From Methanobrevibacter sp. (GTDB taxonomy: Archaea > Methanobacteriota > Methanobacteria > Methanobacteriales > Methanobacteriaceae), in NCBI RefSeq assembly GCF_017940815.1, contig NZ_JAGAXX010000028.1, positions 1 through 64,000 of the forward strand: DNA of 64,000 nt. The letters run 5' to 3'. This document shows, piece by piece, positions 1 through 64,000 of this stretch (position 1 is its first letter; every line of letters begins with the position of its first letter). Below the pieces are notes generated by a model. The model made no database searches, was not told the DNA's origin, and saw only the letters and a program-made list of their open reading frames with translations. A program made the position numbers and the translations under genes.

Positions 1-562
1 ACGTAGAGTACGTGATACATGGAAAGAAAAATCCTGGTATACTATTAAAACACCAGTGAACTTTGAAGATAAAGAAATTGGAGAAACTCCAGCAAAAGAT
101 CCAGAACTTCTCATTGGAAGAGGCGTAGAAGTTACCATGAGGGAATTAACCGGAGACTTCTCAAAACAATACATCAAACTCAGGTTTGAAATTGACAATG
201 TGGCAGGAACTGTCGCAAACACCAAATTCACAGGTCACAAAACCACTACTGATTACGTAAGAAGCATGATCAGAAGAGGAACTTCCAGAATCGACGCTTC
301 CGCAGTAGTAAAAACAAAAGATGACCGCAAATTAAAACTTCAAGTTTTAGCAGTAACCATCAGAAGAGCTAAATCTTCCCAACAAAGATACATGAGAAAA
401 ACCATTGAAGATTTACTCATCGAAGCAGCTGCTGAAAAATCATTTGATGAATTAGTAAATGTATGTGTCAACGGTAAATTGGCATCTGAAATTTACCACA
501 ACGCTAAAAAAATCTACCCTCTCAAAAGAGTGGAAATCATCAAAAGTAAAGTAATCAAATAG
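1..562 (+). CDS. rps3ae: Small ribosomal subunit protein S3Ae, 5' end missing
   Basis: This is the archaeal/eukaryotic-type protein eS1 (S3Ae) of the 30S subunit, which sits near the mRNA exit region. The frame is open from base 2, upstream of an internal GTG at 56, and reads RRVRDTWKEKSWYTIKTP, which matches the conserved N-terminus of the family. Only a handful of N-terminal residues, including the start codon, therefore lie outside the window. Other conserved features are ELLIGRGVEVTMREL near the middle and a basic C-terminus ending KRVEIIKSKVIK. The product is full length at its C-terminus. The stop TAG lies in the loop of a perfect 9-bp hairpin followed by eight T residues, so transcription probably ends here. 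Neighbouring ribosomal genes, if any, are upstream of the window. The identification is secure. Confidence 0.96.
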   Translation, partial: RRVRDTWKEKSWYTIKTPVNFEDKEIGETPAKDPELLIGRGVEVTMRELTGDFSKQYIKLRFEIDNVAGTVANTKFTGHKTTTDYVRSMIRRGTSRIDASAVVKTKDDRKLKLQVLAVTIRRAKSSQQRYMRKTIEDLLIEAAAEKSFDELVNVCVNGKLASEIYHNAKKIYPLKRVEIIKSKVIK

Positions 563-589
563 GATTACTTTTCTAATTTTCTTTTTTTT
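548..589 (+). terminator. Hairpin plus T-run ending rps3ae
   Basis: Arms AAAGTAATC (548-556) and GATTACTTT (563-571) pair perfectly over 9 bp around the loop AAATAG, which carries the TAG stop codon. Eight T residues follow at 582-589. Confidence 0.75.
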
Positions 590-882
590 CTTTGAACAAT
601 AATTTTATATGTGCTCTTTTTTTCTAAATCCTGTTCTTATTTTAATAATATTTGTCTAACAACTATTCTAAATTTTGATATAGTTTTCATGCCCATTATT
701 GAGGTTTTTTAAAAAATTTTTGTATATTATTTCTGGATTTCACTGGGTAAACACTGGATTTTCATCAATTAAGTTAAATATTATTTAGTAATTTTCATTT
801 TTGATAGTAATTTTATATAATATTTCAATTTTTGATATTTGCTGTATAATATGTAGTGTGAAAAGCATTATTCTTTAAAGAT

Positions 883-896
883 TTAGGCATGCCTAA
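883..896. promoter_or_regulatory. 14-bp perfect palindrome, possible operator
   Basis: TTAGGCATGCCTAA is identical to its reverse complement. It is relatively GC-rich inside AT-rich DNA and lies about 140 bp upstream of the TATA-like box of the giant adhesin gene. Binding by a regulator is inferred only. Confidence 0.35.
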
Positions 897-957
897 TTGC
901 ATAGTCACCTAAACAATTAAGCATAAACTAAATTAACTAAATTTTATGGGCAATTTT

Positions 958-973
958 ATGAACATATGTTCAT
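958..973. promoter_or_regulatory. 16-bp perfect palindrome, possible operator
   Basis: ATGAACATATGTTCAT is a perfect 16-bp palindrome centred 75 bp downstream of the first palindrome and about 60 bp upstream of the TATA-like box. It may be an operator for the adhesin gene. No regulator gene is adjacent. Confidence 0.35.
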
Positions 974-1034
974 ATTTGATTTTAATTATTTGTATTTTTT
1001 TAAATTTTTCCTTATTATTGATTAAAGTAAAACA

Positions 1035-1101
1035 TTTATATTATGATAATCTAAAATAAATATCACGGTAAACTCTCCATGTAATAAATGTGGAGGAGGT
1101 G
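1035..1101 (+). promoter_or_regulatory. Promoter, leader hairpin and strong RBS of adhesin 1
   Basis: A TATA-like TTTATATTA at 1035-1043 predicts transcription from about 1065. The leader contains CTCCAT (1075-1080) able to pair with GTGGAG (1090-1095). That stem covers the first half of an unusually strong ribosome-binding site, GGAGGAGGTG (1092-1101), which lies 4 bases before ATG 1106. The hairpin could tune initiation; this is inferred from pairing alone. Confidence 0.5.
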
Positions 1102-1105
1102 TATT

Positions 1106-4100
1106 ATGAACATGAAAGAGATATTAATAATAAGTTTACTCATATGTGTTATTTTCTCAATATCTGCAGTATCTGCTGTGGATGTCGATGTAAACGACAC
1201 AGATGATACAATATTGACAGCACAGGAAGATACTGATGTTGTCGCTCAAAGTAATGATCTTTCATCATATCCACTCTCCAATACTAACGAAACGGTGCTG
1301 GGGGATGATGGCGCAGGATCATTCACAGAGCTTAACGAAGCAATTAACGGTGACCCAACATTAACAGAGGTCACATTAACAAAAGATTATAAATACAATG
1401 CTACTTCAGATTCAGGGTTACCTTATGGAATCCAAATTAATAGAAACTTGATTATTAACGGTAACGGCCATATAATTGACGGGGATAATGCTAAAAATGT
1501 ATTTTATTTGGCTGGTCTTAGAACTCCTATTGATGTAACATTGAATAATATTACATTTGTCAATGCACATTATACAGGTATTGTTACTTCTGGTGCTATT
1601 TACAGTTTTAATAATGTTAATGCATTGGAAATTAATGATTGTAATTTTATTAATAATTCAGGTAATGCTTATGGAGGGGCAATCTATGCCATGAATTATA
1701 ATTCTTTAATTATTAATAATTCCAATTTCACCAATAACAGTGCTGCCGCTGCAGGTGGATCAATATATACTACTGCCAGAACAGGAAGCACATCAATTAC
1801 TAATTGTAATTTCAATGATGATGTGGCAGAGGGTGTTGACTCCATGATGGGTGAGAAGATTGGTGATGCAGGTTCAATATATGTGTCTGCACCTAATACT
1901 GTAATTGATACAGTTAATATTAATAATGCTTATGCTTATGCTGAAGGTGGTGCTATATTTGTTAGTGCTAGTTGTTCTAACTCAAGACTTACCAATGTGA
2001 ACATTACCAATTCTAAAGTTAATAGGAATGGTGGTGCTATCATGGTCAGGTCAATGACTTCTGATGTTACTTTGGAAAATATATACTTATATAATAATAC
2101 TGCTATGAATGGTGGTGCAATATACTTAGCTAGTGGAACTCCTATGAATCATATTACTGCTGTTAATAATACTGCTACTAGTTATGGTGGTGCACTATAT
2201 TTATATGCTAGAGGCAGTCTTGGTGGTAATGCATTAAGTGACTCTACTTTCATCAATAATACTGCGAATATTGATGGAGGTGCACTATATTTAGCAGGTA
2301 GTAATGGTAATCTGATTAATGTAACTTTCATTAATAATAGTGCTAGTGGTGATGCTGGTGCATTAAGAGTACAAGGTACTTACTGGGGAGTTTATAATAG
2401 TACCTTTACTGATAATACTGCAGGTACTGATGAGGATACTACTGGTAATGGTGGTGCAATTATGTGGGATGGACATAATGGTATCATTGATAATGTTACA
2501 TTTACAAGCAATAATGCTACCAATCGTGGTGGTGCAGTATTTATACAAAACTGTGATAATGTAACTATTGCCAACAGTAGATTTAATGATAACTTTGCTA
2601 ATATTAATGGTGGTGCAGTTGAGTTCTATAAGTATGCTCTTAATGGTATTATAGTAAACTCCACTTTTAATGATAATATAGCTAATAGATCTGGTGGTGC
2701 TGTATATTGGTATGGTGACACTGGTGAAATTATTAACGTTAGCTTCACTGGAAATAAGGCTTTAGGTAATGTGATGGCACCTAGTTCATATGGTGATAAT
2801 ACCACTGGAGGTGATGGTGGTGCTATTATGTGGACTGGTCAAAATGGTATTGTGGACAATTGTACTTTCACTGATAACTATGCATCTCAACGTGGTGGAG
2901 CAGTATTCCTGCAAGGTAGTGTAGATGGTGATTGTATCAACACTACTTTCAGCTCATGTGACTTCATCAGTAATGAGGCAGGTTTGAATGGTGGTGCGAT
3001 TGACTGGCACGAATGTGCTCACGATGGTCTGGTCACCATGTCCAACTTTAGGGATAATATTGCTGCATCAAATGGTGGTGCAATATTCTGGGATGGTCAC
3101 AATGGTAGAATATTACATTCCAACTTTACTAACAACTCAGCTAACGGACTGATTACTGATACTCATGGTAACTTTGGTGATGGTGGTGCAATAATATGGT
3201 CTGGTATCAACGGTACTGTTGATGACTGTAGATTCATTGACAATAACGCATCACAACGTGGTGGTGGAGTATTCCTGCAAAACTGTACTCACGGCAACTG
3301 TACCAACACAACATTTTCACATGTTTACTTTGAAAATAACTATGCCGGAGTCAACGGTGGTGCTATTGACTGGCACAAAGGTGCTCAAAATGGGCACGTT
3401 AAATATGGAGTATTTGTAAACAACACCGCTAACAGATCAGGTGGTGCAGTATTCTGGTTCGGTACTGTTGGTGAGATATCAAACTCCAACTTCACAGGAA
3501 ACAAGGCTTTAGGTAATGTGATGTATGAAAACTCATTTGGAATTAACACTACCGGGGGTCATGGTGGTGCAATCATGTGGACTGGTGCTAATGGTGTCAT
3601 TGATAATTGTACTTTTGATGAAAACAGGGCTAAAGTTAACGGTGGGGCTATATTCATGCAAGGAAGTACCGAAGGTAACTGTAGTAATTTGATAGTTTCA
3701 AATGGTATCTTTAATGATAACTTTGCTGGTGTTAACGGTGGTGCTGTTGACTGGTATAAAGGTGCTCATGACTGTGTTTTAGAGAATGCTACTTTCAACA
3801 ATAACATTGCTAACCGTTCAGGTGGTGCTGTATTCTGGTACGGTGAACATGGTACCATTAAGAATGCGTCATTCACAAACAACCAGGCATTAGGTCTTGT
3901 GAATGCATCAAGCTCATACGGTTTCAACACTACCGGAGGTGACGGTGGTGCGGTCATGTGGACAGGATCCAACGGTATTGTTGACGGATGTAATTTCACA
4001 AACAACTATGCTGCAGCCCGTGGTGGAGCAATATTCCTGCAGGGAAGTGTTGAAGGAAACTGTACAAACGTAACAGTCAGCAATTCCAATTTCGAGCAAA

Positions 4101-7100
4101 ACAAGGCAGAAACCAATGGTGGAGCTGTCAACTTCTTCAGAGGAGCTGTCAATGGAAGAATATTAAACTCAACATTCCAGTCAAATGAGGCAATCACAGG
4201 TATAGGTGGTGCGGTAGTTTGGAGAGGATACAACGGAACTATCGACGGCGCAACATTTGATGACAACACAGCATACGCAGCTGATGCAGGTGCTGCATAT
4301 ATCGAAGGTGACTCATGTAAACTTCTCAACACTGTATTCGACGATAACCTTGCAGGTGACGATGGTGGAGCTGTATATTGGACCGGTAACTATGGTAAGA
4401 TATACAATTTAACCGCTAACCGCAACCAGGGTATCAGTGCAGGCACATCCCACTCCAAAGGAGGAACCATAATTGTAACAGGTTCAAACATGACAATTGA
4501 CTTGGTTGAGGTTAGAAACGGTTACGCCGAAGTTGAAGGTGGAGGACTGTTCCTCACAGGTAACAATGTAAACATTACCAATGTTCAATTCTATGATTGT
4601 ACTGTTAATGATGTTTCTTCAGATAATATTGGTGGAGCATTGGACATTATCGGAAACAACACCCGCCTCATAAACGCAACCATTGAAGGTTCAGATGCAA
4701 TGTATGGTGGTGCAATTGACTGGGCAGGTAACGACGGTTATGCCTGCAACATCCATGTAAATAACAATCGCGCAACTGAAGATGGTGCTGCATTGAGAAT
4801 CGTTGGGGAACGTTTTGAAATAGAAAATTCATCATTCAATGATAATGAAGCAGGTGACGACGGTGGTGCAATATACTGGTTAGGTAATGACGGTATTGCA
4901 AGAAACCTCACATTCTACGACAATAAAGGTATCAGTTCAGGTGATTCATCATCAAATGGTGGTACCATGGCAATCATCGGTTCAAATATCTCAATTGAAG
5001 ATTCAAGCTTCAAGAAAACTTCTGCAGAAATTGCAGGTGGAGCAATTTTCGTAACAGGTAATAACGTAAACATTACAGGATCCTCCTTTGAGGATTGTAG
5101 TGTTTCAATGGATAAGGTCATTACCGGAAAAGACTATACTACTGGTGGTGGAACAATCTATATTTTAGGTAACGACACCCATATCATGAATTGTACCTTT
5201 GATGATGCCCACGGTAAAGAAGGTGGAGCAGTTTATGTGGATGGTAGAAATGCGGTTATAGATAATGCAACAACCAGTAACAGTTATGCCTTAAATGGTG
5301 GAGCGTTTTATATCAATGGTGTAAACGCTACAATTTCCAATTCAAATATCAGTTCATCTTCCGTTACTCAGAAAGGAGGAGCAATTTATATTAATGGTGT
5401 AAATGCATCCGTCATAAATTCAACTTTCAACAATACCTATGCAACATCTGGAACTTATGGCAGTGATAATTTAGGTGGGGCTATATATATTAAAGGTAAT
5501 TATGCTAATATTATAGGTTCTGAATTTGAGGACGCAGGTGCTTATCAAGGTGGTGCGCTTTACTTGGATGGTAACTATGCTAATGTTACCGGATCTTCTG
5601 TAAAAGGAGCTTACGCTTATATTGATGGTGGTGCGCTGTATTCCACAGGTTCATATTCAAATATATACTACTCCAATTTCACAAGCAATGAAGCTAGAGG
5701 TGACGGAGGAGCTATGTACTGGTTTGGTGGAAAAAATTCAGTAAACAACACCATAATCGGTTGTATATTCTTAGAAAATGTTGCTTATGCAAACTCCAAT
5801 TCAAACACCAGAGGTGGAGGTGCTATCTATTGGTCTGAAGGAGGATATTACGGCACTATTAAAGATTCTCAATTTATCAATAACTCCGTTCAATCATCAA
5901 CTAAAGCAGATGGTGGGGCTATTCTATGGGATAAATGTCATTATGCATTAATTGATAATTGTATTTTTGATGGAGACTATATTACCACAACTAATACTGG
6001 TAATGTTTGGATTCAAGGTGGAGCAATCTATATGAGAGCCTATGATCCATACACTATCAGTAATTCCAAATTCATAAATTGTTATTCTGAAAAAGAAGCC
6101 GGCGCATTATATATTCAGTCTAATAATAATGTACGCGAAATTTTTATTGTAAATACCACATTTGAGAATAATGTCGCTCAAGCTATCGGTCAGAATTCCA
6201 ACGGTGGTGGAGCGGTTCAAGTTAAAGAATGCGACTTTGCAGTATTCCAAAACGTAACTTTCAGGAATAACACTGCAAATCAAGGTGGTGCAGTCACTGT
6301 TTTAGAGACTAGAACAAATATACAATTCATTAATTGTACTTTTGATAACAATAAGGCTACCAACGGTAACGGTGGAAGTATCTGGGCTAATAAGCTATTC
6401 TACATATACAACACAACAATTGCCAACAGCACTGCATCTGACAATGGTGGTGGATTATACACTATCGCTGATATGACTTATAATAATATAACATTCATTA
6501 ATAACACTGCTACATATGGTGGAGGGTTGTATTGGAATAAGGCAAACATTAAGATTCAGAACATGAAATTTATAAATAACACTGGACTTGAAAGAGCAGG
6601 TGCTATTTATATCACCACCAATGGTGTAAACATTCAAAATGTCTCCATGACCGGCAACAAGGCATTTGTAGGTTCAGCAATCTGGGCTGATAAGGACATC
6701 GATTTAATTGATGTTTACCTGATGGAAAATCAGGCTAATTCAAGTTCACTCGACATTGGTTTCGATGAGGACAGTGGAGAAATTGAAATCCTATTCAAGG
6801 GTAAGGACAAATACTTAAATGCCGTATACCTTAATGGAGGATGCAAATTATATTGTACCAATGTAACTTACTGGGACGAAAGCGGTGAAGTTAATTCCGG
6901 AGCAACCAGAACCCAGATAAATTCTTTAACTATTCAGGATATTCCGGAAGGAGGCCAAAACATTACAGTTAGAGTATATGGAGATAGCGGCATCTTGACC
7001 GAACAGTATATTTTAACTGATAATGACGGTAAAGTCTACTTGAATTTAGCAGAAGTTCTGCCTGGTGTTGACTATCATGAAGTTTATGTCGAGGCTGAAT

Positions 7101-10100
7101 TGAATGATGATACATATTACACTATAATAAAATCCACTACAAGATCCGCCTCCGAGGTCACTGCGTCTGCAAATAAAACCACATATCACTCAAATTCAAC
7201 TATTTATGCAAATGTGACTCAGGGAGCCACAGGTAATGTGTCAGTTTATCTTGAGGATGTTTTCCTTGGAAACATTACTTTAGATAATTCCAGGGGGTCC
7301 ATGGATATCTCCACTTTGATTGGAGATAGATATCTGCCGGCAGGCAATTACACCTTGTCAGTTGTTTACAACGGCAATGCCAAATATGATAAATCAAATA
7401 CAACTGCAATATTGGAAATAACTAAAATCACCCCTGTTATTTTACTTAATGTAACCGGCATAGGATATAATCTAGTTGTTTCAGCAATCGTAATGGATGG
7501 AGAATACGAAATTGCGGATGCGACCGGAAATGTAACCATTCAGGTTGAAGACAGAACTGCAACCATATTCTTAGGCAATGGTCAGGGAATGACTATCATT
7601 TACGGTCTTCCAATTGGAAACTATACCGTCAATACAACATATAATGGGGATAATAATTATTATAATGCCACTAATTCAACATTGGCTAACGTGTCTGAAA
7701 AAACACAGACCGTTCTTGTACTTGACGTGGATTCCGAAACAATCTACTACATTAATGAAACAGTTCCGATCAAGGTAACTATCCTTCCTGCAGGAGAAGG
7801 AAATGTCACACTTTACATTAACGGTGTGCCTCATGTATTGACCTTGCAAACCGTAGGCAATTCAACTTTCGTCGAATTCAATGCAACTGAGCTGAAAGAT
7901 GGAACAAACTATGTGTTTGCCACATATGACGGTACTTCAATATTCGCTCCGTCCTGGGCTGAAGATACATTTAATGTAATCAAATACAATGCTACCGTAG
8001 TGATAAGCACTGCAAACATCACTTCCGTAGACACTGAAGTTATAAACATCACTCTTCCTGAAGATGCAGAAGGAATATTAAACATAACAGTTAACGGCAC
8101 TTCATACTATGTTGAAATTATAAATGGAACTGCAACCCTGCCGTTATCAGGATTGAATGTTGGAGTATACAACGTAACTGCAGTCTTCAGTGAAGATAAG
8201 AAGTATTATGGTGCAGCTAACTCAACACTGTTCAATGTAACTAAGGCAACCCCAACATTGAATGTGACAGCTGCAAACATCACTGTCGGCGAAAATGCCA
8301 CAGTGACCGTTACATTACCTTCTGATGTTACCGGAAATGTGACCATCTATGTCGATGGCATAAACAAGGGAACAGTAAACATCACAAACGGTGTGGCTGT
8401 CCTAAACAACATATTCGGATTGAAAGTCGGACCTCATGAAGTAAATGTAACATACAACGGCAATGCAATATACACTTCTAAAGATAACAATGGAACAATA
8501 TTCCATGTATTGCCGATTGATGACTGGGAAATCGAATTAACTGTTGAACCGGGCAAATATGGTGAAAACACAACATTCACCGTAAAATTGCCGGAAGGCG
8601 TAACAGAAAATGTGACCTTGGAAATTGATGGAGTTAACTATACTGTAGTTTTAACAAACGGTGAAGGAGAATTGAAATTAAGCAACCTCTCAGCAGGACC
8701 ACACACAGTAACCGCATACTATCCTGGTGATGAGAACTACACCAACAAATCAACTACAGATGATTTCAGAATCGATCAGGCAACTCCAACAATTAACATT
8801 GAAGTAAATTCACCAGTTTTAGTTGGTGACAATGCTACAATAAACGTAACAGTATCAGGCAATGCAACCGGAAACGTAACAATATATGTGGACGGTCAAA
8901 TATTTGAAAGAACACTCACTAACGGTTCCGTTTCATTAAATGTAACAGGATTGGCTAGCGGAAACCATAATGTTGTGGTGTTCTACAAAGGAGATCAGAA
9001 CTACACTTCAAACATTAACTCAACTTCCTTAAGAGTTATTAAGAACAGTTCCGGAATGACAATTGTTGCAAGCCCTGAAAGCGTTGTTGCAGGCAAAAAC
9101 ACTACAATCACAGTCACAATGGCTGGAAATGAAACAGGCAATGTCATAATTGAGGTGAACGGAGTCAACTACACCGCTGCAATTAAAGACGGTGTTGCAG
9201 TATTGAATGTGACCTTGCCGGTTGGCGATTACACAGCTAAAGCGTACTACCTGGAAAATGACAAGTACAATGCGTCAACCAATACAAGCAATGAGTTCCA
9301 TGTCGTTGATAAGACTGTCGCTTGGGTAAATATCACTGTTGATTCAATTATTGAAATTGACAATAACCTGACTTTCACTGTGACTACCAACAGTAATGCT
9401 ACTTTGGTTGTTAAGGTGAATGGTGTTGAAATCACTCCTGTTGATGGTGTTTACAGCTTTAACGGCACTGTTGCCGGTAACTACACTATTACTGCTGAAG
9501 TTGCAGAAAATGACTACTACACTCAGGCTTCAAATTCAACAGTCTTTACAGTAATTAAACATAATTCAACTGTTTCAATAACTGTTGGTGAGGTCTATGA
9601 GATTGAATCTGACTTTAATATAACTATTACTAACAACACTGCTGTTGTTGTGATAATCAATGGTAAAGAATATCCAGTTGCTGACGGTAAGGTTGTTATT
9701 GACACTACTGAATTGGCTGCTGGTCACTACATTGTGACTGCTACTATTGCAGAAAACGATAAATATTATGCTAACAGCACTACCAAGGAATTCAATATCA
9801 TCAAGCACAATGCTACTATTGAAAGCGTTGTTGTGCCTACTGTTGATGTGGGATTAGGTAAAAACGCTACTATTACAGTGACTATGGGTAATGTAACCAG
9901 CGGATCTCTCATTATTGAGGTTGGCGGACACAACTACACTGTTGCAATCACTGATAATGTTGCAGTATTGAATGTGACCCTGCCTATTGGAGAATACACT
10001 GCCAAAGCATACTATCTTGGAGATGACAAGTACAACCCAGTAAATGCTACAAGTGACGAATTCACAGTCAAAGACAAAGAGATGCCAATAATTATCATCA

Positions 10101-13100
10101 ACGCTCCTGAAGTTGTTGAGGTTGACAATAATATCACATTCACAGTCACAAACTCAACTCCTGTAAACGTAACCGTAAACGGAGTGACTGTTGAGCTTAA
10201 AGACGGCAAGTACACTTACAATGCAACTGTTGCAGGAACTGCCACAATCATTGTAAGATCTGCTGAAACCGATGATTACTATGAAGGATTCAACTCAACT
10301 GCCGTAACTGTAATCAAGCATAACTCAACCGTAAGCATTGATGAGGTTCCAAATCACTTTGCAGGTGATGAATTCAATATAACTATTACAAATAATACAT
10401 CTGTTGTTGCGACAATCAACGGTAAGGAATATCCAGTTGCTGACGGCAAAGTGGTTGTTGACACTACCAAATTGCCTGCCGGAGAATACACAGTCACAGC
10501 CACAGTATATGAGAATGACAAATATTATGGAAACAGCTCAACTGTTTCATTCAATATCACAAAACGTGCCTCAAGCGTAAATATCACTGTAGACTCACAA
10601 TATTACGTTGGAGACATATTCAATATTACAATTGAAAACAATACTGCTGTTAATGTAACCATTAACGGTAAATCATACTTAATTGATACAAATGGAAATA
10701 TCATAATTGATACAAGCAAATTGCCTGCTGGTGAATACATAGTATCCGCTAGCGTGGCTGAAAATGACAAGTACTTTGCAAATGCAACTTCAAAAACATT
10801 CAACATTGTCAAAAAGGCATCAGACTTAACAATTGTTGCAGCTCCTGAAAGCGTTGTTGTAGGCAAGAACACTACAATAACAGTCACTATGGCAAACAAT
10901 GAAACCGGTAGTGTAATCATAGAAGTGAATGGAGTCAACTACACTGTTGCAATCACAGATCATGTCGCTCAATTGAATGTGGCCCTGCCTGCCGGCGACT
11001 ACACAGCTAAGGCATACTACTCAGGTGACGATTACTACAATGCATCCAATAATGCAAGCAACACTTTCCATGTTGTTGACAAGACCGTCGCTTGGGTAAA
11101 TATCACTGCTCCAACCAGTGTTGAGATTGACAATAACATTACATTCACAGTCACAACAAACAGCAATGCTACATTAGTTGTTAAAGTGAATGGTGTTGAA
11201 ATCACTCCTGTTGGAGGCGTTTACAGCTTCAACGGCACTGTTGCAGGAAACTACACTATAACTGCTGAGGTTGCTGAAAACGATTACTACACTGCTGCTG
11301 AAAACTCCACAGCATTCACAGTTTACAAACATGCAAGTGAAATCGAAAGCGTTGTTGTAACTCCTGTAACTGCAGTGGACGGTCATAATACCACAATAAC
11401 AGTTACAATGGCTAATGCTGAAACCGGCAGTGTCCTAATTGAAGTAAATGGACTTAACTACACTGTACCTATCAAAGAAGGTGTGGCAACTTTAACAGTT
11501 ACATTACCTGTCGGTGACTACACTGCTAAAGTATACTACCCAGGTGATGACAAGTACAATGATACCAATGCTCAAAGCGATGCATTCCACGTAATCAACA
11601 AGACAGTTGCTACTGTGGTCATTACAGCTGATAACATCATTGAAATCGACAATAACTTGACATTCACTGTCACAACTAACAGTAACGCTACACTGGTCGT
11701 TAAAGTGAATGGTGTTGAAGTTGTTAAAGGTGCAGATGACAAATACAGATTCAACGGCACTGTTGCAGGCAACTACACTATAACCGCTGAAGTTGCTGAA
11801 AACGATTACTACACTGCTGCAGTTAACTTCACAGCATTCACAGTGATCAAGCATAACTCCACTGTAGCTATTGATGTTGGTTCAGTATATGAGATTGAAT
11901 CTAACTTTGATATAATTATTACAAATAATACTGCTGCTGTTGTAACAATCAACGGTAAAGAGTATGCTGTTGTTGACGGCAAAGTCAATGTAAACACTGC
12001 AGAATTGCCTGCAGGACACTACATTGTAACTGCTACAATCGCTGAAAACGATAAGTATTATGCTAACAGCACTACTAAAGAGTTTGACATCATCAAACAC
12101 AATGCTACAATTGAAAGCATTGCTGTTCCTGATGTTGATGTTGTTGTTGGCAAGAACGCTACAATTACAGTTACAATGGGCAATGTAACCAGTGGATCTG
12201 TCATCATCGAGGTTGGCGGACACAACTACACTGTCCCTATTGTTGATAAGGTTGCTCAATTGAATGTGACATTACCTGTCGGCACATACACAGCTAAAGC
12301 TTACTTCACTGGCGATGACAAGTACAACCCAGTGAATGCAACAAGCGCTGAATTCAATGTGGTCAATAAAACAACCGCTACAGTGATTATCACAGCGGAC
12401 AACATTATTGAAATCGACAATAACCTGACATTCACAGTCACTACAAACAGCAATGCTACTTTGGTCGTCAAAGTGAATGGCGTTGAAATCACTCCTGTTG
12501 ATGGTGTTTACAGCTTCAACGGCACTGTTGCTGGTAACTACACTATAACTGCTGAGGTTGGCGAAAACGATTACTACACTGCTGCTTCAAATTCAACAAT
12601 GTTTACTGTAATCAAACACAACTCCACAGTCAAAGTGGATGAAGTTCCTGGCCACTATGTCGGTGACGACTTCGAAATAACCTTGACAAACAACACTGCA
12701 GCTGTTGTGACAATCAACGGCAAAGAATACGCAGTTAAAAACGGCAAGGTTGTTATTGATACAACAGCTCTTCCTGCTGGTGAATACACTGTTACAGCTA
12801 CAGTATATGAAAATGATAAGTATTATGGAAACAGCTCAACTGTTTCATTCAATATCACAAAACGTGCCTCAAGCGTAAATGTGACTGCAGACCCAATCAA
12901 TGTAAATGAAACTGCAGTAATAGACATTACAGGTCCAAGTGACTTTAACGGTACTGCTATCGTTAATGTGGATGGCATGAACTACAGCGTTGCATTGACA
13001 AACGGTGTGGGCCAACTCAGAATCAACGGACTTGCTAACGGCACATATGACATTAACGTAACTTACTTAGAAAATGACAATTATCTCCAAAGCGTCAACG

Positions 13101-16100
13101 ATACAGTCAAACTGCTTGTAAATAAGGTTGTTGATGCTGAAATCTCAGCAAGTGCAGATAACATCACTGTCGGTGATCCTGCAGTGATTAAGGTGACTGT
13201 TCCTGAAGACGCAACCGGTAATGTGACAGTAACCATTGGTAATATCACAAGAACTGTACCTATTGCTGGTGGAGAAAATGAAATAATCGTTCCTGGCGTT
13301 CCAGTTGGTGACTATGATGTTAAAGTGACCTACAATGGTGATGACAAGTACCTGCCTGCTAATACAACTACTCCACTGTCAGTCAAACCGGCTGAAACCG
13401 ACCCTGCTGACATCAAAGTTGTAGATCAAGGTAACGGCACTGTTGTGGTTGTTGTTCCTAAGGATGCAACCGGTAATGTAACCATTACAATCAACGGTAC
13501 CAACTACACTGCTCCTGTTGTTAACGGAACAGCTACATTCGACTTGACCAATGAGACTCCTGGAACCTATGACATAACTGCAACATACTCTGGTGATGAA
13601 AACTACACCAGTGCGGCTACAAACGGTACAGTGACAATTCCAAAACACCCAACTCCAATGAGCATTGAAGTAAATGCAACAGTTGTTGGAAACGTCACTA
13701 AAGTAATTGTATCCGTTCCTGAAAACGTCACTGGTAATGTGACAGTTGAAATTGACGGTAAAACTTACTCTGTAAAACCTGTTGACGGTAAAGCAGTCTT
13801 TGAAATTGAAGGATTAACAGCAGGCAACAAGACAGTTGTTGCAAGCTACGCCGGTGATGACTCATACCTTGCAAACTCAACCACTGCTCAATTTAAAGTG
13901 GATAAAGTGGCATCAAGCGTAAACGTCACTGGTGATGTGATTAAGGTTGATGAAACCGCAACAATAGTCATTGAAGGTCCAAGTGACTACAATGGAACTG
14001 CTGTTGTAACCATTGACGGTAAGGACTACAGCGTAAATGTAACCAACGGCGCAGGTCAACTCAAAGTGGATGGCCTTGCTAACGGCACATATGACGTTAA
14101 AGTGACCTTGCTTGAAAATGACAAGTACCTGTCCAGTTCAAACGGCACTGCTAAAGTCCTTGTCAACAAGGTGGCCGATGCTGAAATCACTGCTAGCGCA
14201 GACAACATTACAGTTGGCGATCCTGCTGTGATTAAGGTGACCGTTCCTGAAGATGCAACAGGCAATGTGACCGTAACTATCGGAAACATTACCAGAACCG
14301 TACCTATTACCGGCGGTGAAAACGAAATAATCGTTCCGGATGTTCATGTAGGTGAACATGAGGTTCAAGTGACCTATAACGGCGATGACAAGTACATGCC
14401 TGCAAATACAACTACTTCATTGACAGTCAAACCTGCTGAAACCAGTCCTGATGACATTAAAGTGGTTGACCAAGGCAATGGTACTGTGGTGATTACTGTT
14501 CCAGGTAAAGAGGGCAATGTGACAGTCAAGATTGGTGATGAAACCTACAATGCAACTGTCGTCAACGGCACAGCCGTTGTGACACTCACAAATGCAACAC
14601 CTGGCGTGCATGAGATTGATGTTGCCTACTCCGGTGATGAAAACCACACCGGCGCATCTACTAAAGCCAATGTGACAATTCCGAAATACGAAACTCCAAT
14701 GAGCATTGAAGTGGTTCCAGGCAAAGTTGATGAAACAACCACCGTAACCGTGAATGTTCCTGAAAACGCTACCGGTGAGGTAACTATTGAAATCAACGGT
14801 AAGACATACTCCAAGGAAATAACTGACGGTAAGGCAGTATTTGAAGTTGACGGGCTGCTTTCAGGCAACAAGACAGTTGCCGCAACCTATGCCGGAGACG
14901 ACAATTACGTATTGAACTCAACAACCGCAAACTTCACAGTAGACAAGAACCCTGCTCCAATCTCCGTAGAAGTGGACAACTCCACTTCAGGCCAGGCTAC
15001 AATAACAGTAACCTTGCCGGATGATGCAACAGGATATGTGATAGTCAATGTTGACGGTGTTGATTACGGAATCAACCTGACTGCAGGCGACAAGTCAGTC
15101 ACAATCCCAATCAAGAGCAGCGGAGACTACACAGCTATTGTGAATTACCTTGGTGATGAAAAATACCTAGGAAACTCCACACAAAAAGACTTCCACGCTT
15201 CAAGCAGCAAAGTGCCTCCGAACATTGCGGCCGAAGTTGAAAACGTGCCTGTCGGTGAAGATGTGCAAGTTAAAGTAACCATTCCTGAAGGCGGAGACGG
15301 TAACGTGACTGTAACTATCGGAAACATTACAAAAACCGTTTCTGTAACCGGAGGAGAAAACATAATCACAATCCCTGGAGTGAGCGAAGGAACCCATGAC
15401 GTGAACATCTCATACAGCGGTAATGATCAGTACGAACCTCAAGACATTACCAAGTCCGTGACAGTATTCAGGTCAATCAATGCTGAAAACATCACAAGAG
15501 GATGGAACAGTCCATACGACTACAAGGCAGAGTTCCTAGACAAGACAGGACACGTGCTTGAAAACACTGAAGTTCAATTCATTGTAAACGGCAAGACATA
15601 CACTGTCAAGACAGACAGTCAGGGAATCGCTTACCTTGATACCTCTAAATTAGATGTTGGCAAATATGATGTAACCATTATAAACCCTGTAACCGGCGAG
15701 CAAACTACTAGAACAACAACTATCGTGAAACGCTTGCTTGAAAACAAGGACATTACAATGGACTTCCGTGACGGAACTTATTACACTGTGCTTGCAATTG
15801 GAGATGACGGCAAACCTGTAGGCGAAGGTGAATTCGTGGACATATATGTCAACACTATCCACTACTCCTGCAGAACTGACAAGGACGGATACGCAAGACT
15901 CCAAATCAACTTGAATCCTAAGACATACACTGTAACAGCAGAATACAAGTTGACCAAGGTTTCAAACAAGCTTGTGGTAAAACAAACCCTCAAACTTGTC
16001 AAAAAGACTGTTAAAGTCAAAAAAGGCAAAAAACTAGTGCTTAAGGCTAAACTCAAATGGTCCAACGGCAAAGCCATCAAGGGCAAGAAGATCGTCTTCA

Positions 16101-16261
16101 AGTTCAAGGGCAAAAAATACACTGCCAAAACCAACAGCAAAGGTATTGCCAAAGTGACTATTAAGAAAAAAGTTACCAAGAAACTTAAGAAGGGTAAAAA
16201 ATACAAGTACTCTGCAACATATGTTTCAAACATCGTTAAGGGTAAGGTTAAAGTTAAATAA
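1106..16261 (+). CDS. Giant secreted adhesin-like protein (beta-helix + Ig-like repeats), 5,051 aa
   Basis: Secreted surface protein of the methanogen adhesin-like class, presumably wall-bound and mediating contact with other cells or surfaces. ATG 1106 is chosen over the in-frame ATG 1088 because GGAGGAGGTG lies just before it and the protein then opens with a signal peptide (MNMKEI, hydrophobic core, SAVSA). Residues about 60-1,930 form a right-handed beta-helix of short rungs with GGA(I/V) turns and N-x-S/T-rich strands. Residues about 2,000-4,785 are roughly thirty Ig-like domains of about 90 residues (GNVTV..NG..Y...V.NG motifs). The last 260 residues are a conserved module ending in a very Lys-rich Ig-like domain shared with the second giant gene. 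No LPXTG motif or C-terminal membrane segment is visible, so attachment is probably non-covalent. The ligand is unknown. Confidence 0.9.
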   Translation: MNMKEILIISLLICVIFSISAVSAVDVDVNDTDDTILTAQEDTDVVAQSNDLSSYPLSNTNETVLGDDGAGSFTELNEAINGDPTLTEVTLTKDYKYNATSDSGLPYGIQINRNLIINGNGHIIDGDNAKNVFYLAGLRTPIDVTLNNITFVNAHYTGIVTSGAIYSFNNVNALEINDCNFINNSGNAYGGAIYAMNYNSLIINNSNFTNNSAAAAGGSIYTTARTGSTSITNCNFNDDVAEGVDSMMGEKIGDAGSIYVSAPNTVIDTVNINNAYAYAEGGAIFVSASCSNSRLTNVNITNSKVNRNGGAIMVRSMTSDVTLENIYLYNNTAMNGGAIYLASGTPMNHITAVNNTATSYGGALYLYARGSLGGNALSDSTFINNTANIDGGALYLAGSNGNLINVTFINNSASGDAGALRVQGTYWGVYNSTFTDNTAGTDEDTTGNGGAIMWDGHNGIIDNVTFTSNNATNRGGAVFIQNCDNVTIANSRFNDNFANINGGAVEFYKYALNGIIVNSTFNDNIANRSGGAVYWYGDTGEIINVSFTGNKALGNVMAPSSYGDNTTGGDGGAIMWTGQNGIVDNCTFTDNYASQRGGAVFLQGSVDGDCINTTFSSCDFISNEAGLNGGAIDWHECAHDGLVTMSNFRDNIAASNGGAIFWDGHNGRILHSNFTNNSANGLITDTHGNFGDGGAIIWSGINGTVDDCRFIDNNASQRGGGVFLQNCTHGNCTNTTFSHVYFENNYAGVNGGAIDWHKGAQNGHVKYGVFVNNTANRSGGAVFWFGTVGEISNSNFTGNKALGNVMYENSFGINTTGGHGGAIMWTGANGVIDNCTFDENRAKVNGGAIFMQGSTEGNCSNLIVSNGIFNDNFAGVNGGAVDWYKGAHDCVLENATFNNNIANRSGGAVFWYGEHGTIKNASFTNNQALGLVNASSSYGFNTTGGDGGAVMWTGSNGIVDGCNFTNNYAAARGGAIFLQGSVEGNCTNVTVSNSNFEQNKAETNGGAVNFFRGAVNGRILNSTFQSNEAITGIGGAVVWRGYNGTIDGATFDDNTAYAADAGAAYIEGDSCKLLNTVFDDNLAGDDGGAVYWTGNYGKIYNLTANRNQGISAGTSHSKGGTIIVTGSNMTIDLVEVRNGYAEVEGGGLFLTGNNVNITNVQFYDCTVNDVSSDNIGGALDIIGNNTRLINATIEGSDAMYGGAIDWAGNDGYACNIHVNNNRATEDGAALRIVGERFEIENSSFNDNEAGDDGGAIYWLGNDGIARNLTFYDNKGISSGDSSSNGGTMAIIGSNISIEDSSFKKTSAEIAGGAIFVTGNNVNITGSSFEDCSVSMDKVITGKDYTTGGGTIYILGNDTHIMNCTFDDAHGKEGGAVYVDGRNAVIDNATTSNSYALNGGAFYINGVNATISNSNISSSSVTQKGGAIYINGVNASVINSTFNNTYATSGTYGSDNLGGAIYIKGNYANIIGSEFEDAGAYQGGALYLDGNYANVTGSSVKGAYAYIDGGALYSTGSYSNIYYSNFTSNEARGDGGAMYWFGGKNSVNNTIIGCIFLENVAYANSNSNTRGGGAIYWSEGGYYGTIKDSQFINNSVQSSTKADGGAILWDKCHYALIDNCIFDGDYITTTNTGNVWIQGGAIYMRAYDPYTISNSKFINCYSEKEAGALYIQSNNNVREIFIVNTTFENNVAQAIGQNSNGGGAVQVKECDFAVFQNVTFRNNTANQGGAVTVLETRTNIQFINCTFDNNKATNGNGGSIWANKLFYIYNTTIANSTASDNGGGLYTIADMTYNNITFINNTATYGGGLYWNKANIKIQNMKFINNTGLERAGAIYITTNGVNIQNVSMTGNKAFVGSAIWADKDIDLIDVYLMENQANSSSLDIGFDEDSGEIEILFKGKDKYLNAVYLNGGCKLYCTNVTYWDESGEVNSGATRTQINSLTIQDIPEGGQNITVRVYGDSGILTEQYILTDNDGKVYLNLAEVLPGVDYHEVYVEAELNDDTYYTIIKSTTRSASEVTASANKTTYHSNSTIYANVTQGATGNVSVYLEDVFLGNITLDNSRGSMDISTLIGDRYLPAGNYTLSVVYNGNAKYDKSNTTAILEITKITPVILLNVTGIGYNLVVSAIVMDGEYEIADATGNVTIQVEDRTATIFLGNGQGMTIIYGLPIGNYTVNTTYNGDNNYYNATNSTLANVSEKTQTVLVLDVDSETIYYINETVPIKVTILPAGEGNVTLYINGVPHVLTLQTVGNSTFVEFNATELKDGTNYVFATYDGTSIFAPSWAEDTFNVIKYNATVVISTANITSVDTEVINITLPEDAEGILNITVNGTSYYVEIINGTATLPLSGLNVGVYNVTAVFSEDKKYYGAANSTLFNVTKATPTLNVTAANITVGENATVTVTLPSDVTGNVTIYVDGINKGTVNITNGVAVLNNIFGLKVGPHEVNVTYNGNAIYTSKDNNGTIFHVLPIDDWEIELTVEPGKYGENTTFTVKLPEGVTENVTLEIDGVNYTVVLTNGEGELKLSNLSAGPHTVTAYYPGDENYTNKSTTDDFRIDQATPTINIEVNSPVLVGDNATINVTVSGNATGNVTIYVDGQIFERTLTNGSVSLNVTGLASGNHNVVVFYKGDQNYTSNINSTSLRVIKNSSGMTIVASPESVVAGKNTTITVTMAGNETGNVIIEVNGVNYTAAIKDGVAVLNVTLPVGDYTAKAYYLENDKYNASTNTSNEFHVVDKTVAWVNITVDSIIEIDNNLTFTVTTNSNATLVVKVNGVEITPVDGVYSFNGTVAGNYTITAEVAENDYYTQASNSTVFTVIKHNSTVSITVGEVYEIESDFNITITNNTAVVVIINGKEYPVADGKVVIDTTELAAGHYIVTATIAENDKYYANSTTKEFNIIKHNATIESVVVPTVDVGLGKNATITVTMGNVTSGSLIIEVGGHNYTVAITDNVAVLNVTLPIGEYTAKAYYLGDDKYNPVNATSDEFTVKDKEMPIIIINAPEVVEVDNNITFTVTNSTPVNVTVNGVTVELKDGKYTYNATVAGTATIIVRSAETDDYYEGFNSTAVTVIKHNSTVSIDEVPNHFAGDEFNITITNNTSVVATINGKEYPVADGKVVVDTTKLPAGEYTVTATVYENDKYYGNSSTVSFNITKRASSVNITVDSQYYVGDIFNITIENNTAVNVTINGKSYLIDTNGNIIIDTSKLPAGEYIVSASVAENDKYFANATSKTFNIVKKASDLTIVAAPESVVVGKNTTITVTMANNETGSVIIEVNGVNYTVAITDHVAQLNVALPAGDYTAKAYYSGDDYYNASNNASNTFHVVDKTVAWVNITAPTSVEIDNNITFTVTTNSNATLVVKVNGVEITPVGGVYSFNGTVAGNYTITAEVAENDYYTAAENSTAFTVYKHASEIESVVVTPVTAVDGHNTTITVTMANAETGSVLIEVNGLNYTVPIKEGVATLTVTLPVGDYTAKVYYPGDDKYNDTNAQSDAFHVINKTVATVVITADNIIEIDNNLTFTVTTNSNATLVVKVNGVEVVKGADDKYRFNGTVAGNYTITAEVAENDYYTAAVNFTAFTVIKHNSTVAIDVGSVYEIESNFDIIITNNTAAVVTINGKEYAVVDGKVNVNTAELPAGHYIVTATIAENDKYYANSTTKEFDIIKHNATIESIAVPDVDVVVGKNATITVTMGNVTSGSVIIEVGGHNYTVPIVDKVAQLNVTLPVGTYTAKAYFTGDDKYNPVNATSAEFNVVNKTTATVIITADNIIEIDNNLTFTVTTNSNATLVVKVNGVEITPVDGVYSFNGTVAGNYTITAEVGENDYYTAASNSTMFTVIKHNSTVKVDEVPGHYVGDDFEITLTNNTAAVVTINGKEYAVKNGKVVIDTTALPAGEYTVTATVYENDKYYGNSSTVSFNITKRASSVNVTADPINVNETAVIDITGPSDFNGTAIVNVDGMNYSVALTNGVGQLRINGLANGTYDINVTYLENDNYLQSVNDTVKLLVNKVVDAEISASADNITVGDPAVIKVTVPEDATGNVTVTIGNITRTVPIAGGENEIIVPGVPVGDYDVKVTYNGDDKYLPANTTTPLSVKPAETDPADIKVVDQGNGTVVVVVPKDATGNVTITINGTNYTAPVVNGTATFDLTNETPGTYDITATYSGDENYTSAATNGTVTIPKHPTPMSIEVNATVVGNVTKVIVSVPENVTGNVTVEIDGKTYSVKPVDGKAVFEIEGLTAGNKTVVASYAGDDSYLANSTTAQFKVDKVASSVNVTGDVIKVDETATIVIEGPSDYNGTAVVTIDGKDYSVNVTNGAGQLKVDGLANGTYDVKVTLLENDKYLSSSNGTAKVLVNKVADAEITASADNITVGDPAVIKVTVPEDATGNVTVTIGNITRTVPITGGENEIIVPDVHVGEHEVQVTYNGDDKYMPANTTTSLTVKPAETSPDDIKVVDQGNGTVVITVPGKEGNVTVKIGDETYNATVVNGTAVVTLTNATPGVHEIDVAYSGDENHTGASTKANVTIPKYETPMSIEVVPGKVDETTTVTVNVPENATGEVTIEINGKTYSKEITDGKAVFEVDGLLSGNKTVAATYAGDDNYVLNSTTANFTVDKNPAPISVEVDNSTSGQATITVTLPDDATGYVIVNVDGVDYGINLTAGDKSVTIPIKSSGDYTAIVNYLGDEKYLGNSTQKDFHASSSKVPPNIAAEVENVPVGEDVQVKVTIPEGGDGNVTVTIGNITKTVSVTGGENIITIPGVSEGTHDVNISYSGNDQYEPQDITKSVTVFRSINAENITRGWNSPYDYKAEFLDKTGHVLENTEVQFIVNGKTYTVKTDSQGIAYLDTSKLDVGKYDVTIINPVTGEQTTRTTTIVKRLLENKDITMDFRDGTYYTVLAIGDDGKPVGEGEFVDIYVNTIHYSCRTDKDGYARLQINLNPKTYTVTAEYKLTKVSNKLVVKQTLKLVKKTVKVKKGKKLVLKAKLKWSNGKAIKGKKIVFKFKGKKYTAKTNSKGIAKVTIKKKVTKKLKKGKKYKYSATYVSNIVKGKVKVK
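2450..4330 (+). repeat. Five tandem beta-helix units of 366-381 bp in adhesin 1
   Basis: The element encoding GGA(I/V)(M/I)W.G.NG recurs at 2450, 2816, 3182, 3563 and 3944, giving periods of 366, 366, 381 and 381 bp (122-127 codons). Neighbouring units share long passages such as the one encoding NKALGNVM. This is tandem duplication within the helix. Confidence 0.8.
9340..12360 (+). repeat. Duplicated block of Ig-like domains in adhesin 1
   Basis: Several consecutive Ig-like domains starting near 9340 reappear 2,292 bp (764 codons) downstream. Matching anchors are 9601/11893 (encoding IESDFNI and IESNFDI) and 9803/12095 (both encoding KHNATIES). The passage encoding TTNSNATLVVKVNGVE occurs four times between 9,370 and 12,490. 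Confidence 0.75.
15480..16258 (+). repeat. C-terminal module shared by both giant adhesins (copy 1)
   Basis: This encodes about 260 residues starting near RGWNSPYDY, through ENKDITMDFRDGT, to a Lys-rich terminal domain with VKVKKGKKLVLKA and KGKVKVK. The copy at about 32695-33471 is nearly the same, with some stretches almost identical at DNA level. It is the most likely wall-attachment module. Confidence 0.85.
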
Positions 16262-16267
16262 TAATTG

Positions 16268-16305
16268 ATGTTGTCCCCCAGACAACATTAAAATTTTCTT
16301 TTTTT
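16268..16305 (+). terminator. Hairpin plus T-run after adhesin 1
   Basis: ATGTTGTC (16268-16275) pairs with GACAACAT (16281-16288) around loop CCCCA. A T-rich run follows at 16294-16305. Confidence 0.75.
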
Positions 16306-16534
16306 ATGGGCACATGTAGATGCAGTGCCTCATTTTAGTATTTTTATCACATTAATTAAATTTTGCTTTATTTTTCACAATATTATTTGACACACTTTAT
16401 GTACAACTGTAATAATTATCGTTCACTTTTTCAAGGATATTGCATGAAAATTCTGTTCGATATTTCGTTTAAGTAAATCTTTTTATATCATCTTGACCAA
16501 AGTATAATATATATAAGGAGTTGTAGTGATTTAG

Positions 16535-17230
16535 ATGAAGGCACTGATGATAAACTGGGCTTATGTAATAATCTTATTTATTCTAGGTTTCATAACCTAC
16601 AGGAGAAAATCACTCGACTTTTTCGGCTCAGCGGTCATGATTGTCATGGGTGTCGTCATAATATTCTCAGCCGGTCCGCACTGGCTATTGCTGATTATAC
16701 TGTTTCTCGTATTGTCTCTTCTTGCTACAAAATACTCCAAGAAGTACAAGATGTCTCTTGGTGAGTTTGAGGGAAGAAGAACATCCAAAAACGTTATCTC
16801 AAACGGTGTTGTCGCATGTTTCATGGCAGCATTTGGAGGGTATTACCTGCCGTTCGTCGGAGGATTCATCGGTGCGATTGCAACAGCAATGACTGACACA
16901 CTCGCTTCCGAGATTGGAGTGCTGGATCCACATCCAAGACTCATCACAACCCTGCAGAAAGTCGATCCGGGTACAAACGGTGCTGTTTCACCGTTGGGAA
17001 CTGGAGTGGGAATGCTTGGGGCAGCCATTATTGGTATTGCCGCATATCTTTTGGGGATTGTTGAAAATCCATTGTCTGCAATAATCGTTTCAGTGGTGTC
17101 AGGTACAGTGGGTTGCTTTGCCGACAGTATCCTTGGGGCACTCTTTGAAAACCGTCATATCATCACAAATGAACATGTTAACCTAATAGCGACAATAGTT
17201 GGGGCAGTTGTCGGAATATTATTAATTTAG
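16535..17230 (+). CDS. DUF92 family integral membrane protein (TIGR00297/COG1836)
   Basis: A 231-residue polytopic membrane protein that I recognise as the DUF92 family. Hydrophobic helices fill almost the whole length. The conserved core is FGGYYLPFVGGFIGAIATAM..TLASEIG followed by T..KVDPGTNGAVSPLGT, and later GTVGCFADSILGALFE. Plant and cyanobacterial members (VTE6, slr0875) are CTP-dependent phytyl-phosphate kinases, so a prenyl-phosphate or lipid-phosphate kinase role is the best guess, not shown here. The GGAG at 16517-16520 is rather far from ATG 16535, and GTGAT at 16526-16530 may serve instead. A second in-frame ATG is at 16547. The gene sits alone between the two giant adhesins on the same strand, with about 270 and 230 bp of AT-rich DNA on either side, so it is probably a separate unit. 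A link to adhesin biology is unproven. Confidence 0.8.
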   Translation: MKALMINWAYVIILFILGFITYRRKSLDFFGSAVMIVMGVVIIFSAGPHWLLLIILFLVLSLLATKYSKKYKMSLGEFEGRRTSKNVISNGVVACFMAAFGGYYLPFVGGFIGAIATAMTDTLASEIGVLDPHPRLITTLQKVDPGTNGAVSPLGTGVGMLGAAIIGIAAYLLGIVENPLSAIIVSVVSGTVGCFADSILGALFENRHIITNEHVNLIATIVGAVVGILLI

Positions 17231-17393
17231 TTAACAACTTTATTGATAATTAAGATAAAATTGAACATTTTTTTAATTTTCTTATTCTAAAATTTGACAT
17301 ATTCTATTTTTTTTCTTTAAAATCGCCTTATTTTTCTATTAAACTGTACACATTTTTGAAAAAATTTTGAATAAAATATTTACATTACTAACA

Positions 17394-17407
17394 ATATTTA
17401 TATACTT
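17394..17407 (+). promoter_or_regulatory. TATA-like box of adhesin 2
   Basis: ATATTTATATACTT lies about 55 bp upstream of ATG 17458. Initiation about 25 bp downstream would give a leader of roughly 30 nt to that ATG, or 75 nt to ATG 17503. No strong ribosome-binding site precedes either, unlike adhesin 1. Confidence 0.45.
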
Positions 17408-17457
17408 TCATAAAAATAAATAAAAATGCTCTAAATAATTCCATAAGTAATGGAAAA

Positions 17458-20400
17458 ATGAGTAAAGTTTATAACTTAATAAAAATCGATTTGGCGATTT
17501 ATATGCGAATAAAAACTGAAATTTTACTAATAATTGCCATAATATTCGTGGCAATGATTGGAGGTGTGTCAGCTGCTGACGACAATCAAACCAGTGACGT
17601 TGTAAGCGTTGCGGATGATAGTCCAACAGTTGATACCAAGACAAACGATACTGTCGGCGTTACGACAGTGAAAGATGAATCTTCGATAGAAGAAGAGGAT
17701 TCTGTAATTGAAGAAGAAACGATAGCTGAAACGGAAAATGATAAGGGTTCTGTTTTGGCTGCAAGTTCAAAAGATGATGATGTGTTAGGTGTTCCTGCAG
17801 ATCAGGAAGTTTTAGGTGCTACACTTAAGGATTTACAAACTTTAATTAATGGAAATGGTAACACTAAAACATTAACTCAAGATTATGTTGTGGGTACTAA
17901 CACTGCAGATTATCAAAGGGTAACAATAAACAAAAATTTACAAATTAACGGTAATGGGCATCGCATTGATGCAAATGGTCGTGGAGCTATTTTCTACATT
18001 ACTGGAAATAGGCAGATTATATTTAATAATTTGATAATTGCTAATGCTGGTACTGGTCAGAATGATGGTGGAGCAATATACTGTACAGGTACATGTACCA
18101 TGACATTTACTAACTGTCAATTTATTAACAACAGGCGTAATGGTAATGGTGGAGTATTGTATTCTGATTATGGAGGTACTTTTTCTTTCACAGATTGTAC
18201 TTTCATTGGCAACTCTGCAACCGGTAATGGTGGAGCAATACATGAGGATTATACTGGTTCATATACATTTACACGATGTACTTTTGATGGAAATGTAGCA
18301 TCAAGAGGGTCCGCTTTTGATTCAAGTTCATCATATTATACTAATTCATTTACAATGAATGACTGTAAAGTTTATAATAATGCCGCTAGCTCTCAAGCAG
18401 CACTCTACTTAGTTGCAAATACAGTCAGAATTATTGATACAGATTTTGAAAACAATACCGGATACAGTGATGGTGGAGCTATTCATGTTCAAGCAGCTAA
18501 TAATCCATTATATGTTACTGGATGTACTTTTACTAACAACCAGGCAACAAGTACCGCTGAAGATAGTGAAGGTAGAGGTGGAGCCCTTAGGATTAGTTCA
18601 GTTTCCACTCTTAACTTAGATGATTGTACATTTAATGGAAATAGTGCAATGTATGGTGGAGCATTATATGCTCCATATGTAGCAAGCGAATCATCCAGGA
18701 TTACCAATTGTAATTTTAATAATAATGTAGGATCTTCAAATGGTGGAGCTATATATTGGAATGCAAATGGAACTACTTTCTATAATAACAAATTCAATGG
18801 AAACAAAGCTGATAACGGTGCAGGTTTATTTTTAGCTTATGCTGTTCACAATACTGTAATTGATGATTGTACATTCAATGACAATCAAGCAATGAATGAA
18901 GGTGGAGCAATCATGGGAATCTATAATGAGAACAATGTTCAAGTAACTGATTCCTATTTCAATAGAAATGTTGCAATCAATGGTGGTGCAATCGCCCTTG
19001 GTCAAAACTCAAATGATTTCACTTTAGACAACTGTCAATTCAACGGTAACCATGCATCAGGATATGGTGGTTGTGTTTACTTTGAAAGTGATGGTGAACA
19101 TATAGACATCACTAACTCTCACTTTGATGATAACTTCGCTTCATCAGGGGGTGCAATTCACTTGTTCTCATCACTCATGGATGACTCTTATAAGGATGTT
19201 AATGTTATTAAATGTACTTTCCATGACAACAACTGTACTTCCCCTGACGCTCGTTATGGTGGTAGTGCAATAGGTCTTAACTGGGCTAATGATGTAACAA
19301 TTAGCCAATGTACTTTTGACTTGAACCATGCAAGTTCCAACGGTGCGGTCATGGTGGATTACTGTTATGATGTAAATGTGGACAACTGTGACTTTATAAA
19401 CAACTATGCTGGAAGGTTTGGTGGAGCATTCTATGCTTACCATGCTGTTGGTGATGCTGATGTAACATTTACAAAATGTACTTTTGACAACAACACTGCT
19501 GCAAGATCAGGTGGTGCTATTTCAACAACACTTTTCAGTGTAAACTATGAGAACTTAGGAAACGTGTACAAAAATTGGCAAATCACTGACTGTGACTTCA
19601 CAAACAACAAAGGTGTTTTATCCGCTGGTGCATTATACCTCCCATGGACAACAGGTCTTGTAATCAACAACATTCCATTTGACAATAACACTGCAGGTTC
19701 ATACGGTGCAATGTACTGGAGTGGTGACTCATTGAACATTCATGATGTCAACTTCACAAACAATGATGCTAAAGAAGGTGACTGTGGTGCATTATACATT
19801 GGTGTAGGAACAGGCACTGCAGGTGCACATACTGTAATAAATAATGTATTATTTGAAAACAACACTGCTTACAGCAATGGTGGAGCATTGTCTGGTGCAG
19901 CTTCAAACGTGGACATTACAAATGACAAATTCAAAAACAACTCCGCTTGGTATGGTGGTGCAATCTACTGGAACGGTGGAGCTAATGTAAACATTGACAA
20001 GAACGAATTCATAGCAAACAGTGCTAACAGCGCAGGTGCTGTTGACATCTACGGAACCAAGAACACAAACATTCACAATTCAGTGTTCGTAAACAACACA
20101 GCTACAAATCAGGCAGGTGCTGTATGGTTCAACAGTGAAGGCGGAAGCATCTACTCATGTGACTTCACAAACAACAAGGCAGGCTCAAACGCTGGAGCAA
20201 TCATATTGGATTCAACCAGTCAAACAATCAGGGACTGTAAATTCGACAAGAACGTTGCCGGAGGAAAAGGTGGTGCAGTATATGACACCGGTTCCGGTGC
20301 GGACAACAGTATTTTCATTCGTGACTCAACATTCACAGAAAACGAGGCTTACGATGGTGCTGGAGTATATATTACTGACGGAAGGGTTACTCAAATATAC

Positions 20401-23400
20401 AATGGTACATTCATTGACAACATCGCTTCACACAACGGTGGTGGAGCATATGTAATGGTTGACTCAATCCCTTATGTTGACTATGACTTATTCAAACACA
20501 CTGGTATCTATGAGGAATCAACCGAAAGAATCAACTGGAACGTAGGAAGCAGAAACGTAATCTACTCCTCACTATTTGAGAACAACAACATCGACTACTA
20601 CATGAACGTGTCAGCTGTCGTATCAGGTCTTACTGCAGTTATCACTGTAACTGTACCTGTTGACGCAAACAAGTCAAAAGGTGGTAAAGTTGTATTTGAC
20701 ATCACATACACCAACCAGACCGGTTCCTACAAGACCCAATACGTATTGGACAACTTCGATGACAATCCTGGAACAATCACTTTGAACCTTCCAAGTTCAG
20801 AGGTTGGTCACTATGATGTTATTGTACAATTCTCAGAACAGACTTACTTAATGAAACAGTTCAATGTATCCTATAACGTAACTGACCCAAGAGGGGACTT
20901 TGAAATCTTACAAGGTTTAATTAATGACGCAATCGCCAACCATTTCGCTGAATTAGATTTAACTAGAAGTTACACTTTCACTCCAGGTAATGAAACAAAT
21001 CCTTTGGATTTCAACGTATATGACATTGAAATTAACGCTCCGTTAATAATCAACGGTCATGGATGGACAATCAACGCATTAGGATACTGCAGAATCTTTG
21101 CCGTTAACGGCGCTAATGTGGTATTAAATGATCTCAAGATAATAAACGGTGCTAACGCAACCGACGGTGGTGCAATCTACTGGGCTGGAAGCAACGGTAC
21201 TGTCAGACACACTGAATTTACAAACAACACTGCAACCCATGACGGTGGTGCAATCTACTTCGCACCAACAGCTGCGGATTCACAAGTGCTCAACTGTACA
21301 TTCGAGGACAACACAGCAGGCGAAGACGGTGGAGCTATCGACTGGAACGCAACAAGAGGTGTTCTCAACGATTCCGAATTTATAAACAATGCTGCTGGCA
21401 GTTACGGTGGAGCATTATGCCGTGAAGTCAACGCTGATGGAGGATATGGTAACAACAACGTGTTCATCAACAACACTGCTGGTGAGGTCGGTGGTGCAAT
21501 CGCTTGGATGAAATCCGAAAGTATCACAATCAACAATTACGACTTCATCAACAACACTGCAGGATACAGCGGTGGAGCAATCTACGTAGGTGAAGGCAGT
21601 GGAAACTGTGTAGTGAAAAACTCATACTTCGAGGCAAATGAGGTTACCGGAGAACCTGGTCACGGTGGAGCTATCGAATGGTATTCAAAAGAGGGTACAA
21701 TCGACAACTCCGAATTCGTAAACAACAAGGCATATAAAGGTGGTGCAGTATTTGTAGGTCAGGTTGCTGGTGACATCAACATCACAAACTCTGTATTTAC
21801 AAACAACACCGCATTGACTCATGGTGGGGCAATTGACGCAAACGCATCCTCTGTAATAATGGAACACTCAGAGTTCTACAACAACACTGCAGAATACGGT
21901 GGAGCATTATATGTTGGAGGTGCAGGTGAACACAACTCCGTAGGATATTGTCTTTTCATCGGAAACAACGCAACCGAAAACGGTGGTGCAATCGACTGGG
22001 CTGCATCCAACGGTAATGTTTTAGAATCCACATTCGAGTACAACCACGCTAAAAACGGTGGTGCAGTATTCGTAGGTGGTTTGGCTGAAGAGGGAAGCGT
22101 AATCAACTCAACATTCAACCACAACTCAGCAGATGAAAAAGGTGGTGCTGTTTGCTGGAACGCAACAATCGGTAGATTAACAGGTTCAACATTCTTCAAC
22201 AACTCTGCTCAATTAGGTGGTGCAACCTATAGGGGTGCAAACTCAACCGGTGGATTTGGATACGACAACGATTATATTTCAAACCATGCTGAATTGGACG
22301 GTGGTGCAATCTACTGGAACGGTGCCGGTGGTAACATTACCTACTCCGAGTTCCACAACAACACTGCAGGCAGAAACGGTGGTGCAGTATATGTAGGTGC
22401 TGTCGGAGCAACCGCATACATTACCGATGCATTATTTGTTAACAACGATGCAGGAGGCAACGGTGGTGCTGTTGACTGGGCTGCATCCAACGGACACATA
22501 TTAAGATCCACTTTTGAGTACAACGACGCTGTAAACGGTGGTGCAGTATTCATCGGTGGTTCAGCAGAAGGTGGAAGTGTAATCAACTCAACTTTCAATC
22601 ACAACACTGCAAAAGAAAAAGGTGGAGCTATTGACTGGAACTCTACAATTGGTAGATTGTCAGGTTCAACATTCTTCAACAACTCTGCTCAATTAGGTGG
22701 TGCAACCTACAGAGGTGCAAACTCAACCGGTGGATTCGGATACGACAACGTTTATATTTCCAACAAGGCTGAGTTAGACGGTGGTGCTATCTACTGGAAC
22801 GGTGCTGGTGGTAACATTACCGACTCCGAGTTCCACGACAACATTGCTGGTAGAAACGGTGGTGGTGTTTATGTTGGTGCTGTCGGTGCAACCGCTTACA
22901 TTACCGATGCATTATTTGACAACAACACAGCCGGTGAAAACGGTGGTGCTGTTGACTGGGCTGCATCCAACGGACACATATTAAGATCAACATTCGAGTA
23001 CAACAATGCTAACAATGGTGGTGCTGTATACGTCGGAGGTTCAGCTGACAGTGGAAGTGTAATTAACTCAACATTCAATTACAACCATGCTGAAGAGAAC
23101 GGTGGTGCAATCGACTGGAATGCCGCTGGTGGAAACATAACCAATTCACAATTCACAGAAAACACTGCTGGAAACGGTGGTGCAGTATACGTAGGTGCAG
23201 AAGGTGCAACCACATACATTACCGATGCAAAATTCGAAAGAAACAAAGCTGACTTAAACGGTGGTGCTGTTGACTGGGCTGCATCCAACGGACACATATT
23301 GACATCAGAGTTCAACTACAATGAAGCTGTAAACAACGGTGGTGCTGTATTCATTGGTGGTTCTTCAGGAAACGGTACAATCATCAACTCCACATTCAAC

Positions 23401-26400
23401 TACAACCATGCTGGAGAAAACGGTGGAGCTATTGACTGGAACTCAACTATTGGTAAATTAATCGGTTCAAACTTCACATTCAACTCCGCAAAATACGGTG
23501 GTGCAACATTCAGAGGTGCTAACGCAACCGGTGGTTACGGATACAACAACAGATACATTTCAAACTACGCTGAAATCAACGGTGGTGCTATTGACTGGAA
23601 TGCAACTGGTGGAAACATTACACATTCCTACTTCTACAACAACACTGCTGGTGAAAACGGTGGAGCATTGTTCGTAGGAACTCACGGAGCTACCGCTTAC
23701 ATTACAGATGCTCAATTTGAAAGCAACAAGGCAGGAAACCGTGGTGGAGCTATTGATATCTACGCATCAAACACACACATAATCAATTCAAACTTCACAA
23801 CCAACAAAGCAGACTACGGTGGTGCTGTATTTGCAGGACACAACGCTGAAGTGAGTGAAATAACCAATTCAACATTCATAAGCAACACTGCAACATACAA
23901 CGGTGGTGCTGTTGACTGGAACGCTTCATCAGGTAAAATTACAGACTCCAATTTCGAGCAGAACACTGCTGACTATGGTGGTGCTGTGTTTGTAGGAGCA
24001 AGTACCAACGATGGATATGTGAAAGGATCCAACTTCACATACAACGTTGCAAAGACTCGTGGTGGAGCTATCGACTGGAACGCTTCAAACGGACATGTGA
24101 ACGATTCAATATTTGTAGGAAACCAAGCTGTTGACGGTGGTGCAATCTATGTAGGTTCAGGCGCTTCAAACGGACACGTATACAACTCAACATTCATCTC
24201 AAACAGAGCTGATGACAAGAAAGGTAAAGGTGGAGCAATACTCTTCCACACCGTGGACCAAGTCTACGTTGGCATGTCCAACTTCACAGACAACACAGCT
24301 GACCATGCAGGAGCAATCTACATTGATGAATGTAACAGTGCAGTGATAGAGACTTCGGACTTCACAGCCAACTCCGCTAACAATGACGGTGCAATCCACT
24401 GGCAAGGTAAAAACGGAACATTAAGAGACTCAACATTCACAGAAAACTCCGCTACCCAAGATGCTGGTGCAATCGGATGGAAAGGTGTTGAAAGTGACAT
24501 CTATAATGTGACATTCTCCAAAAACACTGCTGGCGGAAAAGGTGGTGCAGTCTACTGGGTAAATGTGACTGATGATAACATATACAATGTGACATTCACC
24601 GAAAACCAGGCATTTAAAGGTGGTGCAGTATACTGGGATTCCGGAAACGGTACAATATATAATGCAACATTCAAATCCAACGTAGCGTTCGAGGAAGGTG
24701 GAGCAGTTTACATCAATGGCCTTTCAGGAAACGCTTTGACAAATGCAACATTCACATCAAACAGGGCTACCGGATACTTCAACCCAGAAGGAATTGAATA
24801 CGGTGACGGTGGTGCATTATACATTACCGATTCCGACAACATGGAATTGAACGACTTGAAATTCGACAAGAACGCTGCTGCATTGAGCGGTGGTGCAATC
24901 TATGTTAACAACACTGACGATTCAGAGTTATACGGATTGACATTCAACGACAACAGTGCAAACAAGGTTGGAGGAACAATCTACTGGACTTCATCAAGCA
25001 ATGATACAATCCATGACATATCCATCAATAAGAGTACCGCTCACGATGAAGGAGGAGCAATCTACCTTACCGATATGGAAGCTACCTTGGAAGACATTAA
25101 AATTGATCAGTCCACTGCAAGCTATGCTTCAGCAGGAGCGATTTATGCAAACGGTAACATTACAATAAACAATGCTACATTGACCAACTTCAAGTCATTG
25201 AATGATGTCGCATCAGCAATACTCTTTGATGGAGGAAACTCAACTATTGCAAACTCCACATTGACAGGAAACAATGCAATTGTTATCAATGAGGACACTA
25301 CAGTTCATGTGATTAAAAACACAATCAACGACAACCCGGCTGATGGATACGCAGTCTTGAACGGAGGTACATTATACCTTGAGAAAAACGATTTCGATGA
25401 TGTAATCATCAATGCAGGTGTAATCAAGACCCAAACCTACACTGTCGTTTTAGGAAATAAAACTGTAAATGTGACTAAAGGTGATGTTGTAACCTTGAAT
25501 GCAACAATCGTGGATGACACTAAGAACAACGACATCGTTGTAGTCGAGTCATTCTACTTCCATGATCTTACAACCGGTGCAACTATACCTTCAACATACA
25601 CTGGCAGGGCAAACTATGGAACATATGTGGCTGAGGAACAAGGAAAATATATTATTTCCTCAGAGGATGTAGGATTGACAAACAACACAATCCTCACTGG
25701 TACATTAGTCGTTAAGGCATCTAACAATATTGAGTTCAACATTACTAAAATCAATGAAGGGGAAAACGTAACAATCAAGGTAGAATTATTGCCACCTGAC
25801 AACAACTTCCCATACCAAGGAAACATCTCATTGACTGTTGACGGCAAACCGTACAATGTTGAAATCATAAACGGAACAGGTACATTAACATTGACCAACC
25901 TCTCCGCAGGAACCTACAAGGTAACTGCAGCATATGTAGGTGACGAGTTCCACAACAATGCAACAAATACTACATACTTCATTGTGAACTTGCGTGAGAC
26001 CCTAATCAACATTACAGTTAATAATATATTATATGGTCAAAACGCAACTGCGGTTGTAACCACAAACGCAAACGGAACCGTAAGAATATTGATCAACGGT
26101 AACAGGGTAGTTGAAATCATAAACGGAACTGCTACATTGAATATCACTGGCCTTGCTCCAGGTAAATATTCAGCTACTGTAATATACCCTGGAAACGACT
26201 ATTTCAAAATGAACTATAATGAAACAAGCTTTGAAGTGTACAAGAACAATGCTGTAATCGATTCAATCGAATTTGCAAGGGTTGTTCCTGTAGGTACTGA
26301 AAACACAATCACTGTGACCATGGGCAATGTGACAAGCGGAACCATTACAATTGAAGTGAATGGAGTCAACTACACTGCCCCAATCGTGAATAAGGTTGCC

Positions 26401-29400
26401 AAATTGAATGTGACCTTGCCTGTAGGCAAAGATTATGCAGTAAACGCATACTTCCTAGGTGACAATTACTTCAACGCAACCAACAAGACCGGTGGAACAT
26501 TCGAAGTGACTGACAAAAACGTTACTGTAATCAACATCAGCTCAATCAATGTGATTGAAGTCGACGGCAGATTGGTAATCAACTTCACAACCAACACAAC
26601 TGCCCCATTGAATGTAACAATCAATGGAAAACCAGTGACTGTCGTTGATAATTCAGTTGTTGCAGACACAAGTGCTGTTGGAACTTACATGCTTGTGGTA
26701 ACATCTCCTGAAAACGCATATTACTCTTCAGGTTACAATTCCACAATGTACACAGTAATCAAGCACAACTCAACTGTAAACATAACTGTCGATCCAGTGC
26801 ATTACGTTGGAGATGCATTCACAATAATCATTGGCAACAACACCAATGTTACCGTAACAATCAACGGTAGACCTTATGCTGTTGGCGCTGACGGTAAAGT
26901 GGTCATCGACACTACCAAATTGGCAGCTGGAGACTACATTGTAAGTGCAGTAATCGCTGAAAATGATAAATACTATGGTAACAGCACTGAAGCCACATTC
27001 GACATTATCAAATACAATGCTACAATCGACTCTGTGGTTGTTACTCCTACTGTTGAAGTCGGACAAAACCTCACAGTTACTGTAACAATGGGCAATGTGA
27101 CTTCCGGAAATGTTTTAATGGAATTATACGGTAACAACTACACTGTACCGATTGTAAACAGTGTCGCTACTATTAATGTAACCGCTACTAAAATCGGTAA
27201 CGACTTCGGTGTGACTGCATACTTCCTTGGAGACGACAAATACAACGCTACCAGCAAGGCTGGAAACACATTCAACGTAACCGGTAAATACCCAACTGTT
27301 ATTATAATCAATGTTACTAGCGTAGTTGAAGTTGATGACTTGTTAATAGTCAACATCACAACAAACACTACTGCTCCATTGATCGTTGAAGTGAACGGAA
27401 ACCCAGTAACAGTGAACAGCACAGGTCAATTCATTGCAGACACAAGCGTTGCAGGAACATACACTATAACAGCAAGAACCGATGAAGGTGATTTATACTA
27501 CGGTGGATTCAACTCCACAACATTCAACGTAATCAAGCACAACTCAACTGTCAATGTGACTGTTGACCCAGTGCACTTTGTTGAAGACGTATTCACAATC
27601 AACGTAACCAACAACACTGCTGTTGTCGTAACAATCAACGGTAATGTCTACGATGTCAAAGCTGATGGAACAGTTAACATTGATACAACCAAATTGGCTG
27701 CTGGAGAATACATTGTAACAGCAACAATCGCTGAAAATGATAAATATTATGGTAACAGTTCAACTGCAAAATTCAATGTTGTAAAATACAATGCTGAAAT
27801 TATCTCAGTCGTTGCAAGTCCTTCAATTGCTCCTCACGGTCAAAACACTACCTTAACAGTAACAATGGGTAATGTGACTGATGGAATGATCACTATTGAA
27901 GTGAACGGTACAAATTACACCGCTCCAATAGTCTCAGGTGTAGCTACCTTGAACATAAGCTTGCCAATCGGCAAATACGCTAACGTAACTGCATACTTCC
28001 TTGGAGACTACAAGTACAATGCAACAAACAAGACTGGAAACGCATTTGAAGTTACCGACAAGAACATTACTGTAATCACAATTGATGTTGAAAGCGTTGT
28101 TGTGGTTGACGATGAAGTGATTGTAACATTAAATACAAACACTACAGCTCCATTGAATGTGACTGTTAACGGTAAGCCAGTAACTTTAGTGGACAATAAG
28201 TTCACTGCTGACACTTCCGCTGCTGGAACATACACTATTGTTGCCAGAGCTGATGAAAATGAGTTCTACACAAGTGGATTCAATTCAACAACATTCACTG
28301 TAATCAAGTACAACTCTACTGTTGACATTGCTGTTGACCCAGTGCATTATGTGAACGACACTTTCACAATTATTGTAACCAGCAATACCACTGTTAATGT
28401 AACCATTAACGGTAAATCATACACTGTTGGTGCTGACGGTAAAGTTAACATTGACACTGCAGCTTTAGCAGCTGGTGATTATGTAATCAATGCTGTCGTG
28501 GCTGAAAATGATAAATACTATGGAAACTCTTCAAATGCAACATTCACTATAGTGAAATACAATGCTGAAATCGCATCTGTGGTTGCAACCCCTGTTGTTG
28601 CTGTAGGCCAAAACACTACAATAACTGTGACTATGGCTAATGTGACAAGCGGAACAATCACAATTGAAGTAAACGGCGTAAACTACACAGCAACAATCAA
28701 TAACAAGATTGCTGTGTTGAATGTAACCTTGCCTGTGGGCAAAGACTATCCTGTAACTGCATACTTCCTAGGTGATTACAAGTACAATGCAACCAGCAAA
28801 GCAGGAAACACATTTGAAGTAACCGACAAGAACGTTACAATAATAACTATTGATGTTGAAAGCGTTGTTGTGGTTGACGATGAAGTTATCGTTACAATTA
28901 CCACAAACACTACTGCTCCATTGAACGTGACTGTAAACGGCAAACAAGTAACCTTAAACAGCACTGGACAATTTGTAGCAGACACCAGTGTTGCCGGAAA
29001 TTACAACATTGTTGCCAGAGCTGATGAAAACGAGTTCTACTCAAACGGATTCAATTCAACAACATTCACTGTAATCAAAAATAATTCAACAGTCAACATC
29101 ACTGTTGATTCAGTGCATTACGTTGAAGATGACTTCACAATCACAATCAGCAACAATACAAATGTAACCGTAACTATCAACGGTAAGACCTATGCAGTCA
29201 AAGCTGACGGTACAGTTGACATTGACACAACCGCATTAGACGCAGGAGAATACATTGTAATCGCAACTATTGCAGAAAACGATAAGTATTATGGAAACAC
29301 TTCAACTGCAACATTCAACATTGTCAAGTACAATGCTACAATCGAATCAGTTGTTGCAACCCCTACCACTGAAATCGGTCAAAACATTACAATTACCGTA

Positions 29401-32400
29401 ACAATGGGCAATGTGACTGACGGAACAGTGCTGGTAGAAGTATACGGACACAATTACACAGTCCCAATAACCTCAGGTGTAGCTAAACTCAATGTTACAG
29501 CAACAGTCATTGGTGACAACTTCCCTGTAACTGCATACTTCTTAGGTGATAACAAGTACAATGCAACCAGCAAAGCTGGAAACACCTTCAATGTAACCGG
29601 TAAATACACTACCGTAATCACAATTGATGTTGAAAGCGTTGTTGTGGTTGATGATGAAGTGATTGTAACAGTAACCACAAACACTACTGCTCCATTGAAC
29701 GTGACTGTAAACGGCAAACAAGTAACCTTAAACAGCACAGGACAATTTGTAGCAGACACAAGTGCTGCCGGAACATACACAATCACAGCAAAAACAGAGG
29801 AAAGTGAATTCTACTATGGTGCAGTCAACTCAACAACATACACTGTAATCAAGCACAACTCTACTGTTGACATTGCTGTGGATCCAGTGCATTATGTGAA
29901 CGACACTTTCACAATCACTGTAACCAGCAATACCACTGTTAATGTAACAATTAACGGTAAAGTCTACACTGTTGGTGCTGACGGTAAGGTTGACATTGAT
30001 ACAGCAACTTTACCTGCTGGCGAATACATTGTAAATGCTGTTGTGACTGAAAGCGACAAGTATTATGGTAACTCCTCAACTGCAACATTCAACATTGTAA
30101 AATACAATGCTGAAATCATCTCAGTTGTTGCAGCTCCAACAATCGGTCCTGTAGGTCAAAACACTACTTTCACAGTGACAATGGGCAACGTAACCACTGG
30201 AACTGTTAAAATCGAAGTAAATGGTGTTAACTACACTGTACCAATCGTTGACGGTGTGGCTACATTGAATGTAACAATGCCTCTCGGCAAGTACGATAAT
30301 GTATCTGCTTACTTCCTAGGAGATTACAAGTACAATGCAACCAACAAGACCGGAAATGCATTTGAAGTTACCGACAAGAACATTACATTTATCACAATCG
30401 ATGTAGAAAGCGTTGTTGTGGTTGACGATGAATTGATTGTAACACTCAATACCAACACTACAGCTCCATTGAACGTGACTGTAAACGGCAAACCAGTAAC
30501 TCTCGTGGACAACAAGTTCACTGCTGACACTTCCGTAGCTGGAACATACACTATTGTTGCAAAAGCAGATGAAAACGAGTTCTACTCAAATGGATTCAAT
30601 TCAACAACATTCACTGTAATCAAGCACAACTCTACTGTTGACATTGCTGTTGACCCAACACACTATGTTGGAGATGACTTCACAATCATTGTGACAAGCA
30701 ACACTACAGTTACAGTTGCTATCAACGGTAAATCATGCACTATTGATGCTGACGGTAAAGTGATTATTAACACTACCGCTCTTGATGCAGGAGAATACAT
30801 CGTGACCGCAACAGTCACTGAAAACGACAAGTACTATGGAAACACTACAACAAAAACATTCAACATTGTTAAAGTGGCATCCAAAGTCAATGTGACTGCT
30901 GAAAACATCGTATACGGTAACGAATCCGAAATCACAGTTAAAGTTCCAGTCCAACAAACAGGATACGTGACAATAACTGTCAACAACAAGAACTACACTG
31001 AAGTGATTACTAACGGCGAAGCTAAATTCACAATTCCAAACCTTAACGTTGGAACATACACTGTGAATGTAACATACTTAGGAGACAACACATACAACTC
31101 CTCAACAAATACTACAAGCTTCAATGTGACAAAAGCTGAATTGACTGCAACCGTTGAAGGTAAAAACATTACAGTAGATGAAAACTCAACATTCATCGTA
31201 AATGTTGATCCAAACTTCAAAGGAAACGTTTCAATCACTGTCGATGGCGTAACTTATGACGGATCAGTAAAATCCTTAATTGAAATGGACAAACTCACTG
31301 CTGGTGATAAGACCGCTACCGTAAGGTTCTACGGTGACGACAACTTCAATGAAACAACCATGGATGTCAACTTCAAAGTATCCAAACTCGATACAAACAT
31401 GAGGGTAATTGACAACGGTAATGGAACCGTAATGGTTATTGTTCCTGACAATGCAACAGGTAATGTGACAGTCAAACTCGGTGATAAGACATACAACGCA
31501 ACTATTGTGAACGGAACCGCTATTGTGAACATGGATGATGTTCCATCCGGCAAATACAATGTGACCGTAAGCTACCCTGGAGATGACAGGTACAACAATG
31601 CTACAGTTAACGCAAGCATTGAAATCAAACCTAAAGAAACTCCAATAAGCGTCAACGTAACCAACATCAAGGTTGGAGATGTTGAAACAATCATTGTAAG
31701 CGTGCCAAGCGATGCAACAGGAAACATAACAATTTCAATTGACGGTAAACCATACACAGCAGCTATTGTGAACGGCAATGCAACATTCACAATTTCCGAC
31801 TTGACTGCCGGAAACAAGACAGTTGCAGTTAACTACCTTGGAGACACCAAGTACGGTGCTAACTTCACTTCCGCACAATTCACAGTATCCAAACGTGAAT
31901 CATACGTGAACGTGGATGTTGAAGCAACCAACGTAGGAAGCCCAGTAACAATCAGTGTGGAAATCCCTGAAAACGCAACAGGAATTGTCATTGTAAATGT
32001 TGACGGAACAAACTACACAGTACAAACAGTCAATGGTAAAGGATCCCTTGCAATAACTGGTGTTGGAAACACAACTCACACAGTTAAAGTGACCTATCTC
32101 GGTGATGACCAATACTTCAACAGCACAAACAGCACAACATACGGTCTCAAAAAGCTCGCTTCAGAAGTGACAGTTAAAGTTGACAATATCTATGCTGGCG
32201 AAACTGCTGTATTGGAAATTACAGTAACAGATGGTGCAACAGGAAACGTAACCATTAAGATTGGTGACGAGTATCAAGACACAGTTGGTGTAACAAGTGG
32301 AAAAATCACTGTAAACGTTCCAGGATTAACTGCTGGAGACAAGACAGTTGAAGTCACATACAACGGTGACGACAAGTACTTGCCAAGTGAAAACTCCACA

Positions 32401-33474
32401 ACATTTGAAGTGGGAATCAAGGATGCGGTAATACTCACTAACGACGTTGTCGCATACTATAATGAAACCACATTCACAGCAAGACTAGCTGACACTGACA
32501 ACAACCCAATTGCTGGCGAAACAATTGTATTTAAAGTCAATGGCCAAACCTACACTGCAGTAACTGACGAATACGGTAACGCTAATGTGACATTCGAATT
32601 ACCGTTAGGAAAATACACAATCGAGTCAAGTTACACAGATCCGAAAGGCAAGGTCATTAACGCAACAAATACAATCACAATGTCCACTTCAATCAGGGCT
32701 TCTGACATGACCAGAGGTTGGAACAGTCCATACGACTACTATGCAGTATTCCTTGACGGAGACGGACACGTGCTTGTCAACAAGGAAGTTTCATTCGTCA
32801 TAAATGGTAAAACATATGATGTGGTAACAGATGCAAAAGGTATTGCATATTTAAACACTAAACTTGATGTTGGAAAATATGGAGTCACATTAATCAACAA
32901 GGTGACTGGTGAGGTTACAAAAAGAAATGCAACCATTGTAAAACGTCTGATTGAAAACAAGGATATTACAATGGACTTCCGTGACGGAACATGGTATACT
33001 GTAAAAGTCATCGGTGACGACGGTAAACCTGTAGGTGAAGGCGAGATCATTGATATCTACGTAAACACTATCCACTACGTATGTAAGACAGACAAGGATG
33101 GTTACGCAAGACTCTTGATCAACTTGAACCCTAAGACATACACAGTTTCACCTGAATATAAGACCTACAAAGTTTCCAATAAACTTGTGGTTAAACAAAC
33201 TCTTAAATTAGTCAAAAAGACTGTTAAAGTCAAAAAAGGCAAAAAACTTGTGCTTAAAGCTACACTCAAATGGTCCAACGGAAAAGCCATCAAAGGCAAA
33301 AAGATTGTCTTCAAGTTCAAAGGTAAAAAATACTCCGCTAAGACCAATTCCAAAGGTGTCGCTAAAGTGACTATCAAGAAGAGCGTTACCAAGAAACTTA
33401 AGAAGGGCAAAAAGTACAAATACTCTGCTCGTTACTACACAAACTATGTGAAAGGAAAAGTGAAAGTTAAATAG
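17458..33474 (+). CDS. Giant secreted adhesin-like protein with two beta-helices and Ig-like super-repeats, 5,338 aa
   Basis: Second giant adhesin-like protein, presumably exported and wall-associated. Two starts are possible: ATG 17458, or ATG 17503 (residue 16), from which a textbook signal peptide begins (MRIKTE, hydrophobic core, GGVSAAD). I give the longer form but favour the second. An acidic, Ser/Thr-rich linker follows. Residues about 120-1,035 are a right-handed beta-helix with many CTF/CNF strands. Residues about 1,035-1,145 are one Ig-like domain, and about 1,150-2,640 a second beta-helix whose N-cap again reads LIINGHG. Residues about 2,660-5,080 are Ig-like domains, including six tandem three-domain units. 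The last 260 residues repeat the Lys-rich module of adhesin 1. It is collinear with adhesin 1, separated only by the DUF92 gene, and ends in two successive hairpin terminators. The ligand is unknown. Confidence 0.9.
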   Translation: MSKVYNLIKIDLAIYMRIKTEILLIIAIIFVAMIGGVSAADDNQTSDVVSVADDSPTVDTKTNDTVGVTTVKDESSIEEEDSVIEEETIAETENDKGSVLAASSKDDDVLGVPADQEVLGATLKDLQTLINGNGNTKTLTQDYVVGTNTADYQRVTINKNLQINGNGHRIDANGRGAIFYITGNRQIIFNNLIIANAGTGQNDGGAIYCTGTCTMTFTNCQFINNRRNGNGGVLYSDYGGTFSFTDCTFIGNSATGNGGAIHEDYTGSYTFTRCTFDGNVASRGSAFDSSSSYYTNSFTMNDCKVYNNAASSQAALYLVANTVRIIDTDFENNTGYSDGGAIHVQAANNPLYVTGCTFTNNQATSTAEDSEGRGGALRISSVSTLNLDDCTFNGNSAMYGGALYAPYVASESSRITNCNFNNNVGSSNGGAIYWNANGTTFYNNKFNGNKADNGAGLFLAYAVHNTVIDDCTFNDNQAMNEGGAIMGIYNENNVQVTDSYFNRNVAINGGAIALGQNSNDFTLDNCQFNGNHASGYGGCVYFESDGEHIDITNSHFDDNFASSGGAIHLFSSLMDDSYKDVNVIKCTFHDNNCTSPDARYGGSAIGLNWANDVTISQCTFDLNHASSNGAVMVDYCYDVNVDNCDFINNYAGRFGGAFYAYHAVGDADVTFTKCTFDNNTAARSGGAISTTLFSVNYENLGNVYKNWQITDCDFTNNKGVLSAGALYLPWTTGLVINNIPFDNNTAGSYGAMYWSGDSLNIHDVNFTNNDAKEGDCGALYIGVGTGTAGAHTVINNVLFENNTAYSNGGALSGAASNVDITNDKFKNNSAWYGGAIYWNGGANVNIDKNEFIANSANSAGAVDIYGTKNTNIHNSVFVNNTATNQAGAVWFNSEGGSIYSCDFTNNKAGSNAGAIILDSTSQTIRDCKFDKNVAGGKGGAVYDTGSGADNSIFIRDSTFTENEAYDGAGVYITDGRVTQIYNGTFIDNIASHNGGGAYVMVDSIPYVDYDLFKHTGIYEESTERINWNVGSRNVIYSSLFENNNIDYYMNVSAVVSGLTAVITVTVPVDANKSKGGKVVFDITYTNQTGSYKTQYVLDNFDDNPGTITLNLPSSEVGHYDVIVQFSEQTYLMKQFNVSYNVTDPRGDFEILQGLINDAIANHFAELDLTRSYTFTPGNETNPLDFNVYDIEINAPLIINGHGWTINALGYCRIFAVNGANVVLNDLKIINGANATDGGAIYWAGSNGTVRHTEFTNNTATHDGGAIYFAPTAADSQVLNCTFEDNTAGEDGGAIDWNATRGVLNDSEFINNAAGSYGGALCREVNADGGYGNNNVFINNTAGEVGGAIAWMKSESITINNYDFINNTAGYSGGAIYVGEGSGNCVVKNSYFEANEVTGEPGHGGAIEWYSKEGTIDNSEFVNNKAYKGGAVFVGQVAGDINITNSVFTNNTALTHGGAIDANASSVIMEHSEFYNNTAEYGGALYVGGAGEHNSVGYCLFIGNNATENGGAIDWAASNGNVLESTFEYNHAKNGGAVFVGGLAEEGSVINSTFNHNSADEKGGAVCWNATIGRLTGSTFFNNSAQLGGATYRGANSTGGFGYDNDYISNHAELDGGAIYWNGAGGNITYSEFHNNTAGRNGGAVYVGAVGATAYITDALFVNNDAGGNGGAVDWAASNGHILRSTFEYNDAVNGGAVFIGGSAEGGSVINSTFNHNTAKEKGGAIDWNSTIGRLSGSTFFNNSAQLGGATYRGANSTGGFGYDNVYISNKAELDGGAIYWNGAGGNITDSEFHDNIAGRNGGGVYVGAVGATAYITDALFDNNTAGENGGAVDWAASNGHILRSTFEYNNANNGGAVYVGGSADSGSVINSTFNYNHAEENGGAIDWNAAGGNITNSQFTENTAGNGGAVYVGAEGATTYITDAKFERNKADLNGGAVDWAASNGHILTSEFNYNEAVNNGGAVFIGGSSGNGTIINSTFNYNHAGENGGAIDWNSTIGKLIGSNFTFNSAKYGGATFRGANATGGYGYNNRYISNYAEINGGAIDWNATGGNITHSYFYNNTAGENGGALFVGTHGATAYITDAQFESNKAGNRGGAIDIYASNTHIINSNFTTNKADYGGAVFAGHNAEVSEITNSTFISNTATYNGGAVDWNASSGKITDSNFEQNTADYGGAVFVGASTNDGYVKGSNFTYNVAKTRGGAIDWNASNGHVNDSIFVGNQAVDGGAIYVGSGASNGHVYNSTFISNRADDKKGKGGAILFHTVDQVYVGMSNFTDNTADHAGAIYIDECNSAVIETSDFTANSANNDGAIHWQGKNGTLRDSTFTENSATQDAGAIGWKGVESDIYNVTFSKNTAGGKGGAVYWVNVTDDNIYNVTFTENQAFKGGAVYWDSGNGTIYNATFKSNVAFEEGGAVYINGLSGNALTNATFTSNRATGYFNPEGIEYGDGGALYITDSDNMELNDLKFDKNAAALSGGAIYVNNTDDSELYGLTFNDNSANKVGGTIYWTSSSNDTIHDISINKSTAHDEGGAIYLTDMEATLEDIKIDQSTASYASAGAIYANGNITINNATLTNFKSLNDVASAILFDGGNSTIANSTLTGNNAIVINEDTTVHVIKNTINDNPADGYAVLNGGTLYLEKNDFDDVIINAGVIKTQTYTVVLGNKTVNVTKGDVVTLNATIVDDTKNNDIVVVESFYFHDLTTGATIPSTYTGRANYGTYVAEEQGKYIISSEDVGLTNNTILTGTLVVKASNNIEFNITKINEGENVTIKVELLPPDNNFPYQGNISLTVDGKPYNVEIINGTGTLTLTNLSAGTYKVTAAYVGDEFHNNATNTTYFIVNLRETLINITVNNILYGQNATAVVTTNANGTVRILINGNRVVEIINGTATLNITGLAPGKYSATVIYPGNDYFKMNYNETSFEVYKNNAVIDSIEFARVVPVGTENTITVTMGNVTSGTITIEVNGVNYTAPIVNKVAKLNVTLPVGKDYAVNAYFLGDNYFNATNKTGGTFEVTDKNVTVINISSINVIEVDGRLVINFTTNTTAPLNVTINGKPVTVVDNSVVADTSAVGTYMLVVTSPENAYYSSGYNSTMYTVIKHNSTVNITVDPVHYVGDAFTIIIGNNTNVTVTINGRPYAVGADGKVVIDTTKLAAGDYIVSAVIAENDKYYGNSTEATFDIIKYNATIDSVVVTPTVEVGQNLTVTVTMGNVTSGNVLMELYGNNYTVPIVNSVATINVTATKIGNDFGVTAYFLGDDKYNATSKAGNTFNVTGKYPTVIIINVTSVVEVDDLLIVNITTNTTAPLIVEVNGNPVTVNSTGQFIADTSVAGTYTITARTDEGDLYYGGFNSTTFNVIKHNSTVNVTVDPVHFVEDVFTINVTNNTAVVVTINGNVYDVKADGTVNIDTTKLAAGEYIVTATIAENDKYYGNSSTAKFNVVKYNAEIISVVASPSIAPHGQNTTLTVTMGNVTDGMITIEVNGTNYTAPIVSGVATLNISLPIGKYANVTAYFLGDYKYNATNKTGNAFEVTDKNITVITIDVESVVVVDDEVIVTLNTNTTAPLNVTVNGKPVTLVDNKFTADTSAAGTYTIVARADENEFYTSGFNSTTFTVIKYNSTVDIAVDPVHYVNDTFTIIVTSNTTVNVTINGKSYTVGADGKVNIDTAALAAGDYVINAVVAENDKYYGNSSNATFTIVKYNAEIASVVATPVVAVGQNTTITVTMANVTSGTITIEVNGVNYTATINNKIAVLNVTLPVGKDYPVTAYFLGDYKYNATSKAGNTFEVTDKNVTIITIDVESVVVVDDEVIVTITTNTTAPLNVTVNGKQVTLNSTGQFVADTSVAGNYNIVARADENEFYSNGFNSTTFTVIKNNSTVNITVDSVHYVEDDFTITISNNTNVTVTINGKTYAVKADGTVDIDTTALDAGEYIVIATIAENDKYYGNTSTATFNIVKYNATIESVVATPTTEIGQNITITVTMGNVTDGTVLVEVYGHNYTVPITSGVAKLNVTATVIGDNFPVTAYFLGDNKYNATSKAGNTFNVTGKYTTVITIDVESVVVVDDEVIVTVTTNTTAPLNVTVNGKQVTLNSTGQFVADTSAAGTYTITAKTEESEFYYGAVNSTTYTVIKHNSTVDIAVDPVHYVNDTFTITVTSNTTVNVTINGKVYTVGADGKVDIDTATLPAGEYIVNAVVTESDKYYGNSSTATFNIVKYNAEIISVVAAPTIGPVGQNTTFTVTMGNVTTGTVKIEVNGVNYTVPIVDGVATLNVTMPLGKYDNVSAYFLGDYKYNATNKTGNAFEVTDKNITFITIDVESVVVVDDELIVTLNTNTTAPLNVTVNGKPVTLVDNKFTADTSVAGTYTIVAKADENEFYSNGFNSTTFTVIKHNSTVDIAVDPTHYVGDDFTIIVTSNTTVTVAINGKSCTIDADGKVIINTTALDAGEYIVTATVTENDKYYGNTTTKTFNIVKVASKVNVTAENIVYGNESEITVKVPVQQTGYVTITVNNKNYTEVITNGEAKFTIPNLNVGTYTVNVTYLGDNTYNSSTNTTSFNVTKAELTATVEGKNITVDENSTFIVNVDPNFKGNVSITVDGVTYDGSVKSLIEMDKLTAGDKTATVRFYGDDNFNETTMDVNFKVSKLDTNMRVIDNGNGTVMVIVPDNATGNVTVKLGDKTYNATIVNGTAIVNMDDVPSGKYNVTVSYPGDDRYNNATVNASIEIKPKETPISVNVTNIKVGDVETIIVSVPSDATGNITISIDGKPYTAAIVNGNATFTISDLTAGNKTVAVNYLGDTKYGANFTSAQFTVSKRESYVNVDVEATNVGSPVTISVEIPENATGIVIVNVDGTNYTVQTVNGKGSLAITGVGNTTHTVKVTYLGDDQYFNSTNSTTYGLKKLASEVTVKVDNIYAGETAVLEITVTDGATGNVTIKIGDEYQDTVGVTSGKITVNVPGLTAGDKTVEVTYNGDDKYLPSENSTTFEVGIKDAVILTNDVVAYYNETTFTARLADTDNNPIAGETIVFKVNGQTYTAVTDEYGNANVTFELPLGKYTIESSYTDPKGKVINATNTITMSTSIRASDMTRGWNSPYDYYAVFLDGDGHVLVNKEVSFVINGKTYDVVTDAKGIAYLNTKLDVGKYGVTLINKVTGEVTKRNATIVKRLIENKDITMDFRDGTWYTVKVIGDDGKPVGEGEIIDIYVNTIHYVCKTDKDGYARLLINLNPKTYTVSPEYKTYKVSNKLVVKQTLKLVKKTVKVKKGKKLVLKATLKWSNGKAIKGKKIVFKFKGKKYSAKTNSKGVAKVTIKKSVTKKLKKGKKYKYSARYYTNYVKGKVKVK
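22081..23040 (+). repeat. Direct 480-bp tandem duplication in adhesin 2
   Basis: Bases 22081-22560 and 22561-23040 align without a gap at an exact 480-bp (160-codon) offset. They share long identical runs, for example around 22190-22250 against 22670-22730. Partial, more diverged copies follow near 23041-23600. Confidence 0.85.
26245..30874 (+). repeat. Six tandem 3-domain Ig-like super-repeats (~771 bp each) in adhesin 2
   Basis: The element encoding (Y/N)NA.I.SV begins at 26245, 27013, 27787, 28558, 29329 and 30103, giving periods of 768, 774, 771, 771 and 774 bp. Each unit holds three Ig-like domains in the same order. The array ends near 30874 at the codons for KVASKVNVT. Confidence 0.85.
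32695..33471 (+). repeat. C-terminal module shared by both giant adhesins (copy 2)
   Basis: Counterpart of 15480-16258: RGWNSPYDY, ENKDITMDFRDGT, NPKTYTV and the Lys-rich terminal domain are all retained. Confidence 0.85.
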
Positions 33475-33548
33475 GGAAATCAAATTTTCCCTAAATTTTT
33501 ATTTTTTTATTGATTCATCTATATGTCCTAGATGAAAGTTCTTTTTTT
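33472..33548 (+). terminator. Two tandem hairpin terminators after adhesin 2
   Basis: TAGGGAAA (33472-33479, beginning with the TAG stop codon) pairs with TTTCCCTA (33486-33493), followed by T-runs at 33496-33508. A second hairpin, TTCATCTA (33514-33521) with TAGATGAA (33529-33536), is followed by T residues at 33542-33548. Confidence 0.75.
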
Positions 33549-33770
33549 CTACAATTATTTTCAATATAATTAAAAATACAACTCATTATTTTATATAATT
33601 AATTGATAACTATCAATTTAATCAAGGTATTTTTCAATTAAATGCAATCAAAATTTTATTCTATTTTTTGATATTATCCGATCACCAATTTGAAATGCAT
33701 TTTTAAATAAATTATTTTAACTATTAAAAATAAAACTTATAATAGTATAATTTATTAAAGGTGATATTTT
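33549..33770. other. AT-rich promoter region of apgM with one dyad
   Basis: This holds an inverted repeat, AATTGATA-AC-TATCAATT (33601-33618), and TATA-like boxes at about 33700-33712 and 33738-33752. AAGGTGAT precedes ATG 33771. No gene is seen. Confidence 0.5.
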
Positions 33771-35009
33771 ATGAAAGGTCTTATTTTAATCATGGATGGT
33801 ATGGGCGACCGTCCGATTAAGGAACTGGGAAACAAAACTCCCCTGGAAGCTGCCCACACTCCTAATATGGACAAGATGGCTGAAGAAGGAATAACTGGAA
33901 TAATGGATTCAATCGCACCAGGAATAATTCCTGGAAGTGACACCGCACACTTGTCAATTTTAGGATACGACCCATATGTGGTATACACCGGAAGAGGACC
34001 GTTTGAGGCAAACGGTGTGGGTGTTGAAGTCCTTCCGGGTGACATCGCATTCAGATGCAACTTCTCAACAGCTGACGAAAACCTAATCGTTACAGACAGG
34101 CGTGCAGGAAGAATCAAGGAAGGAACTGATGAAATTGTTGCGGAATTAAATAAAATGGTTCTTGAAGACTATCCTGACATCAAGATCATATTCAAGGAAT
34201 CAACCGGACACAGGGCAGTTCTAGTGCTTAGAGGTGAAGGATTGTCTGATAAAGTAAGTGACGCAGACCCTAAGGTGGAAGGAAACAAGCCTAAAGAAGT
34301 GAAAGCTCTTGATGACACTCCGGAAGCTGCAAAAACAGCGGACATCCTAAACAAATTGGTTGTAAAAACCTATGAAATGGTCAAAGACCATCCTGTAAAC
34401 CTAAAAAGAATTGAGGAAGGCCAACCTCCTGCAAACATAGTAATCCCTCGTGGAGCAGGTGAGGTTCCTGTTGTGGAATCCTTAAATGAAAAATATGAAG
34501 TCAATTCAGCATGCATTGCAGAAACAGGATTGATAATGGGTATCGGAAGATTTGCAGGAATGGACATTATTGAAATGGAAGACGTAACCGGTGGAATCGA
34601 CACCAACCTTGACAACATTCGTGACACAATAATCGACCAAGTCAAAAACTCCGACCATGACTTCTTCTTGATAAACATTGACGGTGCCGACGAGGCGGGA
34701 CATGACGGCCAGACAATGGAGAAAAAGGAATTCATTGAAAAGGTTGATGAAGTGGTAATGAGCGAATTGATAAAGCTTGAAGATGTCTACATCTACTTGA
34801 CTGCTGACCATTCAACTCCAATTTCAGTGATGAATCACTCAGGTGACCCAGTTCCAGTGCTTATCAGAGGTCCTGAAGTAAGAGTGGATGATGTTTGCGA
34901 ATTCTCTGAACGTGCCTGCGCAAAAGGAGGTCTCAACAGAATCAGAGGTTCAGATGTAATGAACATCATGATGGACTTAATGAATTATGCTCACAAATTC
35001 GGTGCATAG
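33771..35009 (+). CDS. apgM: 2,3-bisphosphoglycerate-independent phosphoglycerate mutase, archaeal type
   Basis: Interconverts 3- and 2-phosphoglycerate in glycolysis/gluconeogenesis in the cytoplasm. The 412-residue protein is of the archaeal alkaline-phosphatase-superfamily type: [12 protein letters not shown] at the N-terminus carries a metal-binding Asp, [14 protein letters not shown] (residues 55-68) is the conserved Ser-containing block, and [13 protein letters not shown] and TADHSTP supply further metal ligands near the C-terminus. Length and motif order are normal for the family. AAGGTGAT lies a short distance before ATG 33771. The stop codon overlaps the ribosome-binding site of glmM eight bases later, so the two genes are almost certainly co-transcribed. 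Reactions so different suggest a housekeeping pair rather than a pathway. Confidence 0.95.
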
Positions 35010-35017
35010 GTGGTTTT

Positions 35018-36355
35018 ATGGTAGCAAAAAAACTATTTGGAACATCAGGAATTAGGGGAAAGATAGGTTCTGAAGTGACTTGTGAATTAGCATTAAATGT
35101 AGGTAAATCATTGGCATACTATCTCGGCAATGAAGGTACTGTTGTTTTAGGATATGACACAAGAACTACAAATAAGATGCTTGACCAAGCAATCACCGCA
35201 GGTTTGCTTGAAAGCGGTGTTAATGTAGTTAAAATTGGAATGGTTCCAACACCTTTAGTTGGTTATGCTACTGAAAAACTCGATGCCGATGCGGGAATAA
35301 TGTTGACCGCATCACACAATCCGTCCCAATATAACGGAATAAAGTTATGGAATAAAAACGGTATGGCATACACTTCCGTTCAGGAAGCGGAAATTGAAGA
35401 TATATACGCTGAAAAGTCATACATTTCAGTAACTTGGGACAAAGTAGGTAAATTAAGTGTTAACGATGAAATCAAGGGTCAATATGTCGATGACCTTGTT
35501 GACATGGTTGACATTAAGGAAGGTTTGAAGGTTGTAATTGATTGTGCATCCGGAGCAGGAAGTGAAATATCACCATTAGTATTCAGAAAGGCCTGCTGTG
35601 AGGTAACAACATTGAATTCCCAACCTGACGGATTTTTCCCAGGCCGTAACCCAGAACCGAATGCCGAAAACTTACAGACCTTGATGAAGACCGTTGTAGC
35701 TATTGGGGCAGACTTGGGTATTGCCCATGATGGTGATGCCGACAGGATGATTACTGTTGATGAAAACGGCGAAATCTCCCCATTCGACTCATTACTCGCA
35801 TTGATATCAAAAGAGTTCGATGGAGATGTGGTGACCACTGTTGATGCAGGATTATGCATGGACGAGTCAGTCAAAGGTAACGTATTCAGAACTCCTGTAG
35901 GGGATGTGAATGTCGCTGAAGTCATAATTGAGAAGAATGCAAGTTTCGGAGGAGAACCTTCAGGAACATGGTTGCACCCTGATTTCTGCATGTGTCCTGA
36001 CGGAATATTGTCCGGTTTGAGAATGGCGGAACTGGTGTCCAATAAGGGCAAACTGTCTGAACTGCTTGCGGAGATTCCATCTTATCCAAACATCCGTGAA
36101 AAAATAACCTGCTCAAAAGAGGCTAAGGTTAAAGTGATGGAAAATATGGAAGAGTTGCTGAAAGACGCTTTTGATGATATTGTTGAGGTAAACTCTCTTG
36201 ATGGTGTAAGATTGACATTTGCTGATGATAGCTGGGTGTTGGTAAGGCCGTCCGGAACTGAAGACTACATCAGAATAACCTTGGAGTCTCGCGATGAGGC
36301 AAGAGCCGAATCTATCAAAGAGACTTGTGTAAAAATAATCAATGAAAACTTATAG
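35018..36355 (+). CDS. glmM: Phosphoglucosamine mutase
   Basis: Alpha-D-phosphohexomutase converting glucosamine-6-phosphate to glucosamine-1-phosphate, the first committed step towards UDP-GlcNAc for the cell wall and glycans. All four family signatures are present: TASHNP with the phosphoserine at residue 99, the Mg-binding loop DGDADR, the sugar-specificity loop FGGEPSG, and the phosphate-binding RPSGTE near the C-terminus. GEPSG rather than GEENGG, and the GTSGIRG N-terminus, favour GlmM over a phosphomannomutase. It has 445 residues, normal for the family. AGGTGG overlaps the apgM stop and precedes ATG 35018. A hairpin containing the stop codon and followed by a T-run ends the unit. A second, divergent paralogue lies at 42533-43897. 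Confidence 0.88.
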   Translation: MVAKKLFGTSGIRGKIGSEVTCELALNVGKSLAYYLGNEGTVVLGYDTRTTNKMLDQAITAGLLESGVNVVKIGMVPTPLVGYATEKLDADAGIMLTASHNPSQYNGIKLWNKNGMAYTSVQEAEIEDIYAEKSYISVTWDKVGKLSVNDEIKGQYVDDLVDMVDIKEGLKVVIDCASGAGSEISPLVFRKACCEVTTLNSQPDGFFPGRNPEPNAENLQTLMKTVVAIGADLGIAHDGDADRMITVDENGEISPFDSLLALISKEFDGDVVTTVDAGLCMDESVKGNVFRTPVGDVNVAEVIIEKNASFGGEPSGTWLHPDFCMCPDGILSGLRMAELVSNKGKLSELLAEIPSYPNIREKITCSKEAKVKVMENMEELLKDAFDDIVEVNSLDGVRLTFADDSWVLVRPSGTEDYIRITLESRDEARAESIKETCVKIINENL

Positions 36356-36384
36356 AAGATTACCTATCTTCTAATCTTTTTTTT
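36353..36384 (+). terminator. Hairpin plus T-run ending apgM-glmM
   Basis: TAGAAGAT (36353-36360, beginning with the TAG stop) pairs with ATCTTCTA (36366-36373) around TACCT. Eight T residues follow at 36377-36384. Confidence 0.8.
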
Positions 36385-36399
36385 AATACAAAAAATAAA

Positions 36400-36439
36400 T
36401 AAAAAAAGTTCTTTAAAGAATATTAGAATTCTTTAAAGA
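36400..36439 (-). terminator. 12-bp hairpin plus T-run after the DUF4012-like gene
   Basis: On the plus strand TCTTTAAAGAAT (36410-36421) pairs perfectly with ATTCTTTAAAGA (36428-36439) around a 6-base loop. Read on the minus strand it is followed by seven T residues (36401-36407). Confidence 0.8.
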
Positions 36440-36447
36440 GATTTAAA

Positions 36448-37167
36448 TTAACTCAACGATTCAATTCCTTTTGTAGCTAATAATTTTGTAAATGAACCTT
36501 CAGGTTTCATTACAATGTTACCATTGGAATATTCTTTTAATGCTGCTTGAACCATTGTTGCTTTTTTATCTGGTTGAGCTGCAGCTTGTGCCAATGCTTT
36601 AACTAATACCATTACAGCATCGGATCTGGACATGTTTCCTGAAACAGCATCATTACCTGCATATCCGTTATATGCATCGTTTTCACGAATGATGTCTGTT
36701 GCACTAAGGTTTGTCACTTCACCGTCTACTTTTAATGGACGTATTGAATCAATAATATTGTCTACTCCTTCGTCATAAACGAGAACTACTGCATCTGGGG
36801 TCATGTTTGTGTTTGCTTCCACAATTTCTTTTGCATATTGCATACCATCGTCTATTCCGTCATAGAGACAGTCGTGCATGAACATTTTCCCTCCACCAAT
36901 TGCACTGGATGCAGGTTGGGACGGGTGAGTCATGCCCCCTGGATAAATTGGAGTGTAGTTAGAGAAACTTCCGTTTTCCAAATGGATCATGAAAGCCATG
37001 TCCACTCCTCCGTTTGATTGCTCGTATTTATCTGCTGTTAATAATAAGATGTCCTTATTTTCTTGTGAAAGGTCAGGACCTCCGTTTAAAGCACCATAAA
37101 TTGAAGCTAATAGTCCCACGAGAATAACTAAGAGAATAGCTATTATCAGTTTTTTTCTTCTGTTCAT
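36448..37167 (-). CDS. Membrane-anchored DUF4012-like protein
   Basis: Function unknown. ATG 37167 is chosen over GTG 37179 because GGGA lies seven bases before it. The 239-residue product starts MNRRKK, followed by one hydrophobic segment (LIIAILLVILVGLLASIYG), so it is probably an N-terminally anchored protein with an extracellular domain. That domain opens DILLLTADKYEQSNGGVDMAFMI.LENG, which resembles the (E)xxxGGfxxxxxxxxxG start of DUF4012 domains as I remember them; the assignment is tentative. Other conserved-looking blocks are YPGGMTHPSQPA, DAVVLVYDEGVDNIID and AYNGYAGNDAVSGNMSR. The C-terminal part has helical, Ala-rich segments. It is a single-gene unit with its own strong terminator, convergent with glmM. 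A cell-envelope role is plausible from topology and neighbours only. Confidence 0.55.
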   Translation of the reverse strand: MNRRKKLIIAILLVILVGLLASIYGALNGGPDLSQENKDILLLTADKYEQSNGGVDMAFMIHLENGSFSNYTPIYPGGMTHPSQPASSAIGGGKMFMHDCLYDGIDDGMQYAKEIVEANTNMTPDAVVLVYDEGVDNIIDSIRPLKVDGEVTNLSATDIIRENDAYNGYAGNDAVSGNMSRSDAVMVLVKALAQAAAQPDKKATMVQAALKEYSNGNIVMKPEGSFTKLLATKGIESLS

Positions 37168-37291
37168 TTTATTTCCCACGCTTATATTTTTAAAAATATG
37201 TTAAGTAAATAAAATTACAATATTAGTTTTTAAAATTAAATTATATAAATATTTTTAACAGTTGTCTAGTTGGTTTGAAAAAAAGTCGATT

Positions 37292-37330
37292 TAAAAAATA
37301 AAAAATGAAGAAGATTTCTTATTCTTCTTC
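37292..37330 (-). terminator. Hairpin plus T-run of the rubredoxin gene
   Basis: GAAGAAGA (37307-37314) pairs with TCTTCTTC (37323-37330). The loop contains the rubredoxin stop codon. On the minus strand T-rich runs follow (A-runs at 37292-37305). Confidence 0.7.
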
Positions 37331-37486
37331 TGCGATGAATGCATCAATACCTAATGCTGCACATTCTGGGCAAACCCAATCATCTGGCATGTCTGCAGGA
37401 GTTGCTCCAGCAGGAATGTTGTAAGCAGGGTCACCTTTTTCTGAATCGAATCTGTATTCACAGTGTAAACAAACATATATTGTCAT
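37319..37486 (-). CDS. Rubredoxin
   Basis: Small one-electron carrier with a single Fe(Cys)4 centre. The 55-residue product carries two knuckles, CLHC (C6, C9) and CPEC (C39, C42), with the usual spacing, the aromatic core Y4, Y11, Y22, W37 and F50, and a family-typical GDPAYNIPAG...DMPDDWVCPEC. After the second knuckle the usual CG is CA, a small variation. AAGGAGAT at 37491-37500 precedes ATG 37486. In anaerobic methanogens rubredoxins deliver electrons to oxidative-stress enzymes such as rubrerythrin and F420H2-linked flavoproteins. None of these is adjacent, so the partner here is unknown. The gene is divergent from the GlmU-like operon. Confidence 0.93.
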   Translation of the reverse strand: MTIYVCLHCEYRFDSEKGDPAYNIPAGATPADMPDDWVCPECAALGIDAFIAEEE

Positions 37487-37644
37487 TTTATTATCTCCTT
37501 TATATTTTTGCGATTAGCATAGCTAATATAATTTGAGTTTATTGATACTATTATTTAAAATTAGTTATTTGATTAGATAAGTTAATTAATAAGTAAGAAG
37601 TTAAACATATAATATTATTAGATATTTTATAGGGGATAATAAAA

Positions 37645-38925
37645 GTGAAAGCGATTATTTTAAGTGCTGGTGAAGGTTCTAGAATGAGGCCATTAACACT
37701 TACAAAGCCTAAGACCATGTTGCCAGTTGCTGGAAAGCCAATCATCCAATATAATATAGAATCATTAAGAGATAATGGAATTAAGGATATTCTGTTGATT
37801 GTAAGATATAAAGAAGAAATGGTTCGGGATTACTTTGGCGACGGTAGTGATTTTGGTGTTAACATTACATATCAAACACAAAAAGACTTTTTAGGTACTG
37901 CGAATGCCATAAGTTATGGTAAAGATTTTATAGAAGATAGTTTGATTGTTTTGAATGGGGATATCATTTTAGATGATGAAATTATTAATGAAATCATTAA
38001 AAAATTCAATTATTTAAAGCCAGATACCTTGATGCTTTTGACAGAGGTGGAAGACCCTTCTGCATTTGGTGTAGTTGAAATTGAGAACGGAAACATTAAA
38101 AGCATAGTTGAAAAACCTAAAAAAGAAGAGGCGCCAAGTAATTTGGTTAATGCAGGGATTTATGTCTTTAATAAGGACATATTCGATAAGATTGATAAAA
38201 CTGAGATTTCTGAGAGAGGAGAATACGAGATTACCGACTCAGTAACCTTGCAAATTAACGAAGGCAAAAAAGTCATCGGCCATAAAACAGATAAAGATTG
38301 GATCGATGTCGGAAGACCTTGGGAACTGATTGAGGTAAACGAAGAGTTAATCGGCCAACTCAAGACAGAAATCAAGGGTCATGTTGAAGACGGCGCACAC
38401 ATTCATGGTGAGGTCTTTTTGGATGAAGGAAGTATCATAAGGGCCGGTGTGTACATTGAAGGAAACGTGTACATCGGTAAGAACTGTGATGTGGGTCCTA
38501 ATTGTTATATCAGAGGCAATTCCTACTTTGGAGACAATGTCCATATTGGAAATGCCGTTGAAATTAAAAATTCTATCATTATGGAAAATACCAATGTTAG
38601 CCACTTAAGTTATGTTGGGGATTCAGTCATAGGGTCCAATTGTAATATAGCTGCCGGAACTAACATTGCTAACTTACGTTTTGATAATAGATCTGTAAAA
38701 ACCAAAATCAAAAATCAGATGATTGATAGTGGAAGACGTAAACTCGGTTCCATCATTGGGGATTCAGTGAAAACAGGTATCAACTCAAGTTTTTCACCGG
38801 GTGTTAAGGTAGGTCACAATGCCACTATCGGTTCAGGGGTTTTATTGTATGATGATGTACCCTCCGATACAAGAGTGTTGGTAAAACAGAATCATATTAT
38901 ACAAGATAAGAATAAGAAGAAATAG
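37645..38925 (+). CDS. glmU: Bifunctional sugar-1-phosphate nucleotidyltransferase/acetyltransferase, GlmU-like
   Basis: Likely makes UDP-GlcNAc from glucosamine-1-phosphate by acetylation and uridylylation, acting after GlmM. The N-terminal nucleotidyltransferase domain (residues 1 to about 230) has the signature LSAGEGSRMRPLT...KPKTMLPVAGKP and a metal-binding Asp in LNGDIILD (D106). The C-terminal part, residues about 245-400, is a left-handed beta-helix of hexapeptide repeats ending in GVKVGHNATIGSG, the acetyltransferase module seen in Sulfolobus and methanogen bifunctional enzymes. Thymidylyl- or uridylyl-transfer to glucose-1-phosphate is a possible side activity that sequence alone cannot exclude. 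The start is GTG 37645, preceded by AGGGGAT. It heads a tightly spaced five-gene operon ending at 42375. Confidence 0.85.
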   Translation: MKAIILSAGEGSRMRPLTLTKPKTMLPVAGKPIIQYNIESLRDNGIKDILLIVRYKEEMVRDYFGDGSDFGVNITYQTQKDFLGTANAISYGKDFIEDSLIVLNGDIILDDEIINEIIKKFNYLKPDTLMLLTEVEDPSAFGVVEIENGNIKSIVEKPKKEEAPSNLVNAGIYVFNKDIFDKIDKTEISERGEYEITDSVTLQINEGKKVIGHKTDKDWIDVGRPWELIEVNEELIGQLKTEIKGHVEDGAHIHGEVFLDEGSIIRAGVYIEGNVYIGKNCDVGPNCYIRGNSYFGDNVHIGNAVEIKNSIIMENTNVSHLSYVGDSVIGSNCNIAAGTNIANLRFDNRSVKTKIKNQMIDSGRRKLGSIIGDSVKTGINSSFSPGVKVGHNATIGSGVLLYDDVPSDTRVLVKQNHIIQDKNKKK

Positions 38926-38933
38926 GCGATATT

Positions 38934-39416
38934 ATGGAAAATATTAAAGACTCTGTTGTAATATGCCCACAAGCACAAGTAATTGGCGATGTTGAATTAG
39001 GTGAAGATGTATCAATCTGGCATGGTGCAGTCTTGAGGGGAGATACAGATTCCATAACCATTGGAAACAATTCCAATGTCCAAGATAATTGTGTTGTGCA
39101 CTGTACCAAGGGATATCCTGTTGAAATAGGAGAAAACGTATCTGTTGGTCATGGTGCTGTTGTTCACGGTTGTAAGATTGACGACGATGTGCTGATTGGA
39201 ATGAATGCCACCGTTTTGAATGGTGCCCATATCTCTAAAAACTCCATTGTCGGTGCTGGAGCAGTTGTAAGTGAAGGAAAGGAATTTCCTGAAAACAGTT
39301 TGATATTGGGAGTTCCTGCAAAAGCAATAAAAGAGGTCTCACCTGAACAAATCGAAATGATTCGAAAAAATGCAGAAAATTATGTTAAACTTTCCAAACA
39401 ATATAAGGAAGATTAA
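38934..39416 (+). CDS. Gamma-carbonic anhydrase-like hexapeptide-repeat protein
   Basis: A 160-residue left-handed beta-helix protein of the gamma-carbonic anhydrase/YrdA/CaiE group, probably a trimer binding Zn or Fe between subunits. The three metal ligands are visible as H56 (NCVVHC), H73 and H78 (VGHGAVVHGC), with the conserved pair R35/D37 in LRGD and Q50/D51 in NVQDN. The proton-shuttle loop of Cam-type enzymes is not evident, so it belongs to the short CamH-like group and activity as a carbonic anhydrase is uncertain. It begins 8 bases after the GlmU-like gene and ends 3 bases before hisC, so it is co-transcribed. The closeness to another hexapeptide-repeat enzyme could also suggest an acyltransferase-type accessory role. 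Confidence 0.85.
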   Translation: MENIKDSVVICPQAQVIGDVELGEDVSIWHGAVLRGDTDSITIGNNSNVQDNCVVHCTKGYPVEIGENVSVGHGAVVHGCKIDDDVLIGMNATVLNGAHISKNSIVGAGAVVSEGKEFPENSLILGVPAKAIKEVSPEQIEMIRKNAENYVKLSKQYKED

Positions 39417-39419
39417 ATT

Positions 39420-40520
39420 ATGAAAGCAAGACAAATTGTAGAAGAAATGGATTCATATGTGCCTGGAAAATCTCAAGATGAGATTGCAAGTGATTTTAAC
39501 TTAAAAAAAGAGGATATCATCAAATTGGGTTCAAATGAAAATCCGTGGGGTCCATCTCCAAAAGCAATGAAAGCTATTGAAAATGAGATTAAGTCCATTA
39601 ACAGATATCCGGAATCACAATTGCATGAACTTGTGGATGAAATCGCAAAATATTCTGGAGTTAAATCTTCTCAGGTCATTATTGGTGGGGATGGTGCTGA
39701 TGAAATAATTGATGTTCTTGCAAAAACATTTATTGATAATGGGGACGAGTTCATAGTCCCTTTACCATCTTATATGTACTATGAATACTTATTAAAGCAA
39801 TATGGTGCCAAACCGGTTTATGCAAAATGGGATTTGGATGAAAACAAGTTGGATGTTGATTCAATATTTGACGCCATAACTCCAAAAACCAAAATGATTT
39901 TCCTATGCAGTCCGAACAATCCTACAGGAACTCTGATAGATAAGGAGATTCTAATGGACATTGCAGGTAAAAATCCTGATATTTTAATTGTCATCGATGA
40001 GGCTTATTTTGAATACTCAGAAGTCACAAATAAAGATTTGATTAACGAATTTGACAATATTTTCATTATCCGTACAATGTCTAAGGTATTGGGACTTGCG
40101 GGCATGAGAATAGGTTACGGTCTTGCATGCGATGAAATCATTGAGTACATGCACAGAATCAAGCCGGTATTCTCCCTTACAAGATTGTCATTTGTTGCTG
40201 CACTCAACACATTCAGGGACACTGAGTATATTGAACAGTCCATTGAAAAGGGTATTGAATCAAGGCAATACTTATACGACGAAATTTCAAAAATCGATGG
40301 GTTGAATGTATTTCCATCCAAGTCAAATTTCATGCTAATCGGCATAAAAGACACTGGTTTTACAGCGTCAGAACTTGCTTTGGAGCTTATGAAAAGAGGA
40401 ATCATTGTTAGGGATTGCACATCATTTAAAGGTTTGGATGAGTATTGGATTAGAATAAGTATCTGTACTTTAGAAGAAGATAAGAAATTTATTGAAATTT
40501 TAAAAGAGGTTTTAAACTAA
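39420..40520 (+). CDS. hisC: Histidinol-phosphate aminotransferase
   Basis: PLP enzyme of fold type I that transfers an amino group from glutamate to imidazole acetol phosphate in histidine synthesis. Seen in the 366-residue sequence: [12 protein letters not shown] near the N-terminus, the SPNNPTG block at 164-170, DEAYFEYS at 193-200, and the PLP lysine K222 in [28 protein letters not shown] at the C-terminus is typical of HisC. Activity on aromatic amino acids is possible, since some archaeal HisC proteins are broad, and tyrA is also in the window. The stop overlaps the next gene by one base (TAATG), indicating translational coupling within the operon. No other his genes are nearby, which is common in methanogens. 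Confidence 0.9.
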
Positions 40521-41224
40521 TGTATGTGGGAGGAACAGTAATATCTTCTGTTGAGTTTCATGGAAACATGTCTCTGGTCATTTTCATGTCCAAATGTCCT
40601 TTAGCATGCAGATATTGTCATAATGTGGAATTGCTTGAAGACAATACTGAAAAATCTTTTGAAGAAATCAAGGATGAAATTGATTCTTCAGCTGACTTTT
40701 TGGATGCTATTGTGATTTCTGGAGGAGAACCGTTAGTTCAAACCGATGCCGTTATTGAAATATTAGAATATGTTCGTCAAATTGGTTTGAAAACCAAATT
40801 GGATACAAGTGGCATCTATCCGGAAAAACTTAAAGAGATTTTGGATTTGAATCTGCTGGACTATGTTTCACTTGACGTTAAAACCACATTTTCAAAGTAT
40901 CGTAAGATCACCGGTGCAAATGTAGGTTTTGAAGTCAAAAAGTCAATGGAATATATAAATGATGCTGGAGTTCATTTGGAAATAAGGACAACATATGTTC
41001 CAACATTACACACTAAAAAAGACATTATCAATTTGGTTGACGAAATCAAATCAGAAGTTTACACTATTCAACAATTCAGAAATAAAAATGTTCTAGATCC
41101 GGCTTTAGAAAAAGTTGAAGTGCCAAATCCTCATGACTTAGCTAAGTTGGCAGAGGAAATCAAACCTTACTTTGATGGGGTTGTCAAGGTTAAGTCAGGT
41201 GAGTTTGGGGAACAAATTATCTAG
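40520..41224 (+). CDS. Radical SAM protein, anaerobic ribonucleotide reductase activase type (NrdG2-like)
   Basis: A 234-residue radical SAM enzyme. The [4Fe-4S]-binding cysteines C26, C30 and C33 are in SKCPLACRYCHN, followed by VISGGEPLVQ (the SAM-binding GGE motif) and a TIM-barrel pattern with KLDTSG and YVSLDVKTTF. Length and motifs fit the TIGR02495 group of glycyl-radical-enzyme activases annotated as anaerobic ribonucleoside-triphosphate reductase activating proteins. Its reductase partner is not in the window, so the substrate is inferred from family only. The stop of hisC overlaps this ATG, and the next gene starts five bases after its stop, so it belongs to the operon headed by the GlmU-like gene. 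Confidence 0.82.
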   Translation: MYVGGTVISSVEFHGNMSLVIFMSKCPLACRYCHNVELLEDNTEKSFEEIKDEIDSSADFLDAIVISGGEPLVQTDAVIEILEYVRQIGLKTKLDTSGIYPEKLKEILDLNLLDYVSLDVKTTFSKYRKITGANVGFEVKKSMEYINDAGVHLEIRTTYVPTLHTKKDIINLVDEIKSEVYTIQQFRNKNVLDPALEKVEVPNPHDLAKLAEEIKPYFDGVVKVKSGEFGEQII

Positions 41225-41229
41225 GGAGA

Positions 41230-42375
41230 GTGTTTACAATACCTATTTTGTCATTTTCAAGTAATGATATTGATGTTATCACTGGTAAGAAAACCAGAAC
41301 CATTCGTAAGGCGTGGAAAACACCGCTTAAGGTGGGTGACAGATTATATTGTTACTGGAATCTTGTTTCAAAAGAAAAGATGAAGATTTTTGAGGCTTTT
41401 GTAACTGGTATTGAAACTATTCCTTTTTCTTTAATTAAGGATAATGATGAATTGGCTCGTGAAGAAGGTTTTAAAGACTCTAAAGATATGTTGAGAGAAT
41501 TTAAAAAGATGTACGGTGGCCAAATTGATCCTGATGAGGAATTTCAAATAATCTATTTTGAAAAGATACACATTGACGATTGGAAAGGAGACAAAATCGA
41601 CGAAAAGGCAATGATAACAAAGAGAGCAGACATTCTTTTTGACAGTGGTAAGTTCGATAAGTCAACAATGTGTTATGATGCTGCTTTGAAATTGGATCCT
41701 AACGATGTTTATCTATTGAACAAGCAGGGAGACAATTTGTCAAGGTTGGGCAGGTTCATCGATGCGATTGATTGCTATGACAAGGCACTCGAATATGAGC
41801 CGGCCAATATTTACATTTTGAATAATAAGGCTATTGCACTTCTGAACTCAGGAAACATCAATGAGGCTTTGAAGGTGAGTAACATCGCATATAATTATAG
41901 GCCAAGCAGCCCAATTGTCCTGTACTGGAGAGGCTTCATTTTAGAAATGCTCGGAAGGTATGACGATGCGCTGAAGGTTTATGATAAGCTTATTGTGATT
42001 GACGGTGAAAATCCTGAAGTTTGGAACTCCCGTGGAAACCTATTGACTGACATGGGAATGTTGGAGGAAGCTATTGAATCATTTGACAAGGCTGTTGAGG
42101 TATGTTTGGATGATTCTGAAATGGATGCTTCTGCGATAAACCGTATGGGTAATGCTTATATTGATTTGGGAATGCTTGATGAGGCTCTCGAATGTTTCAA
42201 TAAGGCAATAGATTTGGAAAAACACAACATAGACTTTTTATTGAATAAGGGTGTTGTGCTGATGGAACTGGGTAAATTTGAAGAGGCAGTTGACAGTTTC
42301 AATAAGGTTTTACTTAGAAATCCTGATAATGAAGATGCGTTTTTCTTAAAAGAAGAATGTTTAGAAAACTTTTAA
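41230..42375 (+). CDS. ASCH-domain plus tetratricopeptide-repeat protein
   Basis: Function unknown. Residues 1 to about 115 resemble an ASCH domain, a beta-barrel fold related to PUA and thought to bind RNA or nucleotides: SSNDIDVITGKKTRTIRK, KVGDRLYCYWNLVSKEK and LAREEGF are typical. From about residue 125 to the end run about seven tetratricopeptide repeats (for example DAIDCYDKALEYEPANIYILNNKAIAL and EAIESFDKAVEV), a protein-interaction scaffold. The start is uncertain: GTG 41230 follows GGGAG with almost no spacing, and a TTG at 41248 is an alternative. It is the last gene of the operon and ends in a hairpin plus T-run. The domain pairing suggests an RNA- or nucleotide-sensing adaptor; this is inference. 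Confidence 0.75.
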   Translation: MFTIPILSFSSNDIDVITGKKTRTIRKAWKTPLKVGDRLYCYWNLVSKEKMKIFEAFVTGIETIPFSLIKDNDELAREEGFKDSKDMLREFKKMYGGQIDPDEEFQIIYFEKIHIDDWKGDKIDEKAMITKRADILFDSGKFDKSTMCYDAALKLDPNDVYLLNKQGDNLSRLGRFIDAIDCYDKALEYEPANIYILNNKAIALLNSGNINEALKVSNIAYNYRPSSPIVLYWRGFILEMLGRYDDALKVYDKLIVIDGENPEVWNSRGNLLTDMGMLEEAIESFDKAVEVCLDDSEMDASAINRMGNAYIDLGMLDEALECFNKAIDLEKHNIDFLLNKGVVLMELGKFEEAVDSFNKVLLRNPDNEDAFFLKEECLENF

Positions 42376-42408
42376 TGTAGATTACTACATTCAAACTCTT
42401 ATTTTTTT
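42374..42408 (+). terminator. Hairpin plus T-run ending the five-gene operon
   Basis: AATGTAG (42374-42380, overlapping the TAA stop) pairs with CTACATT (42385-42391) around ATTA. Seven T residues follow at 42402-42408. Confidence 0.75.
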
Positions 42409-42532
42409 ACTAAAGATATTATAATTTTGAAATAATCCTTGATTAAAATCAATATTTTGATATAATCTGCTTTTTATTTAATCAAAATTTCAATAAAATT
42501 AAAAGAAAAAATGGTGATGGGAGTTGTTTTAA

Positions 42533-43897
42533 TTATTTTTTGTATTTTTCAATTAAGCCAATTCCCCAATCGGTCATTTCGTCAGCTTTTGCCTGTGAGT
42601 CGGATTCCGCAAAGCATCTGAAAATCGGTTCGGTACCTGAAGGTCTGATGATTACCCAGCCGTCGTCTTTTAGGATTTTGACTCCATCGGTCAAGTCCAA
42701 TTCGAAATCGGTTGTGGTTTTGATTTCATCTGCAATGCTGTTCATTACAAATTCCTTTTCGTCATCAGGACATTCAATTTTCATTTTGCTTGCATAGTAA
42801 ACAGGAAGCTCTGCCACCAATTCAGATAATGGTTTGCCTTCTTTTGCAACGATTTCAAGGATTTTTGCAACGGTCATTACTGCATCTCTTCCGTATACGA
42901 AGTCTGGGAAGATCAGTCCTCCGTTTTCCTCTCCTCCGAATAAACCATTTTCATCTTTAAGCTTACGAGCAACGAGCAAGTCTCCAACAGCAGTGGCAAT
43001 CACTTCGCCATTGTACTCTTCTGCAACGTCATAAATTGCCTGTGAAGTTGCAACGGTGGTGACAATGGTTCCTCCATTGTTTTCCTTAAGCATTTGTTTT
43101 TCAACAAGGGTGAATGTCTTGTCTCCTAAAACAAAATTGCCCTTTTCGTCAATGCAGATGGTTCTGTCTGCATCTCCATCGTGAGCAAGACCAATGTCTG
43201 CATTAAGTTCTTTTACAACACTAATCAATTCCTGCAAGTTTTCTTCAATAGGTTCAGGGTCACGTCCTGGGAAAAATCCGTCTGCCTGTGAGTTGAGGGT
43301 GGTTACGTCGCAACCTAACTTGCGAATCAAATATGGCGCGGTGTAGCATCCTGCACCTGACCCGCAGTCTACGACAACTTTTAAATTAGCGTTTTTAATG
43401 GCTTCAGCATCTACTTTGGAGATTGCTTCATCAACATATTCATCAATTATCGTATCATTGTGATATATCTGGCCGATTTCAGAGAATTCTGCTCTTTTTG
43501 GCTCTTCATCAAAGTATAATTTTTCAATCTCAAGTTCCATATCGTCAGGTATTCCAATACCGTCTGCATCTAAGAATTTAATACCATTGTATTTTGGCGG
43601 ATTGTGTGAAGCAGTAATCATGACTCCTCCGTCATAATACTTGCGAACTGCATACTGGACACCTGGAGTCGGCAATATTCCTAAATCCACAACATCACAG
43701 CCTGATGATAACAGTCCTGCTTTAACGGCTTCCATCAGCATTGGAGTTGAAGTACGTGTATCTCCTCCAACAGCCACGACTCCTTGAACAACTGTACCGT
43801 AACTGGCTGCGAGTCTTGTTGCAAATTCTGGTGTTAAAACGTCATTAGCGGTTCTTCTAACTCCAAAAGTTCCAAATAATCTTTTTTTATTAGACAT
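42533..43897 (-). CDS. Phosphohexomutase (phosphoglucomutase/phosphomannomutase family)
   Basis: Second alpha-D-phosphohexomutase of the window, 454 residues. TASHNP holds the phosphoserine S97, DGDADR is the metal loop, LFGGEENGG the sugar-specificity loop and RPSGTEP the phosphate-binding loop. GEENGG is usual for phosphoglucomutase/phosphomannomutase-type enzymes and contrasts with GEPSG in the glmM product at 35018-36355. The N-terminal block is GTFGVRR where family members usually have GTSGIRG or GTFGVRG. The likely role is mannose-6-phosphate or glucose-6-phosphate to the 1-phosphate for nucleotide-sugar synthesis, although many archaeal members were named glmM. ATG 43897 is the start. 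It stands alone between the convergent operon end and a divergently promoted minus-strand OB-fold gene. Confidence 0.88.
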   Translation of the reverse strand: MSNKKRLFGTFGVRRTANDVLTPEFATRLAASYGTVVQGVVAVGGDTRTSTPMLMEAVKAGLLSSGCDVVDLGILPTPGVQYAVRKYYDGGVMITASHNPPKYNGIKFLDADGIGIPDDMELEIEKLYFDEEPKRAEFSEIGQIYHNDTIIDEYVDEAISKVDAEAIKNANLKVVVDCGSGAGCYTAPYLIRKLGCDVTTLNSQADGFFPGRDPEPIEENLQELISVVKELNADIGLAHDGDADRTICIDEKGNFVLGDKTFTLVEKQMLKENNGGTIVTTVATSQAIYDVAEEYNGEVIATAVGDLLVARKLKDENGLFGGEENGGLIFPDFVYGRDAVMTVAKILEIVAKEGKPLSELVAELPVYYASKMKIECPDDEKEFVMNSIADEIKTTTDFELDLTDGVKILKDDGWVIIRPSGTEPIFRCFAESDSQAKADEMTDWGIGLIEKYKK

Positions 43898-43958
43898 GTT
43901 CTTAATTCCTATAAAATTTACATGTCTTATTTTTGGATTTTGATTAATAAATATATTG

Positions 43959-44357
43959 TTAATTGATTATTCTCAGACTGTCCCCATTCGATAAAATCAA
44001 TTCCAAATTTGAATTGTACTCGGTTATTGTCCCGACAACCTGGACCTTTCTATTCTTAAAGTCCTCAATATCCAAATTTCTGGATTGAATTTCAGCCACT
44101 TGGCTTTCAAAAATAATCAGTGGAGTTTGAGATTCCCCATCGTTGATTGTCAAAAAATAGCTTGTCTTTGAACTTGATTGGCTGACTTCGGTAATGACTC
44201 CGGTTATTTTCACCTCCTCATCAATCATTCCTCTGTTTATGTCTTTAATGTCAATTTCCTTAACTTCAATTGTTGGAGTGAATGCTATCAGGCCGATTAT
44301 TCCAATCAGTGAAGTTACCAGTGCAATTTTCAGTAGTTTGTCGTCAGTGATTTCCAT
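43959..44357 (-). CDS. Membrane-anchored OB-fold protein
   Basis: A 132-residue protein of unknown function. I start it at ATG 44357 rather than TTG 44408 because a TATA-like ATTTAAATA at 44379-44387 is centred 26 bases upstream, which would place transcription initiation at the ATG itself, that is a leaderless mRNA. The protein then reads MEITDDKLLKIALVTSLIG with one hydrophobic segment, so it is an N-terminally anchored protein. The rest resembles an OB-fold of the tRNA-anti type: VKITGVITEV...KTSYFLTINDG...PLIIFE...KVQVVGTITEYN..LELIL. Such domains bind nucleic acid or oligosaccharide. It faces the same direction as the phosphohexomutase downstream, 61 bases away. Confidence 0.65.
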   Translation of the reverse strand: MEITDDKLLKIALVTSLIGIIGLIAFTPTIEVKEIDIKDINRGMIDEEVKITGVITEVSQSSSKTSYFLTINDGESQTPLIIFESQVAEIQSRNLDIEDFKNRKVQVVGTITEYNSNLELILSNGDSLRIIN

Positions 44358-44378
44358 ACAAGATAATGGATTTTCATG

Positions 44379-44387
44379 ATTTAAATA
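44379..44387 (-). promoter_or_regulatory. TATA-like box of the OB-fold gene
   Basis: ATTTAAATA is centred 26 bp upstream of ATG 44357 on the minus strand, the distance expected from TATA box to transcription start. It therefore predicts a leaderless transcript and decides the start codon. Confidence 0.5.
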
Positions 44388-44526
44388 CTTGTGACGAGAT
44401 GATTGCAAGGTTTATTTTAGGTTAAAATTATTGCATACTCCTTTTAGAGGATTTGACAAAAATAAGTTTGTATATAGATTATCAGGGTGCTTTTTTGCTG
44501 TTTATTTTTTGAAAAGTGAGGTAATC

Positions 44527-44546
44527 GGTAGAGTCAAAGCTCTACC
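44527..44546 (-). terminator. Hairpin after the DNA ligase gene
   Basis: GGTAGAG (44527-44533) and CTCTACC (44540-44546) pair perfectly, three bases beyond the ligase stop codon. No T-run follows on the minus strand, so its role as terminator is less certain. Confidence 0.45.
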
Positions 44547-44549
44547 TAA

Positions 44550-46208
44550 CTAGTTTCCTGTGCGGTACATTGAAAGGAGCCTTTCAACAGTGTCTGCATC
44601 CATCGGACTTTTGTCCTTACGGATGTTTTTAACGACAGGGAACCTTAATGAGTAACCGGTTTCATATTCTGGGGATTCGACAATTTCTGAAAATGCAATT
44701 TCCAGAACGATTTTTGGTTCTACTTTGATTTCACGGCCTTTTGTTGATATTTCAAGCTCTTTCATTCTTCCTGTAAGGTATTCAAGAGTGGCATCGTCAA
44801 GGCCGGTTCCGACCAATGCAACGCTTTTGAACTCGTTGTTTTCATCTCTTAAGGCCAACAGGTATGATCCGACAAAATCCCCTCTTTTACCGATACCGTA
44901 TATTCCTCCGATTACCACCATATCCAATGTTTCAGGCTCTGCCTTGTACTTGAGCATCTTTTTGCCCCTTAATCCTGGAATGTATGGGGAGGTGGTGTCC
45001 TTGATCATGATTCCTTCATGTCCCTCGTTGATGGACCATTCGAAGAGCGCTTGGATTTCATCGATGTTGTCTGCATTTCCATATTTCATGGTACTCAAGT
45101 TCATCTCATCAACTGAGGTATCTACAATGCTTTCAAGTGTTTCCCTTCTGGTTTTCAAGGCTTCATCAATCATTGGAACCTTATAATACATCACATCAAA
45201 CAGGTAAACTTTCAGTGGAACGTTTTCCATAGCTTCCTCAACATTGTGTTTCCTTCTAACACGATGAAGGACGTTTTGGAAAGGTAAAGGTTTTCCATCG
45301 CGTGTGGCTATGACCTCTCCCTCTACAATATAATCCTCATGGGGCATGTGCTCATTGAACAGTTCAACGATTTCCGGAAGTGCATGGGTGATGTTTTCGA
45401 GTCTGCGTGTGAAAATATTGATTTCATCGCCGTTTCTGTGAACCTGAAGTCTTATTCCATCGTATTTTGTATCACAAAGGGCTTCGCCCATTTCAGGCAA
45501 TATTTCCTCTAAGGGAGGTGCCAATTGTGCCAGCATAGGTTTTACAGGAGTTCCTGGTGTAAGGTTAAGTTTGGCAAGTCCCGCTTCACCTTCCTCCTTG
45601 GCGGTTCTTGCTACGACTGAAAAGTCATTGGTAAGCATTTGCGCCCTTTCAACGATTGCCTTGTCGATATTGAAAGCTTGGGCTATTGCGTCACGGACCA
45701 CTCCGTCACCCACTCCAATTCTCAACTCTTCTGTGATGGTCCTTGTCAGGTATTTCGCTTCAGTTGCGCTTGCCTGTGACAAGAGCTCCAGGATGACTGA
45801 AATTTTACGATTGGTTGACCTTGAACCGCTTATCTGGGATAACTTTCTCAGGCTGTTGAAGACAAAGTCGATTGTAAGGGGCTGTGAGAAGAAGGTCATC
45901 TGGGATTTTTTTGCATATAGCTTGACGCAAGCAAGACCAATGTCTCCCTCGTCACGAACGGCATCCTCAACGGCGGCCTGGGTTGTGCCGACCGCTTCAG
46001 CAACTGCCCTTTCAACTAATTTTCCACCAATGCCTATTTCCTCTGAACTCCATGCGGGAAATACTACTCCCAAAATCAAAAGCCCAACTTTCTCAATGGT
46101 TTCGGAGTCTAGGGTCTTCAGGTATTCCGCTATGATTTCGGTTTTTTCCAGTCTTTTTGTAGTTGCCTCAAGGGCTGAGTACACGTCTACCAATTCTTGA
46201 TATTTCAT
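44550..46208 (-). CDS. lig: ATP-dependent DNA ligase
   Basis: Seals nicks in DNA during replication and repair, using ATP through a lysine-adenylate. The 552-residue protein has an all-helical N-terminal DNA-binding domain (to about residue 215), then the adenylation domain with motif I DTKYDGIRLQVHR (K248 is the nucleophile), EGEVIATRDGKPLPFQ, YLFDVMY, and motif IV/V EGIMIKD and GLRGKKMLKYK, followed by an OB domain ending RFPVVKNIRKDKSPMDAD. Length and order match archaeal replicative ligases. The start codon overlaps the stop of thiC by one base (TAATG), so it is translated from the thiC transcript, an odd but simple pairing of DNA repair with thiamine synthesis. A hairpin lies just past its stop codon. 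Confidence 0.96.
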   Translation of the reverse strand: MKYQELVDVYSALEATTKRLEKTEIIAEYLKTLDSETIEKVGLLILGVVFPAWSSEEIGIGGKLVERAVAEAVGTTQAAVEDAVRDEGDIGLACVKLYAKKSQMTFFSQPLTIDFVFNSLRKLSQISGSRSTNRKISVILELLSQASATEAKYLTRTITEELRIGVGDGVVRDAIAQAFNIDKAIVERAQMLTNDFSVVARTAKEEGEAGLAKLNLTPGTPVKPMLAQLAPPLEEILPEMGEALCDTKYDGIRLQVHRNGDEINIFTRRLENITHALPEIVELFNEHMPHEDYIVEGEVIATRDGKPLPFQNVLHRVRRKHNVEEAMENVPLKVYLFDVMYYKVPMIDEALKTRRETLESIVDTSVDEMNLSTMKYGNADNIDEIQALFEWSINEGHEGIMIKDTTSPYIPGLRGKKMLKYKAEPETLDMVVIGGIYGIGKRGDFVGSYLLALRDENNEFKSVALVGTGLDDATLEYLTGRMKELEISTKGREIKVEPKIVLEIAFSEIVESPEYETGYSLRFPVVKNIRKDKSPMDADTVERLLSMYRTGN

Positions 46209-47482
46209 TAGAAATCGCCTTTAGCTATTTTTACTGCACAATACTCTCCGCACATTGCGCACATTTCATCATCGTCAAGCTCGCACTTGTCACGGTATTT
46301 TCTAGGTTTTGACTTGTCCAATGCAAGGTCAAACTGTGCTTCCCAATCGAATTCCTTTCTTGCCTTTGCCATTGCGCGTTCCCTTTCCCAAGCTTGCGGA
46401 AGTCCTTTTGCAACATCTGCTGCTTCAGCAGCAATCTTGGATGCGACAACTCCTTCTTTAACGTCTTCAAGACTTGGAAGGGACAAGTGTTCTGCAGGTG
46501 TCACATAGCATAGGAAGCTTGCTCCTGCGGTTGCAGCTATTGCTCCCCCTATTGCTCCTGTGATGTGGTCATAACCCGGAGCGAGGTCAGTCACAAGAGG
46601 TCCTAAAACGTAAAATGGCGCTCCGTGACAGATTGTCTTTTGTATTTCCATGTTTGCCTTGATTTGGTTTAAAGGCATGTGTCCAGGCCCTTCAACCATC
46701 ACTTGAACATTTGCGTCCTGTGCCCTTTTGACCAATCCTCCCAGGTTTACAAGCTCTTGAATTTGAGGGATATCGCTTGCATCTGATAGGCATCCCGGTC
46801 TCAATCCGTCGCCTAGGGATAATGTGATGTCGTATTCATAGGATAATTCCAATAGATAATCATAATTTTCATATAATGGGTTTTCCATATCGTTGTGGTT
46901 GATCCATGATGCCATGAATGTTCCTCCACGGCTTACAATTCCCATCATACGGTTTGCTGCCTTAAGCTTTTGGACAAGGTCCTTTGTGATTCCACAGTGG
47001 AGTGTCATGAAGTCCACTCCCTCTTTTGCCTGATTTTCTATTGCCTTGAAGATGTCGTCAGGATCCATGTCAATGATTTCATTGCCCTTGTTTAAGGTGA
47101 CTACTCCTGCCTCATAGATTGGAACGGTTCCAATGCACAAATCAACTGCATCCATAATCTTTTTCCTGAACAGCTTCAAATCTGAACCTGTTGACAAGTC
47201 CATCAATGCGTCCGCACCGTATTCCTGTGCAAGTTTTGCCTTGTTGATTTCCAAGTCCAAGTCATCAATCTTTGATGAAGAACCGATATTCGCATTGACC
47301 TTGGTTGTCAGGCATTCTCCAATACCGCATGGTTTTGAATGGCCATTTACATTTTTGGGAATTACTACTTTTCCCATATCAATTAATTTAGCTAGCTTGT
47401 TTACATCTATATTTTCTTTTTGAGCAACAAACTCCATTTCTGGTGTGATGTTGCCTTTTTGTGCTTCACTTTTTTGAGTCAA
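46208..47482 (-). CDS. thiC: Phosphomethylpyrimidine synthase ThiC
   Basis: Radical SAM-type enzyme that rearranges 5-aminoimidazole ribotide into the hydroxymethylpyrimidine phosphate of thiamine. The 424-residue protein has the family blocks NVNGHSKPCGIGECLTTKVNANIGSS, DGLRPGCLSDASD, EGPGHMPLNQI, LGPLVTDLAPGYDHI and GAIGGA. The C-terminal cluster motif is C408-x2-C411-x3-C415 (CAMCGEYC), one residue shorter between the last two cysteines than the CX2CX4C of well-studied bacterial enzymes. I believe this is the archaeal form. It lacks the long N-terminal extension of bacterial ThiC, also usual in archaea. It shares a divergent promoter region with the methanogenesis marker gene and overlaps lig downstream. 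No riboswitch could be recognised upstream. Confidence 0.95.
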   Translation of the reverse strand: MTQKSEAQKGNITPEMEFVAQKENIDVNKLAKLIDMGKVVIPKNVNGHSKPCGIGECLTTKVNANIGSSSKIDDLDLEINKAKLAQEYGADALMDLSTGSDLKLFRKKIMDAVDLCIGTVPIYEAGVVTLNKGNEIIDMDPDDIFKAIENQAKEGVDFMTLHCGITKDLVQKLKAANRMMGIVSRGGTFMASWINHNDMENPLYENYDYLLELSYEYDITLSLGDGLRPGCLSDASDIPQIQELVNLGGLVKRAQDANVQVMVEGPGHMPLNQIKANMEIQKTICHGAPFYVLGPLVTDLAPGYDHITGAIGGAIAATAGASFLCYVTPAEHLSLPSLEDVKEGVVASKIAAEAADVAKGLPQAWERERAMAKARKEFDWEAQFDLALDKSKPRKYRDKCELDDDEMCAMCGEYCAVKIAKGDF

Positions 47483-47587
47483 ATTTATCCCTCATGTTGA
47501 CTAATCATTAATAATATTAGATTTTCTTAATATATAGAATTAATTTTTTATATTGTCGTTTTAATATTATTAAACATTGGTGGTTAT

Positions 47588-48442
47588 ATGGTTAAAGATA
47601 GACATGTTATTGAAACATTGGGAAAAGTGCGTGTGGTAATCGAAAACGGTGAAATCACTGAAGTTGGCTCATCAGACATGAAATATTGTCCTATGTTTCA
47701 TGCAATGCATGGAGTGGAAGAGTTAAATGAGGAATTCATACGCAAGAACATTAATTTCAGAATCAATGATTTCGGAATGTGCACTCCAGAAAGGGTTGTT
47801 GAGATGGATGATTTGGTCACTGTTGGAATATCTGAAATTCTCAAGACCAATATGGAAAAAGGAAACATCGACTGTGTTGTCGGAGCATGTGATGGTGCCG
47901 GAACATTGCTCATGACCAATCCTCGCGTCGTTCAGGGAGTCGGCGGAAGGGTGTCAGGCCTTGTAAGCACAACCCCCATTCCTGAAGTCATTGAAAAATT
48001 AGAGGAAAAGGATTGCGTAATTCTGAACCCCGAAACCGCTGAATTGAATCAATTGGAAGGATTGAAACTGGCTTTGGATAGGGGATATAAGAACATTGCA
48101 ATAACAATACTTCCTTCACCTATGGTTGAGGAGATAAGGAATTATCCTGTTGATGATGGCGTTAACGTTTATATTTTCGTGGCCCACACAACAGGCGCCA
48201 GTGCTGATGAGGTTAAAATGCTTTTTGAAAATGCAGACATTGTAACAGCTTGCGCTTCAAAGGCAATTGATGAGTATGCTGACGAGCATGAGCCTTATTA
48301 CTATGGGGTTAAGGTTCCGATTTTCTGTGCCAGTGATGATGGCCGCAGGTTCTTGGACATTAGGCTTGAAAAAATCGGCAAGCCTCTAACAACCAATAAT
48401 TATCCGAGAAACAAGGATGATACTCCAAATAAGTTAATTTAG
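47588..48442 (+). CDS. Methanogenesis marker protein 8 (DUF2099)
   Basis: A 284-residue protein I recognise as DUF2099, known as methanogenesis marker protein 8 because it occurs essentially only in methanogens. Its exact role is not established; a function in maturing or repairing methanogenesis enzymes is often supposed. Visible features are a short N-terminal beta segment (VIETLGKVRVVIENGEITEVG), a Cys/His-containing YCPMFHAMHG, FRINDFGMCTP, CDGAGTLLMTNPRVVQG and VSTTPIPEVI, then a helical C-terminal part with FVAHTTG and TACASKAI. GGTGG lies just before ATG 47588. The exonuclease gene follows after ten bases, so the two form an operon, divergent from thiC. Confidence 0.85.
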   Translation: MVKDRHVIETLGKVRVVIENGEITEVGSSDMKYCPMFHAMHGVEELNEEFIRKNINFRINDFGMCTPERVVEMDDLVTVGISEILKTNMEKGNIDCVVGACDGAGTLLMTNPRVVQGVGGRVSGLVSTTPIPEVIEKLEEKDCVILNPETAELNQLEGLKLALDRGYKNIAITILPSPMVEEIRNYPVDDGVNVYIFVAHTTGASADEVKMLFENADIVTACASKAIDEYADEHEPYYYGVKVPIFCASDDGRRFLDIRLEKIGKPLTTNNYPRNKDDTPNKLI

Positions 48443-48452
48443 GATGTAAAAA

Positions 48453-49106
48453 ATGAAAGTGATATATTTTGATACCGAGACATCAGGTCTCGATTTTTTA
48501 AGCTGCAGGATTATAGAACTGGCGATGCTGATTGATGATGATGGAAACATCACCGAATATGATGAATTCATAAACATTGATGAGGATTTGCCTCCAAAAA
48601 TCACTGAAATAACCGGTATCACAGATGAGATGCTTATAACTAAGGGGATAAGTGAAAGGGAAGTTGCTTGCGATTTGAAGGATAACCTGACTCCGGGAAC
48701 ATTGATGATTGCTCACAATTGCCAGTTTGACTTGGCATTTGTATACTATCTTTTAAAAAGGCATTTTCCTGATGAGGCTGATGACATCGTATCTGGCCTT
48801 GACTGGATTGATACTGTAACAGTCCTGAAAGACCGTAAGGAATTTCCTCACAAGCTAATCGATGCCGTTAAGCATTATGGTATTGATGAAGTCAATTTCC
48901 ACAGGGCAATCGATGATACAAAAGCGTTGTATAATGTCACTCAGGCAATGATGGATGAGCGATCTGATTTGGAGGAATATATTAACATTTTTGGTTATAA
49001 TCCTAAATGGGGTGTCAGTGGTCCTAGATTTGATTTCATTGAATATAAAAGGCAATATTTCAATAAGGGTATTGTTCCTTCAGATTATATATTGCCTAGA
49101 AAATAA
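48453..49106 (+). CDS. DnaQ-like DEDDh 3'-5' exonuclease
   Basis: A 217-residue exonuclease of the DnaQ/RNase T superfamily. Catalytic residues are visible as D7 and E9 in YFDTETSG, D93 in AHNCQFDLAF, and H150/D155 in HRAIDDTKA, which makes it a DEDDh enzyme. The C-terminal 40 residues (GYNPKWGVSGPRFDFIEYK) are an extension outside the core. It could be a proofreading-type, repair or oligoribonuclease-like enzyme; the family does not decide the substrate. It is co-directional with, and ten bases after, the marker 8 gene. A run of nine T residues directly follows the stop, and beyond that lies the hairpin array shared with the convergent cdc48 gene. Confidence 0.9.
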   Translation: MKVIYFDTETSGLDFLSCRIIELAMLIDDDGNITEYDEFINIDEDLPPKITEITGITDEMLITKGISEREVACDLKDNLTPGTLMIAHNCQFDLAFVYYLLKRHFPDEADDIVSGLDWIDTVTVLKDRKEFPHKLIDAVKHYGIDEVNFHRAIDDTKALYNVTQAMMDERSDLEEYINIFGYNPKWGVSGPRFDFIEYKRQYFNKGIVPSDYILPRK

Positions 49107-49120
49107 GTCTTTTTTTTTAA

Positions 49121-49274
49121 ATGGAGGTTGGGGGAGGATTCCATATCCTCCCCAGATTTAATAGAGAATGCGATAAATATAATGGAGGTTGTGGGAAAGA
49201 TTGTCCTTATCTTTCCCGAGGTTAAAATATGGTTAGAAGTTAAATAGGATGGTGTAGGGAGTGTTTGTCCCTAC
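49121..49274. repeat. Array of three hairpins at 61-62 bp period between exonuclease and cdc48
   Basis: Hairpin 1 is GGGGAGGAT/ATCCTCCCC (49131-49153), hairpin 2 is GGGAAAGAT/ATCTTTCCC (49193-49217) and hairpin 3 is GTAGGGA/TCCCTAC (49254-49274). Their starts are 62 and 61 bp apart. ATGGAGGTTG precedes hairpins 1 and 2 (49121, 49182). Hairpins 1 and 2 differ at two stem positions, each with the compensating change on the other arm. Hairpin 3 contains the cdc48 stop codon. They may act as tandem bidirectional terminators or as a small structured RNA. Confidence 0.7.
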
Positions 49275-51475
49275 ATGTATTGAACTAACTGTTCTTCTTG
49301 GATTTGATTGTTTCCTGGCTTCACCTTGTCTATTGCTTCTTTGAAGTATTTGTATGGGATTTCACTAGCTTCAAGGTCATCTCTTAATGCAAGCATTGCA
49401 GCTTCTCTGCAAACAGCTTCAATGTCTGCTCCGACATAACCGTCTGTGTTTTTGGCTAATTTTTTAAGATCAACGTCTTTTGCAAGTGGCATGTCTTTTG
49501 TATGCACTTTGAAGATGGACACTCTTGCGTCCTCGTCAGGTTCTCCGACTTCAATGTGTCTGTCGAATCTTCCAGGCCTCATGAGTCCTGTGTCCAGAAT
49601 GTCTGGCCTGTTTGTTGCCGCAATGATTGCAACGTCTTCAAGCTCTTCAAGACCGTCCATTTCAGTTAACAATTGGTTTACCACTCTTTTTGTCACTCCG
49701 CTGTCAGTGTCGTTTCCGCTACGTGCGCTGGCTATTGCATCGATTTCATCGAAAAAGATCACAGTTGGGGAAGCCTGTTTTGCTTTTCTGAATACTTCAC
49801 GAACACCTTTTTCGGATTCTCCGACCCATTTGGACAGGAGTTCAGGTCCTTTAACGGAAATGAAGTTCGCTTCACTTTCACTTGCAACCGCTTTTGCAAG
49901 CAAAGTTTTACCGGTTCCCGGAATTCCGTAAAGCAATGTTCCTTTTGGAGGTCTGATTCCTAGGCGTTGGAAGGTTTCAGGATGTTTTAAAGGCCATTCT
50001 ACAGCTTCTTTAAGTTCTTGTTTTACGTCTTCAAGTCCTCCAACATCGTCCCATTTGATGTCTGGGATTTGCACAAGGACTTCCCTTAGTGCGGAAGGTT
50101 GGATTTCTTTTTGTGCGTTCTTGAAGTCATCTCCGTTCACCACGATTTTTTCCATAACTTCTTTTGGAATCTCTTCGTCGTTTTGAATTTCTGGCAATAT
50201 TCTTCTTACTACTCTCATTGCAGCTTCTTTACATAATGATTCGAGATCTGCTCCCACAAATCCGTGGGTGGTATTTGCGATTTTGTCCAGGTCCACATCA
50301 TCTGCAAGAGGCATGTTTCTGGTGTGAATTTCAAGCACTTCTTTTCTTTCTTCTGTGTCAGGTACTCCAATTTCAATTTCCCTGTCGAATCTTCCAGGTC
50401 TTCTGAGTGCTGGGTCAAGGGAATCAGGACGGTTGGTAGCACCGATTACCACGACTTGGCCACGGGATTTGAGTCCATCCATCAATGTTAGAAGTTGTGC
50501 AACGGTTCTTCTTTCAACTTCTCCATTGGTTTCTTCTCTTTTTGGAGCAATTGCATCGAGTTCATCTATGAATATGATTGAAGGGGAGTTTTCTTCTGCT
50601 TCTTCGAAGTATTCTCTTAGGTTCTCTTCAGATCCGCCCACATATTTGCTCATGATTTCTGGCCCATTTATTAAAATGAAATGGGCGTCACTTTCACTGG
50701 CTACTGCTTTTGCCAGTAAGGTTTTACCTGTTCCAGGTGGTCCGTGCATCAATACACCTTTTGGAGGTGCAATTCCTAATTTTTCGAAGAGTTCTGGTCT
50801 TTTAAGAGGAATCTCAATCATTTCTCTGACTTTTTTGACTTCTTCCTTAAGACCTCCGATGTCTTCGTAGCTTACATCAACGAGGTTGCTTACTCCCTCG
50901 ATTTTTGAAACGTCCACAGGAGATTCATGTAATTGCACTTCTGTATTTGGTCCCACAATCACGATGTCTTTAGGACTTGTGGACACTACTGCGAATTTTA
51001 TTTCGCGCATTGCTGGGGTGAAATCCATCAATTCATCGAAGAGGCTGTTGAATCCCATTCCCATGCTTGGTCTTGGTGCACGGATTTGTGATCCTATTAT
51101 GTCCCCTTGGACCATTACTTTTCCTGCGAATAGTCCACGAACATCTCCTTGTACACGAATGTTATCTTCAGTTGGAGCTAAAACAACTTTTTTTGCTTCT
51201 GTTGCTTTTGCTTTTTTAACAGTGACTTCACCACCGATGGTTGCACCGGAGTTTTTACGAACGAGTCCATCTATTCTTATTACTCCAAGTCCGATATCAG
51301 TTTGTGAAGGAAGAGCGATAGCTGCAGTTTTTCTTTCTCCAACAATTTCAATCAGGTCTCTTTCATGGATTCCTAACTCGTCCATGACATTTGGATCGAG
51401 TCTTGCCAATCCTTGGCCGACATCCTTTTGTGAAATTGCTTCTGCAACTTTTAGTGTGATTTCATTTTCTGCCAT
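49271..51475 (-). CDS. Cdc48/p97-type AAA+ ATPase
   Basis: Hexameric ATP-driven unfoldase of the Cdc48/VCP family that extracts and unfolds proteins, often for the proteasome. The 734-residue protein has the double-psi barrel N-domain (residues 1 to about 180), then D1 with Walker A GPPGTGKT (K251) and Walker [13 protein letters not shown] (D304/E305), the arginine-finger region [13 protein letters not shown], and D2 with GIPGTGKT (K523), [16 protein letters not shown] and [13 protein letters not shown]. The usual second residue of the D2 P-loop, Pro, is Ile. The C-terminus ends VQYM, similar to but not a proper HbYX proteasome-docking motif. GGAGATGAT precedes ATG 51475. The long upstream region carries a TATA box and an inverted repeat. 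Its stop codon lies in a hairpin. Confidence 0.95.
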
Positions 51476-51786
51476 GATATCATCTCCATTTTTTGGCTGT
51501 AATGTATTGTAATTGTAATGTCAAAATCTTTTTGTTACTTTTTGTAACTTTATTGACAAAGTAATCTGTGTATGTCTTACTATATAAATGTTTCGGTTTT
51601 GACATTTTTTCAAATAGGTATAAAACAAGGTTATTTATTTAAAATATAAACTATTGTTGTGTTGACACTATAAAAATAATTTAAAATAAAAATTTATAAA
51701 AAATAATAAATATTAAAGTGCTATATTAAATTTAAAAATTTAATTACTTTTAGACACTTTAACTTTTGTTCGTATTGTTCGAAACA
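51476..51786 (-). promoter_or_regulatory. Long cdc48 promoter/leader region with inverted repeat
   Basis: This 311-bp gap has no gene. On the minus strand ATTTATATA (51581-51589) is the best TATA box and predicts a start near 51560, leaving a leader of about 85 nt. Just inside it lies GTTAC-N5-GTAAC (51534-51548). The motif TTGACA or its complement occurs several times in the gap (51519, 51553, 51600 and 51663 areas). From 51670 to 51780 the DNA is AT-rich and featureless. Confidence 0.5.
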
Positions 51787-53088
51787 TTATCTTATGGTTC
51801 CACCAAAACCTGTGAATAAGTTTTTCACATTTTCAATGTCACTTTTGGACAACGCTGTGACTTCAAATGTCAGGCTGATTGAATCATCTGCAATCTGAGG
51901 TCCGTTATATGCGTCTGTCAGTTTGATGTCGATGATGTTGTCCAGATTCATGACTGTGTTTTGGATTGTTTCGACATGGACGCTCTTGGAGAAGATGCAG
52001 CTTATGGATTCGGTTTTACTGTTCAAATTATTGATTTTCCAGTCATACAATTCCTCATCACTTAAAACTTCAATGTTTGCTATGCGCAATCTCTTGACTT
52101 GATTGCCACGCTTTAAGATGGCGGTCTTGTCCTCTATTCCATCCAGTATTCCAACATGAATCTTTCCTGAATAGATATGTTTGAGGCCAACCTCTTTGCC
52201 TATTGACTTGTTCAATAATGTGAACTCATGGCTCAATGCGTTGATTGCCTTGTCACTTCTACCCAATGCATTCTTAATGTCGCCCATATGTTTGGTTGCC
52301 TTGATTGCTATGTCGACAAATGAGTCCTCATCTCCGTTATTTATGACGTCCCTCAATTCGATGACCGCTTCGGCAAAGGTGTTTCTGATTTTTGGCCCGT
52401 TATTGTTCATGGATTGGATATTGTATGTCAAATATGGATTTTGAGCTACAATACGGGCAATCATATCAATCATCAGATTGTATATTGGACTTTCATAGTC
52501 TTCGCTTTCACTCAAATCGACTTTCAGCTTTTCAATTGCAGAGGCAGTTGATATAAAGGAGAAGTGTGTCAGAACTTGGACGATGCTCATCATGAAATCA
52601 TGCTTTTCGGCAGTGGTTTCAATTATTCTCATGTTCTTGCTTGAAAGGTAATCATAAACCTTGCTGTACCATTCACCCTTCTTGTCTGCGGTCAGAACTA
52701 TGACCTGATTGTCAAGCTCGGTTGTGCGGGGACCAAAAACAGGGTGTGTTGGAATGTATTCAACGGTTTCAGGCAGGCATTCCGCCATGGTCTTTGAGGG
52801 TTCCTCCTTGACACTTGTAACGTCAACCATCAGGGATCCGCTTTTCATGAAAGGTGCAACTTCCTGAATGACGTCTGATGTGTACTGGATTGGAACGGAT
52901 ATGATGAGTATGTCGCTGATGTTTGCAAGGCCTGCATTGGACTCGATATAATTGACGCCCAATTCCTTTGCAACGTTTCTACCTTTATTGTGGTCGGTTC
53001 CTGTAATGTATACTTCAAATTCTTCCCTGAAGTAGTAGATTAGTGTTTTTCCTAAACCATCACTACCTCCAATTATTCCAACATTCAT
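51787..53088 (-). CDS. tyrA: Prephenate dehydrogenase with C-terminal ACT-like domain
   Basis: Oxidatively decarboxylates prephenate to 4-hydroxyphenylpyruvate for tyrosine synthesis. Residues 1 to about 160 are the NAD(P)-binding Rossmann domain: GIIGGSDGLGKTL (4-16), VDVTSVKEEP and the family signature THPVFGPR. Residues about 170-270 are the helical dimerisation domain (SIVQVLTHFSFIS, RNTFAEAVIELRDVI). The C-terminal part, about 280-433, includes a linker and an ACT-like domain (ISCIFSKSVHVETIQNTVMNLDNIIDIKLTDAY) that probably binds tyrosine for feedback control. At 433 residues it is longer than minimal TyrA and matches methanogen enzymes as I remember them. It shares a divergent promoter region with pelota and precedes cdc48 by 311 bp, so it is probably transcribed alone. 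Confidence 0.9.
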   Translation of the reverse strand: MNVGIIGGSDGLGKTLIYYFREEFEVYITGTDHNKGRNVAKELGVNYIESNAGLANISDILIISVPIQYTSDVIQEVAPFMKSGSLMVDVTSVKEEPSKTMAECLPETVEYIPTHPVFGPRTTELDNQVIVLTADKKGEWYSKVYDYLSSKNMRIIETTAEKHDFMMSIVQVLTHFSFISTASAIEKLKVDLSESEDYESPIYNLMIDMIARIVAQNPYLTYNIQSMNNNGPKIRNTFAEAVIELRDVINNGDEDSFVDIAIKATKHMGDIKNALGRSDKAINALSHEFTLLNKSIGKEVGLKHIYSGKIHVGILDGIEDKTAILKRGNQVKRLRIANIEVLSDEELYDWKINNLNSKTESISCIFSKSVHVETIQNTVMNLDNIIDIKLTDAYNGPQIADDSISLTFEVTALSKSDIENVKNLFTGFGGTIR

Positions 53089-53188
53089 ATTAATCAGTTA
53101 ATATTTAATGATTATAATTATTTAAATAGATTGTTCCATTTCTTCAAAAATTTTTAATAGTATTACATTATAACTAATTAATGTTATT

Positions 53189-54250
53189 ATGAAAGTTATA
53201 AACGAAGATGAGAAGGAAGGTTTTGTTAAGGTTGTTCCTGAAACCTTGGACGATTTGTGGCATCTGTCCCACATTATTGAGGTTGGCGACAACGCTTCAT
53301 CAAAAACAACCAGGCGTATACAAGACACTTCCGGGGATAAAGTTAGAAGTGATAGGGGAGTTAAGAAAACATTTACTTTAGGACTGGACATCGAAAACAT
53401 TTCATTTCAACTCTTCACAGGAAAGTTAAGACTAACCGGCGTAATTACAAGGGGTCCTGAAGACTTGGTGCCTCTCGGATCACACCATACATTGGAAGTC
53501 AAGCTCAACACTCCATTGTCAATCACAAAAAACAGGTGGCCAAAGTGGGCCATCAAGAGATTGAATCAGGCTATTGAAGCATCCAAAAAATTATCTGCGA
53601 TAATTGTGGTTCTTGAGGATGACACTGCAACATTGGGACTTATGAGACAATTCGGAATAGAGTACTACGGTCCGATTAAGGGACATGTTTCAGGCAAGCG
53701 CATAATCGATAAGAACCGTCAAAAGAACATTGTCCAATTCTATGAGAAGGTAATAGAGTCCATCACAAAATTCGATTCAATTCAAAATATTGTTATTGCA
53801 GGGCCCGGTTTTGTTAAAAACGACTTTTACGATTACTTAAAGGATAAGCACCAAGACCTTGCCAAAATATCAATCATTGAAGCCACAGGTGCCGGAGGTA
53901 GAAATGGGATTTCTGAGGTTTTAAAGAAAGGTACTGTTGAAAAGTTAACTTCAGAGAATCGTGTGGCTCAGGAAATGGGTGCAATCAATAATCTGCTTTC
54001 AGAAATCGGTAAAAATTCCTCAAAAATTGCTTATGGTGTAAAAGAAACACAGAATGCAATCAACTTGGGTGCAGTATCGCAACTGTTGATTTTGGATACT
54101 CAGGTTGCCGAAGAGGACATGGGTGATTCCATGGATATGGTCGAGAATATGAAAGGTGATGTAATGGTTGTCAGTAGCGAGCATGAAGGCGGAAAACAAT
54201 TGGAAAGTCTTGGAGGCATGGCGGCTATCCTAAGGTATAAAATTAATTAA
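53189..54250 (+). CDS. pelA: Pelota, mRNA surveillance and ribosome-rescue factor
   Basis: Archaeal Pelota (Dom34), which enters the A site of stalled ribosomes and, with ABCE1, splits them. Domain 1 (residues 1 to about 130) is the Sm-like domain with LDDLWHLSHIIEVGD and the region facing the A site. The central domain (about 140-265) has VVLEDDTATLGLMRQFGIEYYG and IVIAGPGFVKNDF. It lacks the GGQ loop of the related release factor aRF1, as expected. The C-terminal domain (about 270-353) has VKETQNAINLGAVSQLLI and VVSSEHEGGKQLESLGGMAAILRY. Length (353) is typical. No strong ribosome-binding site is seen before ATG 53189. It is divergent from tyrA. Confidence 0.95.
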   Translation: MKVINEDEKEGFVKVVPETLDDLWHLSHIIEVGDNASSKTTRRIQDTSGDKVRSDRGVKKTFTLGLDIENISFQLFTGKLRLTGVITRGPEDLVPLGSHHTLEVKLNTPLSITKNRWPKWAIKRLNQAIEASKKLSAIIVVLEDDTATLGLMRQFGIEYYGPIKGHVSGKRIIDKNRQKNIVQFYEKVIESITKFDSIQNIVIAGPGFVKNDFYDYLKDKHQDLAKISIIEATGAGGRNGISEVLKKGTVEKLTSENRVAQEMGAINNLLSEIGKNSSKIAYGVKETQNAINLGAVSQLLILDTQVAEEDMGDSMDMVENMKGDVMVVSSEHEGGKQLESLGGMAAILRYKIN

Positions 54251-54310
54251 TATTTATATATTAAGAAAAATTAAAATCATATATATAAATTATTATCAAC
54301 TGTGATTTTC

Positions 54311-55273
54311 ATGATGTATACATCGATACTTTTTGCATTAATATTTGTTTTTGTCATATCTGCAATAGGTACTGCTGTAATAAATATAATATTTAGATTT
54401 TTGGGCGAAAGAGGATATTTGGGAAACCTGTTTCCAAACGTTAGGGGTGGAACTCCACGTGCTGTGGGTATAATTCCATTTTTAATATTGTCTTTTTATA
54501 TGTTGCCTGGTTTTAATAATCTGATTTTAATAATAGGTATTTTTGCATTAATTGACGACATTTTGGGAAGAAAGAAATCTCCGTTCGGTATGGAATGGGG
54601 ACAGTTGTCTAGGGGTATCGGAATAATCATTGTAATGGTTGTTGGTTTGCTTGAAGGATTGGGCGTATCTTCAATTTTTATTGCGTTAATGGTGCAGCCG
54701 TTAAACATTTCAGACATGCAACCGGGTTCTACATGCATTGTAACAATCATAATGTCTGTTTTGACAATTTTTGCAATGTTGATTGTCGGATCTCAGCCAT
54801 ATGCTGAACTTCCTGCTATTTACACTCCATTATTAATATTGGTTGTATGCATGGCTTATTCTCCGCTTGACTTTTCAGGAAAAATCATGTTGGGCGAAGT
54901 TGGAAATCACACATTTGGAATTGCACTTGGTCTAGCTTATTATGTTATGGGCGGACTGGTGGGTGTGCTTGTATTCGGATTTATCACAACCGCATTGATT
55001 GCATTTGTTAGAAGAAACAATTTGAGAGTGTTCTTCAGACAGCAATTAAGATTGCTTGACCCTACCTTCGGAGATTATTTCATGGACGTTTTAACTGGAG
55101 GGGGATTAGGAGACTTACTCAGAAAATGGATTTTAAGAGATAATCAATATAGGATAACAAACCCATTATTGATTTCATTAGGTTTCAGAAGATTAGTATA
55201 CAATCCTCATGCAAGACATCACGAAAAATATGTTCCAAAAAATTATATTCCTCGTTTAGGAAAAGGAGAGTGA
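54311..55273 (+). CDS. MraY-like phospho-sugar transferase, candidate pseudomurein lipid I synthase
   Basis: Polytopic membrane protein of the MraY/WecA (polyprenyl-phosphate N-acetylhexosamine-1-phosphate transferase) superfamily. ATG 54311 is preferred over GTG 54302 because GTGAT then serves as ribosome-binding site. Counterparts of MraY motifs appear in order: GGTP (46-49), the catalytic Asp pair DD (82-83) in IDDILGRK, LGEVGNHTFGIALG (194-207) at the place of GDVGSLALG, with Glu where the third catalytic Asp stands, and PHARHH (299-304) at the place of the PxHHH motif. About nine hydrophobic segments fill the rest. With the glycosyltransferase that starts five bases later it makes a MraY/MurG-like pair, which in a pseudomurein-walled organism suggests the undecaprenyl-linked wall precursor steps. 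The substrate is inferred. Confidence 0.75.
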   Translation: MMYTSILFALIFVFVISAIGTAVINIIFRFLGERGYLGNLFPNVRGGTPRAVGIIPFLILSFYMLPGFNNLILIIGIFALIDDILGRKKSPFGMEWGQLSRGIGIIIVMVVGLLEGLGVSSIFIALMVQPLNISDMQPGSTCIVTIIMSVLTIFAMLIVGSQPYAELPAIYTPLLILVVCMAYSPLDFSGKIMLGEVGNHTFGIALGLAYYVMGGLVGVLVFGFITTALIAFVRRNNLRVFFRQQLRLLDPTFGDYFMDVLTGGGLGDLLRKWILRDNQYRITNPLLISLGFRRLVYNPHARHHEKYVPKNYIPRLGKGE

Positions 55274-55278
55274 TTCTT

Positions 55279-56328
55279 TTGAAATGTTTACTTATTGTCA
55301 CTGGTAGAGGTTTGGGGGGAGATGCCATGATTGCTCTAAACACCATGTCTGCACTTGAGAAAAGGGGTGTTGAATGTGATGTTGCTTTAGATGAATCTGC
55401 TCCGGGTCTTTTATTTGAAAAAAACGGATATTCTTGGCATAAGATATCTGTTCCTCAAGCGGGAGGTCACTCTGCCACTAAATTGTCTGCTCTTAAGGGA
55501 GCTTTGAAATTGATTTCTGCTACTTTTAAAGCAAGAAAGGCTATTAAAAAATCAAAAGCTGATTTTGTATTGGGCATATTGGGTGGAGGAGCTATTGTTG
55601 CTTCTCTTGGAGGTAAATTTGCACGTAAACCTACTTTTTCTTTAATTTCAACTCCTCTCGATTCAAGAGTGTGTCCAAAATTCAATCATTGTTATATTTT
55701 ACCAGAATTGAATAAATTCAGATGGGATAAATTGCCTAAGAATATGGAAAAATCCTTTTATCCGTTATCCGATGATATGGGAAAGGGTGAATCCGACATT
55801 GCTCTTCAAAAGTTAAAGCAATATCCGAATTTTGATGAAAATAAAAAGACTATTGTATTTTCTTCAGGATCTTCAATCTTTAAAGGAATAATTGATGGTA
55901 TCAATATTGTTGCAGACAAGACTGATGAGTATAACCTTGTTTTGGTGGGTTTGCCTCTTAAGGATGAGTATTATGACTTGATCGATGAAAATAAAATAAT
56001 CTATGCTGGTTATATTGACTGGATTAATCATCTGTTCAAGTTTGCTGACTTGACTGTTCTCACTGATGACGGGGTTTCACTGGAGGAAGCATTCACTAAT
56101 GGAAAACCTATTGTTGCTCTTGCTCGTGTCAAATGGGGAAGATACCAGAACATGGCGGGAGTATTCAAAGGCGCTATGATAGAATCAGACGTTGGTGATG
56201 TTTACGAAAGCATTCAGGAAGCTTTTGAAAATTATGATTCCCTGCAGGAAAATGCGCTGTATTATGGGGATGTGTGTATGAATGCCGCAGATAATTTGGC
56301 TGACAGCATCCTAAAAAAAGTAGAATAG
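55279..56328 (+). CDS. MurG-like glycosyltransferase, candidate pseudomurein lipid II synthase
   Basis: A 349-residue GT-B-fold glycosyltransferase resembling MurG/GT28. TTG 55279 is chosen because GGAGAGTGAT lies five bases before it; GTG 55270 would bury that signal. The N-terminus MKCLLIVTGRGLGGD holds the Gly-rich loop at the nucleotide-sugar/acceptor site. FVLGILGGGAIVASLGGKFA resembles the GGYxSxP...A block of MurG. The C-terminal half has TIVFSSGSSIFKGI, the HLFKFADLTVLTDDGVSLEEAFTNGKPIVALA region with a Glu expected to contact the nucleotide ribose, and a helical tail. It probably adds a sugar from a UDP-sugar to the product of the MraY-like enzyme encoded just upstream, at the inner membrane face. 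Acceptor and donor are inferred. A hairpin shared with the convergent oxidoreductase gene ends it. Confidence 0.72.
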   Translation: MKCLLIVTGRGLGGDAMIALNTMSALEKRGVECDVALDESAPGLLFEKNGYSWHKISVPQAGGHSATKLSALKGALKLISATFKARKAIKKSKADFVLGILGGGAIVASLGGKFARKPTFSLISTPLDSRVCPKFNHCYILPELNKFRWDKLPKNMEKSFYPLSDDMGKGESDIALQKLKQYPNFDENKKTIVFSSGSSIFKGIIDGINIVADKTDEYNLVLVGLPLKDEYYDLIDENKIIYAGYIDWINHLFKFADLTVLTDDGVSLEEAFTNGKPIVALARVKWGRYQNMAGVFKGAMIESDVGDVYESIQEAFENYDSLQENALYYGDVCMNAADNLADSILKKVE

Positions 56329-56352
56329 TGGCATTATAGCCACAGATTTTTT
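56328..56352. terminator. Shared hairpin between convergent genes
   Basis: GTGGC (56328-56332) pairs with GCCAC (56339-56343). The glycosyltransferase stop (56326-56328) and oxidoreductase stop (56334-56336) both lie in or touch it. T residues follow on the plus strand at 56347-56352. Confidence 0.6.
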
Positions 56353-57635
56353 ATAATTTTGTAGTTTGTATCGGTTGAAGGGTGAATTTCTAGAAACTCA
56401 CTGTAATCATCCAAATCATAATCCATTCTCATCAAGTAAGATAGGTATGCCACATCACTGGTTGAGGAGGGGGATATTGAATTTATTTTATTTATCTTAT
56501 TTTTGTTCTTATCGAATTCAATTTCGGTATATCCGGTATTTCCTTCGAGTATTTTCCAGAAAGCTCCCGGTCCGGCTATTCCAGGTATTGCAATTGTTGC
56601 CTTTTCATCTTCGCCAAGGTTTGTTTTTTCGTTTTTGACAAAACTCACTTCGGTGTTCAAACTTAAGGTTTGAGGAATGCAATTGTAGCTCACTTTATTT
56701 CCATACTTTGCCATGTTTCTTGCAGCTGTGATGCCTTCCATTCTTGCTACTGGGGTTAGTTGATATCCTCCAGTAACATCTCCTGCAGCATATACATTAC
56801 TTACATTAGTTTGCATCATTTCATTAACTTTGATGCTTTTGTCAGGATTTAATTCAACAAATCCTTCTGCAATCTCACTGTTTGGGGTTCTTCCTGTTGC
56901 AAAAAACGGCACACCTTCCAGCTCTTGGCCGTCATTTGTCAAAACTTTATCCTTGAACACTTCAATAACATCGGTATTTTCCATGATGTTGACATTTGGA
57001 ATAATCTTTTCCAACACGTACCTTTTAGTGTTTTCACTGAGTTCCTTTAAAAATGTGCTTCTCACAATAACATTGACTTCGCTTCCGAGTGTGGCATAGA
57101 TGTTGGCTATTTCACAGGCGATTATTCCTCCGCCTATTATGTTTAGCTTTTCAGGAACGTCATCAAGTTTCAATATGTCCTTATTGGTTAACCCAAATTC
57201 AGATCCTTTTACCGGTGGAATGAATGGTCTTGCACCGGTAGCTATTAGTAAGTTGTCCCAATCGAAAGTTTCGTTGTTTACAATCACCTGATTATCCTCA
57301 ATTTTGGCCTCGCCGTAAATCACATTGTTTCCAACACTTTCATTTTCCATTTGGTTTAGTTGCCTGAGCTTGACTTGTGTTTCGGTAATCTTTTCAACGA
57401 TTTTATCGTAAGAAATTTCTAGTTGACTTTTAATGAAACCGTGTTTGTTGAATCTGTTATTTTCATCAATAAATTTTGTAATGTCTGTAAGTGCACAAAC
57501 AACCATGCACCCTTCATTTAAACAGGTTCCCGCTATATGATTTTTTTCAATTAATGTGACGTCCTCTCCCAATTTTCCAAGTTCTAATGACCCTAATCTT
57601 CCTGCAGGCCCTGATCCAATTACAATATTTTTCAT
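56334..57635 (-). CDS. FAD-dependent pyridine nucleotide-disulfide oxidoreductase (dihydrolipoamide dehydrogenase-like)
   Basis: Flavoprotein of the class I disulfide reductase family. ATG 57635 is preferred to ATG 57638 because of spacing from GGGAGG. The FAD-binding GSGPAG (residues 7-12), the redox-active pair C38/C43 in GTCLNEGC, an NAD(P)-binding GGGIIACEIANIYATLGSEV, the second FAD motif NVYAAGDVTGGYQLTP, and a C-terminal dimerisation domain containing EIHPSTDT at the place of the catalytic His-x-x-x-x-Glu are visible. The Glu partner of that His is replaced, so the catalytic dyad may be altered. Methanogens lack the usual 2-oxoacid dehydrogenase complexes, so the natural disulfide substrate (lipoyl protein, CoA or mycothiol-like disulfide) is unknown. 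The gene is convergent with the MurG-like gene and divergent from hypC. Confidence 0.85.
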   Translation of the reverse strand: MKNIVIGSGPAGRLGSLELGKLGEDVTLIEKNHIAGTCLNEGCMVVCALTDITKFIDENNRFNKHGFIKSQLEISYDKIVEKITETQVKLRQLNQMENESVGNNVIYGEAKIEDNQVIVNNETFDWDNLLIATGARPFIPPVKGSEFGLTNKDILKLDDVPEKLNIIGGGIIACEIANIYATLGSEVNVIVRSTFLKELSENTKRYVLEKIIPNVNIMENTDVIEVFKDKVLTNDGQELEGVPFFATGRTPNSEIAEGFVELNPDKSIKVNEMMQTNVSNVYAAGDVTGGYQLTPVARMEGITAARNMAKYGNKVSYNCIPQTLSLNTEVSFVKNEKTNLGEDEKATIAIPGIAGPGAFWKILEGNTGYTEIEFDKNKNKINKINSISPSSTSDVAYLSYLMRMDYDLDDYSEFLEIHPSTDTNYKIIKNLWL

Positions 57636-57715
57636 CATTAACCTCCCATTAGATAGTTTTATATAATACTAACATTTAATTATTAATATATATTAAATTT
57701 TGGAGATTGATATTT

Positions 57716-57991
57716 ATGTGTATTGCAGCACCCGCTCATGTTGTTGAGATAAACAGAGAAGATAATTGGTTAGTTGCTGACTTCGGTGGAGCAAGACAAC
57801 AAGCAAAAATAGATCTCTTACCTGAAGTAGAGATTGGTGATTATGTTTTAATCCATGCTGGTTATGCAATTGAAAAATTAACTGAAGAAGCTGCTAAAGA
57901 GTCTTTAGAAGCTTGGGAAGAACTTTTAGATATTCTCGAAGAAGAAGATATTGAAATGGAAAAAGCAAGAAATGAACATTTCAATCAATAG
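57716..57991 (+). CDS. hypC: HypC/HupF hydrogenase maturation chaperone
   Basis: Small chaperone that delivers the Fe(CN)2CO unit, with HypD, to the large subunit of [NiFe] hydrogenases. ATG 57716 is chosen over TTG 57707 because HypC must begin Met-Cys: the essential Cys2 is then at the N-terminus in [12 protein letters not shown]. The rest is typical: [36 protein letters not shown], then an acidic helical C-terminus. GGAGA at 57702-57706 is well placed. At 91 residues the length is normal. Hydrogenase maturation fits an organism living on H2 and CO2 or formate. Other hyp genes are not in the window. It ends in a hairpin that it shares with the convergent ACT-domain gene, overlapping it by seven bases. 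Confidence 0.93.
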
Positions 57992-57998
57992 ATTGAAA
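57979..57998. terminator. Shared hairpin spanning both stop codons of hypC and the ACT gene
   Basis: TTTCAATC (57979-57986) pairs perfectly with GATTGAAA (57991-57998) around AATA. The hypC TAG (57989-57991) and the minus-strand TGA (57985-57987) both fall within it. Confidence 0.65.
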
Positions 57999-58521
57999 CT
58001 CTTGTTACTCCATCTATTTTTAAAAATTCATTTATTAAATCGCCTTTAACTGGTTCCTCAGTTATTATGGTTAGTATTGGGCTTTGCTGAAGTTCAGTGT
58101 CTTCGGCATAAGCTTGCCTTATTCCTATTCCTTTTTCTGTTATTAAGTTTGTAGTTTTTGCTAGAATTCCTTCACTTTGGGATCCGACTTCAATTTCAAT
58201 AACTCCAAGGTCTATGTTTTTAGCGATATTTTTTAATAGTGTTCCTGCTGGGATGATGTTGCTGAATAGGTTGTATAGTTCATCGTCTTCACATATGACT
58301 TCAATTGTTGATTTGATTGCACGTCTGTCCACATTTGCAGCTGTTGCCAATGCCTTGTCGCTGATTTTTAAGTTTCCACAATATACTTTTCCATCATCGT
58401 TTATGGACAGTCCAAGTTCAATCATCTTTTCTGCAACTCTGATTCTTGCAGGGTATTTTTTGAATTTTTCATTAATCTTTTCCCACATTTCTATCATCAT
58501 TCCAACTTTTTGTACATTCAA
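57985..58521 (-). CDS. ACT-domain regulatory protein (COG2061-like)
   Basis: A 178-residue protein with an N-terminal helical, probably DNA-binding part and a C-terminal ACT domain (from about residue 100: [36 protein letters not shown]...[31 protein letters not shown]). It resembles the archaeal group described as predicted regulators of amino acid metabolism with an ACT domain; the ligand is probably an amino acid. In the N-terminal part, [25 protein letters not shown] reads like a helix-turn-helix. Alternative starts exist at Met8 and Met9. Its stop overlaps hypC on the other strand. tyrA and hisC are within 20 kb but there is no direct evidence that it controls them. Confidence 0.75.
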
Positions 58522-58600
58522 GTTAATATTTGTAGAATACGGTATATATTATTTGTGGAAATTCTTAGAAAAAGTTGTCATGTAAAAAGAAAAATATTTT

Positions 58601-58607
58601 AAAAAAA
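58601..58607 (-). terminator. T-run terminating tRNA-Ile
   Basis: Seven T residues on the minus strand, nine bases after the mature tRNA 3' end. Confidence 0.6.
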
Positions 58608-58616
58608 GCTTAGAAG

Positions 58617-58691
58617 TAGGCTAGATGGGATTCGAACCCATGACCTCCCGGTTATCAGCCGAGCGCGCTAACCAAGCTGTGCCACTAGCCT
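58617..58691 (-). tRNA. tRNA-Ile (anticodon GAT)
   Basis: On the minus strand AGGCTAG pairs with CTAGCCT to form the acceptor stem, followed by discriminator A; CCA is not encoded. The anticodon arm CTCGG-CTGATAA-CCGGG gives anticodon GAT, and the T arm ATGGG-TTCGAAT-CCCAT is perfect. In the D arm GCAC faces GCGC, which leaves an A12-C23 mismatch. There is no intron. A TATA-like box lies at 58723-58732, with a 16-bp palindrome between it and the tRNA. Confidence 0.95.
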
Positions 58692-58703
58692 ATACATATT
58701 GTG

Positions 58704-58732
58704 TGACAGTTAACTGTCAACACTTATACATA
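58704..58732 (-). promoter_or_regulatory. tRNA-Ile promoter with 16-bp palindrome
   Basis: TGACAGTTAACTGTCA (58704-58719) equals its own reverse complement. It sits between the TATA-like TATGTATAAG (minus strand, 58723-58732) and the tRNA 5' end at 58691, so a bound protein would block initiation. Regulation is inferred. Confidence 0.45.
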
Positions 58733-58793
58733 TGTTTATTGCCATATATAACTGTTTCGGTTATACATGGAAAAACAATAAAAAATTAAAATT

Positions 58794-59078
58794 TTATCTG
58801 TTAATCATTTCGTTAATGGAGTCTGCCATAGCATGTCCTTCAACGATGATTTTCACGTTTTCAATACCTTCAACGTTTTCAGCTCTGATTTTAGTATCAG
58901 CAGCGATACGAGTAATACTCATACAACCGGGGTTGGTTGGTTGGAGGGTAATTTCAGCTTGATCACCATCAACAGCGATATTTTTTACAATTCCCATTTC
59001 TACAATACTGATTCCCATGTGAGGGTCATTAATTGGAGAAATTGCGTCTTTAATAGTATTTACTAATTCTTCTGACAT
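58794..59078 (-). CDS. DUF59/MIP18-family Fe-S cluster assembly factor
   Basis: A 94-residue single-domain protein of the DUF59 (MIP18, PaaD, SufT-like) family, thought to help place Fe-S clusters on target proteins. Typical features are IKDAISPINDPHMGISIVEMGIVKNI at the N-terminus, the beta-strand AEITLQPTNPGCMSI containing the conserved cysteine, and the C-terminal VKIIVEGHAM. An ATP-binding Nbp35/ApbC partner is not in the window. A purine-rich AGGAGACTG precedes ATG 59078. Downstream, on the same strand, is the tRNA-Ile gene; T-rich stretches at about 58770-58785 on the minus strand probably separate the two. Confidence 0.88.
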   Translation of the reverse strand: MSEELVNTIKDAISPINDPHMGISIVEMGIVKNIAVDGDQAEITLQPTNPGCMSITRIAADTKIRAENVEGIENVKIIVEGHAMADSINEMINR

Positions 59079-59137
59079 TTTCAGTCTCCTATAATTTATG
59101 TATTTATAAGTATTAATAATGATATTTATATATGTTG

Positions 59138-60049
59138 TTATTTTTTCAAACGATGTTTTAATTTAACTGCAATACCGTTACGGCACTCTTCCATCTCACG
59201 ACCGGTCATAACTGCCTTGCCCACTCCAACAACGGTATCGTCACGAACAACGACGACCTCGTCATTTGGAACGATTTTAGGGTCTGCTTTTTCAACTCCA
59301 GGTGCAAAAACGGTGTTTGTTTCCAAGTCAAAATCAATGTTGATGATATGGATTCCCAATTCCTTTAAGATTTCTCCACCCGGTAAGTTTAATCTATACA
59401 ATCCGTAATCTTTATTTAATAATGCCAATTGGGTTCCATTGGACAATATCCTTTTGTGATACATTCCTTTGGTTTTAACATTGTCAGGAATAAATCCTTC
59501 TCCTCCTTCACCAAACTGGTATTTTGCAATTGACTTAAGTTCGTGCAAGGTCTTTTCACGTCTATTGACTCTTTGATGATTTTTCAATTCCATCCTTAGA
59601 TTATAAAGTGAATCTGGGGAAGTCGGACGCCCATCCACACAAACATTAACAAAATCGTCCAGGTATGCTTCACAGGATTCCAGATAACCTCCAGCAAGGT
59701 TTGCAACGACTTTTTTTCCTTCACAGTACTTGGCTATCAATCTGCCGCTTTCTTCGATTTCATCAGCAGACCATGAACCTGTGGTACTCACATCATAAGA
59801 TTGAATCGGAAAAGTGTTTTCAAGTTCCCTTGGACAAATTCCAAAAGGGGAAGTGACAATAAGCTCTTGATATGATCTTGTTAATTTTCTAAATTTTTGA
59901 TGGGATTTTGAATTGGAATAAGGTTTTTTCATACTGCAGGGCAATAATACGACAGTATCTCCAAGAGGTTTCATAATTTCCATTCTCTGTCTCCACCTGA
60001 CCGCTTCCGGACGATAGAGAGACTCTTCACTTGAACATATTACTTTCAT
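59138..60049 (-). CDS. arcS: Archaeosine synthase core with PUA domain (short ArcS form)
   Basis: Belongs to the ArcS family, which converts preQ0 at position 15 of archaeal tRNAs towards archaeosine. The signature PC-x3-KPY-x2-S-x2-H is present as PCSMKKPYSNSKSH, followed by TSPFGICPRELENTFP and YDVSTTGSWSADEIE. The last 80 residues (VFAPGVEKADPKIVPNDEVVVVRDD.VVGVGKAVM) are a PUA RNA-binding domain. At 303 residues it lacks the N-terminal TGT-like domain of long ArcS proteins; the rest may be encoded elsewhere. ATG 60049 is preferred because GAGG lies seven bases upstream, though ATG 60055 overlaps the HD gene stop as ATGA. Probably in an operon with the HD gene and tfe. Confidence 0.8.
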   Translation of the reverse strand: MKVICSSEESLYRPEAVRWRQRMEIMKPLGDTVVLLPCSMKKPYSNSKSHQKFRKLTRSYQELIVTSPFGICPRELENTFPIQSYDVSTTGSWSADEIEESGRLIAKYCEGKKVVANLAGGYLESCEAYLDDFVNVCVDGRPTSPDSLYNLRMELKNHQRVNRREKTLHELKSIAKYQFGEGGEGFIPDNVKTKGMYHKRILSNGTQLALLNKDYGLYRLNLPGGEILKELGIHIINIDFDLETNTVFAPGVEKADPKIVPNDEVVVVRDDTVVGVGKAVMTGREMEECRNGIAVKLKHRLKK

Positions 60050-60051
60050 AA

Positions 60052-60543
60052 TCATTCCTCAAAAGCTTTTATTAACTCGTTATCAAGCTTAATTAATCTT
60101 TCAATATTGTCATCACTATCTTCGATAGTTCTTTTCCATTTGTTTATTACAAAATCAATGTCAACTTCTTTGCTCCCGCTTACTAGATTGTCTGCATGGG
60201 CAACGATTTTCTCCTCAAGGGTTTGGGGCACATAAGATTTTTTTGGAAGTCCAAGTTTAACTGATTCGCTTTCAGTGATTCCCGCACCGATGTGTCTTTC
60301 GATGATATTTAGCACATCCTCGTTGTACCCGTGTTCTTGGGCAATCTTCACTCCTTCCACGGCATGGGTTATTCCATGGGTTCTGGATCTTCCAATATCA
60401 TGCAGTAAAGCGCCTTTTCTTATAAGGTCTTCATCCACATTATCAAAATTAGCAGCTATTTTCATAGCTTTTTTATAAACTGCTTCACAATGTTCTATGA
60501 CATTTTCTGGTGTGTTTTCTTGTTTAAGTAATTCAATTTCCAT
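60052..60543 (-). CDS. HD-domain phosphohydrolase (TIGR00295-like)
   Basis: A 163-residue HD-superfamily protein; members are metal-dependent phosphohydrolases, but the substrate of this archaeal group is not known. The metal-binding pattern is visible as H18 (NVIEHCEAV), H48-D49 (GALLHDIGRSRTHGITHAVEG) and H84 (IIERHIGAG), with a further Asp in VAHADNLVSG. The start at ATG 60543 lies two bases from the tfe stop. Upstream in-frame GTG or TTG codons would overlap tfe and add residues without conservation that I recognise. It is closely packed between tfe and arcS on the same strand. Confidence 0.8.
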   Translation of the reverse strand: MEIELLKQENTPENVIEHCEAVYKKAMKIAANFDNVDEDLIRKGALLHDIGRSRTHGITHAVEGVKIAQEHGYNEDVLNIIERHIGAGITESESVKLGLPKKSYVPQTLEEKIVAHADNLVSGSKEVDIDFVINKWKRTIEDSDDNIERLIKLDNELIKAFEE

Positions 60544-60544
60544 T

Positions 60545-61063
60545 TTATCTATTTTTTTCACTAAATGACTTAAAATTACTTTCAACCATTTTAATGTCTT
60601 CTTTAATTTGTTTGATTGTTGCTTTATTGTCTTGGAATTCTAATTCGTCTCCACAAGCTGGACATAAAAATTCATAGTCAGATGCTTCATCAAAATCAAG
60701 TCTGACATGTCCTTGTGGGCATAGGAAGAACATGTTGTTTTCTTCACGTTCTAATTCTTCATTAAGCATTTTCAGATAGTTTTCAGAATCTTTAATTATA
60801 CGATTTATAACTTCTTCTTTTTCAAATTTCCAAGAATAAGTGAACCATTGTGTTTCAGGGTCTTTACTTCTTTTATAACTAGCTAATCCCATATCATAAA
60901 GTCTGTAAAGTATTTTTCTAACAATATTCAATTTAATTCCAGTTTTATTTGCAATTTCTTCATCGGTTTCTACACCATCGAGTAATGCTTTAACAATCGG
61001 TAAATTGCTTTCGTCTTCAACAACATTGGTTAATAAGGTCTTTACTAATGGATCGTCTATCAT
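60545..61063 (-). CDS. tfe: Transcription initiation factor E subunit alpha
   Basis: Archaeal TFE, which helps RNA polymerase open promoters and stabilises the open complex. The 172-residue protein has the winged-helix domain (residues 1 to about 90: VKALLDGVETDEEIANKTGIKLNIVRKILYRLYDMGLASY), a helical linker rich in Glu and Lys, and a C-terminal zinc-ribbon-like domain. In that ribbon the first knuckle reads CPQGH where C-P-x-C is expected; the second is intact as CPAC. So one of four zinc-binding cysteines is Gly, with a His next to it. GGGGA precedes ATG 61063. It heads a minus-strand group with the HD and arcS genes. Confidence 0.9.
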   Translation of the reverse strand: MIDDPLVKTLLTNVVEDESNLPIVKALLDGVETDEEIANKTGIKLNIVRKILYRLYDMGLASYKRSKDPETQWFTYSWKFEKEEVINRIIKDSENYLKMLNEELEREENNMFFLCPQGHVRLDFDEASDYEFLCPACGDELEFQDNKATIKQIKEDIKMVESNFKSFSEKNR

Positions 61064-61155
61064 ATTTTCCCCTAAAACTTATATTTTATAAATAAAAATA
61101 AAACAATAAAATTGATATTAGTTATTTATTTTGTATTATAAATAACTAACGATAT

Positions 61156-62358
61156 TTAATAATTTTTTAAGATATCTAATAGATTTTTGATGATATAGTC
61201 AACTTCTTCAGTGGTTAATGTGGAGTATATCGGCAGGCTTATCTCATTTTCAAATAAATGATATGCATTAGGATAATCGGCAATGTCAAATCCTAAATTT
61301 TTATAAGCTGTTAATAATGGGAGTGGTTTGTAGTGGACATTTGTGCTTATTCCTGCTTCTTCCATTTTTACTATGATTTCATTTCTTTGCTCTAAACTTA
61401 TGCCTTCAAGTCTTGCCAGGTATAGGTGTCCTGAAGATGCGGAATTTTCGCTAAAGTGGCGTGGTGTGATAACTTTGCTGTCCTTAAATCCCTCATCATA
61501 TTGTCTGATGATTTCATGTCTTCTTGAAAGCATTTCATCATAGCGTTTCAATTGTCCAAGGCCTATTCCCGCTTGGATATCTGTCATGTTGCATTTGTAT
61601 GCAGGAAGTAGAATGTCATATTCCCATGATCCCTTTTGAGTCTTTTCCAATGCGTCCTTGGTTTGTCCATGCAATGAATAAATTTGATATTTCTTGTATA
61701 GTTTCTCACTGTCAATATTTTCATTTTTCTTCCAGGTTACTGCGCCTCCCTCGGCTGTTGTGAGGTTTTTAACAGCATGGAATGAGAAACAAGTAAAATC
61801 AGCTAGGTTTCCTGATTTTTTGCCATCATTTACGGCACCGAAACCATGAGCGGAATCAGCTACAATGATGATTCTATTGAAAGCCTCTTGTAACTCGGTG
61901 GATGGTGTGAACAAATCCTTTTTGGATTCGATTATTTCATAAATCTTATCGTAATCGCACAATATTCCTGCAATGTCTACTGGAATGATCGCTTTGGTTT
62001 TTTCACTAATTGCATCACTTAACTTGTCATAGTCCATTAGTTGGGTGTCAACTTGGCTGTCTATCATGACCGGTGTTGCCCCGACATGGCAGATTACGCT
62101 ACATGATGCGGTATAGGTGTATGCAGGCACGATTACCTCATCTCCTTCACCAATGCCTAAAACTCTCAATGTCATTTCTAGGGCAGTTGTAGCAGCACTT
62201 AAACAAACAGTTCTGTCGCTGCCGCAATATTCAGTTATTTTACTTTCAAATTCTTTTGTTTTAGGGCCAGTAGTAATCCAGCCTGACTTTAATGCTGCAA
62301 TTACTTCATTAATCTCTTCTTCACTAATGTCTGGTGGTGAAAATGGAATCTTCATCAT
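61156..62358 (-). CDS. DegT/DnrJ/EryC1/StrS-family sugar aminotransferase
   Basis: PLP-dependent enzyme that aminates a keto sugar bound to a nucleotide, probably UDP-4-keto-6-deoxy-HexNAc made by the dehydratase encoded just upstream. The 400-residue protein starts MKIPFSPPDISEEEI, has SGWITTGPKTKEFE, VPAYTYTASCSVICHVGATPVMID, DSAHGFGA, and the PLP lysine K197 in CFSFHAVKNLTTAEGGAV, followed by NMTDIQAGIG and STNVHYKPL. These are typical of the PseC/PglE/WbpE group. GGAG lies eight bases before the double ATG at 62358. The start is three bases past the stop of the dehydratase gene, so they are co-transcribed. The exact sugar cannot be told from sequence. Confidence 0.9.
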   Translation of the reverse strand: MMKIPFSPPDISEEEINEVIAALKSGWITTGPKTKEFESKITEYCGSDRTVCLSAATTALEMTLRVLGIGEGDEVIVPAYTYTASCSVICHVGATPVMIDSQVDTQLMDYDKLSDAISEKTKAIIPVDIAGILCDYDKIYEIIESKKDLFTPSTELQEAFNRIIIVADSAHGFGAVNDGKKSGNLADFTCFSFHAVKNLTTAEGGAVTWKKNENIDSEKLYKKYQIYSLHGQTKDALEKTQKGSWEYDILLPAYKCNMTDIQAGIGLGQLKRYDEMLSRRHEIIRQYDEGFKDSKVITPRHFSENSASSGHLYLARLEGISLEQRNEIIVKMEEAGISTNVHYKPLPLLTAYKNLGFDIADYPNAYHLFENEISLPIYSTLTTEEVDYIIKNLLDILKNY

Positions 62359-62361
62359 TAT

Positions 62362-64000
62362 TTATTCTCCGTTAACTTCTTCAGGTTCTTTATATGTAGG
62401 AACACATTTTTTCATTGTATCCTTAATTTCATCCTTGCCTACATTCTCATCTTTCAAGAGTTCTCTAAACATGTCTAATTTCTTTTCGATATCCTCCATC
62501 GCAAAATTCATGGATTCTGTGATGAATATCTTGTCATGTTTGGTGCTTTCAAGATTTTCTTCGCTCATCAGTAACTCTTCGTAGAGTTTTTCTCCAGGTC
62601 TCATGCCAGTGATTTCAATTTCCATGTCCTTACCTAATGTGTATCCTGACAACTCGATAAGGCTTTTTGCAAGGTCATAAATTTTAACCGGCTCTCCCAT
62701 GTCCAGCACGAAAATCTCTCCACCTTCGGCATAGGTTATTGCCTGAAGCACTAAAGCAACAGCTTCAGGAATTGTCATGAAGAATCTTGTTATCTCTTTA
62801 TGGGTTACGGTTACAGGTCCTCCATGGGCAATCTGCTTTTTGAATAATGGAACGACAGATCCATTACTGCCAAGCACATTACCGAACCTGACTGCAACAA
62901 ACTCTGTGGAGCTTTCCTTATCTTTTGCCTGGATTATCATTTCACATAATCTTTTACTGGCTCCCATGATGTTTGTTGGGTTAACCGCCTTGTCAGTTGA
63001 AATTAAAATAAATCTTTTAACATTAAATTTGTCTGAACAGTTTACCAGGTTGTATGTTCCGAATACATTATTTTTTATAGCTTCAGTTGGGTTGTTTTCC
63101 ATCAATGGAACATGCTTGTGTGCTGCTGCATGGAAAACGATTTCTGGGGAATACTTTTCAAATATTGACTCTAGCCTGTCTTTTTCACGGATATTTGCAA
63201 CGACTGCACGAATGTCGTGATTAGGATTGTTTGTTTTAAGCTCAAGCTCAATATCATATAAACTGTTTTCATAGTTGTCTAGCAATATCATTTGTTTTGG
63301 ATTGTGGAGCATTATCTGTCTGCATAGTTCGGATCCTATTGACCCTCCTGCTCCGGTAACTAAAACAACTTTCTCATTAATTAAATTTTTAATATTGTGA
63401 TTGTCAAGTTCAATTGGGTCTCTTCCAAGCAAATCCTCTATTTCAACATCTCTTAAGCTATGGAAGAGGTTTTCTTGAGTAATCATCTCTTTTAAACTTG
63501 ATAGGACTTTTACCTTTACGTTGGTTTTGCTGCACAATTCAAGAATCTCTCTTTTATTCTTGTTGTCGATATTTACAATTGTGAAAAATATTTCGTCAAT
63601 CTTTTGACTTTCACAGATTGGTATGATTTTGGTCCTGTCGCCGAGGATTCTGACTCCTGCCACTGAATAACCGATACGTTTTTTATTGTCATCAATGATT
63701 CCAATGATTTCGTATTGTCCTTTAAGAGATGAATTTAAAGTTTTGATAATGTCATTTGCGGAGTATCCTCCTCCAATGATTAATAATCTCTTTTTGTTTT
63801 CAGACTCTGAATTGTTGTTGTTGCTCACAACATCATTTAATAACACATATTTGATTAGTAGCCTGTAAACAACCATCAGTATACCGATGACTATTGCAAT
63901 AACCAGATTGTGTTTGATTGTTGGATTTTTCATGCCTAAAAACAACTCTTCAATAAATGACACAATCAATATTGAAAACACTGAAAGAATGATGTATAAA
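62362..64000 (-). CDS. UDP-sugar 4,6-dehydratase of the PglF/WbpM/CapD type, 5' end outside the window
   Basis: Membrane-anchored nucleotide-sugar dehydratase/epimerase that probably turns UDP-GlcNAc into a 4-keto-6-deoxy sugar. The frame stays open to the window edge, so the start and some N-terminal membrane segments are missing; the GTG at 63981 is internal. The visible part begins with hydrophobic helices (VSFIEELF; NLVIAIVIGILMVVYRLLI), then a CoA-binding-type Rossmann domain (LLIIGGGYSANDII), then the short-chain dehydrogenase domain: VLVTGAGGSIGSELCRQI, HAAAHKHVPLME, and STDKAVNPTNIMGASKR. In that last block the usual catalytic Tyr is Met, which is characteristic of the PglF/WbpM group. 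RFGNVLGSNGSVVPLF and GMRPGEKLYEELL complete it. It is co-transcribed with the aminotransferase and probably belongs to a surface-glycan cluster continuing beyond the window. Confidence 0.92.
   Translation of the reverse strand, partial: LYIILSVFSILIVSFIEELFLGMKNPTIKHNLVIAIVIGILMVVYRLLIKYVLLNDVVSNNNNSESENKKRLLIIGGGYSANDIIKTLNSSLKGQYEIIGIIDDNKKRIGYSVAGVRILGDRTKIIPICESQKIDEIFFTIVNIDNKNKREILELCSKTNVKVKVLSSLKEMITQENLFHSLRDVEIEDLLGRDPIELDNHNIKNLINEKVVLVTGAGGSIGSELCRQIMLHNPKQMILLDNYENSLYDIELELKTNNPNHDIRAVVANIREKDRLESIFEKYSPEIVFHAAAHKHVPLMENNPTEAIKNNVFGTYNLVNCSDKFNVKRFILISTDKAVNPTNIMGASKRLCEMIIQAKDKESSTEFVAVRFGNVLGSNGSVVPLFKKQIAHGGPVTVTHKEITRFFMTIPEAVALVLQAITYAEGGEIFVLDMGEPVKIYDLAKSLIELSGYTLGKDMEIEITGMRPGEKLYEELLMSEENLESTKHDKIFITESMNFAMEDIEKKLDMFRELLKDENVGKDEIKDTMKKCVPTYKEPEEVNGE

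Follow-up and report, generated by a model that had tools for sequence, protein, structure and literature searches.

A divergent, predicted polyprenyl-phosphate sugar-1-phosphate transferase encoded beside a MurG-like glycosyltransferase in Methanobrevibacter, with a lineage-dependent Glu or Asp at its putative metal-binding position

The window, meaning the whole 64,000-nucleotide stretch of Methanobrevibacter DNA that was analysed, is part of a 2.03-Mb genome held in 88 contigs. Two of its forward-strand genes, here called gene A and gene B, had been described in an earlier note as lying five bases apart at positions 54311-56328, and the sequence bears this out. Gene A runs from an ATG at 54311 to a TGA at 55271-55273, and five bases separate this stop from the TTG of gene B at 55279, with GGAG/GTGAT immediately 5' of the second gene. 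An alternative in-frame GTG for gene A is present at 54302; the GTGAT at 54302-54306 resembles the ribosome-binding site of gene A instead. The closest named relatives of gene A among the matches listed come from Methanobrevibacter, with M. thaueri at 87%. The features of the pair are as follows.

54311-55273 (+): gene A, a predicted divergent polyprenyl-phosphate sugar-1-phosphate transferase (PNPT/GT4 superfamily) of 320 aa; from the open reading frame, predicted fold and profile comparison.
54554-54559 (+): Asp82-Asp83 of gene A, corresponding to D117/D118 of A. aeolicus MraY; aligned with the DD of MraY-like proteins and invariant in 112 homologues.
54704-54715 (+): Asn132-Ile-Ser-Asp135 (NIxD) of gene A, corresponding in the profile alignment to NLID/NxxD (N171 and D174 of B. 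subtilis MraY).
54896-54898 (+): GAA codon of Glu196 within GEVGN (residues 195-199) of gene A, aligned with D265, the Asp of A. aeolicus MraY that is a Mg2+ ligand.
55085-55114 (+): DVLTGGGLGD, a family-specific C-terminal motif of gene A, with almost no variation in alignments A2 and A5.
55205-55222 (+): PHARHH hexamer (residues 299-304) of gene A, non-conserved, with about 60 different hexamers at this place among homologues.
55270-55274 (+): GTGAT that overlaps the gene A stop and probably serves gene B as ribosome-binding site; an identical GTGAT lies 5' of gene A.
55279-56328 (+): gene B, a predicted MurG-like GT-B (GT28) glycosyltransferase of 349 aa with a TTG start; from Pfam, AlphaFold2 and Foldseek.
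55315-55323 (+): Gly13-Gly14-Asp15 (GGD) of gene B at the position of the MurG GGH, placed by aligning it with E. coli MurG in hhalign (E 4.1e-5).

A scan of gene A against Pfam and NCBIfam matches no family, and a profile built from 20 gene A sequences finds nothing among PDB chains even at E 10, so a comparison of folds was employed. The AlphaFold2 model is confident (pLDDT 86.5, pTM 0.86), and Foldseek returns DPAGT1 and MraY at a probability of 1.00 and nothing else comparable; the TM-scores are moderate (0.44-0.51), and the lowest E-values belong to DPAGT1 (1.9e-4; DPAGT1/Alg7, PDB 5O5E and 6BW5). Compared in hhalign with an alignment of canonical MraY-like proteins from its own clade, gene A reaches E 4.4e-6, and its DD, NIxD and MGEVGN are paired with DD, NLID and MGDTGS, respectively, while no meaningful alignment is obtained between the gene A profile and archaeal GPT. 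By these methods gene A is predicted to adopt the MraY/DPAGT1 transmembrane fold of the PNPT superfamily. The earlier description of a membrane transferase of MraY type agrees with this model, in which the Foldseek matches predict a lipid-phosphate sugar-1-phosphate transferase fold. Bacterial MraY (PDB 4J72, 5JNQ) has the predicted fold and the DD, NxxD and third-acid positions in common with gene A, but the Methanobacteria proteins carry Glu for D265 and have no HHH motif, the TM-scores are about 0.5, and PDB chains are unmatched by sequence.

The GGTP (residues 46-49), DD and GEVGN strings reported earlier are all found in gene A, and motif conservation was counted over 112 distinct homologues. 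Asn132, Ile133 and Asp135 are invariant (112/112). The MGDTGS of the same-clade MraY-like proteins aligns in turn with the MGDVGS of A. aeolicus MraY (PDB 4J72), in which D265 binds Mg2+ (PMC5039524, PMC4790310); the same papers show the MraY residues matching the DD, NIxD and GE/DxGN positions of gene A to be important. The profile alignment thereby places Glu196 at the Mg2+-binding D265, as had been claimed for the replacement of the third catalytic Asp, and on alignment and model Glu196 is assigned to the third catalytic acid position. Judged by its sequence, gene A is a variant of the PNPT superfamily, not a standard member, with a conservative departure (Glu versus Asp) at the third catalytic position.

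Residue 196 is Glu in 107 of the 112 homologues, Asp in four and Ser in one. All four Asp sequences come from Methanopyrus-like genomes (L161-L164), three of which were among the aligned sequences. When asked whether Glu is fixed across pseudomurein archaea, the data thus give a divided answer: in Methanobacteria it holds, with 107 Glu and one Ser, and in Methanopyrus it fails, with Asp in 4/4. Glu196 is real, and of the two lineages with this wall it is fixed in one; it is no requirement of pseudomurein, because all four Methanopyrus sequences have Asp. The same observation leaves the earlier suggestion that Glu perhaps suits another sugar nucleotide without support. The remaining PNPTs of these genomes carry Asp at the third acid, so Asp is probably the ancestral state at this position of gene A; the Methanopyrus gene, which sits on a long and oddly placed branch of the tree, may have Asp by reversal. 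The one Ser belongs to a horse-faeces MAG (L110) in which GGGVCD replaces GGGLGD and further conserved sites are changed, and this gene A copy is possibly degenerate or faulty.

PHARHH, which had been listed among the MraY-type motifs, occurs at only four loci among gene A homologues and lies at a variable position, and the roughly 60 alternatives there rule it out as the MraY HHH motif. A search of the C-terminal part of gene A for HHH or PxHHH, the motif of the fifth cytoplasmic loop of MraY, found none, and the donor used by gene A may hence differ from known ones. If gene A were catalytically altered or inactive and acted as a scaffold for gene B, the missing HHH-type motif, the Glu at the Mg2+ position and the single MAG with Ser would be accounted for, but the invariance of DD, N132 and D135 over 112 sequences and an acidic third position in 111/112 would be unexpected for a dead enzyme, which makes such a role highly improbable.

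Gene B scores 27.7 bits with PF03033 (Glyco_transf_28), narrowly above the cut-off, and 27.4 bits with PF00534. Its AlphaFold2 model has a pLDDT of 89.1, and E. coli MurG (1nlm) gives the highest TM-score listed by Foldseek, 0.77. From these models and profiles gene B is predicted to be a two-domain GT-B, GT28-like glycosyltransferase. Of the proposal that it is a MurG-like glycosyltransferase, the predicted fold stands, but membership in the MurG equivalog does not, with 19 bits against the TIGR01133 cut-off of 250. Gly13, Gly14 and Asp15 are invariant in alignment A1 (16/16 sequences), so that the loop His of MurG is Asp here. Fold and GGD-for-GGH are shared with the GT28 proteins of pseudomurein archaea in the Agl24 paper, where Asp for the loop His was already reported and proposed to suit a talosaminuronic acid acceptor (PMC8993221). 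A Methanopyrus GT28 protein has GGH, not GGD.

Within NCBIfam, gene B scores slightly higher with diglucosyl diacylglycerol synthase (20.1 bits) than with MurG (19.0 bits), both far below cut-off. This would fit a role of genes A and B in building another surface polymer or a glycolipid, such as the diglucosyl head group of archaeal glycolipids. Glycosyl-archaeol needs no PNPT partner, however, the gene B homologue of the deep lineage G139 favours MurG models (42 and 32 bits) over the synthase (28 bits), and the top listed TM-score of gene B is to MurG; the glycolipid or other-polymer role is accordingly regarded as improbable. Extra strong copies of gene B occur in tandem in one genome (G084:C13:36641-37687) and as three copies in another (G123:C1), a lineage-specific expansion.

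Of 152 genomes from the phylum, 145 carry gene A, which makes it effectively universal in Methanobacteria. A survey widened to 396 archaeal genomes adds five carriers, all belonging to a single Methanopyrus-like genus. No gene A homologue was found in the approximately 240 other archaeal genomes, and the check for the gene pair in archaea without pseudomurein therefore comes out as the earlier note had anticipated. The seven absences within the phylum are probably assembly gaps and not true losses, because the neighbouring pelota gene is missing as well in six of these genomes and the contig of the seventh stops just past pelota. A contig scan for gene A returned only Methanobacteria among the 80 loci kept, and no relatives were found on plasmids or viral contigs. 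Gene B is near-universal in Methanobacteria and was undetected in the Methanopyrus genomes, with none at E 10 in G181. The occurrence of gene A in one clade and in Methanopyrus goes back to one common event and not to many independent ones, and is weak evidence for any one function.

The deep lineage G139 and all examined loci of genus g1 have gene A directly 5' of gene B. The two are separated by one or a few genes in most other genera, and in one genus gene B is usually elsewhere. Housekeeping genes (pelota, CDC48 and prephenate dehydrogenase) are the usual neighbours of gene A, which makes its surroundings uninformative on function, and in the loci examined gene A never lies inside pseudomurein clusters A or B. 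In one Methanothermobacter genome (G149, locus L169) both genes are split by apparent frameshifts, which are probably old sequencing errors; the genes are intact in other Methanothermobacter genomes.

The other TRANSFERASES of the Methanobrevibacter genome are accounted for by two PF00953 genes located elsewhere (L001 and L002), which rule out gene A as its sole MraY. The first is the following feature.

L209:12567-13649: L001, a canonical MraY-like gene between a CPS-like ATP-grasp gene and a gene of 627 aa at the place of the Mur-delta ligase.

The L001 protein has the motifs NLIDGMDG, GDTGS and LHH, and its neighbourhood corresponds to pseudomurein cluster A, whose MraY-like protein is OG0001163 in Lupo et al. 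(2025, mSystems, PMC11915815). L002 has the motifs NMLAGLNG and FPGDTGT of archaeal GPT. Gene A lacks the archaeal GPT/AglH marks (NMLAGLNG, FPGDxGT and PF00953). Nor is it flanked by the CPS-like ATP-grasp and Mur-delta genes that both flank L001. Gene A and OG0001163 have superfamily and host organisms in common, whereas OG0001163 has NLIDGMDG, GDTGS, LHH, PF00953 and CPS-like and Mur-ligase neighbours, none of which gene A has. The tree puts gene A, the MraY-like proteins and GPT into three separate groups (100/100, 93/95 and 100/100, respectively), and the branches that lead to E. coli MraY are very long.

A second family in the same paper, OG0001207, is described as polytopic, with a distant MraY/WecA-like GT4 domain and a long branch, as distinct from OG0001163 and GPT, and as exclusive to pseudomurein archaea except for 63 bacterial homologues (PMC11915815). 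Gene A shares this description, being polytopic, GT4-like, confined to pseudomurein archaea and separate from both OG0001163 and GPT, and by elimination it is almost certainly OG0001207. The bacterial homologues may be unrelated to pseudomurein. The available part of the paper mentions neither the Glu/Asp split nor linkage to a MurG-like gene. The families themselves are known, and in the parts of the literature at hand the Glu/Asp split, the linkage of genes A and B and the argument from Methanopyrus were not found.

This argument turns on N-glycosylation. STT3/AglB is absent from the two complete Methanopyrus genomes, and gene A is kept in both. One of these, G181, is presumably M. kandleri AV19, in keeping with its 63% GC and its lack of AglB. 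Four of the five Methanopyrus genomes encode a single PF00953 protein, and the fifth, assembled in 90 contigs, yielded none; the single PF00953 gene of G181 is MraY-like. The absence of STT3/AglB from M. kandleri is also documented in the literature (PMC2952790, PMC8993221). Genes A and B might start an N-glycan or other protein-linked glycan in a role like that of Alg7 and Alg13/14, given that PNPT and MurG-like pairs initiate N-glycans in eukaryotes and probably in crenarchaea (PMC4973528, PMC8993221), and the DPAGT1 matches of gene A point the same way. A core N-glycan role for gene A is nevertheless disfavoured, because the two complete Methanopyrus genomes do without AglB and with one PF00953 gene each, and the Methanobacteria examined, including the present genome, keep a separate canonical GPT; an origin of N-glycans in this pair is considered quite improbable. 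Divergently transcribed from one Methanopyrus-like gene A is a 399-aa, apparently polytopic protein (L161:8062-9258, +) that looks flippase-like by eye. It matches no family, occurs in one further genome of eight tested and has no counterpart in the Methanobacteria among those tested, and it was set aside as a functional clue.

The earlier note had assigned the lipid I and lipid II steps of pseudomurein synthesis to genes A and B themselves, with Glu adapted to a pseudomurein sugar nucleotide. The limitation of both genes to pseudomurein-type archaea, their MraY- and MurG-like predicted folds and their operon-like spacing are what one would expect under that assignment. Against it, the Methanobrevibacter genome has a better MraY candidate (L001) within its cluster of wall genes, and M. 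kandleri has one too; gene A of Methanopyrus has Asp at the position in question, and no gene B was detected in Methanopyrus, itself a pseudomurein producer. In addition, the reviewed pathway transfers a ready-made UDP-disaccharide-pentapeptide to undecaprenyl phosphate in one step (PMC2812497). The disaccharide is completed before lipid transfer, and therefore one lipid transfer is expected, with no obvious lipid II step. The assignment of these two steps to genes A and B is thus probably wrong in detail, and the proposal as a whole is unlikely.

A reading of moderate probability, and the one preferred here, is that the two genes constitute a module, peculiar to pseudomurein-type archaea, that starts a lipid-linked saccharide for the wall or a polymer tied to it. 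A second lipid-linked saccharide is proposed because the cluster-A candidate fits the precursor step and an N-glycan role is disfavoured. For the catalysis, substrates, order of action and wall role of this starter module, we infer the following scheme. Gene A would transfer a sugar-1-phosphate from a UDP-sugar to polyprenyl phosphate with the help of Asp82/Asp83, Asn132/Asp135 and an acidic residue that binds Mg2+ (Glu196 in Methanobacteria, Asp in Methanopyrus), and gene B, the MurG-like GT-B enzyme, would then attach a second sugar. The product would feed the pseudomurein wall or a linked polymer alongside the cluster-A MraY-like enzyme, which is the better candidate for transfer of the peptide-bearing precursor. 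Extended to the lineage as a whole, this suggests, as a tentative idea with a rather low chance of being right, that pseudomurein uses two dedicated lipid-carrier transferases and not one. The MraY-like enzyme of cluster A would handle the peptide-bearing precursor, and OG0001207, together with the MurG-like protein, would handle a separate lipid-linked sugar. In Methanobacteria, which have the MurG-like partner, OG0001207 would have exchanged its metal-binding Asp for Glu, and in Methanopyrus it would not.

For the passage of the pseudomurein precursor to its membrane lipid carrier, two candidate transferases can now be told apart in the examined genomes; the more divergent of the two, gene A, is kept where N-glycan machinery is absent. 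Glu in one lineage and Asp in the other, at a metal-binding site that matters in MraY, offer a clean natural comparison that is open to mutation. Both transferases are possible targets for methanogen-specific inhibitors, the divergent one being without the histidine motif of bacterial MraY.

Elsewhere in the window, two very large, repeat-rich adhesin-like open reading frames at 1088-16261 and 17458-33474 (+; 5057 and 5338 aa) are of a kind typical of Methanobrevibacter surface proteins. Two archaeal GlmM phosphoglucosamine mutases above cut-off (35018-36355, +, and 42533-43897, -) and an archaeal GlmU-type enzyme (37645-38925, +) place genes for UDP-GlcNAc supply about 10-20 kb from genes A and B. 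At the right edge of the window, a PseC-like aminotransferase (61156-62358, -) is adjacent to a PseB/FnlA-like UDP-GlcNAc 4,6-dehydratase (62362-63981, -), a pair that scores below the equivalog cut-offs and points to an amino-sugar pathway.
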